IMG/VR virus record: IMGVR_UViG_3300020442_002772
Coordinates: 1 to 42,443 of that record
Source: a virus
Strand: one strand, 5' to 3'
Length of the DNA: 42,443 nucleotides
Part shown: in pieces, positions 1-42,443 of the stretch
Position numbering within the stretch: the stretch's first letter is position 1
How the letters are laid out: each line of letters opens with the position of its first letter
Notes under the pieces: model-generated
Database searches by the model: none
What the model was told of the DNA's origin: nothing
Seen by the model: the letters and a program-made list of their open reading frames with translations, nothing else
Translations under genes and position numbers: made by a program

Positions 1-242
1 TTTTGAACAACGTGAACCAATTCATGCAGCAATGTGGTGATATAGTCCTTTTCATTCAGATCATTGTGAATCTGAACAAATTGCTCATCACCATTAACCT
101 CAGTGAATCCGAAGGCATTATCATCACTTAGGTCAGTGTGATAAACCTCAACGTCACTGTCAATCTCATATTTGGTTGTAAAGAACTCGAACACACTTTG
201 AGTGAGGTGAGTGTGCTCAGATTTGCCAGAAGTGAATAACAT
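1..242 (-). CDS. HExxH metallopeptidase-like protein (3' part beyond window)
   Basis: The frame is open from an ATG at 242 to the window edge, giving 80 N-terminal residues, so the C-terminus is missing. The visible part ends in a helix with H73-E74-L-V-H77, the HExxH zinc-binding and catalytic signature of gluzincin/SprT-like metallopeptidases. A third zinc ligand would lie outside the window. The ATG overlaps the stop of the upstream 79-residue gene (TGATG), so the two are probably translationally coupled. No signal peptide is seen. The function (peptidase, or a zinc protein without activity) cannot be settled from this fragment; HELVH followed by hydrophobic residues is also found in many phage proteins of unknown role. 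Confidence 0.6.
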   Translation of the reverse strand, partial: MLFTSGKSEHTHLTQSVFEFFTTKYEIDSDVEVYHTDLSDDNAFGFTEVNGDEQFVQIHNDLNEKDYITTLLHELVHVVQ

Positions 243-481
243 CAGAAGGAGATTGCAAAGTTACCGAGATTGTCCTGAGATACTGTCTCTTTACCTGATA
301 ACATGCTGCGATCCCAATCTACATTCCAACAACCTATGTCCTCTTCAATAACAGCAAATCCGAAACATCCAGGAACAGGCATCATATATTTGCCATGAGA
401 TTCTGCCTGTCTGGCACTGGTGAATCCACGGGCATTGATTGCCCAATCCTTGCCGAAGTAAACACAGATGAAGTCTCGCAT
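242..481 (-). CDS. Hypothetical protein, 79 aa
   Basis: This is a complete 79-residue frame starting at ATG 481, preceded by AAAGGAAC with suitable spacing. It is the first gene after a hairpin and promoter module (506-566) and overlaps the next gene by the TGATG junction at 242. The protein is soluble-looking and rich in aromatic residues, with no transmembrane segment and no motif I can assign. Position and start signals support it as a real gene, probably in a short operon with the HExxH gene. Its function is unknown. Confidence 0.65.
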   Translation of the reverse strand: MRDFICVYFGKDWAINARGFTSARQAESHGKYMMPVPGCFGFAVIEEDIGCWNVDWDRSMLSGKETVSQDNLGNFAISF

Positions 482-505
482 GGGTTCCGTTCCTTTGACT
501 CTTAT

Positions 506-533
506 AGAATACAGGAAAACGGGTCCAAATCAA
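506..533 (-). promoter_or_regulatory. sigma70-like promoter (module A)
   Basis: Reading the minus strand, TTGATT (533-528) and TATTCT (511-506) are separated by 16 bases, followed by ATAAGAGTCAAAGGAAC and the ATG at 481. The same block recurs at 4709-4736 with 52 of 58 aligned bases identical (from the RBS through the first hairpin arm), which shows it is a maintained element. It is probably read by host-type RNA polymerase for early or middle expression. Confidence 0.6.
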
Positions 534-537
534 CCGA

Positions 538-566
538 TAGTGGACAGTTTGTCAAAGTGTCCACTA
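538..566 (-). promoter_or_regulatory. Perfect 9-bp inverted repeat after a stop codon
   Basis: TAGTGGACA (538-546) and TGTCCACTA (558-566) form a perfect 9-bp stem with an 11-base loop. It lies 2 bases beyond the stop of the 569-895 gene and just upstream of promoter A. No U-tract follows, so it is not a classical intrinsic terminator. It could be a 3'-end hairpin, a processing site or an operator. Confidence 0.6.
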
Positions 567-568
567 CT

Positions 569-895
569 TCACTTATTCCATAAATGTTCTGTTTTCATTG
601 CTATCCAACCTAGACCACAAATTGCTGCGACAGGTACAATAATCCACCAGAACTCCATGATCAACCAAGTTGCACCAACTATGCAACCAAGTATAAACCA
701 ACCTCCCATATCTCCAGCACTAGAGAGTAGAGAACCTCCACCATATGAAACTTCTCTTAAATTAGAAATTGTTGTAATATCACCATGCTTTGCATAGATT
801 TGATCTAAAGCACCACTATAAGATGCTGCCTCAACTGTTGTTGTAATTTGTCCAACATCTGAGTTCACCCATAAATCTGCTTTCCAAGTTGCCAT
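569..895 (-). CDS. Small membrane protein with cyanophage N-domain, 108 aa
   Basis: Residues 1-50 form a soluble region beginning M-A-T-W-K-A-D-L-W-V and ending with a Leu-Arg-Glu-Val motif. This resembles a short domain I have seen in cyanophage and cyanobacterial proteins of unknown function. Residues about 65-80 and 83-100 are strongly hydrophobic and probably form a two-helix membrane hairpin, followed by a short charged tail. I chose ATG 895 (108 aa) over the in-frame TTG at 898 because GGAGG lies at good distance from 895. It follows the deaminase gene by 3 bases and is the last gene of its operon, just before the inverted repeat at 538-566. The role is unknown. Confidence 0.7.
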   Translation of the reverse strand: MATWKADLWVNSDVGQITTTVEAASYSGALDQIYAKHGDITTISNLREVSYGGGSLLSSAGDMGGWFILGCIVGATWLIMEFWWIIVPVAAICGLGWIAMKTEHLWNK

Positions 896-898
896 CAA

Positions 899-1285
899 TC
901 AATCCTCCCAGTGTTCATAAGACCATTTGTTATTTGTGACAGAGTAGTATACATCTTTGATGCCACAATCTCTAAGATATGCCTCACAAACTGGGCAGGG
1001 TCTTGCCATTCTTAATTCATCTTGATTGTGTCCACCCAAACGTGCAACAACGATCTTATCTCCTTCCTCTTTTGCTTTAATTAAGGCAGACAATTCTGCA
1101 TGGAGATAGATCTTACAAGGTCGTCCTACTTTTTGTGCCCAATGTGCTTGAGTTGGATGAGTTTTCTTCTCATTGTTGGTAGCACAAGTGATAACCTTGT
1201 TCTTTTTGAGTAACACAGCACCAACCTTCTTTTTAGATGGTGATGATGCTGCGACCTCAGTTGCAAGTTTGAATAGACTTTCCAT
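899..1285 (-). CDS. Cytidine/deoxycytidylate deaminase-like protein
   Basis: A 128-residue protein with the zinc-deaminase signature: H62-A-E64 (zinc ligand and proton-shuttling Glu) and P96-C97-P-V-C100 (two Cys ligands). The family deaminates cytosine-containing nucleotides or bases to uracil forms. In phages it usually serves pyrimidine nucleotide supply (dCMP to dUMP), but the substrate cannot be read from this sequence. The length is near the usual 130-150 residues. I take ATG 1285 as the start because it overlaps the stop of the upstream gene (TGATG); an upstream in-frame TTG at 1291 would add two residues. It sits in an operon of small genes. Confidence 0.8.
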   Translation of the reverse strand: MESLFKLATEVAASSPSKKKVGAVLLKKNKVITCATNNEKKTHPTQAHWAQKVGRPCKIYLHAELSALIKAKEEGDKIVVARLGGHNQDELRMARPCPVCEAYLRDCGIKDVYYSVTNNKWSYEHWED

Positions 1286-1584
1286 CAGCAATCCGACGAC
1301 GAAAGTTCTTCACCAGTGCTGTTCCAGAAGTCTTCCCAATCTGCACGATTTGCCTCTGTGACTGTTTCCAACTTATCAAGTAGTTTTGAACACTTTTGCT
1401 CATATCTTGCAAAGTATTCATGACTACCACGGACCTCTGCAATAATATCATCAAACAGTTCTTCCATTGATGTTTCTTCGTCTGAAATATAGTCAAAGAT
1501 GACATCATTTAGACGTTCACGACGTTGTTCAGAATAAGACATTGAATTGTAGTCCATAGGTGTTTGAATAGTAGGATAACACAT
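1285..1584 (-). CDS. Hypothetical acidic protein, 99 aa
   Basis: A 99-residue, mostly helical, strongly acidic protein with a central run rich in Asp and Glu and a Ser/Asp-rich end. It begins at ATG 1584, 6 bases after the stop of the 144-residue gene, and ends on the start codon of the deaminase gene, so translation is likely coupled. No clear Shine-Dalgarno sequence precedes it, and an internal ATG (residue 10) is a possible alternative start. I do not recognise a family. Confidence 0.6.
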   Translation of the reverse strand: MCYPTIQTPMDYNSMSYSEQRRERLNDVIFDYISDEETSMEELFDDIIAEVRGSHEYFARYEQKCSKLLDKLETVTEANRADWEDFWNSTGEELSSSDC

Positions 1585-1590
1585 TGTAAT

Positions 1591-2025
1591 TTAGCAGGCA
1601 AGAGCACCTTCGGGGATGACTTCTTTCTTTCCGAAGTTATCATCCCAACTGCGAGTATTATAGCAGACCCATTCACCATTGCGGTAAATGTATCCATACT
1701 CTTCACCATCTTCGATGAATTGTTTTACATTCTTATCAAGACGAGGAGGACAATCCTCACCACGTTGTGCATAGTATTGAGGACCATATTCTTCTGCTTC
1801 TTTATTCTCAATCACATGTGGAGCAAGTTCTTTACCAGTCCAACGATCTTTTGTCCAGATACATGAACAATCACCACCATCAATCAGTTCAGAAACTTTC
1901 TCTTTTGTGTTGTAATGTGTGTTCAAGATGCGACCAGTCCAGGAAGGATAACCATCCCAGTGCTGATAGATTGACAGAATAGATTTGTCTGCAAGTTGAA
2001 TACCAATGCGAGAACGAGTGCCCAT
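1591..2025 (-). CDS. Conserved cyanophage hypothetical protein, 144 aa
   Basis: The N-terminus (M-G-T-R-S-R-I-G-I-Q-L-A-D) followed by an H-W-D-G-Y-P motif near residue 23 matches a family of small phage proteins I have seen repeatedly in cyanophages and some other phages, with no assigned function. The C-terminal half is rich in acidic and aromatic residues. The start is ATG 2025; no strong ribosome binding site is visible. It follows the 61-residue gene by 37 bases and precedes the 99-residue gene by 6 bases. Confidence 0.75.
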   Translation of the reverse strand: MGTRSRIGIQLADKSILSIYQHWDGYPSWTGRILNTHYNTKEKVSELIDGGDCSCIWTKDRWTGKELAPHVIENKEAEEYGPQYYAQRGEDCPPRLDKNVKQFIEDGEEYGYIYRNGEWVCYNTRSWDDNFGKKEVIPEGALAC

Positions 2026-2062
2026 GATGAAGAAGAATTAGATTAAAATGTGAGAGTGAAGA

Positions 2063-2248
2063 TCACTCAAAAGATGGAATCTTTGCTTTTGCTTCTGCCG
2101 CATACTTTTCAGCATAAACACCAGCAATCCACTCAGTTTCGAGTTGTGTTGGTTGATCACCATATCCAACTTGTGGACCGTTATCAGTCTTCCGACCGAT
2201 CCACATACGTTGACGTGTCTTAAGGCAGGATGCTTGAGAGAGAATCAT
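2063..2248 (-). CDS. Hypothetical protein, 61 aa
   Basis: A 61-residue frame from ATG 2248 with AAAGGGA six to seven bases upstream, so initiation looks good. It is the first gene after promoter D. The protein is basic at the N-terminus and Ala/Lys/Glu-rich at the C-terminus, with no recognisable motif. It is probably a real leader gene of the operon running to 569. Function unknown. Confidence 0.6.
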   Translation of the reverse strand: MILSQASCLKTRQRMWIGRKTDNGPQVGYGDQPTQLETEWIAGVYAEKYAAEAKAKIPSFE

Positions 2249-2270
2249 TGTGTGTCCCTTTGACTTCTAT

Positions 2271-2298
2271 AGTATAAGGCACAGAGAGGCACCTACAA
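2271..2298 (-). promoter_or_regulatory. sigma70-like promoter (module D)
   Basis: On the minus strand TTGTAG (2298-2293) and TATACT (2276-2271) are 16 bases apart, followed by ATAGAAGTCAAAGGGAC and ATG 2248. The -35-like hexamer lies in the loop of the hairpin at 2278-2311, so hairpin and promoter overlap. The -10 and the GTCAAAGG leader match modules A and B; the -35 is weak. Confidence 0.5.
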
Positions 2299-2311
2299 GG
2301 GTCTCTGTGCC
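2278..2311 (-). promoter_or_regulatory. Perfect 10-bp inverted repeat after nucleotidyltransferase gene
   Basis: GGCACAGAGA (2278-2287) and TCTCTGTGCC (2302-2311) form a perfect 10-bp stem with a 14-base loop, 7 bases beyond the stop at 2319. It has terminator-like strength but no U-run on the transcript, and it overlaps promoter D. Confidence 0.65.
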
Positions 2312-2318
2312 ACTTGTT

Positions 2319-3203
2319 TCACCGTCCAGGTGTCTGCCACCGTTTGGGCATGTTAAAGTTGTTCATGGAGAAAATCTCACGGTCTACAAGTTTAACAATT
2401 TGACCAGATTCATCAGCAATAGTGAACCCTTCCTGCTTGATTTGCAGGGAACCAATGTAAGATTTGGGACAGTTTGTGATCTTGAGACTGTCCATCAGAT
2501 CCTCTTTCATCTCAATCACAGTGAGATAAAGACCCGCAAGTTTGGGACAATCAAACACCAACGTCAGCAATTCATAGGTGAGTTCTTTACCCTCACGGAT
2601 GAAAGCATTGATGATTTTCTTACAGCAATCTGCTGTACGTTTGTCCAGAAACTTGACATCAGTGGTGTCAATTTGTGGTGTTTCAGGACTTCTCATCCAA
2701 TCAACACAAGGTTGCACCCACTTGACTTTCTGATTATCATCAAAATGCTCTTTAAGTGGAGATGCTACAGCATCACGCAGATCATTCTCTGCAAAGTATT
2801 CTGTATGAGGTGCAACAATGAACTTTTGAGTTACAACTTCTGGAAACTCATAAGTGATAGTATTCTGAGTGAAGATAGTTCCTGCACCCCAACCCAAGAA
2901 ATCACCTTGGAAAATCCTATCAGTACGAGGAAGGAAGTTGTAAGCAAGATGCAGAATCTCTGCCATTTCATCCTCATAGAAGAAGTCAATCTCCTCATGA
3001 GAGTGAGCAATACGGATCTTTTTCTTGTTGAAAACTGCTTTATTACCAACAAAGAATGTGCCAGTGGCAGGATCTTTGCCCCAAACAATAGCAATACCAT
3101 CCATCTTCACACTAGCATGTGTGAAATTGTAGAGTAGATCGATGGCAGAAAGATCACCAGTCAGAATGGTGTCTTCAGGATGCTCTTGATGTTTGTTTTG
3201 CAT
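2319..3203 (-). CDS. Nucleotidyltransferase/ligase-like phage protein (DUF6267-like)
   Basis: A 294-residue protein. K33-M-D-G36 sits in a hydrophobic setting like motif I (KxDG, the adenylated lysine) of ATP-dependent ligases and capping enzymes. It is followed by F-V-G-N-K-A-V-F-N-K (51-60), a Q-G-D-F segment near 99-102 that could be motif III, E-G-F-T (258-261) that could be motif IV, and I-V-K-L-V (269-273) that could be motif V. This order is what I remember of the phage family called DUF6267. If active it would transfer a nucleotide, perhaps in nucleic-acid sealing, but there is no OB-fold C-terminal domain and no proven substrate. It is a single-gene unit with its own leader (3204-3230) and a strong hairpin after its stop. 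Confidence 0.6.
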   Translation of the reverse strand: MQNKHQEHPEDTILTGDLSAIDLLYNFTHASVKMDGIAIVWGKDPATGTFFVGNKAVFNKKKIRIAHSHEEIDFFYEDEMAEILHLAYNFLPRTDRIFQGDFLGWGAGTIFTQNTITYEFPEVVTQKFIVAPHTEYFAENDLRDAVASPLKEHFDDNQKVKWVQPCVDWMRSPETPQIDTTDVKFLDKRTADCCKKIINAFIREGKELTYELLTLVFDCPKLAGLYLTVIEMKEDLMDSLKITNCPKSYIGSLQIKQEGFTIADESGQIVKLVDREIFSMNNFNMPKRWQTPGR

Positions 3204-3223
3204 GTTTTCTTGTGACTGAAGTC

Positions 3224-3229
3224 AGTATA
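3224..3229 (-). promoter_or_regulatory. Candidate -10 element (module E)
   Basis: TATACT on the minus strand, 20 bases before ATG 3203, matches the -10 of module D, but no good -35 lies 16-18 bases upstream. The leader also holds the palindrome TGACTtcAGTCA. This is a weak promoter call supported mainly by its position after the hairpin at 3263-3277. Confidence 0.35.
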
Positions 3230-3262
3230 GGGTAGATTGGAGCAGAATGGGAGAACCGTGTG

Positions 3263-3277
3263 CAGGTTGTCCAACTG
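3263..3277 (-). promoter_or_regulatory. Inverted repeat abutting a stop codon (module E)
   Basis: CAGTTG and CAACCTG arms (one bulged base) with a 2-base centre lie directly beside the TGA at 3278-3280, with flanking GTG/CAC bases that could extend the stem. It resembles the hairpins of modules A to D in position and in its GACA/TGTC-like bases, and it has no U-tract. Confidence 0.4.
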
Positions 3278-3382
3278 TCACATCTTGATCATTGCTTCAA
3301 TAATAGTTGATGTTAAATGTGTTCCCCAATGAAGAAACCAGACAAACGATGATACAAATAGCAGTTTTTCTTTAGAAGTCAA
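3278..3382 (-). CDS. Possible 34-aa membrane peptide (TTG start)
   Basis: A short frame from TTG 3382 overlaps the last bases of the nuclease-like gene, with GAGGG placed 5 bases before the TTG. It encodes about 34 residues with one hydrophobic stretch (L-L-F-V-S-S-F-V-W-F-L-H-W-G) and ends exactly at the hairpin of module E. Hairpins just after a stop codon mark the ends of the other operons here, which favours this being a real last gene. It could also be untranslated leader; there is no family evidence beyond the hydrophobic pattern. Confidence 0.4.
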   Translation of the reverse strand: MTSKEKLLFVSSFVWFLHWGTHLTSTIIEAMIKM

Positions 3383-3923
3383 GATAACCCTCGATTGCTT
3401 TGTTGATAGCTTTAGACAAAGATGTGGGTGGTTCAATGACATCAAAGTCACCCAGATCACACTCGTAATAGTCACCGAGTTTGAGTTCAATCATAGCACC
3501 GTCAGCACCATCAGTGTAGAGAGATCGTGCTTTCTCATCATCAACAATCACCACACGACGTGCAGTAAGATCAATCACCATCATGTAGTCAAAAGTTTTC
3601 AGTTGCTTGAAATCTTCGACAGTCTTCTTCTCACTCAGGAAAGACTTGACCTTAAACTTTTTAGTGGCATGAATGTCCTTACGTTTGTAGAACAAATTCT
3701 TACCCATCTTCAGTTCTACTTTAGTATCACCAAAGACGAAATCATACCCAGTTTGATCCACACGATCAAGATCTGAGAAACTTGCGATTGCTTTCTCTAC
3801 AGCAGTTGCACGGGCAAAGTTGTCAGCATTGGAGGTGAATCCTTTGTCATTGTAGAGTGAATCTACAACACCGAAGATCTTACCCCAGTCAGTTTTTGTT
3901 TCCAGAGAATCAATCAGGTGCAT
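3372..3923 (-). CDS. PD-(D/E)XK nuclease-like protein
   Basis: From ATG 3923 this is a 183-residue protein. D61 followed eight residues later by E70-L-K72, inside a strand-like region (Y-D-F-V-F-G-D-T-K-V-E-L-K), fits the PD-(D/E)XK nuclease core, with E43 as a possible helix-alpha1 acidic residue. Such folds cut DNA in restriction, repair and recombination enzymes. The middle is Lys-rich (residues 72-110), as expected for nucleic-acid contact. The reading frame can begin at GTG 3968 (198 aa), but that would overlap the upstream gene by 59 bases against 14 for ATG 3923; neither start has a good Shine-Dalgarno sequence. The assignment is a motif-level guess. Confidence 0.55.
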   Translation of the reverse strand: MHLIDSLETKTDWGKIFGVVDSLYNDKGFTSNADNFARATAVEKAIASFSDLDRVDQTGYDFVFGDTKVELKMGKNLFYKRKDIHATKKFKVKSFLSEKKTVEDFKQLKTFDYMMVIDLTARRVVIVDDEKARSLYTDGADGAMIELKLGDYYECDLGDFDVIEPPTSLSKAINKAIEGYLDF

Positions 3924-4131
3924 CGTTTTGTTTGGAGAAAGTTTTTTCGGTGATAGACTGCATGTCACTCAGAGACTGTAATTCTTTGAGGTGCCATGAA
4001 GTCAGATTTGCAATGGCATAGTTCATACAATGCTGAAGAACCTCCACCCCATCATCATACTCACATAGTTCACAGAATGTGTCCGTAAACCATTTTTCGT
4101 ATTCTTTCTTAACCTTGTCAGGAGTTTGCAA
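3910..4131 (-). CDS. Hypothetical protein, 73 aa (TTG start)
   Basis: A 73-residue, helical, Cys-containing protein whose only plausible full-length start is TTG 4131, 11 bases inside the end of the upstream 60-residue gene. It overlaps the downstream gene as well, so translation of the three is probably coupled. No family is recognised. The non-ATG start lowers confidence in its exact N-terminus. Confidence 0.55.
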   Translation of the reverse strand: MQTPDKVKKEYEKWFTDTFCELCEYDDGVEVLQHCMNYAIANLTSWHLKELQSLSDMQSITEKTFSKQNDAPD

Positions 4132-4300
4132 TGTCTTCTACCATTTGAATGTTAGCATATGTTTCAGAATATGCAGCATCCCACAGTTCATTAAGAATTG
4201 CATCATATTCTTTATAGGTTGACCCATCAACGATACTGTTCACCTGTTGTTTGCGAACAGCATCATAAACGAGTTTCCATTGATGATGATTAAGTTTCAT
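4118..4300 (-). CDS. Hypothetical helical protein, 60 aa
   Basis: ATG 4300 is preceded by GAGGAA at good spacing. The 60-residue product begins M-K-L-N-H-H-Q-W and is predicted to be helical and acidic towards its end, a type of short protein common in cyanophage early regions. It is the second gene of the operon driven by promoter B, 10 bases after the 124-residue gene. Function unknown. Confidence 0.65.
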   Translation of the reverse strand: MKLNHHQWKLVYDAVRKQQVNSIVDGSTYKEYDAILNELWDAAYSETYANIQMVEDIANS

Positions 4301-4310
4301 TGTTAATTCC

Positions 4311-4685
4311 TCACTTCATGTAGAGATAACCACCTGCCCAATCTGCATTGGCAAGCAACCATTCACGGTCACTGATGATGCAAAGGTTGAAACGTACATG
4401 TTTCGCAGGTGCTTTGAATGATGCTGCTTTGTAAACATCACCAGTCTTTTTGTCAACAAAGGCATGAACACTACGGGAACCAGCACCAGTCTCCATGATG
4501 ATTTTGTGATACTTACGTCCACTCTCAATGTAGAACTTGTAGTCATCAGACTTACGATTGTTCTTACCCTTGAAGTTATCAAGCAACGCATCACACAGCA
4601 TCAAAGTGTACTTACGCACATTCAATTCAATGGTGTTCCGTGCATCTTGAGTTGCAACGTAGTCAGAAAATGTCTGAGTGGTCAT
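4311..4685 (-). CDS. Conserved cyanophage hypothetical protein, 124 aa
   Basis: The start is ATG 4685 (M-T-T-Q-T-F), because AAAGGAAC lies just upstream and the longer open frame to 4736 reads back through promoter B. The C-terminal half carries a run I recognise from many cyanophage proteins: G-R-K-Y-H-K-I, then S-R-S-V-H-A-F-V-D-K-K-T-G-D-V-Y-K-A, then A-K-H-V-R-F-N-L. No enzymatic function has been assigned to that family to my knowledge. It is the first gene of its operon. Confidence 0.75.
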   Translation of the reverse strand: MTTQTFSDYVATQDARNTIELNVRKYTLMLCDALLDNFKGKNNRKSDDYKFYIESGRKYHKIIMETGAGSRSVHAFVDKKTGDVYKAASFKAPAKHVRFNLCIISDREWLLANADWAGGYLYMK

Positions 4686-4708
4686 GCCGTTGTTCCTTTG
4701 ACTCTTAT

Positions 4709-4736
4709 AGAATACACGAAAACGGGACGGGATCAA
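4709..4736 (-). promoter_or_regulatory. sigma70-like promoter (module B)
   Basis: TTGATC (4736-4731) and TATTCT (4714-4709) with a 16-base spacer, then ATAAGAGTCAAAGGAAC and ATG 4685. It is nearly identical to module A at 506-533, including leader and RBS. It should drive the 124-, 60-, 73- and 183-residue genes. Confidence 0.6.
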
Positions 4737-4738
4737 CA

Positions 4739-4767
4739 GATAGTGGACACCTTGCCAACTGTCTATC
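4739..4767 (-). promoter_or_regulatory. Imperfect inverted repeat overlapping a stop codon (module B)
   Basis: GATAGTGGACA (4739-4749) can pair with TGTCTATC (4760-4767) if three bases bulge. The right arm covers the TAG stop of the oxygenase gene at 4763-4765. The left arm is identical to that of module A. No U-tract follows. Confidence 0.45.
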
Positions 4768-5356
4768 CTCTCTTTGAATCACATTGAACAAACTTTGTGA
4801 TGGCATATCTATCATTTTCAACAACATCTGTGACAGCATGTTGTATCCATCCAGGAAAAATGACTGTTTTGTTATTTTTTGTTTCAATCTCATAGTCATG
4901 CTTGGGGAAATACAGATTTCCTCCAGTATCCTCAGCATGACAGAATGTGGTGGTGATCAACACATGAACCCAATAATCTGCATGTGGTTCATATCCATCA
5001 CCAGGATAATATCTCCTGACTTTAGTCCAGTCTGCATTAGATTCTATCCATGTTACCCAATAGTCATTATGCTTAAGCAATTCTTCATACAATTCTTTAT
5101 TTGTAAAGAAAACATCTTGAGTGATTTTTAAAATGTCAGAAACATCACGATTACCATAAAGTGTATCTAATGATCTACCTTTTGCTGTTGTCAAATATGT
5201 GTCATCATCACGTTGTGCGGCAGCATATTCTTCTGGATCACCCAATTTGTCGAGAAGAAAATCAAGTTCTCTCCAAAGTAGTTTTAATTCGTACTCATTA
5301 AACGTATTTTCTATGATAACATGTGGAAATGGTTCATTGAAAATCTGATAGTCCAT
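4763..5356 (-). CDS. 2-oxoglutarate/Fe(II) oxygenase
   Basis: A 197-residue single-domain protein with the double-stranded beta-helix iron site H125-x-D127 (in E-P-H-A-D-Y-W), a distal His at 173 (W-I-Q-H-A-V) and R183 (N-D-R-Y-A-I) suited to bind 2-oxoglutarate. The family couples 2OG decarboxylation to hydroxylation of a protein, nucleic acid or small molecule; prolyl hydroxylases are close in motif. The substrate is unknown. It overlaps the 72-residue gene by 23 bases and is the last gene of the unit from 9299, before the module B hairpin. Confidence 0.85.
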   Translation of the reverse strand: MDYQIFNEPFPHVIIENTFNEYELKLLWRELDFLLDKLGDPEEYAAAQRDDDTYLTTAKGRSLDTLYGNRDVSDILKITQDVFFTNKELYEELLKHNDYWVTWIESNADWTKVRRYYPGDGYEPHADYWVHVLITTTFCHAEDTGGNLYFPKHDYEIETKNNKTVIFPGWIQHAVTDVVENDRYAITKFVQCDSKRG

Positions 5357-5552
5357 CTTCTTGCTCCTTAATCAATTCTTGCATGGTGTCCATAAACTCA
5401 TCTGCTGTTGTGAGATTATCCACAGCATGAATCATTTCACCCAATGCTTTAACAACAAAAGGTTTTTCGTTTCTTGCAGCAAATGCCAATGCCTCACGCA
5501 AATGTGCCTGAGCAGAGTCTAATTCGTCTTTAACTTGATCAGATAGTGCCAT
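5334..5552 (-). CDS. Hypothetical helical protein, 72 aa
   Basis: A 72-residue protein, almost wholly amphipathic helix (M-A-L-S-D-Q-V-K-D-E-L), placed between two oxygenase genes. Its ATG at 5552 shares a base with the upstream stop and its end overlaps the next gene by 23 bases, so it is bound into the oxygenase operon. I recognise no family; it might be a small partner or chaperone, but nothing in the sequence shows that. Confidence 0.65.
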   Translation of the reverse strand: MALSDQVKDELDSAQAHLREALAFAARNEKPFVVKALGEMIHAVDNLTTADEFMDTMQELIKEQEDGLSDFQ

Positions 5553-6205
5553 TAGTCTTTCCTTTTTGTGTAGATTTTCTTTTCATTATCCCAGTCAAAA
5601 TGATCAACCATTTCTACGTCATCATTACCGAGATACAAACCCCATCCAGTTGCAATATATTTACTGCATGAATAAACGGCATTTCCACGATGAGTATGAG
5701 TGTAAAATGCTGGCCAAATTAACATCGTGCCTGCTTTTGGTTGTACTCTGAGACCTTGCCAAAGAAACTCAGTTTCACCTTCACCTTCAGGAATGTCATT
5801 CAAATATAACATCCAAGCAACACATCTGTCAACAACACCTAGATCATTTACTTCACAATGCCAGTCATGAAATCCACCTCTAGGTGAAGTCTTTTGCAAT
5901 TTTACTTCATCAAAATAGACATCAACATAGTCAGCAACCCAATACTTTTCACGATATTGTTTCCAACAATGATCAATAACTTTTCTGATAAGATTTGCAC
6001 AACGATTGTTTGAATTCATGTACCATTGTTCATCATGTCGAGTGAGATGTCCTCTCTCAGTTTCATGTGAACCATATCCTGACTTTATTTTACATTCTGG
6101 ATCGTCAGGATGTTTGTAATTGTCTTCAAAATACTGAATGATACGGTCACATGTGTGTTTATCTAGAGCATCAGGATAAACACCAATAAAATCACTGTCC
6201 TTCAT
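5552..6205 (-). CDS. 2OG/Fe(II) oxygenase, HxE variant
   Basis: A 217-residue protein of the cyanophage prolyl-4-hydroxylase-like type. The proximal iron motif reads W-H116-C-E118, so Glu takes the place of the usual Asp. A T-H-T-H-R-G-N segment (169-175) offers the distal His, and K182 in S-K-Y-I-A-T-G-W stands where the 2OG-binding basic residue is expected. The W-x-L-Y-L-N-D and E-T-E-F-L segments are typical of the fold. It overlaps the two-domain oxygenase gene by 4 bases (ATGA) and ends on the start of the 72-residue gene. The substrate is unknown. Confidence 0.8.
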   Translation of the reverse strand: MKDSDFIGVYPDALDKHTCDRIIQYFEDNYKHPDDPECKIKSGYGSHETERGHLTRHDEQWYMNSNNRCANLIRKVIDHCWKQYREKYWVADYVDVYFDEVKLQKTSPRGGFHDWHCEVNDLGVVDRCVAWMLYLNDIPEGEGETEFLWQGLRVQPKAGTMLIWPAFYTHTHRGNAVYSCSKYIATGWGLYLGNDDVEMVDHFDWDNEKKIYTKRKD

Positions 6206-7563
6206 ACAACCCAGGTGATAATAGAATATCTAGTTCCATCAGTTACAGGCATGATTTCATGTGGATACATGAAATTAGATGGGAAAACTAATATATCACC
6301 AGCACCGAGTTTATATACCAATTCACGGTTGAATAGTGCGACTTCACCACCCTCATAACCATCATTCATTGACATAATGACAGTCAATGCTCTAGGTTGC
6401 TCCTTAAATGAATCACTATGCTGAATATAAAAGTCACCAACTTCATACTTCAACAGTTCATATCCACTGTCTTCTTGAATCTCCAATTCAAATTCTGGAT
6501 GCTGTTGTTGATACTGCTCAATAATATCTTTAACAACATCGAAGAGATGATTGTCAATCTCTCTCCTCTCTTGTTCATTCTCCTCTTCAATAACACCTTG
6601 ATCAGAGATAGGAATAAACTCACACTTTCTTGCTTGGGGATCATGCCCACTACCAGTTAGTGTCTGCTCCCAGTAATTAGTTGGTGCATATTCTTCTAGA
6701 AGTCTATCACAAAAATCTGGGTCAATAAACTCTTCACTATGCCAGATAAAATGTTCTAAACCTAAAGAACTTAGTTTCTTTACTTTTGTTTGAATTTCTG
6801 GTGTGTCCTTCTTCTTCAGGAACTTTTCGTACTTACTATTTGCTACAACGACATTATCAAAGTCTACAAAATCCTCATCTTCGTTGTCTTGACGAACAAT
6901 ATCTATCGATGGTTCTTCCTGTTCTCTATATTTTTTGGGAAGAATTGCTCTTGGATTTACATGTTCAAATCTACTTCTCATTGCTTCATACTCCTGCTTT
7001 AATGCGACATGATCTTCAATTGCTTCTGTGGGTATTTTATCAAAATATGTGCAACCATATAGTCCTCTACTTCTTACATAATGTAAAAAGACTTGTGCAT
7101 ATTGATCACCATCAAATTTAGTTCTCCAATGTGGAGCAACACAACCCAAGTATAACATAGCATCACCAGGATTTAAAGTGACGCATTTCTTTTCTTTTTC
7201 TGGTGTTTCAATCCAAATTGCCCATGGTTTATCACCACCAAGATGTACTGTCATTGATATTTCGCAAGCAGGACGATCTGTGTGCTTCTTAAGAACACTG
7301 TCTCGGTGATATATTCTAGAGTAAGTATATGTTGGTAGAACAGTTTCACCAATAAGTTCACTGACCTCACTAGTTTTGTTACAGAGTAACTCTACAGCAG
7401 GATGAAACATAAAACATGAGGCAGAATATGGTGCCTGCTCATCACCATCAAACTCGAATTGTGCATCTGTTATGATAAACTCTTGTTCTAATCTTTTAGC
7501 ATAATCTAGATCAATAAAACCAGGAACAACCATATAGTTGTTCTTCAATAATTCAAGTTTCAT
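6202..7563 (-). CDS. Two-domain 2OG/Fe(II) oxygenase
   Basis: A 453-residue fusion of two oxygenase domains. Domain 1 (about 1-175) has H94-T-D96 and H145 (P-H-W-R), but at the usual 2OG-anchoring Arg the sequence reads D-Q-Y-A-Q-V-F-L-H-Y-V, with no basic residue. Domain 2 (about 268-453) has a full set: H382-S-D384, H435 and R445 in D-G-T-R-Y-S-I-I-T-W. A charged linker (180-265) joins them. Domain 2 resembles prolyl-4-hydroxylase; domain 1 may use another anchor or be structural. It follows the coiled-coil gene by 6 bases and overlaps the next oxygenase gene by ATGA. Confidence 0.8.
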   Translation of the reverse strand: MKLELLKNNYMVVPGFIDLDYAKRLEQEFIITDAQFEFDGDEQAPYSASCFMFHPAVELLCNKTSEVSELIGETVLPTYTYSRIYHRDSVLKKHTDRPACEISMTVHLGGDKPWAIWIETPEKEKKCVTLNPGDAMLYLGCVAPHWRTKFDGDQYAQVFLHYVRSRGLYGCTYFDKIPTEAIEDHVALKQEYEAMRSRFEHVNPRAILPKKYREQEEPSIDIVRQDNEDEDFVDFDNVVVANSKYEKFLKKKDTPEIQTKVKKLSSLGLEHFIWHSEEFIDPDFCDRLLEEYAPTNYWEQTLTGSGHDPQARKCEFIPISDQGVIEEENEQERREIDNHLFDVVKDIIEQYQQQHPEFELEIQEDSGYELLKYEVGDFYIQHSDSFKEQPRALTVIMSMNDGYEGGEVALFNRELVYKLGAGDILVFPSNFMYPHEIMPVTDGTRYSIITWVV

Positions 7564-7569
7564 ATGTCA

Positions 7570-8916
7570 TCACTTATCGTTTTTGTCTAGAACCTCTTTC
7601 AGAGCAGCAAACCATTTAACTGCCTTATCTAGAGGCATTTCAGTTCCATCTCCTCTCTCTTCATCTGTGAGAGTAGTGTATAGTTTCTCTGGATCAATTT
7701 CATCCATCATTGACAAAATATCATTGACTGAATACTCTTGACCACCTTCAAGTTCTTTTCTTTCCAGACTTTCACTTGCAAGTTTAGTTAGTTCAGTAGG
7801 ATCAGTGTTTTCTGCCTTCTGTGCTTCAATGAGTTTTGCTCTTTGTGCCTCTCTATATTCTAGTTCTGCTCTTTCAAATTCTCTCTCTAGTGCATCATCA
7901 AGTTCATCATTTGTCTGCTCAATATCCATCTTCTTGAGAACTTCTTCATGAGATCTCATGATGATGTCCATCTCTTGATCAACTTGCTGCTTAAACTTCA
8001 ACTGCTCTTGTTCGTGATCGAGTTTCATTTTTTCTCTTTCACGATTGACTTCTTCTAATGCAAATTGTGCGTCACTCCATGCAACTTCAAGTCCTTGCTT
8101 TTGCATTTCAAGTTCAATCTTAGAAATTTCAAATTCCTCTTCCTCAAGAGCACGAACTTTTTCTTCCTGTGCTCTCTTAAGTTCCCTTTCTTGCTCGTCT
8201 TCAAGAACATTCTTCTCAAAAAGTTCTGCTTCTCTTTCCATCTTGTCACGTTCCATCTGAAGCAGTTCTTGATATTGCTTTCTCTCTTCAATAAATGCTT
8301 CCTTCTCTTTCTCAAAGTCATGGAAGAGTTCATCATACTTCTTAGCAAGTTCTAGAGACTTTTTCTCAAAGAATTCGTCTGCTTTCTGTGCCTCAAGTCC
8401 TGCTTTTTCTGATTCTCTTGCTGCCTTTTCTCTCTCAAGTTGAATCAATGCAGTTTGCTGATCATAAATTCTTGCTTGCTCTGCTTTAGATTGTGCATCA
8501 TAAAGTTCTTCTCTCTCTTCACGAAGTTCTTTATTTTGTTTCTGAAGATCCTCAATGATGACAAGTTGTGCTTCTTTCTCTAGTTTATCTAGATTCAATT
8601 CTTCAATTTGAGCAGCAAGATTTTCCTCTTCTGCTAGTGCAGCAGCAAGTTCTTTTTGCTCATAGAGTGTAAGGAAAGAATTGAAATAATCTAGGTATGG
8701 TTGAATAATAGTGTCAAATTCATCATCACCAAAAATCTTATTTGGTGCTGGTTCTTCACCAGGAATGTCCTCATATTCTAATTCACCTCTACCATCTCTC
8801 CACTGAATTGCATGGATAGTTTCATCATCAAAACCCCAAGGTGCATCATCCTCAAGATCAACAGTCTTACCATCTACGATAATTTTTTTATCTGCTGGGA
8901 TAATAGAAATTCTCAT
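7570..8916 (-). CDS. Long coiled-coil protein with conserved cyanophage N-domain
   Basis: A 448-residue protein. Residues 1-75 begin M-R-I-S-I-I-P-A-D-K-K and continue with a W-G-F-D-D and I-H-A-I-Q-W pattern that I associate with small cyanophage proteins encoded near tail-fibre genes. Residues about 80-375 are nearly all Glu, Lys, Gln, Arg, Leu and Ala in heptad-like spacing, a very long coiled coil. The last 70 residues are mixed. It overlaps the Cys-rich gene by ATGA and lies between collar fibres and oxygenases under a late promoter, so a structural, scaffold or fibre-assembly role is possible but not shown. Confidence 0.7.
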   Translation of the reverse strand: MRISIIPADKKIIVDGKTVDLEDDAPWGFDDETIHAIQWRDGRGELEYEDIPGEEPAPNKIFGDDEFDTIIQPYLDYFNSFLTLYEQKELAAALAEEENLAAQIEELNLDKLEKEAQLVIIEDLQKQNKELREEREELYDAQSKAEQARIYDQQTALIQLEREKAARESEKAGLEAQKADEFFEKKSLELAKKYDELFHDFEKEKEAFIEERKQYQELLQMERDKMEREAELFEKNVLEDEQERELKRAQEEKVRALEEEEFEISKIELEMQKQGLEVAWSDAQFALEEVNREREKMKLDHEQEQLKFKQQVDQEMDIIMRSHEEVLKKMDIEQTNDELDDALEREFERAELEYREAQRAKLIEAQKAENTDPTELTKLASESLERKELEGGQEYSVNDILSMMDEIDPEKLYTTLTDEERGDGTEMPLDKAVKWFAALKEVLDKNDK

Positions 8917-9299
8917 TGTTGCTCCTCGTCGGATTCGGGTAGTAAGTTTTCTTCTGTATTATCTATGCCTTCGATTTGTTCAATGTATTCGGAAACATTA
9001 ACACCTTGTGCTTCACACATATCAAGATACATGTTACCAACAGCATCTAACATATTCTGATTACTTTCATTTGCCTTCACCATTTCATTACGGAATGATT
9101 CAACAGCAGAACTGGTAGATCTTTGTTGTTGACTATTTTCGATCATCAACATTGGCATCCATTGTACTGCACAAGACCAATGATCTACTGGATTTCCAGT
9201 ATTAGGATCTTGTCCCATAATATGTGTATACCAAGCACACTTATGTTCAATACAATCTTTTTTAATAAGAGGACACCACTTGCCAGTTGCCTTAGTCAT
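8913..9299 (-). CDS. Cys-rich conserved phage protein, 128 aa
   Basis: Residues 9-43 contain four Cys (C9-x6-C16-x4-C21-x21-C43) together with conserved-looking W-C-P-L-I-K, I-E-H-K-C and D-H-W-S-C motifs. This N-terminal pattern occurs in small phage proteins that often precede a coiled-coil gene; it could bind zinc or an Fe-S cluster. The rest is helical (E-S-F-R-N-E-M-V-K-A-N-E) with an acidic tail. It is the first gene after the late promoter at 9319-9327 and overlaps the coiled-coil gene by 4 bases, so the two are probably partners. Confidence 0.7.
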   Translation of the reverse strand: MTKATGKWCPLIKKDCIEHKCAWYTHIMGQDPNTGNPVDHWSCAVQWMPMLMIENSQQQRSTSSAVESFRNEMVKANESNQNMLDAVGNMYLDMCEAQGVNVSEYIEQIEGIDNTEENLLPESDEEQQ

Positions 9300-9318
9300 A
9301 AAACGAAATTCAGTGTAT

Positions 9319-9327
9319 TATTTATTA
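9319..9327 (-). promoter_or_regulatory. T4-like late promoter TAATAAATA
   Basis: The minus strand reads CTATAATAAATAATACACTG, close to the T4 late -10 consensus TATAAATA, 20 bases before ATG 9299 and just after the stop of the Arg-rich collar fibre. It should give late expression of the Cys-rich, coiled-coil and oxygenase genes. Confidence 0.6.
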
Positions 9328-9332
9328 TAGCA

Positions 9333-10628
9333 TCAAATGCCGAATTTGGTTGCTGCATCATCAAGAGAACATAAGATTACATCAATATATTGTACTTGTA
9401 GTGGTGCTAATCCTGCTGACCATGATATTGGAGATCCAGCAAATGGATGAGTATGTCCTTGACCACCACCAGTTGGTGATGTTGCTGGTGCTTGAGTATT
9501 ACTATTTCTAATAGTACCACCAGGACTCAAAGTTCTTGTAGAGATTCTTACACTTGTAGTTGTTGGATACCTTTGTGGTGTACGATATGCTCTTGGTTGT
9601 CTGTAAGATGCAGGATTTCTTTGAGGAACTGATACTCTGAACGGAATATTCACTCGGAAAGAATTTCTCTGTCTGAATGAATATCTCACTCTGAATGTTC
9701 TTGGTTGCCTCTGTCTAAACTGTCTTCTTTGTCTACCAGATCTAGGTTGTCTAAAGTTACGAGGTTGACGGAAACTTCTTCTCTGTCTACCAGATCTAGG
9801 TTGTCTAACCTGTCTTCTTTGTCTGTAACCAGAGTTCCTAGGTTGTCTTCTATTTGCTCTTCTTGGGAATCTATCATTCCTTCTTCTTCGTCCACCTCTT
9901 CTTCTTGGTTCCCTATCATTATTTCTAACACCAGCACGGAAACTGAATGGAATTGGTCTCCTACTTCTTCCAGTATCAACACGGAAGTTAAATGGTGCTC
10001 TAGATCTTAATGGAACACGGAAAGGAACAGGAACTCTGAAGTTAAATGGATTTCTAGAACGAGTATCATATCTAACTCTAAAGTTCCTTGGTTGTCTAGA
10101 TCTAAGTGGAACTCTTTGTCTTCTTGGTTGTCTATAGTTACGGGGTTGTCTTACATTAGTTGGTTGTCTAAAGTTTACAGTAACCCTACTGTTTAGTGTG
10201 GTTCTTGTTGTTGATCTGACATTATATCCACGTGGTTGTCTATTGTCTGTTCTAAATGGTGATGATGATGCAGCAGATCTATAAGAATTAGGATTACTTC
10301 CAGTGTTATGAGTATGTGCAGGAATCTCTGCTGTTGTTAAAGTATGACTACCTACAGAACCTGAAATAGTTGCAGCTACAGGACCAGCAGCACCAGTAGA
10401 ATTAAAAGTACCAGAAACTGGAAGTGTTCCACTAGCAGAACCACCAGTATTAACATTATTATCTACAACTCTAAGAAATTTATCACTCTGACTGTTATCC
10501 TGTGTCCATCCAGTTGGTGCTGCCGACTGATAAAACACCATTACAGTGTTTTCAGGGACAATATCATAATAACTATCTAACTCAGTTCCATTACCAAATT
10601 CTAATCCATCTAATTGGAGAATTGCCAT
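9333..10628 (-). CDS. Tail collar-type fibre with Arg-rich RQPR insert
   Basis: A 431-residue protein. Residues 1-113 match its neighbour's N-terminus (phage tail-collar style: V-F-Y-Q-S-A-A-P-T-G-W, then H105-T-H107). Residues 362-431 match its C-terminus (A-P-A-T-S-P-T-G-G-G, H382-T-H384-P-F, V-Q-Y-I-D-V-I-L-C-S). HxH pairs of this kind bind metal at the tips of T4-type fibres. Between them lies an insert of about 250 residues (114-361) with some 75 Arg and no Lys or Cys, made of R-Q-P-R, R-N-F-R and P-F-R-V units. A GAGGTG site overlapping the upstream stop precedes ATG 10628. Probably a virion receptor-binding or decoration fibre. Confidence 0.75.
   Translation of the reverse strand: MAILQLDGLEFGNGTELDSYYDIVPENTVMVFYQSAAPTGWTQDNSQSDKFLRVVDNNVNTGGSASGTLPVSGTFNSTGAAGPVAATISGSVGSHTLTTAEIPAHTHNTGSNPNSYRSAASSSPFRTDNRQPRGYNVRSTTRTTLNSRVTVNFRQPTNVRQPRNYRQPRRQRVPLRSRQPRNFRVRYDTRSRNPFNFRVPVPFRVPLRSRAPFNFRVDTGRSRRPIPFSFRAGVRNNDREPRRRGGRRRRNDRFPRRANRRQPRNSGYRQRRQVRQPRSGRQRRSFRQPRNFRQPRSGRQRRQFRQRQPRTFRVRYSFRQRNSFRVNIPFRVSVPQRNPASYRQPRAYRTPQRYPTTTSVRISTRTLSPGGTIRNSNTQAPATSPTGGGQGHTHPFAGSPISWSAGLAPLQVQYIDVILCSLDDAATKFGI
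9462..9500 (-). repeat. 39-bp exact direct repeat, copy 1
   Basis: These 39 bases are identical to 10741-10779. They code for the segment just before the C-terminal HTH motif in each of the two collar fibres, while flanking DNA is more diverged. The pair is either recent duplication or a short recombination site. Confidence 0.75.
9546..10289 (-). repeat. Arg-Gln-Pro repeat region inside fibre gene
   Basis: This segment encodes the Arg-rich insert. The DNA is built from short in-frame units, many of the form AGACAACC (Arg-Gln-Pro), interleaved with units coding Phe-Arg-Val or Asn-Phe-Arg. They are degenerate repeats of 9 to 30 bases rather than one clean unit, the kind of region that can change length by slippage or unequal recombination. 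Confidence 0.7.
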
Positions 10629-10638
10629 GAATTACACC

Positions 10639-11181
10639 TCAACTAAAACTACAGAGGATAACATCAATGTATTGAACTCTAAGGTCAATAGTTCCAGAAT
10701 AAGGTGATGCTCCACCTGAAAATGGGTGAGTATGTGCTCCACCACCACCAGTTGGTGATGTTGCTGGTGCTTGAGTATTTACAGCACGTCCACCAATACC
10801 AGGAGAACCAGGACTTACATTAACAGAAGAACCTGCATTATGTGTATGACCAGGAATTTGCTGAACCGTAAGTGTGGTTGGTTGAACAGAACCAACAGCA
10901 TTTACAGTTCCACTAATTGGTCTAGCACTTGTTGGAAAAATTGTAGAGAATGGTTGTCCACCAGGACCATCAGTACCACCAGAACCAAAAGATCCAGAAG
11001 TTCCTGACGCAGCATTTACAACTCTAAGTGCTTTATTTGTGTGCGTATTAACTTGAGACCACCCATTTGGTGCAGATGCCTGATAAAATACTGCTACACT
11101 ACCTTGAGGAATAATTCCATATTTAGAATTGAGAATGGTATTATCACCGAATTGTATACCACTCGTCTGGAGAATAGACAT
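10639..11181 (-). CDS. Tail collar-type fibre protein, 180 aa
   Basis: A paralogue of the next gene without the Arg-rich insert. It starts M-S-I-L-Q-T-S-G-I-Q-F-G-D and has V-F-Y-Q-A-S-A-P-N-G-W near residue 31, H112-T-H114-N and H150-T-H152-P-F, and ends V-Q-Y-I-D-V-I-L-C-S. The HxH pairs suggest metal-stabilised trimers as in T4 gp12 and gp37 tips. Only about 35 residues separate the two HTH motifs here, against about 275 in the paralogue. It is the first gene after the late promoter at 11216-11223. Probably a virion fibre or collar component. Confidence 0.75.
   Translation of the reverse strand: MSILQTSGIQFGDNTILNSKYGIIPQGSVAVFYQASAPNGWSQVNTHTNKALRVVNAASGTSGSFGSGGTDGPGGQPFSTIFPTSARPISGTVNAVGSVQPTTLTVQQIPGHTHNAGSSVNVSPGSPGIGGRAVNTQAPATSPTGGGGAHTHPFSGGASPYSGTIDLRVQYIDVILCSFS
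10741..10779 (-). repeat. 39-bp exact direct repeat, copy 2
   Basis: Second copy of the repeat at 9462-9500, in the same orientation, 1279 bases away. It codes for the same T-Q-A-P-A-T-S-P-T-G-G-G region in the smaller collar fibre. Confidence 0.75.
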
Positions 11182-11215
11182 ATTATACCAATTACTAACA
11201 ACAGATAACGTGTAT

Positions 11216-11223
11216 TATTTATC
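11216..11223 (-). promoter_or_regulatory. T4-like late promoter GATAAATA
   Basis: Minus strand GGATAAATAATA overlaps the TAA stop of the 220-residue oxygenase gene, 34 bases before ATG 11181. It matches seven of eight positions of TATAAATA. Confidence 0.55.
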
Positions 11224-11881
11224 CAATATTAAATGCGATGGATATTCTTTCTTGATCACTAAAATGTGGTGTAACATAGTGACCAACCGTAGATGGCATT
11301 AAGTATAATCTACCAACCTCAGGTTTAATTGTAAATTCACACCAATTAGGAATATCAGCAAATGCACCATTATGATTTGATGGATCAGATCGAAGAATAG
11401 TTAAGTTTCCTTCATGTTCTTCAAGATCAGTGGGAATCATTGGATAGTAAATTCCAATGACTGTGCAACCAGGATGTGTGTGAAATACATTATATCCCAT
11501 GCCTTTGTTGATGTTTATCCACCAACCAATCTGATCGTCAGCAACTCTAGTTCCAGATCCACAATCTTCTAGCATATCATTTGTAAGATCAATCACATTT
11601 CTGGCAAGATTTTGAATAGCAGGTGTAACTCCTCTTCTAATTTGTGCTAATTCATACACTTGACTCTGCCAACCATCACCAAAGTTAGACTTTCTAACTC
11701 CATTGGGATATCGATCTTTTAGATCAAAACACTCATCAACAATTTCCTGATTGTCAAAATTTAATTTATAATCAAAGAATGGGGTGGTGAATAGTTCAAT
11801 TCTATCCCTCGTTGCTACATCTATGGGAACAAAATTGTCATCATTTGGATTTATATCAGGTCTAAACTTATGTTCTCCCAT
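11219..11881 (-). CDS. 2OG/Fe(II) oxygenase, HxH type (TIGR02466-like)
   Basis: A 220-residue protein with H134-T-H136-P-G, the His-x-His-x-Gly variant iron motif of the 2OG-FeII_5/TIGR02466 family. It also has G-H201-Y-V-T-P-H206 and R212 in E-R-I-S-I-A-F-N, the distal His and 2OG-anchoring Arg. The length is right for the family. The substrate is unknown. Its ATG overlaps the previous stop (TAATG). It is the last of four successive oxygenase genes, and its stop codon lies within the late promoter of the collar fibres. Confidence 0.8.
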   Translation of the reverse strand: MGEHKFRPDINPNDDNFVPIDVATRDRIELFTTPFFDYKLNFDNQEIVDECFDLKDRYPNGVRKSNFGDGWQSQVYELAQIRRGVTPAIQNLARNVIDLTNDMLEDCGSGTRVADDQIGWWININKGMGYNVFHTHPGCTVIGIYYPMIPTDLEEHEGNLTILRSDPSNHNGAFADIPNWCEFTIKPEVGRLYLMPSTVGHYVTPHFSDQERISIAFNIG

Positions 11882-12612
11882 TATTTTGGTGCCCTCGGAT
11901 TTTTGAAGAAAAATACTTGATTGATTCTAAACTCAGCATCACTATAATGATCTGCAAAATAATGTTTACCAGTTAGATCCATACTGTGATAGTAATATGA
12001 TCCTTCAAACATCACAAATCGATTGAACTTTGAACGAAATCTAACTACAATTTCCCATAGATTTTTAGGTGTCCATGGAATAGCATGTTCATCCCTTACA
12101 CCATCATTTTCATCCAAAGGTAATACTTCAGGATCATCAGTAATCAATGGTTTATATAAGTTTGTTCCTATCTCATCCTTCTTTGAGAGATAACAAATAC
12201 CATTATATCCTCCATCATGATGAGGCCACCAAAAATGACTATCGTATGGGTTTTCTTTAACTCTCGAAAATCTTGTGAAGTTAGTTACAATTTCATCATC
12301 CAAAGGATCTTGATTACAAATCCCAGAAACCTTATCATACAATGAGCATATGCCAGGATGCTTCATCATATGTCTACGATCTTCAAAGTATTTTGTGTTA
12401 AGTGTTCCTCTACCAAGTTCCCATTCTGGTCCTACTTTCCATAGTGGTGGTTCAATAGAAAGCAAGTAATTATACACATCATCAGGTCGTTTGTAAAAGT
12501 TATCCATCCAATAGATGTTGGATACTTTATCACCATCAACAAACTCAATGATGTTCATATTTGAGAAATCATTAGTCTCAAATAGTGTTGGATCTTTGCC
12601 TAAATCTCTCAT
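11881..12612 (-). CDS. 2OG/Fe(II) oxygenase-like protein (DUF6445-like)
   Basis: A 243-residue protein. W-W-P-H131-H-D133-G-G gives the HxD iron motif, H209 (Y-Y-H-S-M) the distal His, and R229 (F-R-I-N-Q-V-F-F-F) the 2OG anchor. The W-x-x-H-H-D-G-G pattern followed by G-T-N-L-Y recalls the DUF6445 family. It overlaps both neighbours, ATGA upstream and TAATG downstream, so the cluster is read as one message. The substrate is unknown; it could act on a protein, sugar or nucleotide. Confidence 0.7.
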   Translation of the reverse strand: MRDLGKDPTLFETNDFSNMNIIEFVDGDKVSNIYWMDNFYKRPDDVYNYLLSIEPPLWKVGPEWELGRGTLNTKYFEDRRHMMKHPGICSLYDKVSGICNQDPLDDEIVTNFTRFSRVKENPYDSHFWWPHHDGGYNGICYLSKKDEIGTNLYKPLITDDPEVLPLDENDGVRDEHAIPWTPKNLWEIVVRFRSKFNRFVMFEGSYYYHSMDLTGKHYFADHYSDAEFRINQVFFFKNPRAPK

Positions 12613-13172
12613 AAAAATATCTCTCCTATTTTCTTATCATCTAAACAAAAACCAAACACCCATAATATTCTAGGTTTATTACCCTCAGTTACTGTAACTT
12701 CATGATGAATCTCAGAAACCTGATAGATCAGAAGATCTGTAGCATCTAAGTCATTATATTCTACACCACCAATGATAGTATGTCCACCCCTATCTGCCTT
12801 CTGTGTGATGGCATTGAAGTGAACTGTTTTTGTATTTGGATAGTATGTAGGATCAATGTGTTCTTCTATTCTTCCACCAGAATATCCAATACCATTTACA
12901 ATCCCATGACTATATGATGGTGGACCTTTATATCCATCTAAGTCAAAGTAATTTATAATTCTTTGTCTGACAATGTGTGCAGCATGAGGATATTGTATAT
13001 CTGGAGCAACATCTTCGTTTGGAAACCGAGTTGTAAATCTTGTTCCAGGATTATCGGGATCCATGTTAGCATCTTCAAAGAACTCTTGATGACAATTATC
13101 AAGTGTCCACTGATTTAATTCTCTTACATTATCTTGAAACAAAAAGTTTCTAAGAACAAATGATTTAGACAT
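12609..13172 (-). CDS. 2OG/Fe(II) oxygenase, 187 aa
   Basis: From ATG 13172 the protein has 187 residues. H105-I-D107 (E-E-H-I-D-P-T-Y), H156 or H157 (E-I-H-H-E-V) and R168 (K-P-R-I-L-W-V-F-G-F) make a complete iron and 2OG site of prolyl-hydroxylase type. The open frame extends to 13241, but that would overlap the upstream gene by 77 bases; ATG 13172 overlaps it by only 8 and gives the family-like start. It overlaps the next gene by ATGA. The substrate is unknown. Confidence 0.8.
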   Translation of the reverse strand: MSKSFVLRNFLFQDNVRELNQWTLDNCHQEFFEDANMDPDNPGTRFTTRFPNEDVAPDIQYPHAAHIVRQRIINYFDLDGYKGPPSYSHGIVNGIGYSGGRIEEHIDPTYYPNTKTVHFNAITQKADRGGHTIIGGVEYNDLDATDLLIYQVSEIHHEVTVTEGNKPRILWVFGFCLDDKKIGEIFL

Positions 13173-13836
13173 CACTTGTAAAGTATTCACCAGGTCCTTG
13201 AGCATTTTCTTCTTCAAAAGAGAAACACTCATACTCTGCATTGATGTTAAATGATAGAATAATTCTATCTACATCACTCTGATTTGGTGCAGTATAGTGA
13301 AGAACATATGATGGGAAGAATATAATTGATCCTTCTCTAATTCCTGGTGGAATGATATTACATGTTTCAACATCTGCTAGGTTTGGATTTAGAAAGATGG
13401 TTGGTGTATGATGTTTGGGGTCAAATTGAATGAAACAAACCGCACTAAATCCTTGAGATCCATGATTGTGAACCTGATGAAACTTACTGGTTGATGCTTT
13501 CTCAAACCATGAAGTACAAACTTCAACACTACATTCAAATGTATCAGCAAGTGCCTCTAATTCTTCTTTGAAGATGTCCATGATGTCTTCATCATAGGTC
13601 TCTCCACTGTCATGATTATGATGATAGTCTGTCTCTACATCTAGACTGGTTTCACTTCCTGTTGCTACCTTAAATCTAGACTTATCTGCTTTTCTCTTCT
13701 CATACATCCTGAGAAGTTCTTCTTTCTTTCCTTCCCAATCCTCCACCTTAAGATGTAAAAGAGGAGTAGAGAACATTGGAATCAGATACTCTTCATTTCC
13801 CAGTGGTGCATCACCATAAATTGCAAAATTTGTCAT
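13165..13836 (-). CDS. 2OG/Fe(II) oxygenase, HxH type (TIGR02466-like)
   Basis: A 223-residue protein with H123-N-H125-G, distal H180 (Y-V-L-H-Y-T-A-P) and R191 (D-R-I-I-L-S-F-N), the same family as the 220-residue protein but well diverged. The N-terminus (I-P-M-F-S-T-P-L) is typical of the family. It is first in the run of four oxygenase genes, 1 base after the small basic protein gene. The C-terminal 25 residues are an acidic tail beyond the catalytic core. Confidence 0.8.
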   Translation of the reverse strand: MTNFAIYGDAPLGNEEYLIPMFSTPLLHLKVEDWEGKKEELLRMYEKRKADKSRFKVATGSETSLDVETDYHHNHDSGETYDEDIMDIFKEELEALADTFECSVEVCTSWFEKASTSKFHQVHNHGSQGFSAVCFIQFDPKHHTPTIFLNPNLADVETCNIIPPGIREGSIIFFPSYVLHYTAPNQSDVDRIILSFNINAEYECFSFEEENAQGPGEYFTSDV

Positions 13837-13837
13837 G

Positions 13838-14065
13838 CTATTTCTTTTTTGTCTTTTTAAGGTGTCTTTTTTGTAATTTTAACACTGCTGTGAGTGCTGT
13901 GTCAAATTTACGATATAGTTTCCCTGTTGGTTGTCCTTCAATGATGGTGGTATATTTTTCTTTCTTACCTGCCATCGGAATCACAACAAAGTTTCCATCA
14001 TCTGAGCAGTATTGATTGCGAAAATCAGGTTCTAACAGTGATGAGTTATTATATGTATACTTCAT
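13838..14065 (-). CDS. Small basic hypothetical protein, 75 aa
   Basis: A 75-residue protein starting at ATG 14065, 3 bases after the helicase stop. The N-terminal half is neutral. The C-terminus is very Lys/Arg-rich (L-K-L-Q-K-R-H-L-K-K-T-K-K-K), which could contact nucleic acid. Its place directly behind the helicase suggests co-expression. I recognise no family. Confidence 0.6.
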   Translation of the reverse strand: MKYTYNNSSLLEPDFRNQYCSDDGNFVVIPMAGKKEKYTTIIEGQPTGKLYRKFDTALTAVLKLQKRHLKKTKKK

Positions 14066-14068
14066 AGA

Positions 14069-15316
14069 TCACCTCTTGATTGTAGAAACAGCAGCACCAC
14101 CTTGCTCAAACACAATGTCAACAACAGTTTGGATCTTCTGAGCAGTTTGAATACCAACTTTGTTGTAGGTAGGAACACAAACCAGACCAAAAGACTTGGT
14201 ATACTGGTCAAGTTTACCAGGAATGATGCTGCCATTGCGAAGACCTTCAGCATCATCTTTGTGTAGACGGATCACACGTCCGATGGTCTGACTGATACCA
14301 ATGTAATCCATGGATCGCATGAAGATCACAGCATTGAGACCAGAAACGTTGATACCTTCAGACAGGATGCTGTGGTGCAGAACAACAAACTTCTTCTCAT
14401 TGTCTTTGCCCCATGCACTCAAAGTCTCAAAGAAAATCTCACGATTGACCTTGCGACCATCAATCACAGCACCAGTCTTGGCAGTGATATACATGTAAGA
14501 ATATCCGCGGATCTCCAGTTGGAAAGTAAAGTCAGACTGACCAATCAGGTTGACAATGTTCTTCGTAGACTTGGAGCAGATCAGTGCTTTGTCAGCACCA
14601 GTCTCGTCAATAGTCTTGATCAGGTGAGCAGAATCCCGTGCAGGAACATCAGCAAACAGATCAGCATTGTCCAGTTCGTTGACAACAACCTTAGGAGGAA
14701 TGATGAAACCATTGTTGATAAGTTCAGGTGCAGGAACCTGACAGATTACATCACCATAGACCTCACGATCATTCATGCCAGGTTTCATCACCGTAGCAGA
14801 GTGTTTCGGAGTCGCAGTAAAGAAATAGCAACGATCAGCAGCATTGCTGAAGTGCTCAGTAGCAGGAAAGAAGTTGCGGGTGACAGAGTTGTGAGATTCG
14901 TCAAAGTAAATGGTATTGACTTCAATATCTGCCTGCTGAACTTTGTGCAGAGAATGATAAGTGGTGAAGATAATGCAAGAATCACCAGCAGTCCGAGCAA
15001 CATTAGCAAACAGATGAATTTTGTCTGCTTTGGTGCTGCTGAAGTGCTGAGTTTCACCACTGTGAACGTGCATCACATGGACATTCTTAGTATCAATCAG
15101 TTCCAGAAACTCACTGCAAAGTTGCTCAGCGAGAAGAATACGAGGAGCAACAACAACAGTAGTAGTGCCACTGCTGATTGCATTATGAGTTGTAATAGTA
15201 TCTTGAATCATGGTGATAGTCTTACCACCACCAGTCGGAACAATGATTTGACCCTTGTCAGATGCCAGCATAGCATCGCAAGCACGTTGCTGATGAGGAC
15301 GAAGAGAGATGGTCAA
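14069..15316 (-). CDS. SF2 DEAD/DEAH-type helicase
   Basis: A 415-residue protein with superfamily 2 helicase motifs in order: P-T-G-G-G-K-T (Walker A, 27-33), a D-E-S-H box (139-142), T-A-T (167-169), S-E-G-I-N-V (319-324) and Q-T-I-G-R-V-I-R (343-350). It would use ATP to remodel DNA or RNA; UvsW-like or restriction-helicase-like roles in recombination or repair are plausible. The start is TTG 15316, with GGAAA upstream and no ATG until residue 16. It has its own sigma70-like promoter (15340-15368). It heads the unit that continues into the oxygenase genes. Confidence 0.85.
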   Translation of the reverse strand: MTISLRPHQQRACDAMLASDKGQIIVPTGGGKTITMIQDTITTHNAISSGTTTVVVAPRILLAEQLCSEFLELIDTKNVHVMHVHSGETQHFSSTKADKIHLFANVARTAGDSCIIFTTYHSLHKVQQADIEVNTIYFDESHNSVTRNFFPATEHFSNAADRCYFFTATPKHSATVMKPGMNDREVYGDVICQVPAPELINNGFIIPPKVVVNELDNADLFADVPARDSAHLIKTIDETGADKALICSKSTKNIVNLIGQSDFTFQLEIRGYSYMYITAKTGAVIDGRKVNREIFFETLSAWGKDNEKKFVVLHHSILSEGINVSGLNAVIFMRSMDYIGISQTIGRVIRLHKDDAEGLRNGSIIPGKLDQYTKSFGLVCVPTYNKVGIQTAQKIQTVVDIVFEQGGAAVSTIKR

Positions 15317-15339
15317 GTGGTTTCCGTATCGATGAATAT

Positions 15340-15368
15340 AATATAAAACACCCTGACCCGAAAGTCAA
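15340..15368 (-). promoter_or_regulatory. sigma70-like promoter before helicase (module C)
   Basis: TTGACT (15368-15363) and TATATT (15345-15340) with a 17-base spacer, close to consensus. The predicted start lies a few bases before the TTG start codon at 15316. Confidence 0.65.
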
Positions 15369-15377
15369 GGTGCCTGT

Positions 15378-15396
15378 GACAGTTCTCAAACTGGTC
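15378..15396 (-). promoter_or_regulatory. Hairpin after 54-aa gene (module C)
   Basis: GACCAGTT and AACTGTC arms (one bulged base) around a 4-base loop, 3 bases beyond the stop of the 54-residue gene and upstream of the helicase promoter. No U-tract follows. Confidence 0.5.
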
Positions 15397-15399
15397 CTA

Positions 15400-15564
15400 T
15401 CAGATCATTTTGATCGTCTCTTGTTGTTTGAAATATAATTTTACATATGACTTGAGCATCGTTCGTAGACCCTCAATGTCTTCAATCTTATCAATATCCC
15501 TTGAAATTTTCTCATATTCAAAGGATTTTGATGGTGTTTGTAATGAAATCTCAGATGGGTCCAT
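15400..15564 (-). CDS. Conserved small cyanophage protein, 54 aa
   Basis: A 54-residue frame from ATG 15564 with AAAGGAGC eight bases upstream, an excellent ribosome binding site. The product (M-D-P-S-E-I-S-L-Q-T, then F-E-Y-E-K-I-S-R-D-I-D, then Y-V-K-L-Y-F-K-Q-Q-E-T) is helical and matches a short protein type I recall from cyanophages and marine cyanobacteria (F-E-Y-E-K-hydrophobic-S-R and I-K-L-Y-x-K-Q-Q-E). Its function is unknown. It stands behind a fully consensus sigma70 promoter, so it may be strongly expressed early in infection. Confidence 0.75.
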   Translation of the reverse strand: MDPSEISLQTPSKSFEYEKISRDIDKIEDIEGLRTMLKSYVKLYFKQQETIKMI

Positions 15565-15592
15565 GAAAATGCTCCTTTAATAGTGTCTTAGC

Positions 15593-15621
15593 ATTATATA
15601 GATAAGTCTCAGAGTTGTCAA
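15593..15621 (-). promoter_or_regulatory. Consensus sigma70 promoter (module F)
   Basis: TTGACA (15621-15616), a 17-base spacer and TATAAT (15598-15593): exact bacterial consensus on the minus strand. It marks the change from late virion genes to the early-type unit that begins with the 54-residue gene. Confidence 0.85.
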
Positions 15622-15634
15622 GAGCCTTCCTTTT

Positions 15635-15672
15635 GATCCCTGACAGAGATATTCTACTGACAATCAAGGATC
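15635..15672 (-). promoter_or_regulatory. Inverted repeat after the 1021-aa fibre gene (module F)
   Basis: GATCCTTGA and TCAGGGATC pair over 9 positions with one G-T wobble and a 20-base loop. The structure starts 3 bases beyond the fibre stop codon. It is followed by AAAAGG rather than a U-tract. Confidence 0.5.
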
Positions 15673-15675
15673 TTG

Positions 15676-18600
15676 TCAATAGAGTCCAGCATCGATCTCA
15701 ACATTTACAACATTTAGGACTTCTTTAATCTCCACACCAGTGTCAACAGTATTTGCTTCAAAGATTGTAGTGAGTCCAAGTGTATTGTTTATGTTAATGT
15801 AGAGATTCTGTAACTCCATCTCAGATGGAAGTCCCTGAGGTAGGACATAACGATCTCTTCCAACTTCACCAGTACCAGGATTAGGATTTACATCAGTGCG
15901 GATTGCAACTCTTCCTTCAGATTGATCATAGAAAATACCAGCATACCTATGAGTTGAGAGACCAACATCATAACGTGCCATCAAAATACCAGCATCGCCA
16001 GTATTTCCTGCTGCTACATTAGGTGGAATAAGTGTACCTTCATTGAGTGGATCTTCAATGAGACCAAGTGTTAGAAGATTGTCTCTGATGTTGACATCTT
16101 GAACGTTTAGTCTTGCTTCAGAACCATTGAAGAATACACTATTGGCAGTTAGATCACTTGTAATTCCAACATTACCAGTACCACCTTCCATCTTAATGGC
16201 AATAGTTCCATCACCAGCACGCATTGTGCCTGTGCCTACCTGTAAATCACCTGCAACAGTCGTTTTGACATCACTATCCATTGTGATGTTTGCTTGACCG
16301 TTACTTGCACGGATCTCATCACTACCTACTTGAATTGCACCAGCAAATATGGTATTATTATTTGCAACCAAAGTGATATTCGTATCACCAGTGCCTGCCT
16401 GAACTTCATTACCTTCAACTCTAATTGGACCAGTGAAACTTGTTAATTCTTGATTATCAAGCATTAAGATATTAACTGCACCATCGGAAGATAGAATCTC
16501 GTTTCCACGAATTTCAATGTCACCATAGAAAATAGTTTTAGTATCACCAACCAGTTCGATGTTAGTGACACCAAATCCAGTCTGTATGTCATTACCACCA
16601 ACAATTAGATCACCTGTAGTTTCTACATATGTTCCAGCAGTACCAACTGTAATAGCAGTTGTTCCATCATCTGATTGAATGACATTCTTACCAAGTCTTA
16701 AGAAACCAGTAAGTTCAGTGATATTATTTCTGAGGGTAGCAATACCAAGATCATTACCACCAATTACAACATCAGTTGCACTCTTGAATAGATCTGCTCT
16801 TAATGATGTATCTGCAATGTTAATATCGTTCTGATCACACTTAATATAAGTACCACCAATCTGTACCCAACCAGCAATTGCTACATATGTGTCATCAACA
16901 AGTGAAATTGCAGTTTGTCCTGCAGCAGCCTGAATATCATTTTGGGAAAGTCTGAGTCTTGTCAGTTCAGTGACATTACTTCTAATTGATGTAAATCCAC
17001 CATCAGAACTTTGTGCTTCACCAATGTCAATATATCTTGCTTCACTTGCAAGATTAAGTTCTTTAACACCATAGTTCAGTAAGTCAAATCTTAAATCAAC
17101 TCCAGATTCGTCTGCGTTAATTGCAGTACCAAGAACATTCAGATTATTATGTACGAATAGACTTGTACTAAACGCATCTAAGTAGAAACCTGGGTTGACA
17201 AATAATCGACCACCAGCATCAGTTTGATTTTGACCAGAGTTGCCCATTGCTGGGTAGAAGAACTCTGGATTTGTGCTGTTAGTTTCGTCTTGCTTATATA
17301 AATCTACGTTATTTGCTTGGAAAGCAGTAGAAACGAACGCATTGTTGTAACTACTACTGATGATGTTTAAGAATCCATTGATTGTTGCAACACCAACATG
17401 ATTGAAGAAACCTGTACTATCAACATTAGCAAATACTGCTTTACCAGGACCAACATTTAGATAAACTTCATTCTCATCAGTTCCACCAGCACCAGCAACA
17501 GATAAGTAAGCAATAGTTGCACCTAGACCAACATCTAGGTTTACCATATTTACCTGACTGTCTGTTCCAGCAGGACCAATATCTAAGAAGTGGAAGAAAC
17601 CATTTTCCCAACGTCCACTTTCAGATCCAATAAACGCATGTGGTCTACCATCAGCAATCTTTGGTAATAGATCAGTAAGTGTTGATGTACCAAAGTTAAT
17701 ACTTGTTCTATTTCCATTGGCAGCAGCACTTCCATCTACAAATCTTTTATCACCAGAATCAATTCCTACATAAACTTCTGGAACTCTAAATGCAGTATTA
17801 TTAAAGAAAGTGTTCTCTGATGCACCTATTGGGTTACTATAATCAATACTAGAACCAACTGAAATGGAACCATCAATTTTAGTAGATTTACCGACACCTA
17901 AGTTACAATCAACTTGAAGACCACCACTAGTATAAATTGCTGGTAGTCCAAAATTGTCAGTGTATCCAATACCAGGATCATTCTCAAATTCTGGACTTAA
18001 AACTCTTAATGTTGGACGAACACTGGCACCTTCTGCTGGAACAACATCAACACCTTCCATGAAGGTTGCTGTGTCATAGAATATTGAACCTGGAACAACA
18101 ACAAATTCTGTTCCAAGTCCTGGTTGACCAGATATTACAGGATCAGTACCATTGAAATGTACTCTACCAGCAACATATAATGCACTTTCTTTAGGATCAT
18201 CTGATCCAACATTATCAATAACAACTAGAGCATGTGCTACGCTATCACTATCAGCATATGCACCACCACCAGGACCAACAGGACTGAGACCAAAGTCTGC
18301 GTTACCACTTGATGGATCACCACCTTGAGCATTTGCAACAGGAACTGACGGTTGTCCGATATAAACCGTTCCCATTCCAGTATCACGGGAAAGAGTAGTA
18401 ACTCCAGTAACTACAAGATCCCTAGTTGTTGTTAGTCCACCTACGTTTAACTTAGGAAATGTAGCACCGAAACCAGTGATGGCAGCAGTAGATCCATCAT
18501 CAACGTTTAATCTTCCTTCAATATAAACATCATCCAGCAAATATGATTCGTTAAAGTTGATCAGTGAATCATCGGCACTAGAACCTCTTGACGTTCGTTC

Positions 18601-18741
18601 TGTTAGATAATCACCGACCGTACTACCGATGCCCACACCACCTAGCATGACTAGGGATGTTGTTAGTCCTATATTTTGATTCGCATCTCTGACTTCAACG
18701 AAGGACGCAAATTGAGATAGCTCTCTACTATTTCTAGTCAT
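15676..18741 (-). CDS. Large repeat fibre / virion structural protein, 1021 aa
   Basis: Residues about 600-850 hold tandem units of roughly 30 residues (for example G-N-E-V-Q-A-G-T-G-D-T-N-I-T-L-V and G-S-D-E-I-R-A-S-N-G), a beta-rich pattern of elongated fibres. The rest is rich in Gly, Thr, Val and Asn with G-V-G-K-S, G-I-G and T-T-R-D-L type turns usual in cyanophage tail fibres. The C-terminal 200 residues (N-V-Q-D-V-N-I-R-D-N, then G-I-L-M-A-R-Y) look like a separate domain. It is the last gene of the fibre block, 62 bases after the hydrolase gene, with a late promoter overlapping that gene's stop. Exact position in the virion is unknown. Confidence 0.75.
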   Translation of the reverse strand: MTRNSRELSQFASFVEVRDANQNIGLTTSLVMLGGVGIGSTVGDYLTERTSRGSSADDSLINFNESYLLDDVYIEGRLNVDDGSTAAITGFGATFPKLNVGGLTTTRDLVVTGVTTLSRDTGMGTVYIGQPSVPVANAQGGDPSSGNADFGLSPVGPGGGAYADSDSVAHALVVIDNVGSDDPKESALYVAGRVHFNGTDPVISGQPGLGTEFVVVPGSIFYDTATFMEGVDVVPAEGASVRPTLRVLSPEFENDPGIGYTDNFGLPAIYTSGGLQVDCNLGVGKSTKIDGSISVGSSIDYSNPIGASENTFFNNTAFRVPEVYVGIDSGDKRFVDGSAAANGNRTSINFGTSTLTDLLPKIADGRPHAFIGSESGRWENGFFHFLDIGPAGTDSQVNMVNLDVGLGATIAYLSVAGAGGTDENEVYLNVGPGKAVFANVDSTGFFNHVGVATINGFLNIISSSYNNAFVSTAFQANNVDLYKQDETNSTNPEFFYPAMGNSGQNQTDAGGRLFVNPGFYLDAFSTSLFVHNNLNVLGTAINADESGVDLRFDLLNYGVKELNLASEARYIDIGEAQSSDGGFTSIRSNVTELTRLRLSQNDIQAAAGQTAISLVDDTYVAIAGWVQIGGTYIKCDQNDINIADTSLRADLFKSATDVVIGGNDLGIATLRNNITELTGFLRLGKNVIQSDDGTTAITVGTAGTYVETTGDLIVGGNDIQTGFGVTNIELVGDTKTIFYGDIEIRGNEILSSDGAVNILMLDNQELTSFTGPIRVEGNEVQAGTGDTNITLVANNNTIFAGAIQVGSDEIRASNGQANITMDSDVKTTVAGDLQVGTGTMRAGDGTIAIKMEGGTGNVGITSDLTANSVFFNGSEARLNVQDVNIRDNLLTLGLIEDPLNEGTLIPPNVAAGNTGDAGILMARYDVGLSTHRYAGIFYDQSEGRVAIRTDVNPNPGTGEVGRDRYVLPQGLPSEMELQNLYININNTLGLTTIFEANTVDTGVEIKEVLNVVNVEIDAGLY

Positions 18742-18797
18742 CTACTATTCCCTAGCTAGGTGGATCTCTTAAGAGTATTTAGTTTCTCACAATCTCC

Positions 18798-18806
18798 TAT
18801 TTATTA
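18798..18806 (-). promoter_or_regulatory. T4-like late promoter TAATAAATA
   Basis: GGTAATAAATAGG on the minus strand overlaps the TAA stop of the hydrolase gene and lies 57 bases before ATG 18741. A weaker CTAAATACT lies closer to the start (about 18776-18784). Confidence 0.55.
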
Positions 18807-19907
18807 CCTAGGATACATTTGACCAGACTGTGGTCTTCCTGGTGCGTTCCATCCACGTTCTTGTGCAGTTAGTCCTACCATTGTAAAATCGGTAGTTACT
18901 AGTTCAGAATCTGAAAAGAGAGTATTGACTGTTTGATCTGCTGTCGCACCAATATCGTTGATATAATCTACCAACCAAGCATACTGGTTTCCATTACCCG
19001 TAGTATCACCTTTTGCCTGAGTGAATAGTATGGGTGCTTTATGTTGATATGTATACTCCTCAAGACCGATTGATTTATATGGTGCTGATCCATCTCCCGT
19101 GGAAGCACCATGAATTGCAGCAACTTTTGAACAAGATGTATTACCTGGAGTTGCAGCACAAGTTTGGTCAAACTGAATAGGACCAGGAGCATTTGCAACT
19201 ACACCAGCAATACCATCTTCTATGGTGTTCATCTTCGTGACAAGTTTACCACCTTGAGAGTGACCGAACAGGTAAACATCACCAATAGTTTTAGATCCAC
19301 CTTGTGCTGCAATATATGCGTTTAAAGAATTTTTAACCCATCCAACTGCTGCTCTAGCGTAAGGTAAGTTATCTCCCATCAAAAATGTTGATGTTTCTGT
19401 ACCAACACCACTTATGTTAAATTGTCTTGAATTTGAAATATGATCCTGAGGATATGCAGCAGAGAATATAATCAAGTCTCTACAGTTAAGACCACTTGAA
19501 TTGAGGAAATAATCAAGAGAAGTTACTGCTGATTGTGCAATAGTTGTTGATCCACCCTCAGTAACAGTTCCATGAAATACAACTAGAACATCAATTTGAC
19601 TTGCTGCTAAACCTGTAGGAACATATAATTTACCCATAACTGGATATGATGTGCCATCTACAGTATGCGTCTCACCATCACTAGGAACAATAGTGAATTG
19701 TGCATTTGCAATAGGAGCACCTGGATTAACTGAACCAATAAAGTTTCTTATTGCTGCCTGAAGAGTAGCATTTGATGTAAATGCTGCGTGAGATGTACCA
19801 GAAACTGCTGAGATAGTTACATCTGCGTTTTCTGTTGCTGCTTTAAAACTAGTAGAAAGTCCAGAAGATTGAACTGTTGTTAATTGAGGAAGTGAATAAT
19901 CTGCCAT
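18804..19907 (-). CDS. Alpha/beta hydrolase-domain virion-type protein, 367 aa
   Basis: Residues about 90-310 form an alpha/beta hydrolase: V-L-V-V-F-H-G (107-113, oxyanion strand), G215-H-S217-Q-G219 (nucleophile elbow) and A-I-H-G-A-S-T-G-D272 then A-P-Y, as in polyhydroxybutyrate/feruloyl esterase-like enzymes. No His follows in the usual late position; H289 is the only candidate after D272, so activity is uncertain. The first five residues (M-A-D-Y-S) and the last ten (R-P-Q-S-G-Q-M-Y-P-R) match the 80-residue protein upstream, so the hydrolase looks inserted into a small virion scaffold. Its ATG overlaps the previous stop (TGATG). An esterase acting on host surface polymers is one possibility. 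Confidence 0.75.
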   Translation of the reverse strand: MADYSLPQLTTVQSSGLSTSFKAATENADVTISAVSGTSHAAFTSNATLQAAIRNFIGSVNPGAPIANAQFTIVPSDGETHTVDGTSYPVMGKLYVPTGLAASQIDVLVVFHGTVTEGGSTTIAQSAVTSLDYFLNSSGLNCRDLIIFSAAYPQDHISNSRQFNISGVGTETSTFLMGDNLPYARAAVGWVKNSLNAYIAAQGGSKTIGDVYLFGHSQGGKLVTKMNTIEDGIAGVVANAPGPIQFDQTCAATPGNTSCSKVAAIHGASTGDGSAPYKSIGLEEYTYQHKAPILFTQAKGDTTGNGNQYAWLVDYINDIGATADQTVNTLFSDSELVTTDFTMVGLTAQERGWNAPGRPQSGQMYPR

Positions 19908-21559
19908 CAGACTTTTCTTGCACAGAGTAAAATTCCTGCAGTTTCTGTATACTGATTATATGAACCAGTAATTACTTCATAAACCTCGGAACCACTGATT
20001 GTAATTGTGTCACCTTGCTGAATATCTGTTTCTGAAGATGCGTATCTAAAATCAATCAATACAAAATCGTCTGGCAGATAATATGGACAAGGAATCATAC
20101 TTGAACATACAGGAATACCTTTGATAACTGCATTGTAATTTGACGATGCAGGTAACAAAGAACTAGGATCTTTTAGATCTGTGCTCCTTCTAACATATAT
20201 TTTTTGTGGACTAGAAGACCATGAAGTTTGATTATATGAAGTAGGAGAAGAATACCACTCTGTTCGTGCTGCAGCATAATTTGTTCCAGTTGCTCTGTAC
20301 TGAGTTGTTAAATGTATTTCTGCATCAGTATCAATAAATGTTCCTGCTACAGATGCATATCCCATTAGTGCAGATCTTGCACCACCATGTCTATCTTGTG
20401 TATAATAATAACTAGTACTGTAACTGTGATCATGGTCTAGATTTCCACCCAGAAAAGTATCAAAATTAATATGGCAATAATTTCCTTCATTAGCTGCTGT
20501 AGATTCTGATGGTTTAATGAATGTTAAACCACCATTCCATTGTTCATCATAATCCCATAGGGATGATGTATAATTATGGAAGAAGAATGTTAAAAATGTA
20601 TTATCACTGATTACTGATCCTGCTACAGATGGTTGCGTGAAAGAAAATATAGCAAACTTAGGATCTAAAGTAGATTGATAAACTCTTAACTTAAGATCAT
20701 GCGTTGTTGGTGATGTTGCTGTAGCAAATTCAATAGTGGCTCCTGTATTATTATTAGTATGACATTGACCAGTTTGGTTGATAGATGATGCACCTGTTGT
20801 ACTATCTCCATCAAAACCATCTTCATCATTTGGTTGATACCATGCAGTATATGTATCATCGGCAACAAGACCAGAATTCCATGAACAATCATATTGTGGT
20901 TGACCTACAAATTGATATTGTCGTCCACTAGCTCCATCAACACTATCATAATTAGATTCATTTATTGCAATAGGATCATATTTTGGTGAATATGGATGGA
21001 AGAATGGTCCTACACCAAATGAAATTTGGTTATCACTCCATACTTGTAATGCTCTACAAATAGTTCCATATTTTTTATTTGATTCAATTTCGTGTCTCAG
21101 TACACCAAATGGATATTCAGATCCTACACCAACATTTTTAACATAAAATGTAGTTGTAGATCCATATCCTGTTGCTGAAGATCTTCCCGCAACACTAACA
21201 GTAATTCCTAAACCAACTGTTGCACCAATACCAGCAGCAGGAAGAACTAAGTATTCTCCATCAGTATATCCATAACCAGGACGATTGACCATTATTGAGT
21301 TTACAACACCACCAGATCTGTAAATATCAAAACTTGCTCCAGTTCCAATACCAGAAGTAGTTTCTGCCTCTACATTATACCAATATTGATTAAGATTGGT
21401 AGTATCTTCTCCACCATTTTGTTGAGTAATAAATGTAACGATACCACTTTGAGTTGCACCATGGAACTCTACAATTTCAAATGCTTCTTCAAGTGCAAGA
21501 ATAACATCAGATCTTGCCCAACCTGCTGATTTTGTAATCGTACTGATGGATGCTGCCAT
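19907..21559 (-). CDS. Virion-type protein, 550 aa, paralogue of 650-aa protein
   Basis: Its middle carries I-M-V-N-R-P-G-Y-G-Y-T-D-G-E, and its C-terminus I-K-G-I-P-V, M-I-P-C-P-Y-Y-L-P-D-D-F-V-L-I-D-F, then G-D-T-I-T-I-S-G-S-E-V-Y. All recur in the 650-residue protein. Between them the sequence is rich in Tyr, Trp, Ser and Asn with little similarity, as expected for a variable surface domain. No enzymatic motif is seen. It starts at ATG 21559 after a late promoter and shares a base with the hydrolase start. Probably a fibre or baseplate-decoration protein. Confidence 0.7.
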   Translation of the reverse strand: MAASISTITKSAGWARSDVILALEEAFEIVEFHGATQSGIVTFITQQNGGEDTTNLNQYWYNVEAETTSGIGTGASFDIYRSGGVVNSIMVNRPGYGYTDGEYLVLPAAGIGATVGLGITVSVAGRSSATGYGSTTTFYVKNVGVGSEYPFGVLRHEIESNKKYGTICRALQVWSDNQISFGVGPFFHPYSPKYDPIAINESNYDSVDGASGRQYQFVGQPQYDCSWNSGLVADDTYTAWYQPNDEDGFDGDSTTGASSINQTGQCHTNNNTGATIEFATATSPTTHDLKLRVYQSTLDPKFAIFSFTQPSVAGSVISDNTFLTFFFHNYTSSLWDYDEQWNGGLTFIKPSESTAANEGNYCHINFDTFLGGNLDHDHSYSTSYYYTQDRHGGARSALMGYASVAGTFIDTDAEIHLTTQYRATGTNYAAARTEWYSSPTSYNQTSWSSSPQKIYVRRSTDLKDPSSLLPASSNYNAVIKGIPVCSSMIPCPYYLPDDFVLIDFRYASSETDIQQGDTITISGSEVYEVITGSYNQYTETAGILLCARKV

Positions 21560-21575
21560 TGTTTTTTATTTTTAG

Positions 21576-21818
21576 TTATTTATTAAATCTAGGATATAAT
21601 TGACCATTTGGTGGTCTATCCTGACTGCGGTTAAACACATTTACTGTACCAGATGTGTATGTGACATCAAATGCTTTCAATGGAACACCACCATTGGTTG
21701 TGGTAATATAAAAAGGACTATCTCCTGATCGAATAGTGCTACCAGTTGTAAATCTGGTAGCAGTATTGAACATACTTTGAGATGGTACGGTTAGATGTGA
21801 GAAAGAATAATCTGCCAT
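21576..21818 (-). CDS. Short virion-type protein, 80 aa
   Basis: M-A-D-Y-S-F-S-H-L-T at the start and R-P-P-N-G-Q-L-Y-P-R near the end match the ends of the 367-residue hydrolase protein. It is beta-rich with no catalytic motif, and looks like the ancestral short form of that scaffold. ATG 21818 overlaps the stop of the 650-residue gene (TAATG). It probably forms a complex with its long partner. The R-x-x-x-G-Q-L-Y-P-R ending looks like a conserved tag. Confidence 0.7.
   Translation of the reverse strand: MADYSFSHLTVPSQSMFNTATRFTTGSTIRSGDSPFYITTTNGGVPLKAFDVTYTSGTVNVFNRSQDRPPNGQLYPRFNK
21577..21585 (-). promoter_or_regulatory. T4-like late promoter TAATAAATA
   Basis: TTTAATAAATAACTA on the minus strand covers the last codons and stop of the 80-residue gene, 18 bases before ATG 21559. 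Confidence 0.6.
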
Positions 21819-23770
21819 TAGGTTGTCCTCGCACAGAATGCAATACCTGTTGTTCCTGATCCTTGATAGTATGATGCAACAATTACTGTGTATATTTCAC
21901 TACCACTAATTGTAATTGTGTCTCCCTGGTCAATGAATTCGTTACTTGAACTATAGAAGAAGTCAATCAATACAAAGTCATCTGGAATATAATATGGACA
22001 AGGAACCATTTTAGCATTAACTGGAATACCTTTAATGACTGGATTGAAATCAACACCCACTGTATCTTGCCCAGTTGTTCCTGCAGAACCAAATGAATAA
22101 TTTTTACGGTTCATCGCAGAATTTGTTGATCTGTGATAAACATGCATTGTAGTGTTATCATTCTGACTACCAGAAGATCTTGATGGAACTATCTGAGAAT
22201 AGTAATCGGTAATGAGGTAATTAGTAAAATCATCACCAGTATCTATAGATGCATAACCAAATTCACCAACACGTCTTGCAGGATTGTCATCACCACCAGC
22301 ACGATTATTTCCACCAATTTGTGTGGAGAAACGAATGTATGGATTTGTACCACCTTGCCCACCATCATCGATATATGTTGTTCCAGCAGTAAAGCATTCA
22401 TCTAGATCCCAAACATTTTGAGAGAAGTTATGGAAGAACCAAGCATTGACACTTCTTCCGTCCCATCTTGATGCAGATACATCTGGTTCATAATATGAAA
22501 ATACTGCAAAATCTGGGTCAATTCCTGACCTGTAAATATTCAAATCAAGTCTTTTGTTTGTACCTCCACCATGACCTAACGATGCATTTGTATGGGCAAG
22601 TGCATTATTTGAATTAAGTCCACTTTGAAAAGTATTATATGCATCATATATGTGACCAACATATCCGTTGTCTAATCCATTTGCTCCAGCAAATCTCTTA
22701 CCATATCCATGACCACCACTATAATAAACATATCCAGATCTGGTTGAGGGTTGCCATCCACTACCAACCCATTGAGTAATACTAGTATTACTATTATATG
22801 CTCCAAATAATCTATATGTTGCACCAAATTTTTTATTCTCATCAAAACTTTGTCTCCAAACTGCCCATGGAGATGATGTATTTGTATAGTCAACATGATA
22901 CCAACTATTTGTTGTACCAAAACCAACTGTAGAAATACCAGAAGTTGCTGCAGTTACAACTACATTACCTACATCATTGTTTACATAACTTCTAATGTCG
23001 GATGCTGATTCACGGAAGAAATACTTTCCTGCTTGACCAGGTAATGGAGTAAATGTTCCTGTTCCACCATTACTGAATAATCCAGCATTAAAAACTCTGT
23101 TTTCATTAGTATATTCATGATAATAACTATTAGCAATTGGATGATTTCTCCAGCAAAGTGCCATATTACTCCAACTACCATTATTATCAAAAGTTAGAGT
23201 GTCACCTTCTTGAATTTCAACATAGGTGTTAGTGCATGATCCAGAAACATATCCATTTCTAGCCCATGCTTCAATATTAATGGGATTAGTACCAGTAATT
23301 GTGGCAATATAAGAATTACCACCAGTTACATCAGCTTCAATAACAACTGGAATTGTAATATCTGTTGCACCATTTGCAGAACCACCAATATCTTCGGCAG
23401 AAAGTGTTACAACTTCTCCTCCAGTATATCCATAACCAGGACGATTAACCATAATCGCATCAATAACTAGGACACCTGAACCGTTGTCATTATCAAATGG
23501 ACATCTTTGTACCAAGAATGATGCTCCAGTTCCAATACCAGTTGTTGCTACTGGAAATACATCTTGGTATTCTGGTTGTTTTGGAGTGCCATTAGGTAGT
23601 GAACCACCACCATAAAATGTTTGAAATCCGCAAACCTTACCAATTTCAGAAGTTCCAGAACCAGCAATACTATGCCAACCTAACCACTCAAGACCTTCAC
23701 CGAGTTGTTCCAATAAATTTACTCTTGTCCAAGTTCCTGCGATAGAAACTGTATTTGTAGTAATTGCCAT
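21818..23770 (-). CDS. Virion-type protein, 650 aa, paralogue of 550-aa protein
   Basis: This shares with the 550-residue protein the I-M-V-N-R-P-G-Y-G-Y-T-G-G-E motif and the C-terminal I-K-G-I-P-V, C-P-Y-Y-I-P-D-D-F-V-L-I-D-F, I-T-I-S-G-S-E-I-Y region. Its middle is about 100 residues longer and rich in Asn, Gly, Ser, Trp and Tyr. GGAGG lies before ATG 23770, which is 3 bases after the stop of the 904-residue fibre gene. No catalytic motif is visible. Likely a late virion protein exposed on a fibre or baseplate. Confidence 0.7.
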   Translation of the reverse strand: MAITTNTVSIAGTWTRVNLLEQLGEGLEWLGWHSIAGSGTSEIGKVCGFQTFYGGGSLPNGTPKQPEYQDVFPVATTGIGTGASFLVQRCPFDNDNGSGVLVIDAIMVNRPGYGYTGGEVVTLSAEDIGGSANGATDITIPVVIEADVTGGNSYIATITGTNPINIEAWARNGYVSGSCTNTYVEIQEGDTLTFDNNGSWSNMALCWRNHPIANSYYHEYTNENRVFNAGLFSNGGTGTFTPLPGQAGKYFFRESASDIRSYVNNDVGNVVVTAATSGISTVGFGTTNSWYHVDYTNTSSPWAVWRQSFDENKKFGATYRLFGAYNSNTSITQWVGSGWQPSTRSGYVYYSGGHGYGKRFAGANGLDNGYVGHIYDAYNTFQSGLNSNNALAHTNASLGHGGGTNKRLDLNIYRSGIDPDFAVFSYYEPDVSASRWDGRSVNAWFFHNFSQNVWDLDECFTAGTTYIDDGGQGGTNPYIRFSTQIGGNNRAGGDDNPARRVGEFGYASIDTGDDFTNYLITDYYSQIVPSRSSGSQNDNTTMHVYHRSTNSAMNRKNYSFGSAGTTGQDTVGVDFNPVIKGIPVNAKMVPCPYYIPDDFVLIDFFYSSSNEFIDQGDTITISGSEIYTVIVASYYQGSGTTGIAFCARTT

Positions 23771-23773
23771 TTA

Positions 23774-26488
23774 TTATGCCTCCAGTTGAAGAATGGTTAG
23801 GTTTGCGTTGATTGATTGTGTAGTTCCAGATAGATTTGTGATTGCCATATAAATCGTGGTATCAACTGGATCGTCCATATTTCCACCCATTGTGAATGGA
23901 GAGATCTTTTGTTCAGTAGAGATGCCTGTCGTTACAACTTCAGCAATAACTCCACTTCCTGCTGCTGGATCTTCTCCAACACTTCTACTAGAATCAGCAG
24001 TTCTAGATTCACTATCAGTATATATTCTGATCCAACCTGCTGTAGATAAACCAACCTTCATCAGGGCATAAGATTTAAATCCAGTAACTGTTACAAGTCC
24101 TACAGCATTATCTGCAATAGATGTTGTGGATGCAGAAACTGTTGTCCTGTTTTGTAGTGAACCACCAGATGCAGTGACAGTAGCAATACCAGAACTGTAA
24201 GTAACATCTAGACCAGTATCAAAGTTGATGGTCTTTGCTGAACCAACGTTTGATCCACTGTTTTCAACGACAACACCATCACCAGTTGCATTAACGTTGA
24301 GTAGTGCAGATCCATCAATAGCAGGTAATGTTCCTGTAAGTTCTCCTGCAGGAATACTTGTGAGACCAGCACCAGAACCAACAAATTGAGAACCAGAACC
24401 AGAAAGTGTTAGATCACCATAAGCAGTAATTCCGTTAGTTGTAGTTTCAAGTCTTAAGAAAGAAGTTCCACCAGTATTAGCCCAATAAAGTTGAATATTG
24501 TCACCAGAAATTAACGTTGGATTTGTTGTATGATATTTGTTTACAATTCTGAACTGACTGTTCAGATTACCAGGACGTATATAATAAGTTCCTGTATGAT
24601 AGAAAGTTATACTGTCTACCGTTAAACCATTATTATTTTTCCACCAGAACTGTCCTTGATTTCCTTGTCCCATTTTAAAGGTGTATTCAGTCGTATCACT
24701 GGAATCGGTATTACCAATGATCAATCCTGGACGACCACTATTAACATCATCACCAATTACAGCTATTCTGTCTCTAGTGTTTGGACCACTTCTAAATGTA
24801 GTATATCCTGTAATTTCAGCTCCACTTTCAACAACGCAAGTGCCGATAGATGCTCTATCTGCAACATCAATGTCTTCAAATACTGAGGATCCTGTTGTGC
24901 TGATACCAGGAATAGCTGCTGTGATTGTAACAACACCAGCAGATACTGGAGTTACATCTAAACCAGTAGAGAAATCAACCGTTGCAGCAGCACCAACTGC
25001 TGAACCACTATCCTTGACTTCAATACCAGATCCAACAGCAGATACACCAGTAAGTGCAGAACCATCTAGTGCAGGTAGTGCTCCTGTGAGTTGACCAGCA
25101 GGCAATCCTGTGAGTCCAGAAGCAGAACCAGAGTAAGATGTAGCAGTAACACTACCACCAACAGTTAGCATATCTGTTAGAACTGTTGTGTTAATACCAG
25201 TTCTTCCAGAATCATTGATATATTGTCTAATATTTCCTTCACCGTCAGCAATAACAACTCGGTTAGATAAACCTCTGATGTCTAGATTACCAGAGTTACC
25301 ATCATATCCACCAAGAACAACATTATATTGTCCGTTAGTAATCAGTTGTCCTGCTTTGATACCTAAACCAATGTTATATCCACCAGAGGTTACATTATTG
25401 AGTGAGAGTTCCCCAATACCAATGTTTCTACCATTACCACTAGAGAGTGAACCTAGAACCTGATCACCGATTGCAATGTTTCTATTACTACCAGATCCAG
25501 CAGCAAGATTACCAAATCTCAGGTTAGATGCAGCATCTGCTTGAATTCTTCCTCGACTGACTGTAAGAGCACCACCAACGTTTACATCAGTATATGATGG
25601 ACTAACTTCATCTTCTCCAAGAACATAAATTGGACCACCCATATTGCCATGAGAGGTACACTGATAATATAGAATCTTAGGTGCATCAAATTGAACATCC
25701 CATACTAATGTTCCGTTACTTACATCATTATTTGTAATTCCATCATTATACTGTGTTCCAGTAGATCCATTAGGATCACTTTGAATTCTAAATGGGTGAG
25801 CACCCATGTTATTAATGAACTTATATGTCTGCCCTCTCATCAAATACAGAGTAGGATCATTCTCTGCACCAGTTAGACCAGGACCAGTAAACGTATAATT
25901 GCTAGTTCCGTCAGCACCTAGTGTCCATTGAATAGTTGTTCCTGCACCAACATTAGTAAGTTGTGAACCATCACCAACAAATGATGTTGCAGTTACAGTG
26001 CCAACAACATTAACACCAGTAGAATTGATAGTAACTGCTGATCCTACTACTGCAGAAGTGAATGTTGGATCATCTGTTAATCTAATTGTAGAAGCAGCAC
26101 CAGTTACAGTTAATGATAAATTATTACTTCTAATATCAATATCTCTAATACTATCAGCTGATCCAACACGTGTTCCGTCTTCTCTAACAGTTAAACCAAA
26201 GAAATCACTTCCCGTATCACCGATGGCACTTCCATCAGACTTTACAAAAGCAGTAGCACGAATTGTTCCAGCAACATCTATTCTTTGTTGAGGTTGAGTG
26301 CTGCCAACACCGACATTAAATCCACTGGCAACAATAAGATCTGATTGAACTTTACCTCCAACAGTAACATCCGTACTAATCGCAACAGTATTTGCGTTTA
26401 GATTTAGATTAGTTGGACTCGTTAAATTGGGGGTGCCAGATGAACCTATTAGTTCTATCTTCTTTACACCAAAATCCTTATTGGCCAT
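23774..26488 (-). CDS. Tail-fibre protein with cupredoxin-like domain, 904 aa
   Basis: Residues about 185-290 resemble a blue-copper (cupredoxin) domain: T-L-Y-L-M-R-G-Q-T-Y-K-F, H231-P-F-R-I-Q, then Y-Y-Q-C277-T-S-H280-G-N-M283. This gives one upstream His plus Cys-x2-His-x2-Met, the set of type I copper ligands. Around it are G-V-G-S-T-Q-P and V-G-G-S-V-T-A-T repeats typical of cyanophage fibres. The last about 130 residues (G-F-K-S-Y-A-L-M-K-V-G, W-I-R-I-Y-T-D, N-L-T-I-L-Q-L-E-A) are a C-terminal module I recall from many marine phage fibres. Probably a virion fibre; whether copper is bound is unknown. Confidence 0.75.
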   Translation of the reverse strand: MANKDFGVKKIELIGSSGTPNLTSPTNLNLNANTVAISTDVTVGGKVQSDLIVASGFNVGVGSTQPQQRIDVAGTIRATAFVKSDGSAIGDTGSDFFGLTVREDGTRVGSADSIRDIDIRSNNLSLTVTGAASTIRLTDDPTFTSAVVGSAVTINSTGVNVVGTVTATSFVGDGSQLTNVGAGTTIQWTLGADGTSNYTFTGPGLTGAENDPTLYLMRGQTYKFINNMGAHPFRIQSDPNGSTGTQYNDGITNNDVSNGTLVWDVQFDAPKILYYQCTSHGNMGGPIYVLGEDEVSPSYTDVNVGGALTVSRGRIQADAASNLRFGNLAAGSGSNRNIAIGDQVLGSLSSGNGRNIGIGELSLNNVTSGGYNIGLGIKAGQLITNGQYNVVLGGYDGNSGNLDIRGLSNRVVIADGEGNIRQYINDSGRTGINTTVLTDMLTVGGSVTATSYSGSASGLTGLPAGQLTGALPALDGSALTGVSAVGSGIEVKDSGSAVGAAATVDFSTGLDVTPVSAGVVTITAAIPGISTTGSSVFEDIDVADRASIGTCVVESGAEITGYTTFRSGPNTRDRIAVIGDDVNSGRPGLIIGNTDSSDTTEYTFKMGQGNQGQFWWKNNNGLTVDSITFYHTGTYYIRPGNLNSQFRIVNKYHTTNPTLISGDNIQLYWANTGGTSFLRLETTTNGITAYGDLTLSGSGSQFVGSGAGLTSIPAGELTGTLPAIDGSALLNVNATGDGVVVENSGSNVGSAKTINFDTGLDVTYSSGIATVTASGGSLQNRTTVSASTTSIADNAVGLVTVTGFKSYALMKVGLSTAGWIRIYTDSESRTADSSRSVGEDPAAGSGVIAEVVTTGISTEQKISPFTMGGNMDDPVDTTIYMAITNLSGTTQSINANLTILQLEA

Positions 26489-26502
26489 AAGTCTTTTCTA
26501 GT

Positions 26503-26511
26503 TATTTATTA
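26503..26511 (-). promoter_or_regulatory. T4-like late promoter TAATAAATA
   Basis: CTAATAAATAACTAG on the minus strand overlaps the TAA stop of the protease gene (26509), 15 bases before ATG 26488. Confidence 0.6.
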
Positions 26512-29322
26512 GAATGTGAAAGTAATGCCTTCTAAAGACAATTTAGGTTTCGCAGCAAGACCAAATGTAGGTAATTGCTCAGTATAATTTGTTTCAACTT
26601 CAGCATCAGTAAATGCTCTTCTATAGAATCTTAAGGCACCAATGGTTCCAGTAAAGGAGTAACTGCTACAACCATTGTATGTTCCAACTAGAACATCAGT
26701 TAGCACTGCACTGATATTTGGACTATAGATGCTAACTGTTGAACTCTTAACATTATCAAGATAACAACTAATTTGATTTCCAGATCTAGTTAATACAACA
26801 TGATGCCAAGTGTTCAGAGAAACTGTATCACCATGAATAGCTGTAATGCCACCATATGATCCACCACCATCTAGTTCGTATACAAAATTTAAACTGCTGT
26901 TGAGATAAAGTATAAACTTATTATCTGAACCTCCGAGTGATCCCCAACTAGAAATTAGTGCAGAAGGACATACTCCACTTGGAGTTGAAGTCATATAGAA
27001 CCATGCTTCAAATGTAAAGTCACCGATTGTTTGGAAATCAGTTGTTCTAGTAAATGATCCGTAATTACCATTACTAAAAACATAACCATATCCATCATAA
27101 GTTACACCAGAAGTAAGAGTTACATGATGAGTATTCTTAGCAGTATTATACCAACTGGTTGTATTAGATGAATGATTTCTACCATCCAATTCAAGAACTA
27201 AATCTTGCCTACTAGCAAGTTGTTCTACAAGTGTAAAATTTGCTGCTCTTGGTGCTGGTTCATTACCAGTCAGTGCATCCCATATGACAACTGGTGCATC
27301 ATCATGAACTGCATTCTGATTACTCCAACTAGTTGAAGTTGCAGATGTCAGTTCAGTTCCATAGTAAAAGTCATTACTAGGCATTGTGCCAACATCATTT
27401 GCTAACCAATTTTTAATATCTGCATAAGTCCATGAACGATTATATTCTAACTTCGTTGCAATGATACCGCAAGCAATAGGTGCTGCAGAACTAGTTCCAT
27501 TAAATTCTCTATCTTCAGACTCTACTGATTGTTGTCCACCAATAGTATAATATGCATCATTTCTTTTATATCTGCTAGAAGCATTATCATCGCAAGCAGC
27601 TAAAGTTCGATCAGCAGCTGCATAACAATCTATTAGATTACCTTTGTTGCTATAGGATACTTTACATTCTTCCCCAGCATATGGATCATCGTCAAGGGCT
27701 CCAACACAAATAGTTTTATAAATTCTTTCACTTCCTGAACCAGAAGATCCAATTTGTCCAGGAAATCCTTGACGATTAATTGTTCTATAATAATCATATC
27801 CTCCGTAGGTATTAGTAGAAGAAGTTAAAGCAGTTTCATCAGCAGAAGAATAATAATTATTATAATCTGGATGATCTGCTTTTACAAGTTTTTGGTTAGT
27901 ATTTCCTGCAGAACATACAAATATAACACCAGCATCAATCATTTCAGCACCAGCAGTCAACATTGAACTTGGCATGAATTCTTGACGAACAGATTCTTGG
28001 GTAAAATTCGTGATAAATTCTGGTTGACTACCATCCGTCCAGTCAGTAACACTATATGAAACACCACCAGTTCCATCATCACCTTGACGATAGTAATAAT
28101 ATCCACTATTTAACACTGTGGGTCTAAATCCAAAACTATTGCTAGTTATGGTTGGATCTTTATCACCACGCATCACATTGATTGGTTTGATTTGATGGAA
28201 AATTTTAATTATATCAAATCCAGCCTCAGTTCCATTATCATTGGTTCCATAAAAGTTTATGAACCATTTATTTGCATTATATGCCCAACCATATTGTCTA
28301 CCATATACTTGTGATGCACAAGGAGTTCCATGACTACCACTATAAGTATGATATGCGGTATTGCTACCATTCATACGGGATCTAGTATAGAAACTGTTTA
28401 TTGAAATAGTTCCAAAGTCATTATTGCCAGTGGCATTTCCACCAAAGTCAGTACTTACAAACTTTGCAGAACGATATGTGAGACTATTGTTTTCCCACCA
28501 CTCTTGTGCTGCTGTATCTGTTGGAACTATAGTTCCATCCCAACGTGTTTCTAACTTGGAAGGATTTGCATTAAAGAAATCTCTATCCAAATAATAAGGA
28601 CTATCTAATACTAAATCTAATACATCACAAGTTCCATTTCCAGGTAAAACATTACCACCAATATAATTTGAAGGACCACCTAGATTATTTTGAAATTCTA
28701 TGTGACCGAACCACATTTCAACATCACATACAATTGCATCAACGTCTTTTCCAGTTCCATATTGTTGAAGTCTATCTTCAATTAGAGCATCATTATCATT
28801 TACCCATGGATCTCTTTGTTCCTGATGTCTGAGGATGTTCCAACTAGCCCTATTTTTTAGTGTAGAATCTGGAGTTCCAGAAGTTATCAGTCCATAATTA
28901 GTAAATCCATAACCACTATTATCTCTAACACATTTTACAGTACTATCATATCTAAATTCTTTTTCAAAATCTTGAAGATGAGCAGGATCTATTTTATATG
29001 TTCCAGGATATTTTGCAGTGTTGATATTTACATATTCGACACGATCATGATTACGAAGTTGTGTTACTTCATCATCAGTTAAAAGATATCTTCCTCTAAG
29101 TGGACTATGCTTATAATCATCGACACACTCAACATGATCTGATGGAATGTTATCTTCAAGAGTACCATCCTGCATCAATACTTCATGAATATGAATCCAA
29201 TCATCGGGAGTATAGCAACCAACAATATATTCTTTTTTTACATTAGAGTCTGTTGGTTCTTTTGGCAGCGAATCTTTATACTCCTGGAAACCAGGAGTAT
29301 CTTGAAAGCTGGTACTAATCAT
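26509..29322 (-). CDS. Subtilisin-like protease with LamG domain, 937 aa
   Basis: A full subtilase set is present: D200 (V-D-A-I-V-C-D), H331 (S-G-S-H-G-T), N474 (S-A-G-N, oxyanion hole) and S611 (N-G-T-S-S-A-A-P). Residues about 30-100 look like an inhibitor-I9-type prodomain (E-Y-I-V-G-C-Y near 31-37, R-V-E-Y-V-N-I near 94-100). Residues about 705-905 are a LamG/concanavalin-like domain (F-T-F-E-A-W-F-Y-M, W-H-H-V-V-L-T-R), which usually binds glycans. Residues before 30 have no signal peptide. It overlaps the 1093-residue fibre gene by ATGA and has a late promoter inside its end. A virion protease that cuts host-surface proteins or matures fibres is plausible; either is inference. Confidence 0.8.
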   Translation of the reverse strand: MISTSFQDTPGFQEYKDSLPKEPTDSNVKKEYIVGCYTPDDWIHIHEVLMQDGTLEDNIPSDHVECVDDYKHSPLRGRYLLTDDEVTQLRNHDRVEYVNINTAKYPGTYKIDPAHLQDFEKEFRYDSTVKCVRDNSGYGFTNYGLITSGTPDSTLKNRASWNILRHQEQRDPWVNDNDALIEDRLQQYGTGKDVDAIVCDVEMWFGHIEFQNNLGGPSNYIGGNVLPGNGTCDVLDLVLDSPYYLDRDFFNANPSKLETRWDGTIVPTDTAAQEWWENNSLTYRSAKFVSTDFGGNATGNNDFGTISINSFYTRSRMNGSNTAYHTYSGSHGTPCASQVYGRQYGWAYNANKWFINFYGTNDNGTEAGFDIIKIFHQIKPINVMRGDKDPTITSNSFGFRPTVLNSGYYYYRQGDDGTGGVSYSVTDWTDGSQPEFITNFTQESVRQEFMPSSMLTAGAEMIDAGVIFVCSAGNTNQKLVKADHPDYNNYYSSADETALTSSTNTYGGYDYYRTINRQGFPGQIGSSGSGSERIYKTICVGALDDDPYAGEECKVSYSNKGNLIDCYAAADRTLAACDDNASSRYKRNDAYYTIGGQQSVESEDREFNGTSSAAPIACGIIATKLEYNRSWTYADIKNWLANDVGTMPSNDFYYGTELTSATSTSWSNQNAVHDDAPVVIWDALTGNEPAPRAANFTLVEQLASRQDLVLELDGRNHSSNTTSWYNTAKNTHHVTLTSGVTYDGYGYVFSNGNYGSFTRTTDFQTIGDFTFEAWFYMTSTPSGVCPSALISSWGSLGGSDNKFILYLNSSLNFVYELDGGGSYGGITAIHGDTVSLNTWHHVVLTRSGNQISCYLDNVKSSTVSIYSPNISAVLTDVLVGTYNGCSSYSFTGTIGALRFYRRAFTDAEVETNYTEQLPTFGLAAKPKLSLEGITFTF

Positions 29323-32300
29323 AGCATTGTCTCCCTTACTACTCTATATGTAACGATTCCAGTAACTCCTGTCTGTGGAGTCCATAGCAATTCACAAGTT
29401 CCAGATGTGATAGATGCACCAACAGAAACTAATAGATCATTGTTATACATGATTGCATATTCTTGAGCATATGCTGTAGTTCCATCATTCATCACAAGAA
29501 CTTTTTGTGATTGAATGTTGTCATTGTATTTGAAATATAATGTATATTCTGCAGTCTTGAAGTCGTCAGTTGCAATCACCCAAGAAGCATCACCTGTTGT
29601 AGTAACACCTGCTGTTGCTGAGAATGATCCATAGTCAGTGTAAACACCATAGACTTCTTCAACTTGTAGAGGTGTTCTTGGATTGGTGGTTCCGAGACCA
29701 ACATGAGCTGCTGTTGTATGTATGCCAGCATTAGTCTGGTTGTTATCAAAGTAACCAGTTCCACTTCCACCAGCAGAAATGCCAGTTAGATTTGATCCAT
29801 CACCATAGTATGCAGTTGCAGTAATGTTTCCATCAACTGTCAGTTTTTCTGTTGCATTTGTGGTTCCAATACCAACTTTATCATCCTTAAGTACAAGAGT
29901 TCTTTTAGATACTCCAGATGAATCTGCTGTCTGGAAATAAATTCCATCCTGAGGATCTGCTATCTCCATTGGTGAGATAAACAATCCATTTCCGATAGGA
30001 GCATTACCATTACCAGCATCAACAACAGTATTACCATGGAAGATTCTCCATGCTTCATTGTTAAGACTATCGTTCCAAACTACAAGACGTTCAGCTTCAA
30101 CTCCTCCATTATGAACTTGAACATCACTTGTAAATGTTGTAATACCACTGAAACGGAAACTTCCATTTACATTGATGTTACCAGTTCCGTTAATGGTTCT
30201 GTTATTGAGATCTAAGTTACCACCAAGTTGTGGTGTAGTGTCATTGACAACCTCTGAAGCTGAAGTAGTAACAGTAACAACACCAGCAGTCGCAGAAGAT
30301 ACAGAAAGTCCAGAACCAAAGTTAATTGTTCCTGCAGTGCCTACAAGACTATCATTATCTTCAATGATGACTTCGGTGCCACCACCACCACCTCCACCTC
30401 CACCAGAGATGAGAGTTGCAGTAATACCAGTAATTCTTCCATCAGCAACAGTAATCTGTGGTGATACAGTAGAACCACCATAGGTTCCATCTGCCACATC
30501 AACCATTCCAGTCAGACCAATACCTGATCCAGAGAATGATAATGCAGAACTAATTCCAGTAGCCCTTATATTACCATCAACTGTTAGAGTATCAGTAATA
30601 ACTGTTGTTCCAATACCAACCTGACCATTATTGATAGTGAGACTTTCAACTTCTGCAGAACCAGTTTTGAACACCCACTCATCATTTCGATAAGAGTAGA
30701 TTGCCATCTGCTGCTGGAAAACACCAGCATTATCAGTTTTTTCTATGGCAAAATATTGTCCACCACCAGCACTTGGTCTATCATTTAAATGTGCTAACTG
30801 AGTTCCATTTGAAGAGTTTAGAAGTTCAACTCTTGAACCTCTAAATTCAGATGTATTATCTGTGTACAGAATTAATTCTGGATCATTTTTGGTATCATCA
30901 CTACCTGTTATTGTTGCTGTCTGATTACCACTAACTGATTGTATGTCGTCATCTGCAGTTACTTTGCCAGTTACATCAATACCTCTATCAGTAGTTTCAA
31001 ACTTCTTAGAGTTGTTGTAGAATAGACTTACACCAGCACCCACTCTGAAGGATGCCATCTCTCTAGCAACTCCATACTGCCCAATCGTGACAGATGGATT
31101 TGCCTCAAGAATGAGACCACCAGTTCCTTGATCTTGGATGTAACTATTATTACCATCAAAGTAAACTCTTAGGTCATTACCTGCACCAAAGATTGCTTGG
31201 TCATTATTTCCAAGTTGAATACTTCTTTGGAAAGTTACAGTTTCTGTAAATGTAGAAACGCCAGTTACTTGCAATCCACGTGTACTAGTAACACCAGCAT
31301 TAGAGAGTTGACCAGTAGCTGGATTATATTGCAGTTGTCCACCTAGATCATATCTATTAAATGTATGACCACCTTGAGTTGGATCTAGGAATAGTGCAAC
31401 ATCATAATCATTACTATCATTAACACCTGCAGTGAAGACTTTATGTTGACCAACTAAGTCACCATCAAATCCTGTTGCAGTAACGATACCAGTGATTTGT
31501 AGATTTGCAGTTTGAGTGATCGTATCTGCAGATAGTGTGAAACCAGCACCAATTCTGATCTGATCATTGATACCATCAATTGCAATACTAGATGAACCAA
31601 CGGTTAGAATACCAGTAATTCTTGCATCACCATTGACCCATAGTTGTGTTCCAGCAGCACCTACAGGACCAATTTCTGTTTGGAATCTTGGATTTGTTGT
31701 GCCAAGACCAACAAGAGGACTATCAGTAAAGATACCAACAGCAGAGTCTCCATTTAGTTCACCAAATAATCCTGCAACAGCAGCACCACCACCTAATCCA
31801 GCACCATAATCTACGATGTTGAGTGTAGAGATACCAGTGATATTAGATCCATCACCATGGAATTCTGTTGCGGTAATGACACCTACACCTGCAATACCAT
31901 TGTTATTGAGATTTAAGTATCCACCAAGTGTTGGAGCTGGGTCATTGATAACAGCAGTTAGACCACCAGAGTCGATATATGCTGTAACCAGACCTGCTGT
32001 TCCATCTAGAGTGACACCTAGACCAACAAAGTCGAGGATTTGAATTCTTCCAGCAGTTCCACTATCAATACCTGCTTTTCTAACAGAAACACCAAGGATA
32101 CCAGTGTTTCCTGCTCCTACACCTGCAGCACCATGAGCAATAATCTCAATTTCTTCTCCACCAAATGCCGCGGCAAACAGTACGATTGATCCACCACCTG
32201 CATTGATTGCATAATCACCCTCAGTGAGTTTTACACCATCGAGGAATACACTGGTTAATGTAGGTTCTGTAAGTACGAAAGTTCCAAAACTTCCTGTAGC

Positions 32301-32600
32301 AGGAACTCTTGTTTGTCCTGCAGTAAGTGTAATTCTTTCTTGTTGTCTAGAGATAGGAAATGATTCCCATCTCCACTTATCTCCAGTTGATTGTAAATAT
32401 TGACCACTTACACCTGTAGTTCCACCAGTTGATACTGGTGAATATAATGCACCATCAATGGCAGCATCACCGATAACATCTAACGCATGTTCAGGTGTTC
32501 CTGAATTAATACCAATACGATTAGTTTCATCATTAGCATATAACAAGGTGTTCGCAACTTCAAGACCGTTGCGAACTACAAAATTCTTGTTAATTCCCAT
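29319..32600 (-). CDS. Large tail-fibre protein with GIGTT-type repeats, 1093 aa
   Basis: It starts M-G-I-N-K-N-F-V-V-R-N-G-L-E-V-A, a common cyanophage fibre start, and continues with repeated V-G-I-G-T-T, T-V-D-G-N-I-T-A-T and G-D-G-S-N-I-T-G-I segments of beta-stranded fibre type. A nine-residue Gly run interrupts it near residue 730. The C-terminus (G-T-C-E-L-L-W-T-P-Q, then V-T-Y-R-V-V-R-E-T-M-L) is more compact. AGGAG lies before ATG 32600, and a perfect TATAAATA late promoter lies upstream. Probably a long tail fibre or proximal structural protein. Confidence 0.8.
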   Translation of the reverse strand: MGINKNFVVRNGLEVANTLLYANDETNRIGINSGTPEHALDVIGDAAIDGALYSPVSTGGTTGVSGQYLQSTGDKWRWESFPISRQQERITLTAGQTRVPATGSFGTFVLTEPTLTSVFLDGVKLTEGDYAINAGGGSIVLFAAAFGGEEIEIIAHGAAGVGAGNTGILGVSVRKAGIDSGTAGRIQILDFVGLGVTLDGTAGLVTAYIDSGGLTAVINDPAPTLGGYLNLNNNGIAGVGVITATEFHGDGSNITGISTLNIVDYGAGLGGGAAVAGLFGELNGDSAVGIFTDSPLVGLGTTNPRFQTEIGPVGAAGTQLWVNGDARITGILTVGSSSIAIDGINDQIRIGAGFTLSADTITQTANLQITGIVTATGFDGDLVGQHKVFTAGVNDSNDYDVALFLDPTQGGHTFNRYDLGGQLQYNPATGQLSNAGVTSTRGLQVTGVSTFTETVTFQRSIQLGNNDQAIFGAGNDLRVYFDGNNSYIQDQGTGGLILEANPSVTIGQYGVAREMASFRVGAGVSLFYNNSKKFETTDRGIDVTGKVTADDDIQSVSGNQTATITGSDDTKNDPELILYTDNTSEFRGSRVELLNSSNGTQLAHLNDRPSAGGGQYFAIEKTDNAGVFQQQMAIYSYRNDEWVFKTGSAEVESLTINNGQVGIGTTVITDTLTVDGNIRATGISSALSFSGSGIGLTGMVDVADGTYGGSTVSPQITVADGRITGITATLISGGGGGGGGGTEVIIEDNDSLVGTAGTINFGSGLSVSSATAGVVTVTTSASEVVNDTTPQLGGNLDLNNRTINGTGNINVNGSFRFSGITTFTSDVQVHNGGVEAERLVVWNDSLNNEAWRIFHGNTVVDAGNGNAPIGNGLFISPMEIADPQDGIYFQTADSSGVSKRTLVLKDDKVGIGTTNATEKLTVDGNITATAYYGDGSNLTGISAGGSGTGYFDNNQTNAGIHTTAAHVGLGTTNPRTPLQVEEVYGVYTDYGSFSATAGVTTTGDASWVIATDDFKTAEYTLYFKYNDNIQSQKVLVMNDGTTAYAQEYAIMYNNDLLVSVGASITSGTCELLWTPQTGVTGIVTYRVVRETML

Positions 32601-32643
32601 TGATACTCCTGGGGTTCACTATCCCCCCGATTTTTACTAGTTT

Positions 32644-32651
32644 TATTTATA
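32644..32651 (-). promoter_or_regulatory. T4-like late promoter TATAAATA (exact)
   Basis: TATAAATA on the minus strand overlaps the TAA stop of the 1359-residue gene and lies 44 bases before ATG 32600. This is the exact T4 late consensus. Confidence 0.75.
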
Positions 32652-35600
32652 CCATCTTGGGGTATGAACCTCCACAGTTGTCGCTTATACCACTTGCTTT
32701 AGTTCCTTTAATCTTTGATCTAATGTGATTGTAAAGACTATTTAAAGTTGGGAAACTTGATGGTTTATCTTTAAAATCATTATACCAATTTTTCAATTCG
32801 TCACCTGTTCCTGGGAAGTTTCTTTCATCCCAATATGCTTTATTGATTTTTTTGAACACATCGGTTTTAGCATATTTGGTGTAACTGATAGTATATTTAA
32901 TCATGGTAGCACCATCTCCACCTTTTCCTCCACCATTACCACATCCACCACCTGATCCACCACCACCGTAGTTGTGTCCTTTAGCTCCTTCTTCTGTTCC
33001 TTTTTCCTGTCTGGGACTTCCTTCACATGATCCACTACTGACTTCTGATCCTTTTCCTGGTCCACCTTGGTCACATGGTTTTGATCCTTTGTCTGCTTCA
33101 CCTCTCTCGCAGGTTCCACCAGTAACCCTTCCTGCTCCACCACCGTGGCCACCTTCATCACCTCTTCTTCCTGTTCCAGGAGAACCAGATCCACCACCAC
33201 GACCTGTGCCACCTTCTCCACCATCTTTTTCACCACCACCTTCTCCACCATCTCCTTGCTTTCTGGATTTGGTATTCTTACCATTGATTTCAACCCAAGA
33301 AGGTTGACCATTTTCACCTGATCCTTTACCACCAGATTTGCCATTTCCTCCTTTACCAGCAAAAAACTTAATTATATCACCACCTTCTGCTTGGTTCCAT
33401 TCAACTTTGAAGGCACCACCGCCTCCTCCACCACCAGAACCTTCTTTTTCACCTTCTTTACCACCGCCACCACCAGCACCAATTCCTTTTGCCTCTACTG
33501 AAGTAGTTCCTGCTGGTAAAGTATAAGTACTATTCTGATTGGCAGCAAATCTATCGATAGTTCCTGAAGTTGTCTTTTCTCTATTTCCACCAGTGGTTCC
33601 ATTACAATTACTCAGACCAATTACACCCATTCTATTATTACCCTGACCATTAGAAGATTTAAATCTTCTAGTTTTTAGAGTACAACCACCAGCACCATAT
33701 GTACCATTTTCAACTGTACAATCTAAAGTTGTTACTTTAAATGTCCTACTAACACCACCAATGTTCATGGTAGCTGTTTTTGAGGTATTAAAAGAATTAG
33801 ATGCATTCATCTTAATTCTTAGATTATCGCAAGAAGTACCATTCTTTACTTTTTTTGATGTGGTTCCATTGAGGAATGTAGCACCACCACCACTAACTTT
33901 TGCGGTTACTTCAATTCCAGGAGATAGTCCATGAACTTCATTTGTGGGAGAAGAAGTGAACTTTGGTTGAGATTCTTGCTTTGATCCAAGAGCCACATTA
34001 GTTTTTGTCTCTGGATTCATCTTGTAACTGTCAACAGTCGTATCATCAGTGACCTTTGCTTCTGCAGGATCAGTATCTTCTAAACCTGTATCGTTATCTT
34101 TAACAGTAATTGACCATTTATAAGTACCACTAGAATTCATGGTGACTTCTTTACTTCCAGATAATGCGGTAATATTACTAAAACTTGGTCCACTACTAGC
34201 AGTTACTTTATCTGCATCAGTAGAACTCCAAGTAAGAGTTACTTTATTACCAGTAATAACGTTTGATGGTGATACCTGTAAAGATACCTTTGGTTTGAAT
34301 TTGAATGTAATAGATTTAGAAACTGTGTCGGGGTTTGTTCCAGCACCAGTTGCTTTTGCAGTATAAACTTCACCATCAGATGCAGGTGTTACACTATCAC
34401 TTCCACTTTGCTTATCATTAGTGTTAAATCCAGTTCCTTTTATTGCTTGAACTTTAATTGCATTGGTTGAAGACCAATACAATGTTGCACTATTGTTTCT
34501 CGTAATATTAAATGTGTTTGAACAACTACTTGTAGGAGGATTTTTGTTTACACAGAAGAATAGTGTTGGTGCTGGTGGAACTCCAGTGATAACATTGATT
34601 GAATCTGTTGTACTTCCAGTACAATTAGAAACAGTTAAACTAAATGTACTTTGTCCACTTTGTAAATTACTTACATTTTTACTACCATTCTTTGTTTGAT
34701 CACCAAGAGTTGTAGGAGTAATAGAAGATAAACTACTAAATCCACCAGGACCAGTAGCAGTTACTGAACTTTGTGTAACATGAGTATATTCATATTTGAT
34801 TGTTGTACTTCCACCATCAGGGAATACGAACGATGGGTTTAAGTCTGTAGCAGTTAGATTTAATGTTGGTTTTGGTGGTGCTTTAGGTGCAATTGTCCAA
34901 TCAGCACTCTTTGAAGACCCTGTTGTAGTAAATGCTGCAGACAGAGATACTGTTGTAGTTCTGGTTTCACAGAAGTAAGGAGTTGTCATATAGACTTCAA
35001 TGACATCTCCCACTTTTACATCACTTAATGATGATCCTTGTTGACTAGTTCCTTTTTTCTTGAGGAATGAGTTAGAATTTGATGTAGATGCAGTGATGTT
35101 ACAGTCAAATTCAAAAGTTCCACCGACTGTGAATTCTACTTTTGCCTGATCACCAGGATTTAATGTTGAAGATCCTTGTGAAATATTTGACAAACTGAAT
35201 GAACTAATTCCACAATCTCTTGCTTTTGATGTTACATTCCAAGTATCTGATGTAGATCCATTAACTCCACTGATAACTGTAAATGTATTTGTACCAGAAA
35301 CAGTAAAGGTAGCACTTCTTGTACCTTGTGATGCTGTTGCTGATAATAGTCTTAATTGAATTTCATCACCGAGTTGAACTCCAAATGATGAACTAGTCCA
35401 ATCTTGTACTGTCGAACCATTCCTGACGACTTTATATTGTGCATTTGATCCACTAGATCCAGAAATACTAGCAGTTCCTTCATCACCAAAAGCAGTCATA
35501 CCTGCTAAGGTAATTGTGTTACTGTAAATTAATTCATTTCTTAATACTGGGTTTTGATCAGTAAATGTAAAATCATCTGGAATTGTATCAATTGGTCTTG

Positions 35601-36726
35601 GTCTTGTTCCTACAGAAAAAGTATCCGATTGATTTGCAACAGTCAATGTTGCATCAGTCTGTGTGTCGTAACTACCAGATGCCGTTTGCTTTAATTGAAT
35701 TACATCACCATTGTTACATGTGGATGGTGATACATCTGTATATTGTACTACTGTTGTTCCATTTCTAATGATTTGGTATTGACCATTACCAGAAAAAGTT
35801 AAAGGTAGTGGGTTATTGCCATTTAAGTTGTCATCAGCACCACTAATTGTAATTTGATTACTTTCATGAATTGTATTGAGATCTACATCATCAATATCAG
35901 TGAAAGTAAAATCATTAATTGTATCATCTACTGGTCTCGTTCTAATTTTAAATGTGGCTTGGAAAACACCTAACTGAACTGTCGTAACCACAGTTCCATT
36001 ACTACTCGAATCAGCATCTGCAAATGCTTCACTAGAATCTTGATAGAAATTTGATGTTGTATTTCTTAGTTGTAATGTATCTCCATCAAATATCTTTCCA
36101 GTGGATGTCCATGCTCCACCATTGATACGCAATTCACCAGTTCCTACGATAAAAATATCGACACCAATCGTATCATCAATACCAGTTACAGTAACAGTGT
36201 CACTGCCTGTTAAGGTGTTAATCTCTAGATTATCTTGATCAGTGAAATCGAATGGATCTGGATCATCATCAAGTTCTCTGGTTTTAAGTACCCAACCTTC
36301 TGGTCCTCTTTTACCAATATTAACGTCTACTGAATACGTTGCATTAAACGCAGCTTTACCAATACCAGTTCCTAAGGTAAGAACTTCAAGTTCAATCTTG
36401 TCTTTGTTACGGACAAGAACCATATTATTTGGATCATTACCAGGTAAAAAATCACCTGGTGGTCCATACGAATCAGTTTCTTCAATATAAGGAGTAACTC
36501 TGACAGAAGCAGCAATTCCTGCAGCAATTGCAGCTGCAGGTTGTTTTAGTTCTGCAGTAACTAATGCTTTGTAGTTGATACCAGTGATAGTTTCTGCAGT
36601 GCAAGTTCCAGCAGTTCCTGGAAATATCTCTTCAACTTGAACAAAACTAAATGCGTCTGGATATTCATCCAGATTACCTCTCCATGATATATTAGATCCA
36701 GGACCCTGAGCACCAATTAAAGGCAT
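32647..36726 (-). CDS. Ig-like/Gly-rich structural protein, 1359 aa
   Basis: Residues about 165-500 hold repeated beta-sandwich-like units beginning D-F-T-F-T-D or F-D-F-T-D and ending with T-F-x-V-x-x-R. Further Ig-like units with Cys follow to about 1000 (K-P-K-V-S-L-Q-V-S-P-S-N-V, T-W-S-S-T-D-A-D-K). Residues about 1080-1290 are very Gly-rich with Lys, Glu and Asp between the glycines, resembling phage Gly-rich adhesin tips. A 70-residue helical, Trp/Lys-rich end closes it. GGAGG precedes ATG 36726. It follows the giant 1853-residue gene by 20 bases. Probably a virion adhesin or structural protein. Confidence 0.7.
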   Translation of the reverse strand: MPLIGAQGPGSNISWRGNLDEYPDAFSFVQVEEIFPGTAGTCTAETITGINYKALVTAELKQPAAAIAAGIAASVRVTPYIEETDSYGPPGDFLPGNDPNNMVLVRNKDKIELEVLTLGTGIGKAAFNATYSVDVNIGKRGPEGWVLKTRELDDDPDPFDFTDQDNLEINTLTGSDTVTVTGIDDTIGVDIFIVGTGELRINGGAWTSTGKIFDGDTLQLRNTTSNFYQDSSEAFADADSSSNGTVVTTVQLGVFQATFKIRTRPVDDTINDFTFTDIDDVDLNTIHESNQITISGADDNLNGNNPLPLTFSGNGQYQIIRNGTTVVQYTDVSPSTCNNGDVIQLKQTASGSYDTQTDATLTVANQSDTFSVGTRPRPIDTIPDDFTFTDQNPVLRNELIYSNTITLAGMTAFGDEGTASISGSSGSNAQYKVVRNGSTVQDWTSSSFGVQLGDEIQLRLLSATASQGTRSATFTVSGTNTFTVISGVNGSTSDTWNVTSKARDCGISSFSLSNISQGSSTLNPGDQAKVEFTVGGTFEFDCNITASTSNSNSFLKKKGTSQQGSSLSDVKVGDVIEVYMTTPYFCETRTTTVSLSAAFTTTGSSKSADWTIAPKAPPKPTLNLTATDLNPSFVFPDGGSTTIKYEYTHVTQSSVTATGPGGFSSLSSITPTTLGDQTKNGSKNVSNLQSGQSTFSLTVSNCTGSTTDSINVITGVPPAPTLFFCVNKNPPTSSCSNTFNITRNNSATLYWSSTNAIKVQAIKGTGFNTNDKQSGSDSVTPASDGEVYTAKATGAGTNPDTVSKSITFKFKPKVSLQVSPSNVITGNKVTLTWSSTDADKVTASSGPSFSNITALSGSKEVTMNSSGTYKWSITVKDNDTGLEDTDPAEAKVTDDTTVDSYKMNPETKTNVALGSKQESQPKFTSSPTNEVHGLSPGIEVTAKVSGGGATFLNGTTSKKVKNGTSCDNLRIKMNASNSFNTSKTATMNIGGVSRTFKVTTLDCTVENGTYGAGGCTLKTRRFKSSNGQGNNRMGVIGLSNCNGTTGGNREKTTSGTIDRFAANQNSTYTLPAGTTSVEAKGIGAGGGGGKEGEKEGSGGGGGGGAFKVEWNQAEGGDIIKFFAGKGGNGKSGGKGSGENGQPSWVEINGKNTKSRKQGDGGEGGGEKDGGEGGTGRGGGSGSPGTGRRGDEGGHGGGAGRVTGGTCERGEADKGSKPCDQGGPGKGSEVSSGSCEGSPRQEKGTEEGAKGHNYGGGGSGGGCGNGGGKGGDGATMIKYTISYTKYAKTDVFKKINKAYWDERNFPGTGDELKNWYNDFKDKPSSFPTLNSLYNHIRSKIKGTKASGISDNCGGSYPKMV

Positions 36727-36746
36727 GTATCAAAACCTCCGAAATA

Positions 36747-39700
36747 TTACTGATATTGAGATTGTGAGTATAGAACGTCAAAGTCATCTACTGGATTACC
36801 AGTATTATTCTTTCTGACTAACACATAAGTATATAGATCTATACTGTTCGCATTTCCAGTATTTATAGTCAATGAACCGTAGTATCTTGGAGACATTAAG
36901 ATATCATCAATATAAACTTGATAATTGTAATATGGTGTTGGACCTTGTTTTGTAGTTATAGCAACAGTGATAGATTCACTGACCTCTAAGAAGTCCGTTA
37001 ATGCAAGTCCTGCACGTGCTCTCATGTTCACTGCCCAGTTAGCACCAGCATCTTGTGTGTAATAGTAGATAGAAGATTTATCTAGATCAGCATGAATAAC
37101 TGTAGTACCAATACCGATGACTGTAGTATTATCTAGAGTGGTGTTTTCAATGATTTCAAACACCTTCATGGTGCCTCTAATCTCTGCGTTTCCTTGAACA
37201 TACATGGAAACGTCTGGTTTGGAACTATTTGTAGAACCATAACCTACATTACGAGTGGTGTGAATACCTGTTGCGTCAATTGCCCAGATATCAGACACGT
37301 CAAAGAGACCAGATCCATCACCCGTAAATGTACCGATGAAGTATCCACCAATCTCAAAGACATCTTTCTTGTTGGAGATTGCACCCCAAGGATACCAATC
37401 ATTATCAGTTGTGTAACACCAACCAGCATTTTGACCTTTGAATGGGTTGCCGTTAAAGATAATATCACCTGGGTTTCCTGCACCCTCACCAACAAGTTCA
37501 ACAGAAGATGCTGGTTGAGTAACACCTACAGTATATTTTCTAGAAACTGTTTCATCACCTTGTAGGAATAGACTTGGTGATTCTAATCCTTTATTTGAAG
37601 TAACAGTGAGTTTATTGTTGACTAGAAGTGGTCCGTCAAACTGTGAGATAGTTGTCTTATCTTCACCACCATCAACTCTTACAGCATCGGAGACATTAAC
37701 TTCGGATGCCTTAACGACATTAAATCCAAGTTTAGTATCAGGGATTTCTTTGGTTTCACCTCTAAATCTTGGACGTGGTGTGGAGAATGTTTCTTCATCA
37801 CCTGCAGTAGTAATAACTCTCTTATTAGAGATGTAGAAATCACCATCACTGTTCATACCAGTGTAAACAACGAATCCACCCTCTTCAGTAAATGACTGAG
37901 ATAGAACTTCTTCTGCTGCACTTAGTTGACGATCATGACGATCTGGGAATGCAGTAGAGTAGTTACCAGGACCATAACCAAGATATTCAAACGTATGACC
38001 AGAAGCACGAATAATAGAGTGCCTTCTAAATTCAATTGGTTTTGCATCAATTCTTCTAAATGCGGATCCACTGACGTGTGCCTCTGCTTGTGTTCCTAAG
38101 AGACCTCTATAAACCTTAACTGGATTACCAGTTACAGTTTGATTAACTCTCATGATTTCATTATCAATCAAAATATAATCACCAATTTCTAGATCTAGAT
38201 CATCTAGATCAGTAACATTCATGTTAGTGTCAAGTTTAGTCATTGCGAGTGCAAGAGTTCCATAAAGATTACCATATGGAATTGAAAGTCTGCTGCTGAA
38301 ACTTTCATCACCTGTGGTAATTTCTCCACCCTTAGCACCTAAAGTAGTTGGATATATTCTAGGAGATCCAGCAGCACTAATAGTTGATAATGTAGAAACA
38401 CCAACATTAACAACGAGATCGGTAAGTGAATCAACTCTTTGAATCAAGAATGAACCATTAAAGTGTTCACTATCTCCCGTATTACCACCAATAACAATCT
38501 TATCATTAACCTGTAGTCCGTGTGCATCAAGTCCTGTGCTGAATGTAGCAATACCTGTTGCTGGAGTGAATTCAGATGCGCTAATACTAAATGATGGACC
38601 ATTTAGATATCCAAATGCATTGGATGCATTATCTTCACCAATTCCACTAATTGTAGATCCAATACCAACTGCAGTTGCTGATATTACATCAAAAGTTTTA
38701 GTTTCACCAACATCAATAGTATTGATTTCATATGTTGTATTATAACCATGATATAGCTCACTAATTCTTTCTAGTGTAATTGAGTCACCAACGTTATCAT
38801 AAACTTTAGTTACTCTTACAGTACCTGCAGTATGTCCAGATGTTGTAGCAATACCAACAACTTGCATGGTATTACCAACACCATATGCAGAACCACCATC
38901 AATAATTTGAACACTAGCAAGTGTACCTGCAGATGATACTTGGACTCTTGCTGTTGCATTTTCACCTGTGATTGATCCAGCAAATCCAACTAGTCTTGCA
39001 TTATAAAGGTTTTCAGTAATACCAATACCAGTTCCATAGTTTGTTCCTGGATCTTCAACTTCAACTTCAACAACTCTGTTTAGACCATGATCATTAGTTG
39101 TGAAAATTGTATGTCTATAACCATCTACTGCATCATCAGAAATAATATCAGTGACACCAAAACCAACACCATAATTTTCTAGAGCAGAAATTACTGTTTC
39201 TTTCGTAATACTCTTCTCTGGATCATTAACAACAACCTTACCAATTGGATCTGCAACAGCAAAACATCTCGCAGCATATGGATCAGAGTTTGGATTATCT
39301 CTATCATATTCTGGATATAGATTATCAAGAGGTTGTGATAGTTTTACACCAGTAAATGGTGCTACATTTGGTGTATTTGATGAGTTGATAACAGTTAGAT
39401 GATATACACCATCTTGCTCATTTTGTACATATCTTTGAATTTCATCGGACTTGTAGACAACAAAGGTTCCTTCGTGCTTTTTCTTCTTCAGTTTTGGTAG
39501 ATTTTGATTACGAATAGAAGTATCACTTGTAAAGTCACCAGGATTTGTTGCAACACTAATTTTAAATTCTTTTCTACTTACAATATCAGTTACATTAAAT
39601 GTACCATTAAATCCCTGATTTGCTTTTCCTGTAGTGTTGAAACCACTGATGACATTGGTAATTTCTACTTGAGAATCTGCAGTCAGGTTATGAGGTAGTT

Positions 39701-42308
39701 CTGTTCTGATGGTTGCTTTGCTATCTAAAGATGCCCATGAAGCATCAGCAATGAACTTGAAGTTTCTAAACTCAGTTGAGTTTGATAATGTCTGACTATC
39801 AAAACTTAGATACTTCTCAACTTCAGCATCAGAAGCACCATCGATGTTATTTGATTCTTGGATAATAAATCCATCAACAGGAGGTCTACCCAATGTTGGA
39901 GAATCCTTTGGTAGGACATAACGCATCTTGTAGATGCTTCCCTCAACATTTCTATCGGTTGGTTTTCTGAGTACAAATGTTCTTGGTGTTGTTTCACCTA
40001 GTTCTGCAACACCTCTATCATAAAGTTGCTTATAAATGCTTGCTGCAGTGCTACCTGTAGATACATTAATATACCACTGACTTTGTGTCGCATCCCATTG
40101 AACTGGGTGTCCAAGATCTCCAGCAGACTTATCAGATACTCTACTTACAACGCTAAGAATACCACCAGTATTATTAATATTAATTGGAATATCGTTGTTA
40201 GCATCATTTAGAGTTGCAGCAAGTTTGATTTGCTTTGAAGTAAGTGCTGGATTAGGAGCAATTGCTGTGGTAATTACATAATATACTCTTTCTTCTTCAA
40301 TACCATCTGGTAAACCACCATTTTCACTAATAATTCTAATAGTCTCACCGTTTAGGAAAGTGTGATTTTCCTGTAGAGTAATTGTATTTGATACAATAAC
40401 ATTTACACCAGCAGTTTGTTTGACCTTATGAATTTTTTCTGATATCTTTTCACTTGCAGTACCTTCAGTATTAGGCATTACAACTTTAGAGTGATAAGTT
40501 GTAATTTCATTTCCTTCTGCAAGAAGAACTTTTAGTGCTTCATTTTTATTGGAACCAATACGATATCCGTCAATGACTGTTGCTGGTGGGACATCAAAGT
40601 TATCCTCTTCATATAAGAAGAGTTTACTTGTGGTTGCAATACCTACAGAAGTAGTAACACCCACGTCAATACCAATAAATTCAATACCTGCCTCAACAGT
40701 TTCAATTTCTTTTGGTGAAACTACATGTGAAATATAACCAATATCATCTCTTGGGAAAGCATCTGGTCTAAAACCTTTAGAAACAAGAGCTTTTGCACCA
40801 AAGTTAGAGTTAGAGTTTGTGATAGAAGCATCACCACCAGACTCTAGTAAGAAGTGGTTATTGAAACCGATTGCGAAGACCGAAACGATCTGCAATAGTG
40901 AGTTATTACTGCACTTAATATGGAAATTCTCATATGATGGTTTGAATCTTGCTTGAGAATCTGTGTGAATATTCTCATTACCTGCAGCAAGAGTTCCCTC
41001 ATACAATCCAGTGGTTGTATTATACTTAACGAATGCATTATCATCCTTCTGAAGTCCAATACCAGTAAATTGGGCAAGAACCATGGATTTAAATCCAGTT
41101 GCCTTGTTACCATCAGCATGGAGACCACACATACCAAAAACAGATCTCAGAGAGATGTTAAAGATATATGGTGATGCAGAGGTAACAGTATCAACAGAAA
41201 TGTTCAGAGTTGCACCAGAAGTTGTTGATGGTAGTGGATTTGCTGGTGGAACAGATACCTGATACTTAATCTCTGTAGAAGAAAGAACTTCAAATACAGC
41301 ATACTGACCATCATATCCTGCATCGGCAATACCTTCAATACGAATTGGGGTGTTTACATCCAATCCATTTACTTCATTCTCTAGTGTAACTGTAATTTCT
41401 GTTGTTGCAATAAGTCCATCACCAGATTTGATACTAGTAATACCAACTTCTGCACCAGTAGAACCAACAATACGATATTCATCAATCTTTGGCTCAATAT
41501 CTAAAGTAGTAGAAGGATAATCAGGAGAAACTTCTCTTCCAGATGGTTTACCATATGCAAAACCAACCTTCTGATAGTACATATCAAGGTCAGTATCTTC
41601 ATCATTATATGTTAAGAAATCATCATCAATAGATACTGGATTTACACCATCAGCATACTCGAAACAAGTAAGTTTATGGTGTGAGAAGTTAGGAACAAAT
41701 GAGTTAGTTGTATAGTCTTTATATACTGTACCAGTCTGATCACCATCAAAGATGGAGAACTGCCACATGTAACAAGCACCAGTTACACGGAAGATAGCAG
41801 ATCTTTCAATTTCGTCGTTTTCTGGATTAGGAACGTACTTAGGAATAATCTTGGTCTTTCTAAGGTCTAGACCTACAAGTGATGTACCTCTAGGAATGAT
41901 AACACCACCATGAACACTATTAATTTTGTATAGTGCGTTATTAGGACTGTCTAGGTCAAAATTGCTATTGACATCAAGTGGTGGGAAGTCATCAGAAGTA
42001 GTACCAGACCTAAGTCTGTAGGTATTTGCGACTTGATCGTGAATTGGTATCCATCCTGGTCTATTATCTACGACGTGCTCACCAGGATAGAGTAGAATGG
42101 TAGTTCTACCAAATCTATCGTTATTTTCTCCTGCTTGATAGGAGAAACGAGCTGCCTCTAGCAGTGCTCTTTGAATTGTTTTAAACGGTCTTGCTAAAGA
42201 GTTACCTTTATTCTCGATACTGTCCGTAGAATCGAGACTTGAGGGATCTACATAAAGAATCTCACCCTTGGTGCTCTTTAGAAAATTATCCAGACGACTA
42301 AGACCCAT
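36747..42308 (-). CDS. Giant virion structural protein, beta-helix-like N-terminus, 1853 aa
   Basis: The largest gene here. Residues 1-80 (L-D-N-F-L-K-S-T-K-G-E-I-L-Y-V-D, R-P-F-K-T-I-Q-R-A-L-L-E-A, T-I-L-L-Y-P-G-E-H) match the start of pectate-lyase-like right-handed beta-helix proteins (DUF1565-like), well known at the N-terminus of cyanophage structural proteins. No polysaccharide-lyase catalytic set is evident. The body is Thr/Val/Ile/Asn-rich beta structure with G-V-T-T, G-Y-G-S-T-N-S-S and F-T-G-D-G-S-G-L turns. The C-terminus (D-A-G-A-N-W-A-V-N-M-R, Y-Q-V-Y-I-D-D-I-L-M-S-P) also looks like a recurring cyanophage end. It is the first gene of the block after the tRNA. Confidence 0.75.
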   Translation of the reverse strand: MGLSRLDNFLKSTKGEILYVDPSSLDSTDSIENKGNSLARPFKTIQRALLEAARFSYQAGENNDRFGRTTILLYPGEHVVDNRPGWIPIHDQVANTYRLRSGTTSDDFPPLDVNSNFDLDSPNNALYKINSVHGGVIIPRGTSLVGLDLRKTKIIPKYVPNPENDEIERSAIFRVTGACYMWQFSIFDGDQTGTVYKDYTTNSFVPNFSHHKLTCFEYADGVNPVSIDDDFLTYNDEDTDLDMYYQKVGFAYGKPSGREVSPDYPSTTLDIEPKIDEYRIVGSTGAEVGITSIKSGDGLIATTEITVTLENEVNGLDVNTPIRIEGIADAGYDGQYAVFEVLSSTEIKYQVSVPPANPLPSTTSGATLNISVDTVTSASPYIFNISLRSVFGMCGLHADGNKATGFKSMVLAQFTGIGLQKDDNAFVKYNTTTGLYEGTLAAGNENIHTDSQARFKPSYENFHIKCSNNSLLQIVSVFAIGFNNHFLLESGGDASITNSNSNFGAKALVSKGFRPDAFPRDDIGYISHVVSPKEIETVEAGIEFIGIDVGVTTSVGIATTSKLFLYEEDNFDVPPATVIDGYRIGSNKNEALKVLLAEGNEITTYHSKVVMPNTEGTASEKISEKIHKVKQTAGVNVIVSNTITLQENHTFLNGETIRIISENGGLPDGIEEERVYYVITTAIAPNPALTSKQIKLAATLNDANNDIPININNTGGILSVVSRVSDKSAGDLGHPVQWDATQSQWYINVSTGSTAASIYKQLYDRGVAELGETTPRTFVLRKPTDRNVEGSIYKMRYVLPKDSPTLGRPPVDGFIIQESNNIDGASDAEVEKYLSFDSQTLSNSTEFRNFKFIADASWASLDSKATIRTELPHNLTADSQVEITNVISGFNTTGKANQGFNGTFNVTDIVSRKEFKISVATNPGDFTSDTSIRNQNLPKLKKKKHEGTFVVYKSDEIQRYVQNEQDGVYHLTVINSSNTPNVAPFTGVKLSQPLDNLYPEYDRDNPNSDPYAARCFAVADPIGKVVVNDPEKSITKETVISALENYGVGFGVTDIISDDAVDGYRHTIFTTNDHGLNRVVEVEVEDPGTNYGTGIGITENLYNARLVGFAGSITGENATARVQVSSAGTLASVQIIDGGSAYGVGNTMQVVGIATTSGHTAGTVRVTKVYDNVGDSITLERISELYHGYNTTYEINTIDVGETKTFDVISATAVGIGSTISGIGEDNASNAFGYLNGPSFSISASEFTPATGIATFSTGLDAHGLQVNDKIVIGGNTGDSEHFNGSFLIQRVDSLTDLVVNVGVSTLSTISAAGSPRIYPTTLGAKGGEITTGDESFSSRLSIPYGNLYGTLALAMTKLDTNMNVTDLDDLDLEIGDYILIDNEIMRVNQTVTGNPVKVYRGLLGTQAEAHVSGSAFRRIDAKPIEFRRHSIIRASGHTFEYLGYGPGNYSTAFPDRHDRQLSAAEEVLSQSFTEEGGFVVYTGMNSDGDFYISNKRVITTAGDEETFSTPRPRFRGETKEIPDTKLGFNVVKASEVNVSDAVRVDGGEDKTTISQFDGPLLVNNKLTVTSNKGLESPSLFLQGDETVSRKYTVGVTQPASSVELVGEGAGNPGDIIFNGNPFKGQNAGWCYTTDNDWYPWGAISNKKDVFEIGGYFIGTFTGDGSGLFDVSDIWAIDATGIHTTRNVGYGSTNSSKPDVSMYVQGNAEIRGTMKVFEIIENTTLDNTTVIGIGTTVIHADLDKSSIYYYTQDAGANWAVNMRARAGLALTDFLEVSESITVAITTKQGPTPYYNYQVYIDDILMSPRYYGSLTINTGNANSIDLYTYVLVRKNNTGNPVDDFDVLYSQSQYQ

Positions 42309-42336
42309 CTTATTAAGCGTTAAATTCCTATAGGTC

Positions 42337-42342
42337 TATTTA
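42337..42342 (-). promoter_or_regulatory. Weak late-promoter-like TAAATA
   Basis: CCTAAATAGACC on the minus strand, 29 bases before ATG 42308, resembles the late motif at only part of its positions. It is listed because a late start site before this gene is expected, but it may be chance. Confidence 0.35.
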
Positions 42343-42357
42343 GGAATATAATTATAG

Positions 42358-42442
42358 TGCGAGTAGGGAGACTTGAACTCCCACGAGATTAATTCTCAAC
42401 AGATTTTAAGTCTGGTGCGTCTACCGATTCCGCCATACTCGC
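42358..42442 (-). tRNA. tRNA-Leu (anticodon UAA)
   Basis: Minus strand: acceptor arms GCGAGTA and TACTCGC pair over 7 bp with discriminator A. A D-arm (GGCGGAATCGGTAGACGC region), anticodon stem CAGA/TCTG with loop CTTAAAA (anticodon TAA), a long variable arm and a T-arm GGGAGTTCAAGTCTCCC are all present. The length of about 85 bases with a long variable arm is typical of tRNA-Leu. No 3' CCA is encoded. It would read UUA codons, which are frequent in AT-rich phages, and it directly precedes the giant structural gene. Confidence 0.9.
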
Positions 42443-42443
42443 A

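Follow-up and report, generated by a model that had tools for sequence, protein, structure and literature searches.

The 42,443-nucleotide stretch of DNA analysed here (the window; IMG/VR virus record IMGVR_UViG_3300020442_002772) carries at 4763-13836 two tail-fibre genes flanked by seven 2OG/Fe(II) oxygenase ORFs (eight domains), all on the minus strand. An ORF check of the window returned the same coordinates for the seven as an earlier sequence-only reading of this DNA. The features are as follows.

4763..5356, minus strand: W1, 2OG/Fe(II) oxygenase; PF13640 at 36.6 bits, above cut-off; H125xD127, H173, R183
5552..6205, minus strand: W2, 2OG/Fe(II) oxygenase; PF13640 at 41.1 bits, above cut-off; H116xE118, H172, K182
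6202..7563, minus strand: W3 (OX2), two-domain oxygenase; N half H94xD96/H145; C half PF13640 at 54.1 bits, above cut-off, H382xD384/H435/R445
7570..8916, minus strand: tail-assembly-chaperone-like protein with a long coiled-coil extension
8913..9299, minus strand: small protein with four invariant cysteines (C9, C16, C21, C43; the 4-Cys protein), partner gene of fibre and oxygenase
9333..10628, minus strand: tail fibre with an HTH-motif tip domain and a hexapeptide repeat insert
9531..10244, minus strand: the repeat insert in that fibre, residues 129-366, period 6, R-x-P-x-x-[F/Y]
10639..11181, minus strand: repeat-free tail fibre tip protein; its orthologue in S-SCSM1 carries a virion-protein annotation
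11219..11881, minus strand: W4, 2OG/Fe(II) oxygenase; PF13759 at 56.5 bits, above cut-off; H134xH136, H201, R212
11881..12612, minus strand: W5, 2OG/Fe(II) oxygenase; phrog_1644; H131xD133, H209; predicted fold nearest OGFOD1
12609..13172, minus strand: W6, 2OG/Fe(II) oxygenase; H105xD107, H157, R168; predicted prolyl-hydroxylase fold
13165..13836, minus strand: W7, 2OG/Fe(II) oxygenase; PF13759 at 44.2 bits, above cut-off; H123xH125, H180, R191

The genes had been described as overlapping, which holds for part of the block (overlaps of 1-8 bases); the rest lie 6-37 bases apart, with one exception, a gap of 195 bases. This translational overlap is counted in favour of a role for the block in fibre maturation. 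The fibres themselves are better not called collar fibres, as they had been, since the Gp10_C match is sub-threshold (15.7 vs 27 bits) and the names used in S-SCSM1 are tail fibre and short tail fibre. The repeat insert, about 240 residues long, is 31% Arg and 11% Pro with a net charge of about +69; across diverged repeats Pro is stable at 11-14%, while Arg ranges from 12 to 31%. The N-terminal region of the chaperone-like protein is homologous to the N terminus of a CRP-361 protein that carries PF16778 Phage_tail_APC (E 1.4e-10). The full protein has no Pfam match, and the C-terminal motif of PF16778 was not found in it.

Oxygenase domains and corrected labels

All eight domains have an intact metal triad, HxD/E or HxH with a distal His, that is kept across relatives, and the count of seven genes and eight domains stands, the N half of W3 being the weaker assignment. 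The metal-site carboxylate of W2 varies between E and D among relatives (H116x[E/D]118/H172/K182). In the HMM search, W1, W2, the C half of W3, W4, and W7 pass the cut-off of PF13640 or PF13759. No Pfam model scores above its cut-off for W5 or W6, and the N half of W3 likewise has no curated profile above cut-off. In that half the HxD...H motif is conserved and the N half of an orthologue matches PF13532 at E 7e-4; its profile found no match among PDB sequences, and a profile-profile comparison with W6 gave a probability of 2.6%.

Structures were predicted for W5 and W6 from an alignment without S-SCSM1 rows (AlphaFold pLDDT 82.6 and 95.7, respectively), and both models match 2OG oxygenases with the double-stranded beta-helix. 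The W6 model is nearest to PHD2 and the viral collagen prolyl hydroxylase vCPH (Z about 15.5), and the W5 model to OGFOD1 (Z 12.8), with the mimivirus L230 lysyl hydroxylase at 11.4. By predicted fold, W5 and W6 resemble protein hydroxylases of the double-stranded beta-helix type, within a superfamily that spans many substrate types. A WelO5-type halogenase was considered for W6 from a Pfam WelO5 match (E 0.03). Halogenases of this type have Gly or Ala in place of the metal-site carboxylate, making room for chloride, and the label was ruled out by the invariant D107.

Two subtype names from the sequence-only reading fell short of the family thresholds. For "TIGR02466-like", W4 and W7 score 51.9 and 28.7 bits against an NCBI (NCBIfam) cut-off of 62.5, and for "DUF6445-like" (PF20043), W5 scores 16.6 bits against a Pfam gathering score of 24. 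Two PHROG labels, ferrochelatase and "minor coat protein", were rejected or doubted as inherited annotation without Pfam support. The N half of W3 belongs by sequence to phrog_2954 and phrog_3531, phage "ferrochelatase" families, but the ferrochelatase Pfam is absent from the 6202-7563 protein and from its ACG-2014f and S-T4 orthologues. The predicted architecture and conserved residues of W3 fit a two-domain oxygenase, not a ferrochelatase.

The fibre-linked gene set in other phages

The gene set itself is already known; what is new here is the linkage of fibre and oxygenases. The isolated Synechococcus phage S-SCSM1 (host Synechococcus WH7803) has the block as ORF240-251 (MK867354), in identical gene order and with 83% DNA identity over 11.7 kb, and its authors had already named the seven ORFs 2OG-Fe(II) oxygenases (PMC9602691). 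They reported 24 oxygenases and interpreted them as host-metabolism genes, so a large number of such genes in a single cyanophage is not a new finding. In the available text of that description the fibre link, the repeat, and the cassette set out below do not appear. The oxygenases are dense in the S-SCSM1 block, making up seven of 12 consecutive genes, compared with 24 among 281 in all (permutation P = 0.0013). Of the 83 tryptic peptides of the S-SCSM1 fibre ORF245, just 7 have a length of 7-35 residues, so little follows from the lack of a virion-protein mark on this ORF.

Judged from gene order, the predicted series of fibre tip, 4-Cys protein, tail-chaperone-like protein, and two-domain oxygenase is a recurring cassette that extends far beyond the S-SCSM1-type block. 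Loci were collected in searches that used either the fibre or the 4-Cys protein. A fibre lies immediately upstream in 128 of 137 unique 4-Cys loci. For 113 unique loci the sequence extends far enough on the downstream side, and in 103 of these an oxygenase follows within 3.5 kb, of the two-domain type in 89; for other ORFs of the same contigs, taken as a control, an oxygenase lies within 3.5 kb in 119/410 (29%). No oxygenase was detected downstream in the other ten, and for some it is found elsewhere in the locus (L076, L078, L163). In Prochlorococcus phage P-SSM2, genes PSSM2_028-031 are consecutively a fibre, a 4-Cys protein, a PF16778 chaperone, and a PF13640 oxygenase (PiuC). P-SSM2 differs from the block in having a fibre with collagen G-P-P repeats (PF01391) rather than R-x-P and one oxygenase gene instead of seven.

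The upstream trio of oxygenases (11219, 11881, 12609) is found only where the second fibre has the R-x-P-x-x-[F/Y] insert; W5 and W6 are both present in 17/17 loci with the insert vs 0/42 without it. The chaperone-like protein also differs in length, at 431-502 in repeat loci vs 78-352 in other loci. In the tree the repeat loci fall into one clade, so the link between repeat and trio represents one joint gain that was never broken, not 17 independent events. The contrast in counts (Fisher P 3.6e-15) was therefore dropped as independent evidence, given that the tree needs one change only.

Proposed fibre maturation and its alternatives

This linkage, which recurs in many phages, suggests that what the enzymes chemically modify is the host-binding fibres of the virus itself, not the metabolism of the host. 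The best reading, to which we give about an even chance, is that the block oxygenases hydroxylate the phage's own tail fibre during assembly. The core genes (the fibre tips, the 4-Cys protein at 8913-9299, the chaperone-like protein at 7570-8916, and the two-domain oxygenase at 6202-7563) would form a tail-fibre maturation block, in which the newly made fibre is modified, probably by side-chain hydroxylation, with the chaperone and the 4-Cys protein holding it. The second fibre of this lineage appears to have gained its repeat and the chaperone its coiled-coil extension, with the three oxygenases (11219, 11881, 12609) as additions whose most likely role is hydroxylation of the repeat. The favoured target is proline because its share of the repeat is stable while that of Arg varies, and because of the prolyl-hydroxylase fold predicted for W6. 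The two-domain oxygenase cannot be repeat specific, since it also adjoins fibres without repeats. The sequences show the enzyme family, the metal ligands, the gene linkage, and the co-occurrence; from these we infer the fibre protein as substrate, the residues modified, and an effect on the folding of the repeat, on stability, or on host binding.

The modification pathway proposed by the sequence-only reading gains from the widely conserved linkage and from a trio that tracks the repeat insert, and loses from homologues that lie apart from fibres. Oxygenases that move independently of fibres, which the sequence-only reading had named as a refutation, were seen in part of the gene-order comparison. 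In S-SCSM2R about 39 kb separate the homologue of the fibre from the two-domain oxygenase and the 4-Cys protein that accompanies it, and distant relatives of W5 and W6 are likewise placed apart from fibres. Homologues of W5 at 30-38% identity adjoin primase, nrdB, or baseplate genes, and a 40%-identity group of W6 homologues has no fibre nearby. Taken together, the 24 oxygenases of S-SCSM1 show no enrichment near virion genes (7 vs 5.6 expected, P = 0.32).

The foremost alternative, itself unlikely, is an insertion-tolerant hot spot among structural genes that gathers oxygenases beside fibres, the linkage being inherited with no functional tie. The single clade of repeat loci and the single oxygenases of the same families found in other places both fit a hot spot. 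It does not account for a core gene order that is still kept where two-domain proteins share about 41% identity, or for a Roseobacter podovirus in which the 4-Cys protein also adjoins the fibre although the other neighbours differ.

Next in rank, and improbable on balance, is the published interpretation (PMC9602691, PMC3037559). 2OG oxygenases are among the commonest cyanophage genes, with a function open since at least 2010, and ecological studies mostly class them as auxiliary metabolic genes. Their targets would be metabolites of the host, or they would lower 2-oxoglutarate, reprogramming nitrogen and energy metabolism, and the proximity to fibres would be incidental. Most of the other oxygenase genes of S-SCSM1 do sit among replication and metabolic genes. 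However, a role in metabolism predicts neither the conserved linkage to the fibre, 4-Cys, and chaperone-like genes nor the finding that three oxygenases occur together with a repeat in the fibre.

It is less probable again that the targets of modification are sugars or other small molecules, attached to the fibre or destined for export to the surface of the host, instead of amino acids. The two-domain oxygenase of S-SCSM2R adjoins glycosyltransferases as the first gene of their cluster, relatives of W6 with 40% identity are found close to sugar epimerases, and further matches of the W6 model are the epimerase SnoN and the halogenase WelO5. Against this, no glycosyltransferase match was found among the scanned block genes, and W5 has its best matches among protein hydroxylases and AlkB-type enzymes. 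Nucleic-acid repair or modification by AlkB-like demethylation is very improbable: the W5 model matches the ABH2 and ALKBH3 folds and the PF13532 match in the two-domain orthologue is weak, but the oxygenases are linked to genes for fibres and chaperone-like proteins, and the top W6 matches are prolyl hydroxylases.

A proposed parallel with collagen-type hydroxylation, and wider occurrence

The fibre-maturation reading has parallels in collagen-type prolyl hydroxylation (animal and algal P4H, PBCV-1 vCPH) and bacterial P4H/PHD, which share the predicted fold and the metal triad of W6. In both cases the target, a proposed one in the block, is a repetitive structural protein containing Pro. Collagen-type P4H binds 2OG through a Lys, and the Lys of W2 at the distal +10 position is counted as a further likeness. 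Unlike the collagen systems, the block has an R-x-P-x-x-[F/Y] repeat, not G-x-P, and several different oxygenases side by side.

A broader proposal is tentative, with prospects clearly short of even: that phages mature their receptor-binding fibres with multi-enzyme systems of their own for protein hydroxylation, by a collagen-like logic, that the previously undescribed R-x-P-x-x-[F/Y] repeat is a substrate, and that many unexplained cyanophage oxygenases are virion-modifying, not metabolic. A literature search with thin coverage of subscription journals found no paper proposing that phage oxygenases hydroxylate fibres. If the fibre link is true, many cyanophage oxygenases would belong with the structure of the virion and no longer with host metabolism, some of the "ferrochelatase" genes counted in virus surveys would be oxygenases, and phages would gain an oxygen-dependent tuning of host attachment. 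A DNA-pattern search for another low-complexity repeat found nothing. In two unrelated phage lineages, dense runs of 4-9 oxygenases adjoin low-complexity Gly-rich tail proteins, which counts in favour of the fibre-maturation reading.

A dense oxygenase block and its enzymes

The closest named relative of this 42.4-kb IMG/VR fragment is the Synechococcus phage S-SCSM1 (Kyanoviridae), which is 83% identical over the whole of positions 4300-16000 with identical gene content and order. The block contains the following genes:

4763-5356, minus strand, oxygenase W1
5552-6205, minus strand, oxygenase W2
6202-7563, minus strand, two-domain oxygenase W3
7570-8916, chaperone-like protein
8913-9299, four-cysteine (4-Cys) protein
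9333-10628, repeat fibre
10639-11181, fibre tip without repeats
11219-11881, minus strand, oxygenase W4
11881-12612, minus strand, oxygenase W5
12609-13172, minus strand, oxygenase W6
13165-13836, minus strand, oxygenase W7

The seven 2OG/Fe(II) oxygenase genes proposed by the sequence-only reading are real, and so is their density. Five of the seven proteins pass the curated Pfam cut-off for PF13640 or PF13759 (W3 by its C-terminal half). Structures of the other two were predicted from alignments of the window and viral-contig relatives: W6 (pLDDT 95.7) resembles the prolyl hydroxylases PHD2, bacterial P4H and viral collagen hydroxylase vCPH (Z about 15), and W5 (pLDDT 82.6) resembles OGFOD1 (Z 12.8), mimivirus L230 and human LH3. 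In alignments of each family the residues that bind the metal are almost invariant, with HxH replacing HxD in 262 of 263 aligned PF13759-type members. The weakest assignment is the N-terminal half of W3, where H94xD96 and H145 are conserved; the same half of an orthologue matches PF13532 (E 7e-4), and comparison with sequences of solved structures gave zero matches. PHROG 1644 and RefSeq label the W5 family "minor coat protein," a label disfavored by a motif and predicted fold that are those of a 2OG oxygenase. Phage proteins labeled "ferrochelatase" (phrog_2954, phrog_3531; W3 and 11968-13056 of viral locus L191) appear to be two-domain 2OG oxygenases, which may affect counts of phage ferrochelatases as metabolic genes in surveys (e.g., PMC11561400).

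A dense block is already on record in S-SCSM1, where oxygenases make up 7 of 12 consecutive genes (P = 0.0013 when 24 oxygenase labels are shuffled across 281 genes).

A conserved cassette and a repeat lineage

Used as a query, the fibre at 10639-11181 imposes no selection for oxygenases; it retrieved 79 viral loci, and in nearly all of them two fibre genes are followed by the 4-Cys gene, the chaperone-like gene and the two-domain oxygenase. More distant phages, found through the 4-Cys family, show the identical order. With identical copies collapsed, a fibre precedes the 4-Cys gene in 128 of 137 loci, and an oxygenase lies within 3.5 kb downstream in 103 of the 113 with enough sequence, versus 119 of 410 for other ORFs on the same contigs. 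In S-B05, RB11-B and Roseobacter podovirus CRP-361 the 4-Cys protein adjoins fibre genes with no oxygenase nearby. The 4-Cys protein has invariant C9, C16, C21 and C43 and its family has no Pfam or NCBIfam match; it is a candidate metal-binding fibre assembly factor. Its gene, found in myoviruses and one podovirus, almost always directly follows a tail-fibre gene. In P-SSM2 a collagen-repeat fibre comes first, followed by the 4-Cys protein, a chaperone with PF16778 and, last, the oxygenase PiuC. A profile of the N-terminal part of the 7570-8916 family matches a PF16778-bearing CRP-361 protein (E 1.4e-10).

The window's large fibre matches tail-fibre PHROGs. The 9333-10628 protein resembles its neighboring tip protein, except that residues 129-366 form an insert flanked by two His motifs. 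This stretch (31% Arg, 11% Pro) has a period of 6 (autocorrelation 0.33) and the unit R-x-P-x-x-[F/Y]; among 18 similar fibres, identity by position is 91% for Arg, 83% for Pro and 79% for Gln. More distant repeat fibres (loci L030, L032 and L297) retain the six-residue period and a Pro content of 13-14%, with Arg down to 12-15%. W5 and W6 stand before the fibres in all 17 repeat loci whose upstream sequence reaches 4.5 kb or more, versus 0/42 non-repeat loci, and the chaperone-like protein has 431-502 residues in repeat loci versus 78-352 in others. The two-domain oxygenase tree places the repeat loci in a single clade with support 99 and needs one change. The association is therefore one joint gain, not 17 independent events, and it has stayed intact across large divergence.

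Proposed fibre maturation and its alternatives

For the proposed fibre-modification pathway, the enzymes, gene order and co-occurrence are established, but fibre hydroxylation itself is something we infer. The block oxygenases would hydroxylate the fibre during its maturation, the likeliest mechanism, to which we give about an even chance; no prior proposal of it was found in the searchable literature, which excludes most subscription journals. Several observations speak against this mechanism. In S-SCSM2R about 39 kb separate the two-domain oxygenase and its 4-Cys partner from the fibre homologue, and the pair adjoins glycosyltransferases. W5 homologues at 30-38% identity neighbor primase, nrdB or baseplate genes. 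For W6 homologues at 40% there is no neighboring fibre, and taken together the S-SCSM1 oxygenases lie no nearer to virion genes than expected by chance.

The oxygenases might instead sit beside fibres through inheritance of a structural hot spot, which is unlikely. Service in host metabolism is less probable again; the S-SCSM1 paper (PMC9602691) had already reported all 24 S-SCSM1 oxygenases and read them as host reprogramming. Sugar or small-molecule chemistry is more doubtful still. Nucleic-acid repair is highly improbable.

Outside this lineage, W5 relatives mostly occur with 1-3 oxygenases per locus and no low-complexity neighbor. Runs of at least four with enough flank occur in L337-L339 and L366, which belong to two unrelated lineages, and directly adjoin tail-associated proteins rich in Gly (phrog_2295, with weak matches to "tail fiber assembly"). 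These small numbers are the only independent support for a link between repeats and oxygenases.

Related loci and virion proteins

PMC9602691 describes 45 S-SCSM1 virion proteins identified by tryptic mass spectrometry. In S-SCSM1, annotation as a virion protein is given to the orthologue of 10639-11181 but not to that of 9333-10628. Another Pro-rich structural protein in this phage group is S-SCSM1 ORF19 (L184 23462-31273), a 2,603-residue virion protein with a long (R/Q/N)-P dipeptide run. Upstream of the block, the proteins of 15676-18741, 18804-19907 and 19907-21559 match no PHROG and lack a convincing Pfam hit; their counterparts by gene order, S-SCSM1 ORF236, 235 and 234, are annotated virion proteins. 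Loci L305-L311 carry W6 relatives of about 40% identity with no fibre nearby; two of them, L306 and L310, have genes resembling nucleotide-sugar epimerases further downstream. In an uncultured phage (L338 4759-10193), eight or nine consecutive oxygenase genes are flanked by a Gly-rich tail protein on one side and neck genes on the other.

Follow-up and report, generated by a model that had tools for sequence, protein, structure and literature searches.

Tail-spike and tail-fibre esterases and depolymerases are known from phages, among them deacetylases such as G7C gp63.1, and Ig-like domains are recurrent insertions in phage virion proteins. In nature, circular permutants tend to be old and small in number, and a literature search on circular permutation together with phage tails or hydrolases returned nothing relevant and no precedent. 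Here we describe a phage locus for which our preferred reading, to which we give a probability of roughly 80%, is a small tail-fibre partner carrying an in-frame, permuted alpha/beta hydrolase that belongs to a mobile virion-borne family, would be an active esterase and would have arisen from a joined copy of the domain.

Two long/short gene pairs and an empty site

The window, by which we mean the whole 42,443-nucleotide stretch of DNA analysed, comes from the genome of a T4-like Synechococcus phage; the isolate S-SCSM1 is close to it, with 85% DNA identity over the stretch. A first-pass annotation had described two tandem long/short gene pairs with a stop/start overlap as a duplicated fibre cassette, and had proposed that a hydrolase was grafted between conserved ends of one short protein. 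The coordinates and lengths of the pairs (650/80 and 550/367 amino acids) proved exact, with a one-base overlap of the long stop codon and the short ATG in both (TAATG at 21818, TGATG at 19907):

21818-23770, minus strand: long partner A, 650 amino acids, paralogue of long partner B; orthologue SSCSM1_232, labelled "virion protein"
21576-21818, minus strand: short partner A, 80 amino acids, without insert (open reading frame, BLASTP)
19907-21559, minus strand: long partner B, 550 amino acids, paralogue of long partner A; orthologue SSCSM1_234, labelled "virion protein"
18804-19907, minus strand: short partner B, 367 amino acids, with the grafted permuted alpha/beta hydrolase (form A, defined below); S-SCSM1 orthologue SSCSM1_235
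19836-19907, minus strand: host N-terminal flank of short partner B, MADYSLPQLTTVQSSGLSTSFKAA, residues 1-24; aligned to the empty-site orthologue, low pLDDT
18807-18929, minus strand: host C-terminal flank, residues 327-367, ending GRPQSGQMYPR; 66.7% identity (residues 326-367) to the empty-site orthologue

Judged by their sequences, the two pairs are paralogous, as the duplication claim held: the long proteins are 32% identical over 441 columns (E 6e-46), and their N-terminal parts give a further match at 35% (E 7e-15). Neither the long partners nor the short partner had a genuine match in PHROGs or Pfam, and long partner B, searched with strict patterns, had none in the viral contigs. On another contig (L024:8260-10400), a second pair consists of a 73-residue short partner without insert and a long protein that has diverged to 39% from long A identity.

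BLASTP aligns the 80- and 367-residue proteins solely over residues 1-25 (40%) and the terminal RPxxGQxYPR (7/10). Taken by themselves the two are only weakly similar, as would be expected if they were unrelated and their short ends agreed by chance. We consider that highly improbable: the N- and C-terminal ends score 43 and 44 against shuffled means of 18.7 each, values that none of 1000 shuffles reached, a 76-residue orthologue bridges both proteins, and a search for further proteins with such ends found, in the cyanophages S-H9-1 and Sf-CH1b, a family of short partners whose ends are conserved and whose middle varies. The alignments thus indicate that the common ends, weak in similarity, are not a chance match. 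Matches on contigs L029-L047 were rejected as short partners, having only a DRPPNGQPYP stretch of a 1690-residue protein in common. In that large open reading frame (L029:6964-12042, about 1690 residues if complete, and similar loci on L030-L047) the stretch, DRPPNGQPYPxFN, resembles the end of the 80-residue protein.

The 76-residue protein, MADYSIPSLGSVQSSGLSTGFQSTKVTTITLNPIFRDANLLGVNFSVVGLTTQQRGWNAPGRPQSGQMYPRGVYNK (L027:9990-10220, also in L028), is an uninterrupted orthologue of the 367-residue protein in the same synteny. The order on L027 is long-A, a 92-residue short protein, long-B, the 76-residue short protein and a downstream gene of 1022 amino acids, and L028 is alike; in both, long-B is 58% and the downstream gene 90% identical to the window counterparts. 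The orthologue matches both ends of the 367-residue protein and lacks residues from about 25 to 326, and when the ends of the grafted protein are joined they score 231 against it (263 for the copy on L003), compared to a shuffled mean of 24. The insert measures about 302 residues and lies close to where the conserved N-terminal part of the short partner ends. At the level of sequence, the graft into the short partner is proven by this empty-site orthologue. The kinship drawn earlier between the 80- and 367-residue proteins stands, but the 80-residue protein is a paralogue and not the form that preceded insertion, which is of the 76-residue type.

That the gain occurred in a virion component is supported by S-SCSM1 (MK867354), where SSCSM1_235 has the same graft and permutation at 86% identity and is recorded as "tail fiber protein (virion protein)", with the hydrolase unnamed. 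In the part of the S-SCSM1 paper available, the lone passage on a hydrolase concerns another protein. Mass spectrometry identified 45 virion proteins in S-SCSM1, according to that paper (PMC9602691), and we counted about 48 "virion protein" labels in the record. Since the label is also given to three non-structural proteins that the paper names as detected by mass spectrometry, and is withheld from several recognisable structural proteins, we infer that it denotes such detection. In S-SCSM1, 2OG-Fe(II) oxygenase genes are densely clustered downstream of the fibre genes (L001:27973-36995), and by gene order the matching left part of the window probably has such a cluster as well; the paper gives 24 of these genes for the S-SCSM1 genome (PMC9602691).

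A hydrolase domain in three circular orders

The first-pass annotation had recognised an alpha/beta hydrolase between the conserved ends, which the empty-site orthologue, a confident fold and a complete triad support. It had missed the circular permutation of the domain and its membership in a family inserted, in three orders, into many unrelated tail and baseplate proteins. The elements concerned are:

18930-19835, minus strand: inserted hydrolase domain, residues about 25-326; missing from L027:9990-10220; pLDDT about 85-98 over most of residues 26-322
19734-19832, minus strand: displaced C-terminal element (strand, catalytic His40, helix), residues 26-58, here N-terminal; aligns to canonical reference 262-295
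19788-19790, minus strand: His40, catalytic histidine; invariant in 35/35
19257-19259, minus strand: Ser217, nucleophile in FGHSQGG; invariant in 35/35
19005-19007, minus strand: Asp301, triad acid; invariant in 35/35

Comparison of the 367-residue protein with viral contigs gave near-identical copies and many loci where residues from about 20 to 330 are matched within large unrelated proteins, as two pieces whose order is swapped. We classed the members by aligning them to a doubled copy of the domain on L022, which has the canonical order and served as reference. In form C (canonical, e.g. L022) the core is followed by the Asp segment and then the His segment; in form A (the window, S-SCSM1, L003 and L004) the order is His segment, core, Asp segment; and in form B it is Asp segment, His segment, core. 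The window domain aligns to the doubled reference as 262-295 then 1-258 with 68% identity, and 17 B forms as 214-295 then 1-207 with 54-70%, each better than by linear alignment; identity for the permuted forms extends over the full domain. The rearrangement is also visible in DNA, with 72-84% identity per block (about 75-80% for the core). Alpha/beta hydrolases have their nucleophile, acid and histidine in that order, with the histidine near the C-terminus; form C relatives fit this, whereas the window protein, with His40-Ser217-Asp301, fails it and is for this reason described as a circularly permuted derivative and not a canonical member.

Forms B and C come solely from assembled metagenomic contigs, so that one might take the permuted orders for assembly artefacts or chimeras. 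We regard this as very unlikely, given that form A is found in the window, two other contigs and an isolate, that form B occurs in many independent contigs and hosts within single unbroken open reading frames of up to about 4000 residues, and that the permuted copies differ by about 20-25% in DNA and are thus not one read set rearranged. Among the contigs searched, none contained two copies of the domain, the would-be permutation intermediate.

Structure prediction agrees with the permutation. The comparison covers one canonical model (L022; pLDDT 79, pTM 0.85) and one A model (the window protein, with the confidence given above and host flanks below 50), the alignments behind both coming from one and the same family. 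Foldseek matches to the L022 model were feruloyl, cinnamoyl and acetyl esterases. The canonical model aligns end to end with 6xyc (14..288, Z 20.0, 232 residues), whereas the window model covers just 11..256 (Z 15.6, 213 residues), beginning at its residue 62-63 or so; the template spans of the window and canonical models differ likewise for 3ain (40..260 vs 41..303) and 2hu8 (325..544 vs 329..580). The window model has the central-sheet fold of alpha/beta hydrolases (2hu8, Z 16.1, 213 residues, 2.9 Å). Its alignments to solved esterases end before the last strand, His loop and helix, and the absent element corresponds to window residues 26-58. By sequence the relationship is distant: Abhydrolase_6 of Pfam scores 13.5 bits for the window protein against a cut-off of 26.3, canonical relatives also falling below it, and a search of the PDB by sequence found no true homologue, the best profile match being LpqC (3d0k, E 0.034). 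An adiponectin match from the same search was rejected as a chance stretch. Sequence, DNA and predicted structure together identify the insert as a whole, circularly permuted alpha/beta-hydrolase domain with a Ser-Asp-His triad.

Host proteins and origin of the permutations

Relatives with 54-70% identity lie inside unrelated virion proteins of the baseplate, tail fibre, short tail fibre and podovirus-type tail. By PHROG, the hosts are baseplate wedge or virion structural proteins (phrog_2885, 4406), tail fibres (529, 9729, 15006), virion structural or short tail-fibre proteins (30655, 4924), a podovirus-type tail protein (457) and a protease-like family (9158, 3677), with several more of unknown family. 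Two hosts of unknown family (L053:1058-3046 and L083:3105-4259) both have a similar CGxxxExLFxxY stretch. In S-SCSM1, homologues of several host proteins are annotated as virion proteins and have no second copy of the domain; among phage isolates searched, S-SCSM1 was the sole match. Further empty sites were found between L005 and L015, in both directions, and in L006 relative to L022 and L012. At one site in phrog_529 proteins, form B is present in L049 (8139-9014) and form C in L022 (7980-8864), and at one site in phrog_30655 proteins form B is present in L017 (8001-8897) and form C in L054 (7977-8828). Together with the spread of the three permutations over unrelated virion proteins, these two cases give a natural experiment on how an enzyme tolerates permutation and insertion.

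In-frame insertion in virion genes and clean empty sites would also be seen for a self-removing element such as an intein, absent from the mature virion protein. There is very little chance of this here: the fold is a complete alpha/beta hydrolase, the 367-residue protein matched no intein-type (Hint) domain, and the canonical and permuted forms have no common splice-type ends.

The canonical order is probably ancestral, because phage proteins also contain insertions of a second clade with this order, about 42% identical to L022, and because a Parcubacteria metagenome-assembled genome (L061:5734-6696) encodes a stand-alone relative of 320 residues, canonical in order and with the same motifs (30% identity). 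This genome is a possible cellular source of the domain; in a genome scan query A1 had no match and query A2 matched only it, and the plasmids searched had none. The N-terminal residues of the stand-alone protein resemble a signal or membrane anchor.

In each class, one of three linkers is missing. The closing linker of form A (GSxNPxGxIxNxQF) is common to many B forms and its GDGSxPYxSIGLE linker to form C, and forms B and C have the Asp-to-His linker in common. This pattern suggests that a joined copy of the domain, tandem or circular, was opened anew at different loops to give the permuted forms, although the permutations may have arisen by independent events. In a tree of the domain form A lies among B forms with weak resolution, and the AU test rejected single origins of B and of A plus B (p 0.016 and 0.004), on weak branches and with long rows included. 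A bolder proposal, which we hold only tentatively and think somewhat more apt to fail than to stand, is that the domain spreads between virion genes as joined (tandem or circular) DNA and is inserted pre-permuted, broken in any of three tolerant loops. If true, host fibre and baseplate genes would gain a working esterase at loops that take either permutation.

Function and comparison with known systems

A complete domain of about 300 residues has entered the small tail-fibre partner in frame, its chain running from the His strand and helix through the core, which bears HGT and GHSQGG, to the Asp segment. It would fold autonomously, with its new N- and C-termini near each other in a loop, so that the two ends of the host protein could continue on either side. 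The domain belongs to a family of mobile virion-borne domains of marine phages, whose members are found, in three circular orders, within many tail and baseplate proteins unrelated to one another.

The modelled fold and the triad make an esterase or lipase the most likely identity of the domain, the nearest folds being feruloyl, acetyl and carbohydrate esterases and lipases. Non-enzymatic inserted domains are frequent in phage tails, and this one could likewise have lost catalysis and serve as a structural or carbohydrate-binding decoration. That is unlikely, though the least improbable of the alternatives considered, in view of the serine, aspartate, histidine, HGT motif and two cysteines, which are invariant in 35/35 members, in every permutation and down to about 30-40% identity. 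An active esterase displayed on the virion and acting on the host surface is the most likely reading. Such an enzyme might remove acyl groups from surface polysaccharide, or act as a lipase, and could aid adsorption or entry; surface polysaccharide or outer-membrane lipid would be its target in adsorption. Its substrate and activity are inferred here, as is the route by which its DNA spreads.

Across the family, one enzyme occurs in three permutations that are 54-70% identical and retain the triad, and the virion proteins that carry it are of about ten unrelated kinds. This speaks for a mobile enzyme module whose active site is preserved wherever the chain is cut and re-joined, and would give phage tails a new way of acquiring catalysis directed at marine bacteria. 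The isolate S-SCSM1 makes the permuted-hydrolase reading testable.

Compared with tail-spike esterases of the G7C gp63.1 type, the window protein is alike in being a probable ester-cleaving enzyme on the tail; the former are dedicated trimeric spikes, whereas the domain here is an internal alpha/beta-hydrolase insert at many sites and in several permutations. The solved alpha/beta-hydrolase esterases (feruloyl and cinnamoyl, 3pf9 and 7xri; carbohydrate esterase, 6xyc/6tkx; lipase, 6nkf) have the same fold, GHSQGG elbow and Ser-Asp-His triad, but are about 15% identical to the phage domain, whose forms A and B are permuted and lie inside virion proteins. The Parcubacteria hydrolase has the canonical order of form C, though as a separate protein and not an insert. 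Inserted Ig-like domains are similarly one family spread over many unrelated structural proteins; the phage hydrolase domain differs from them in being an enzyme, with conserved catalytic residues and three circular permutations.
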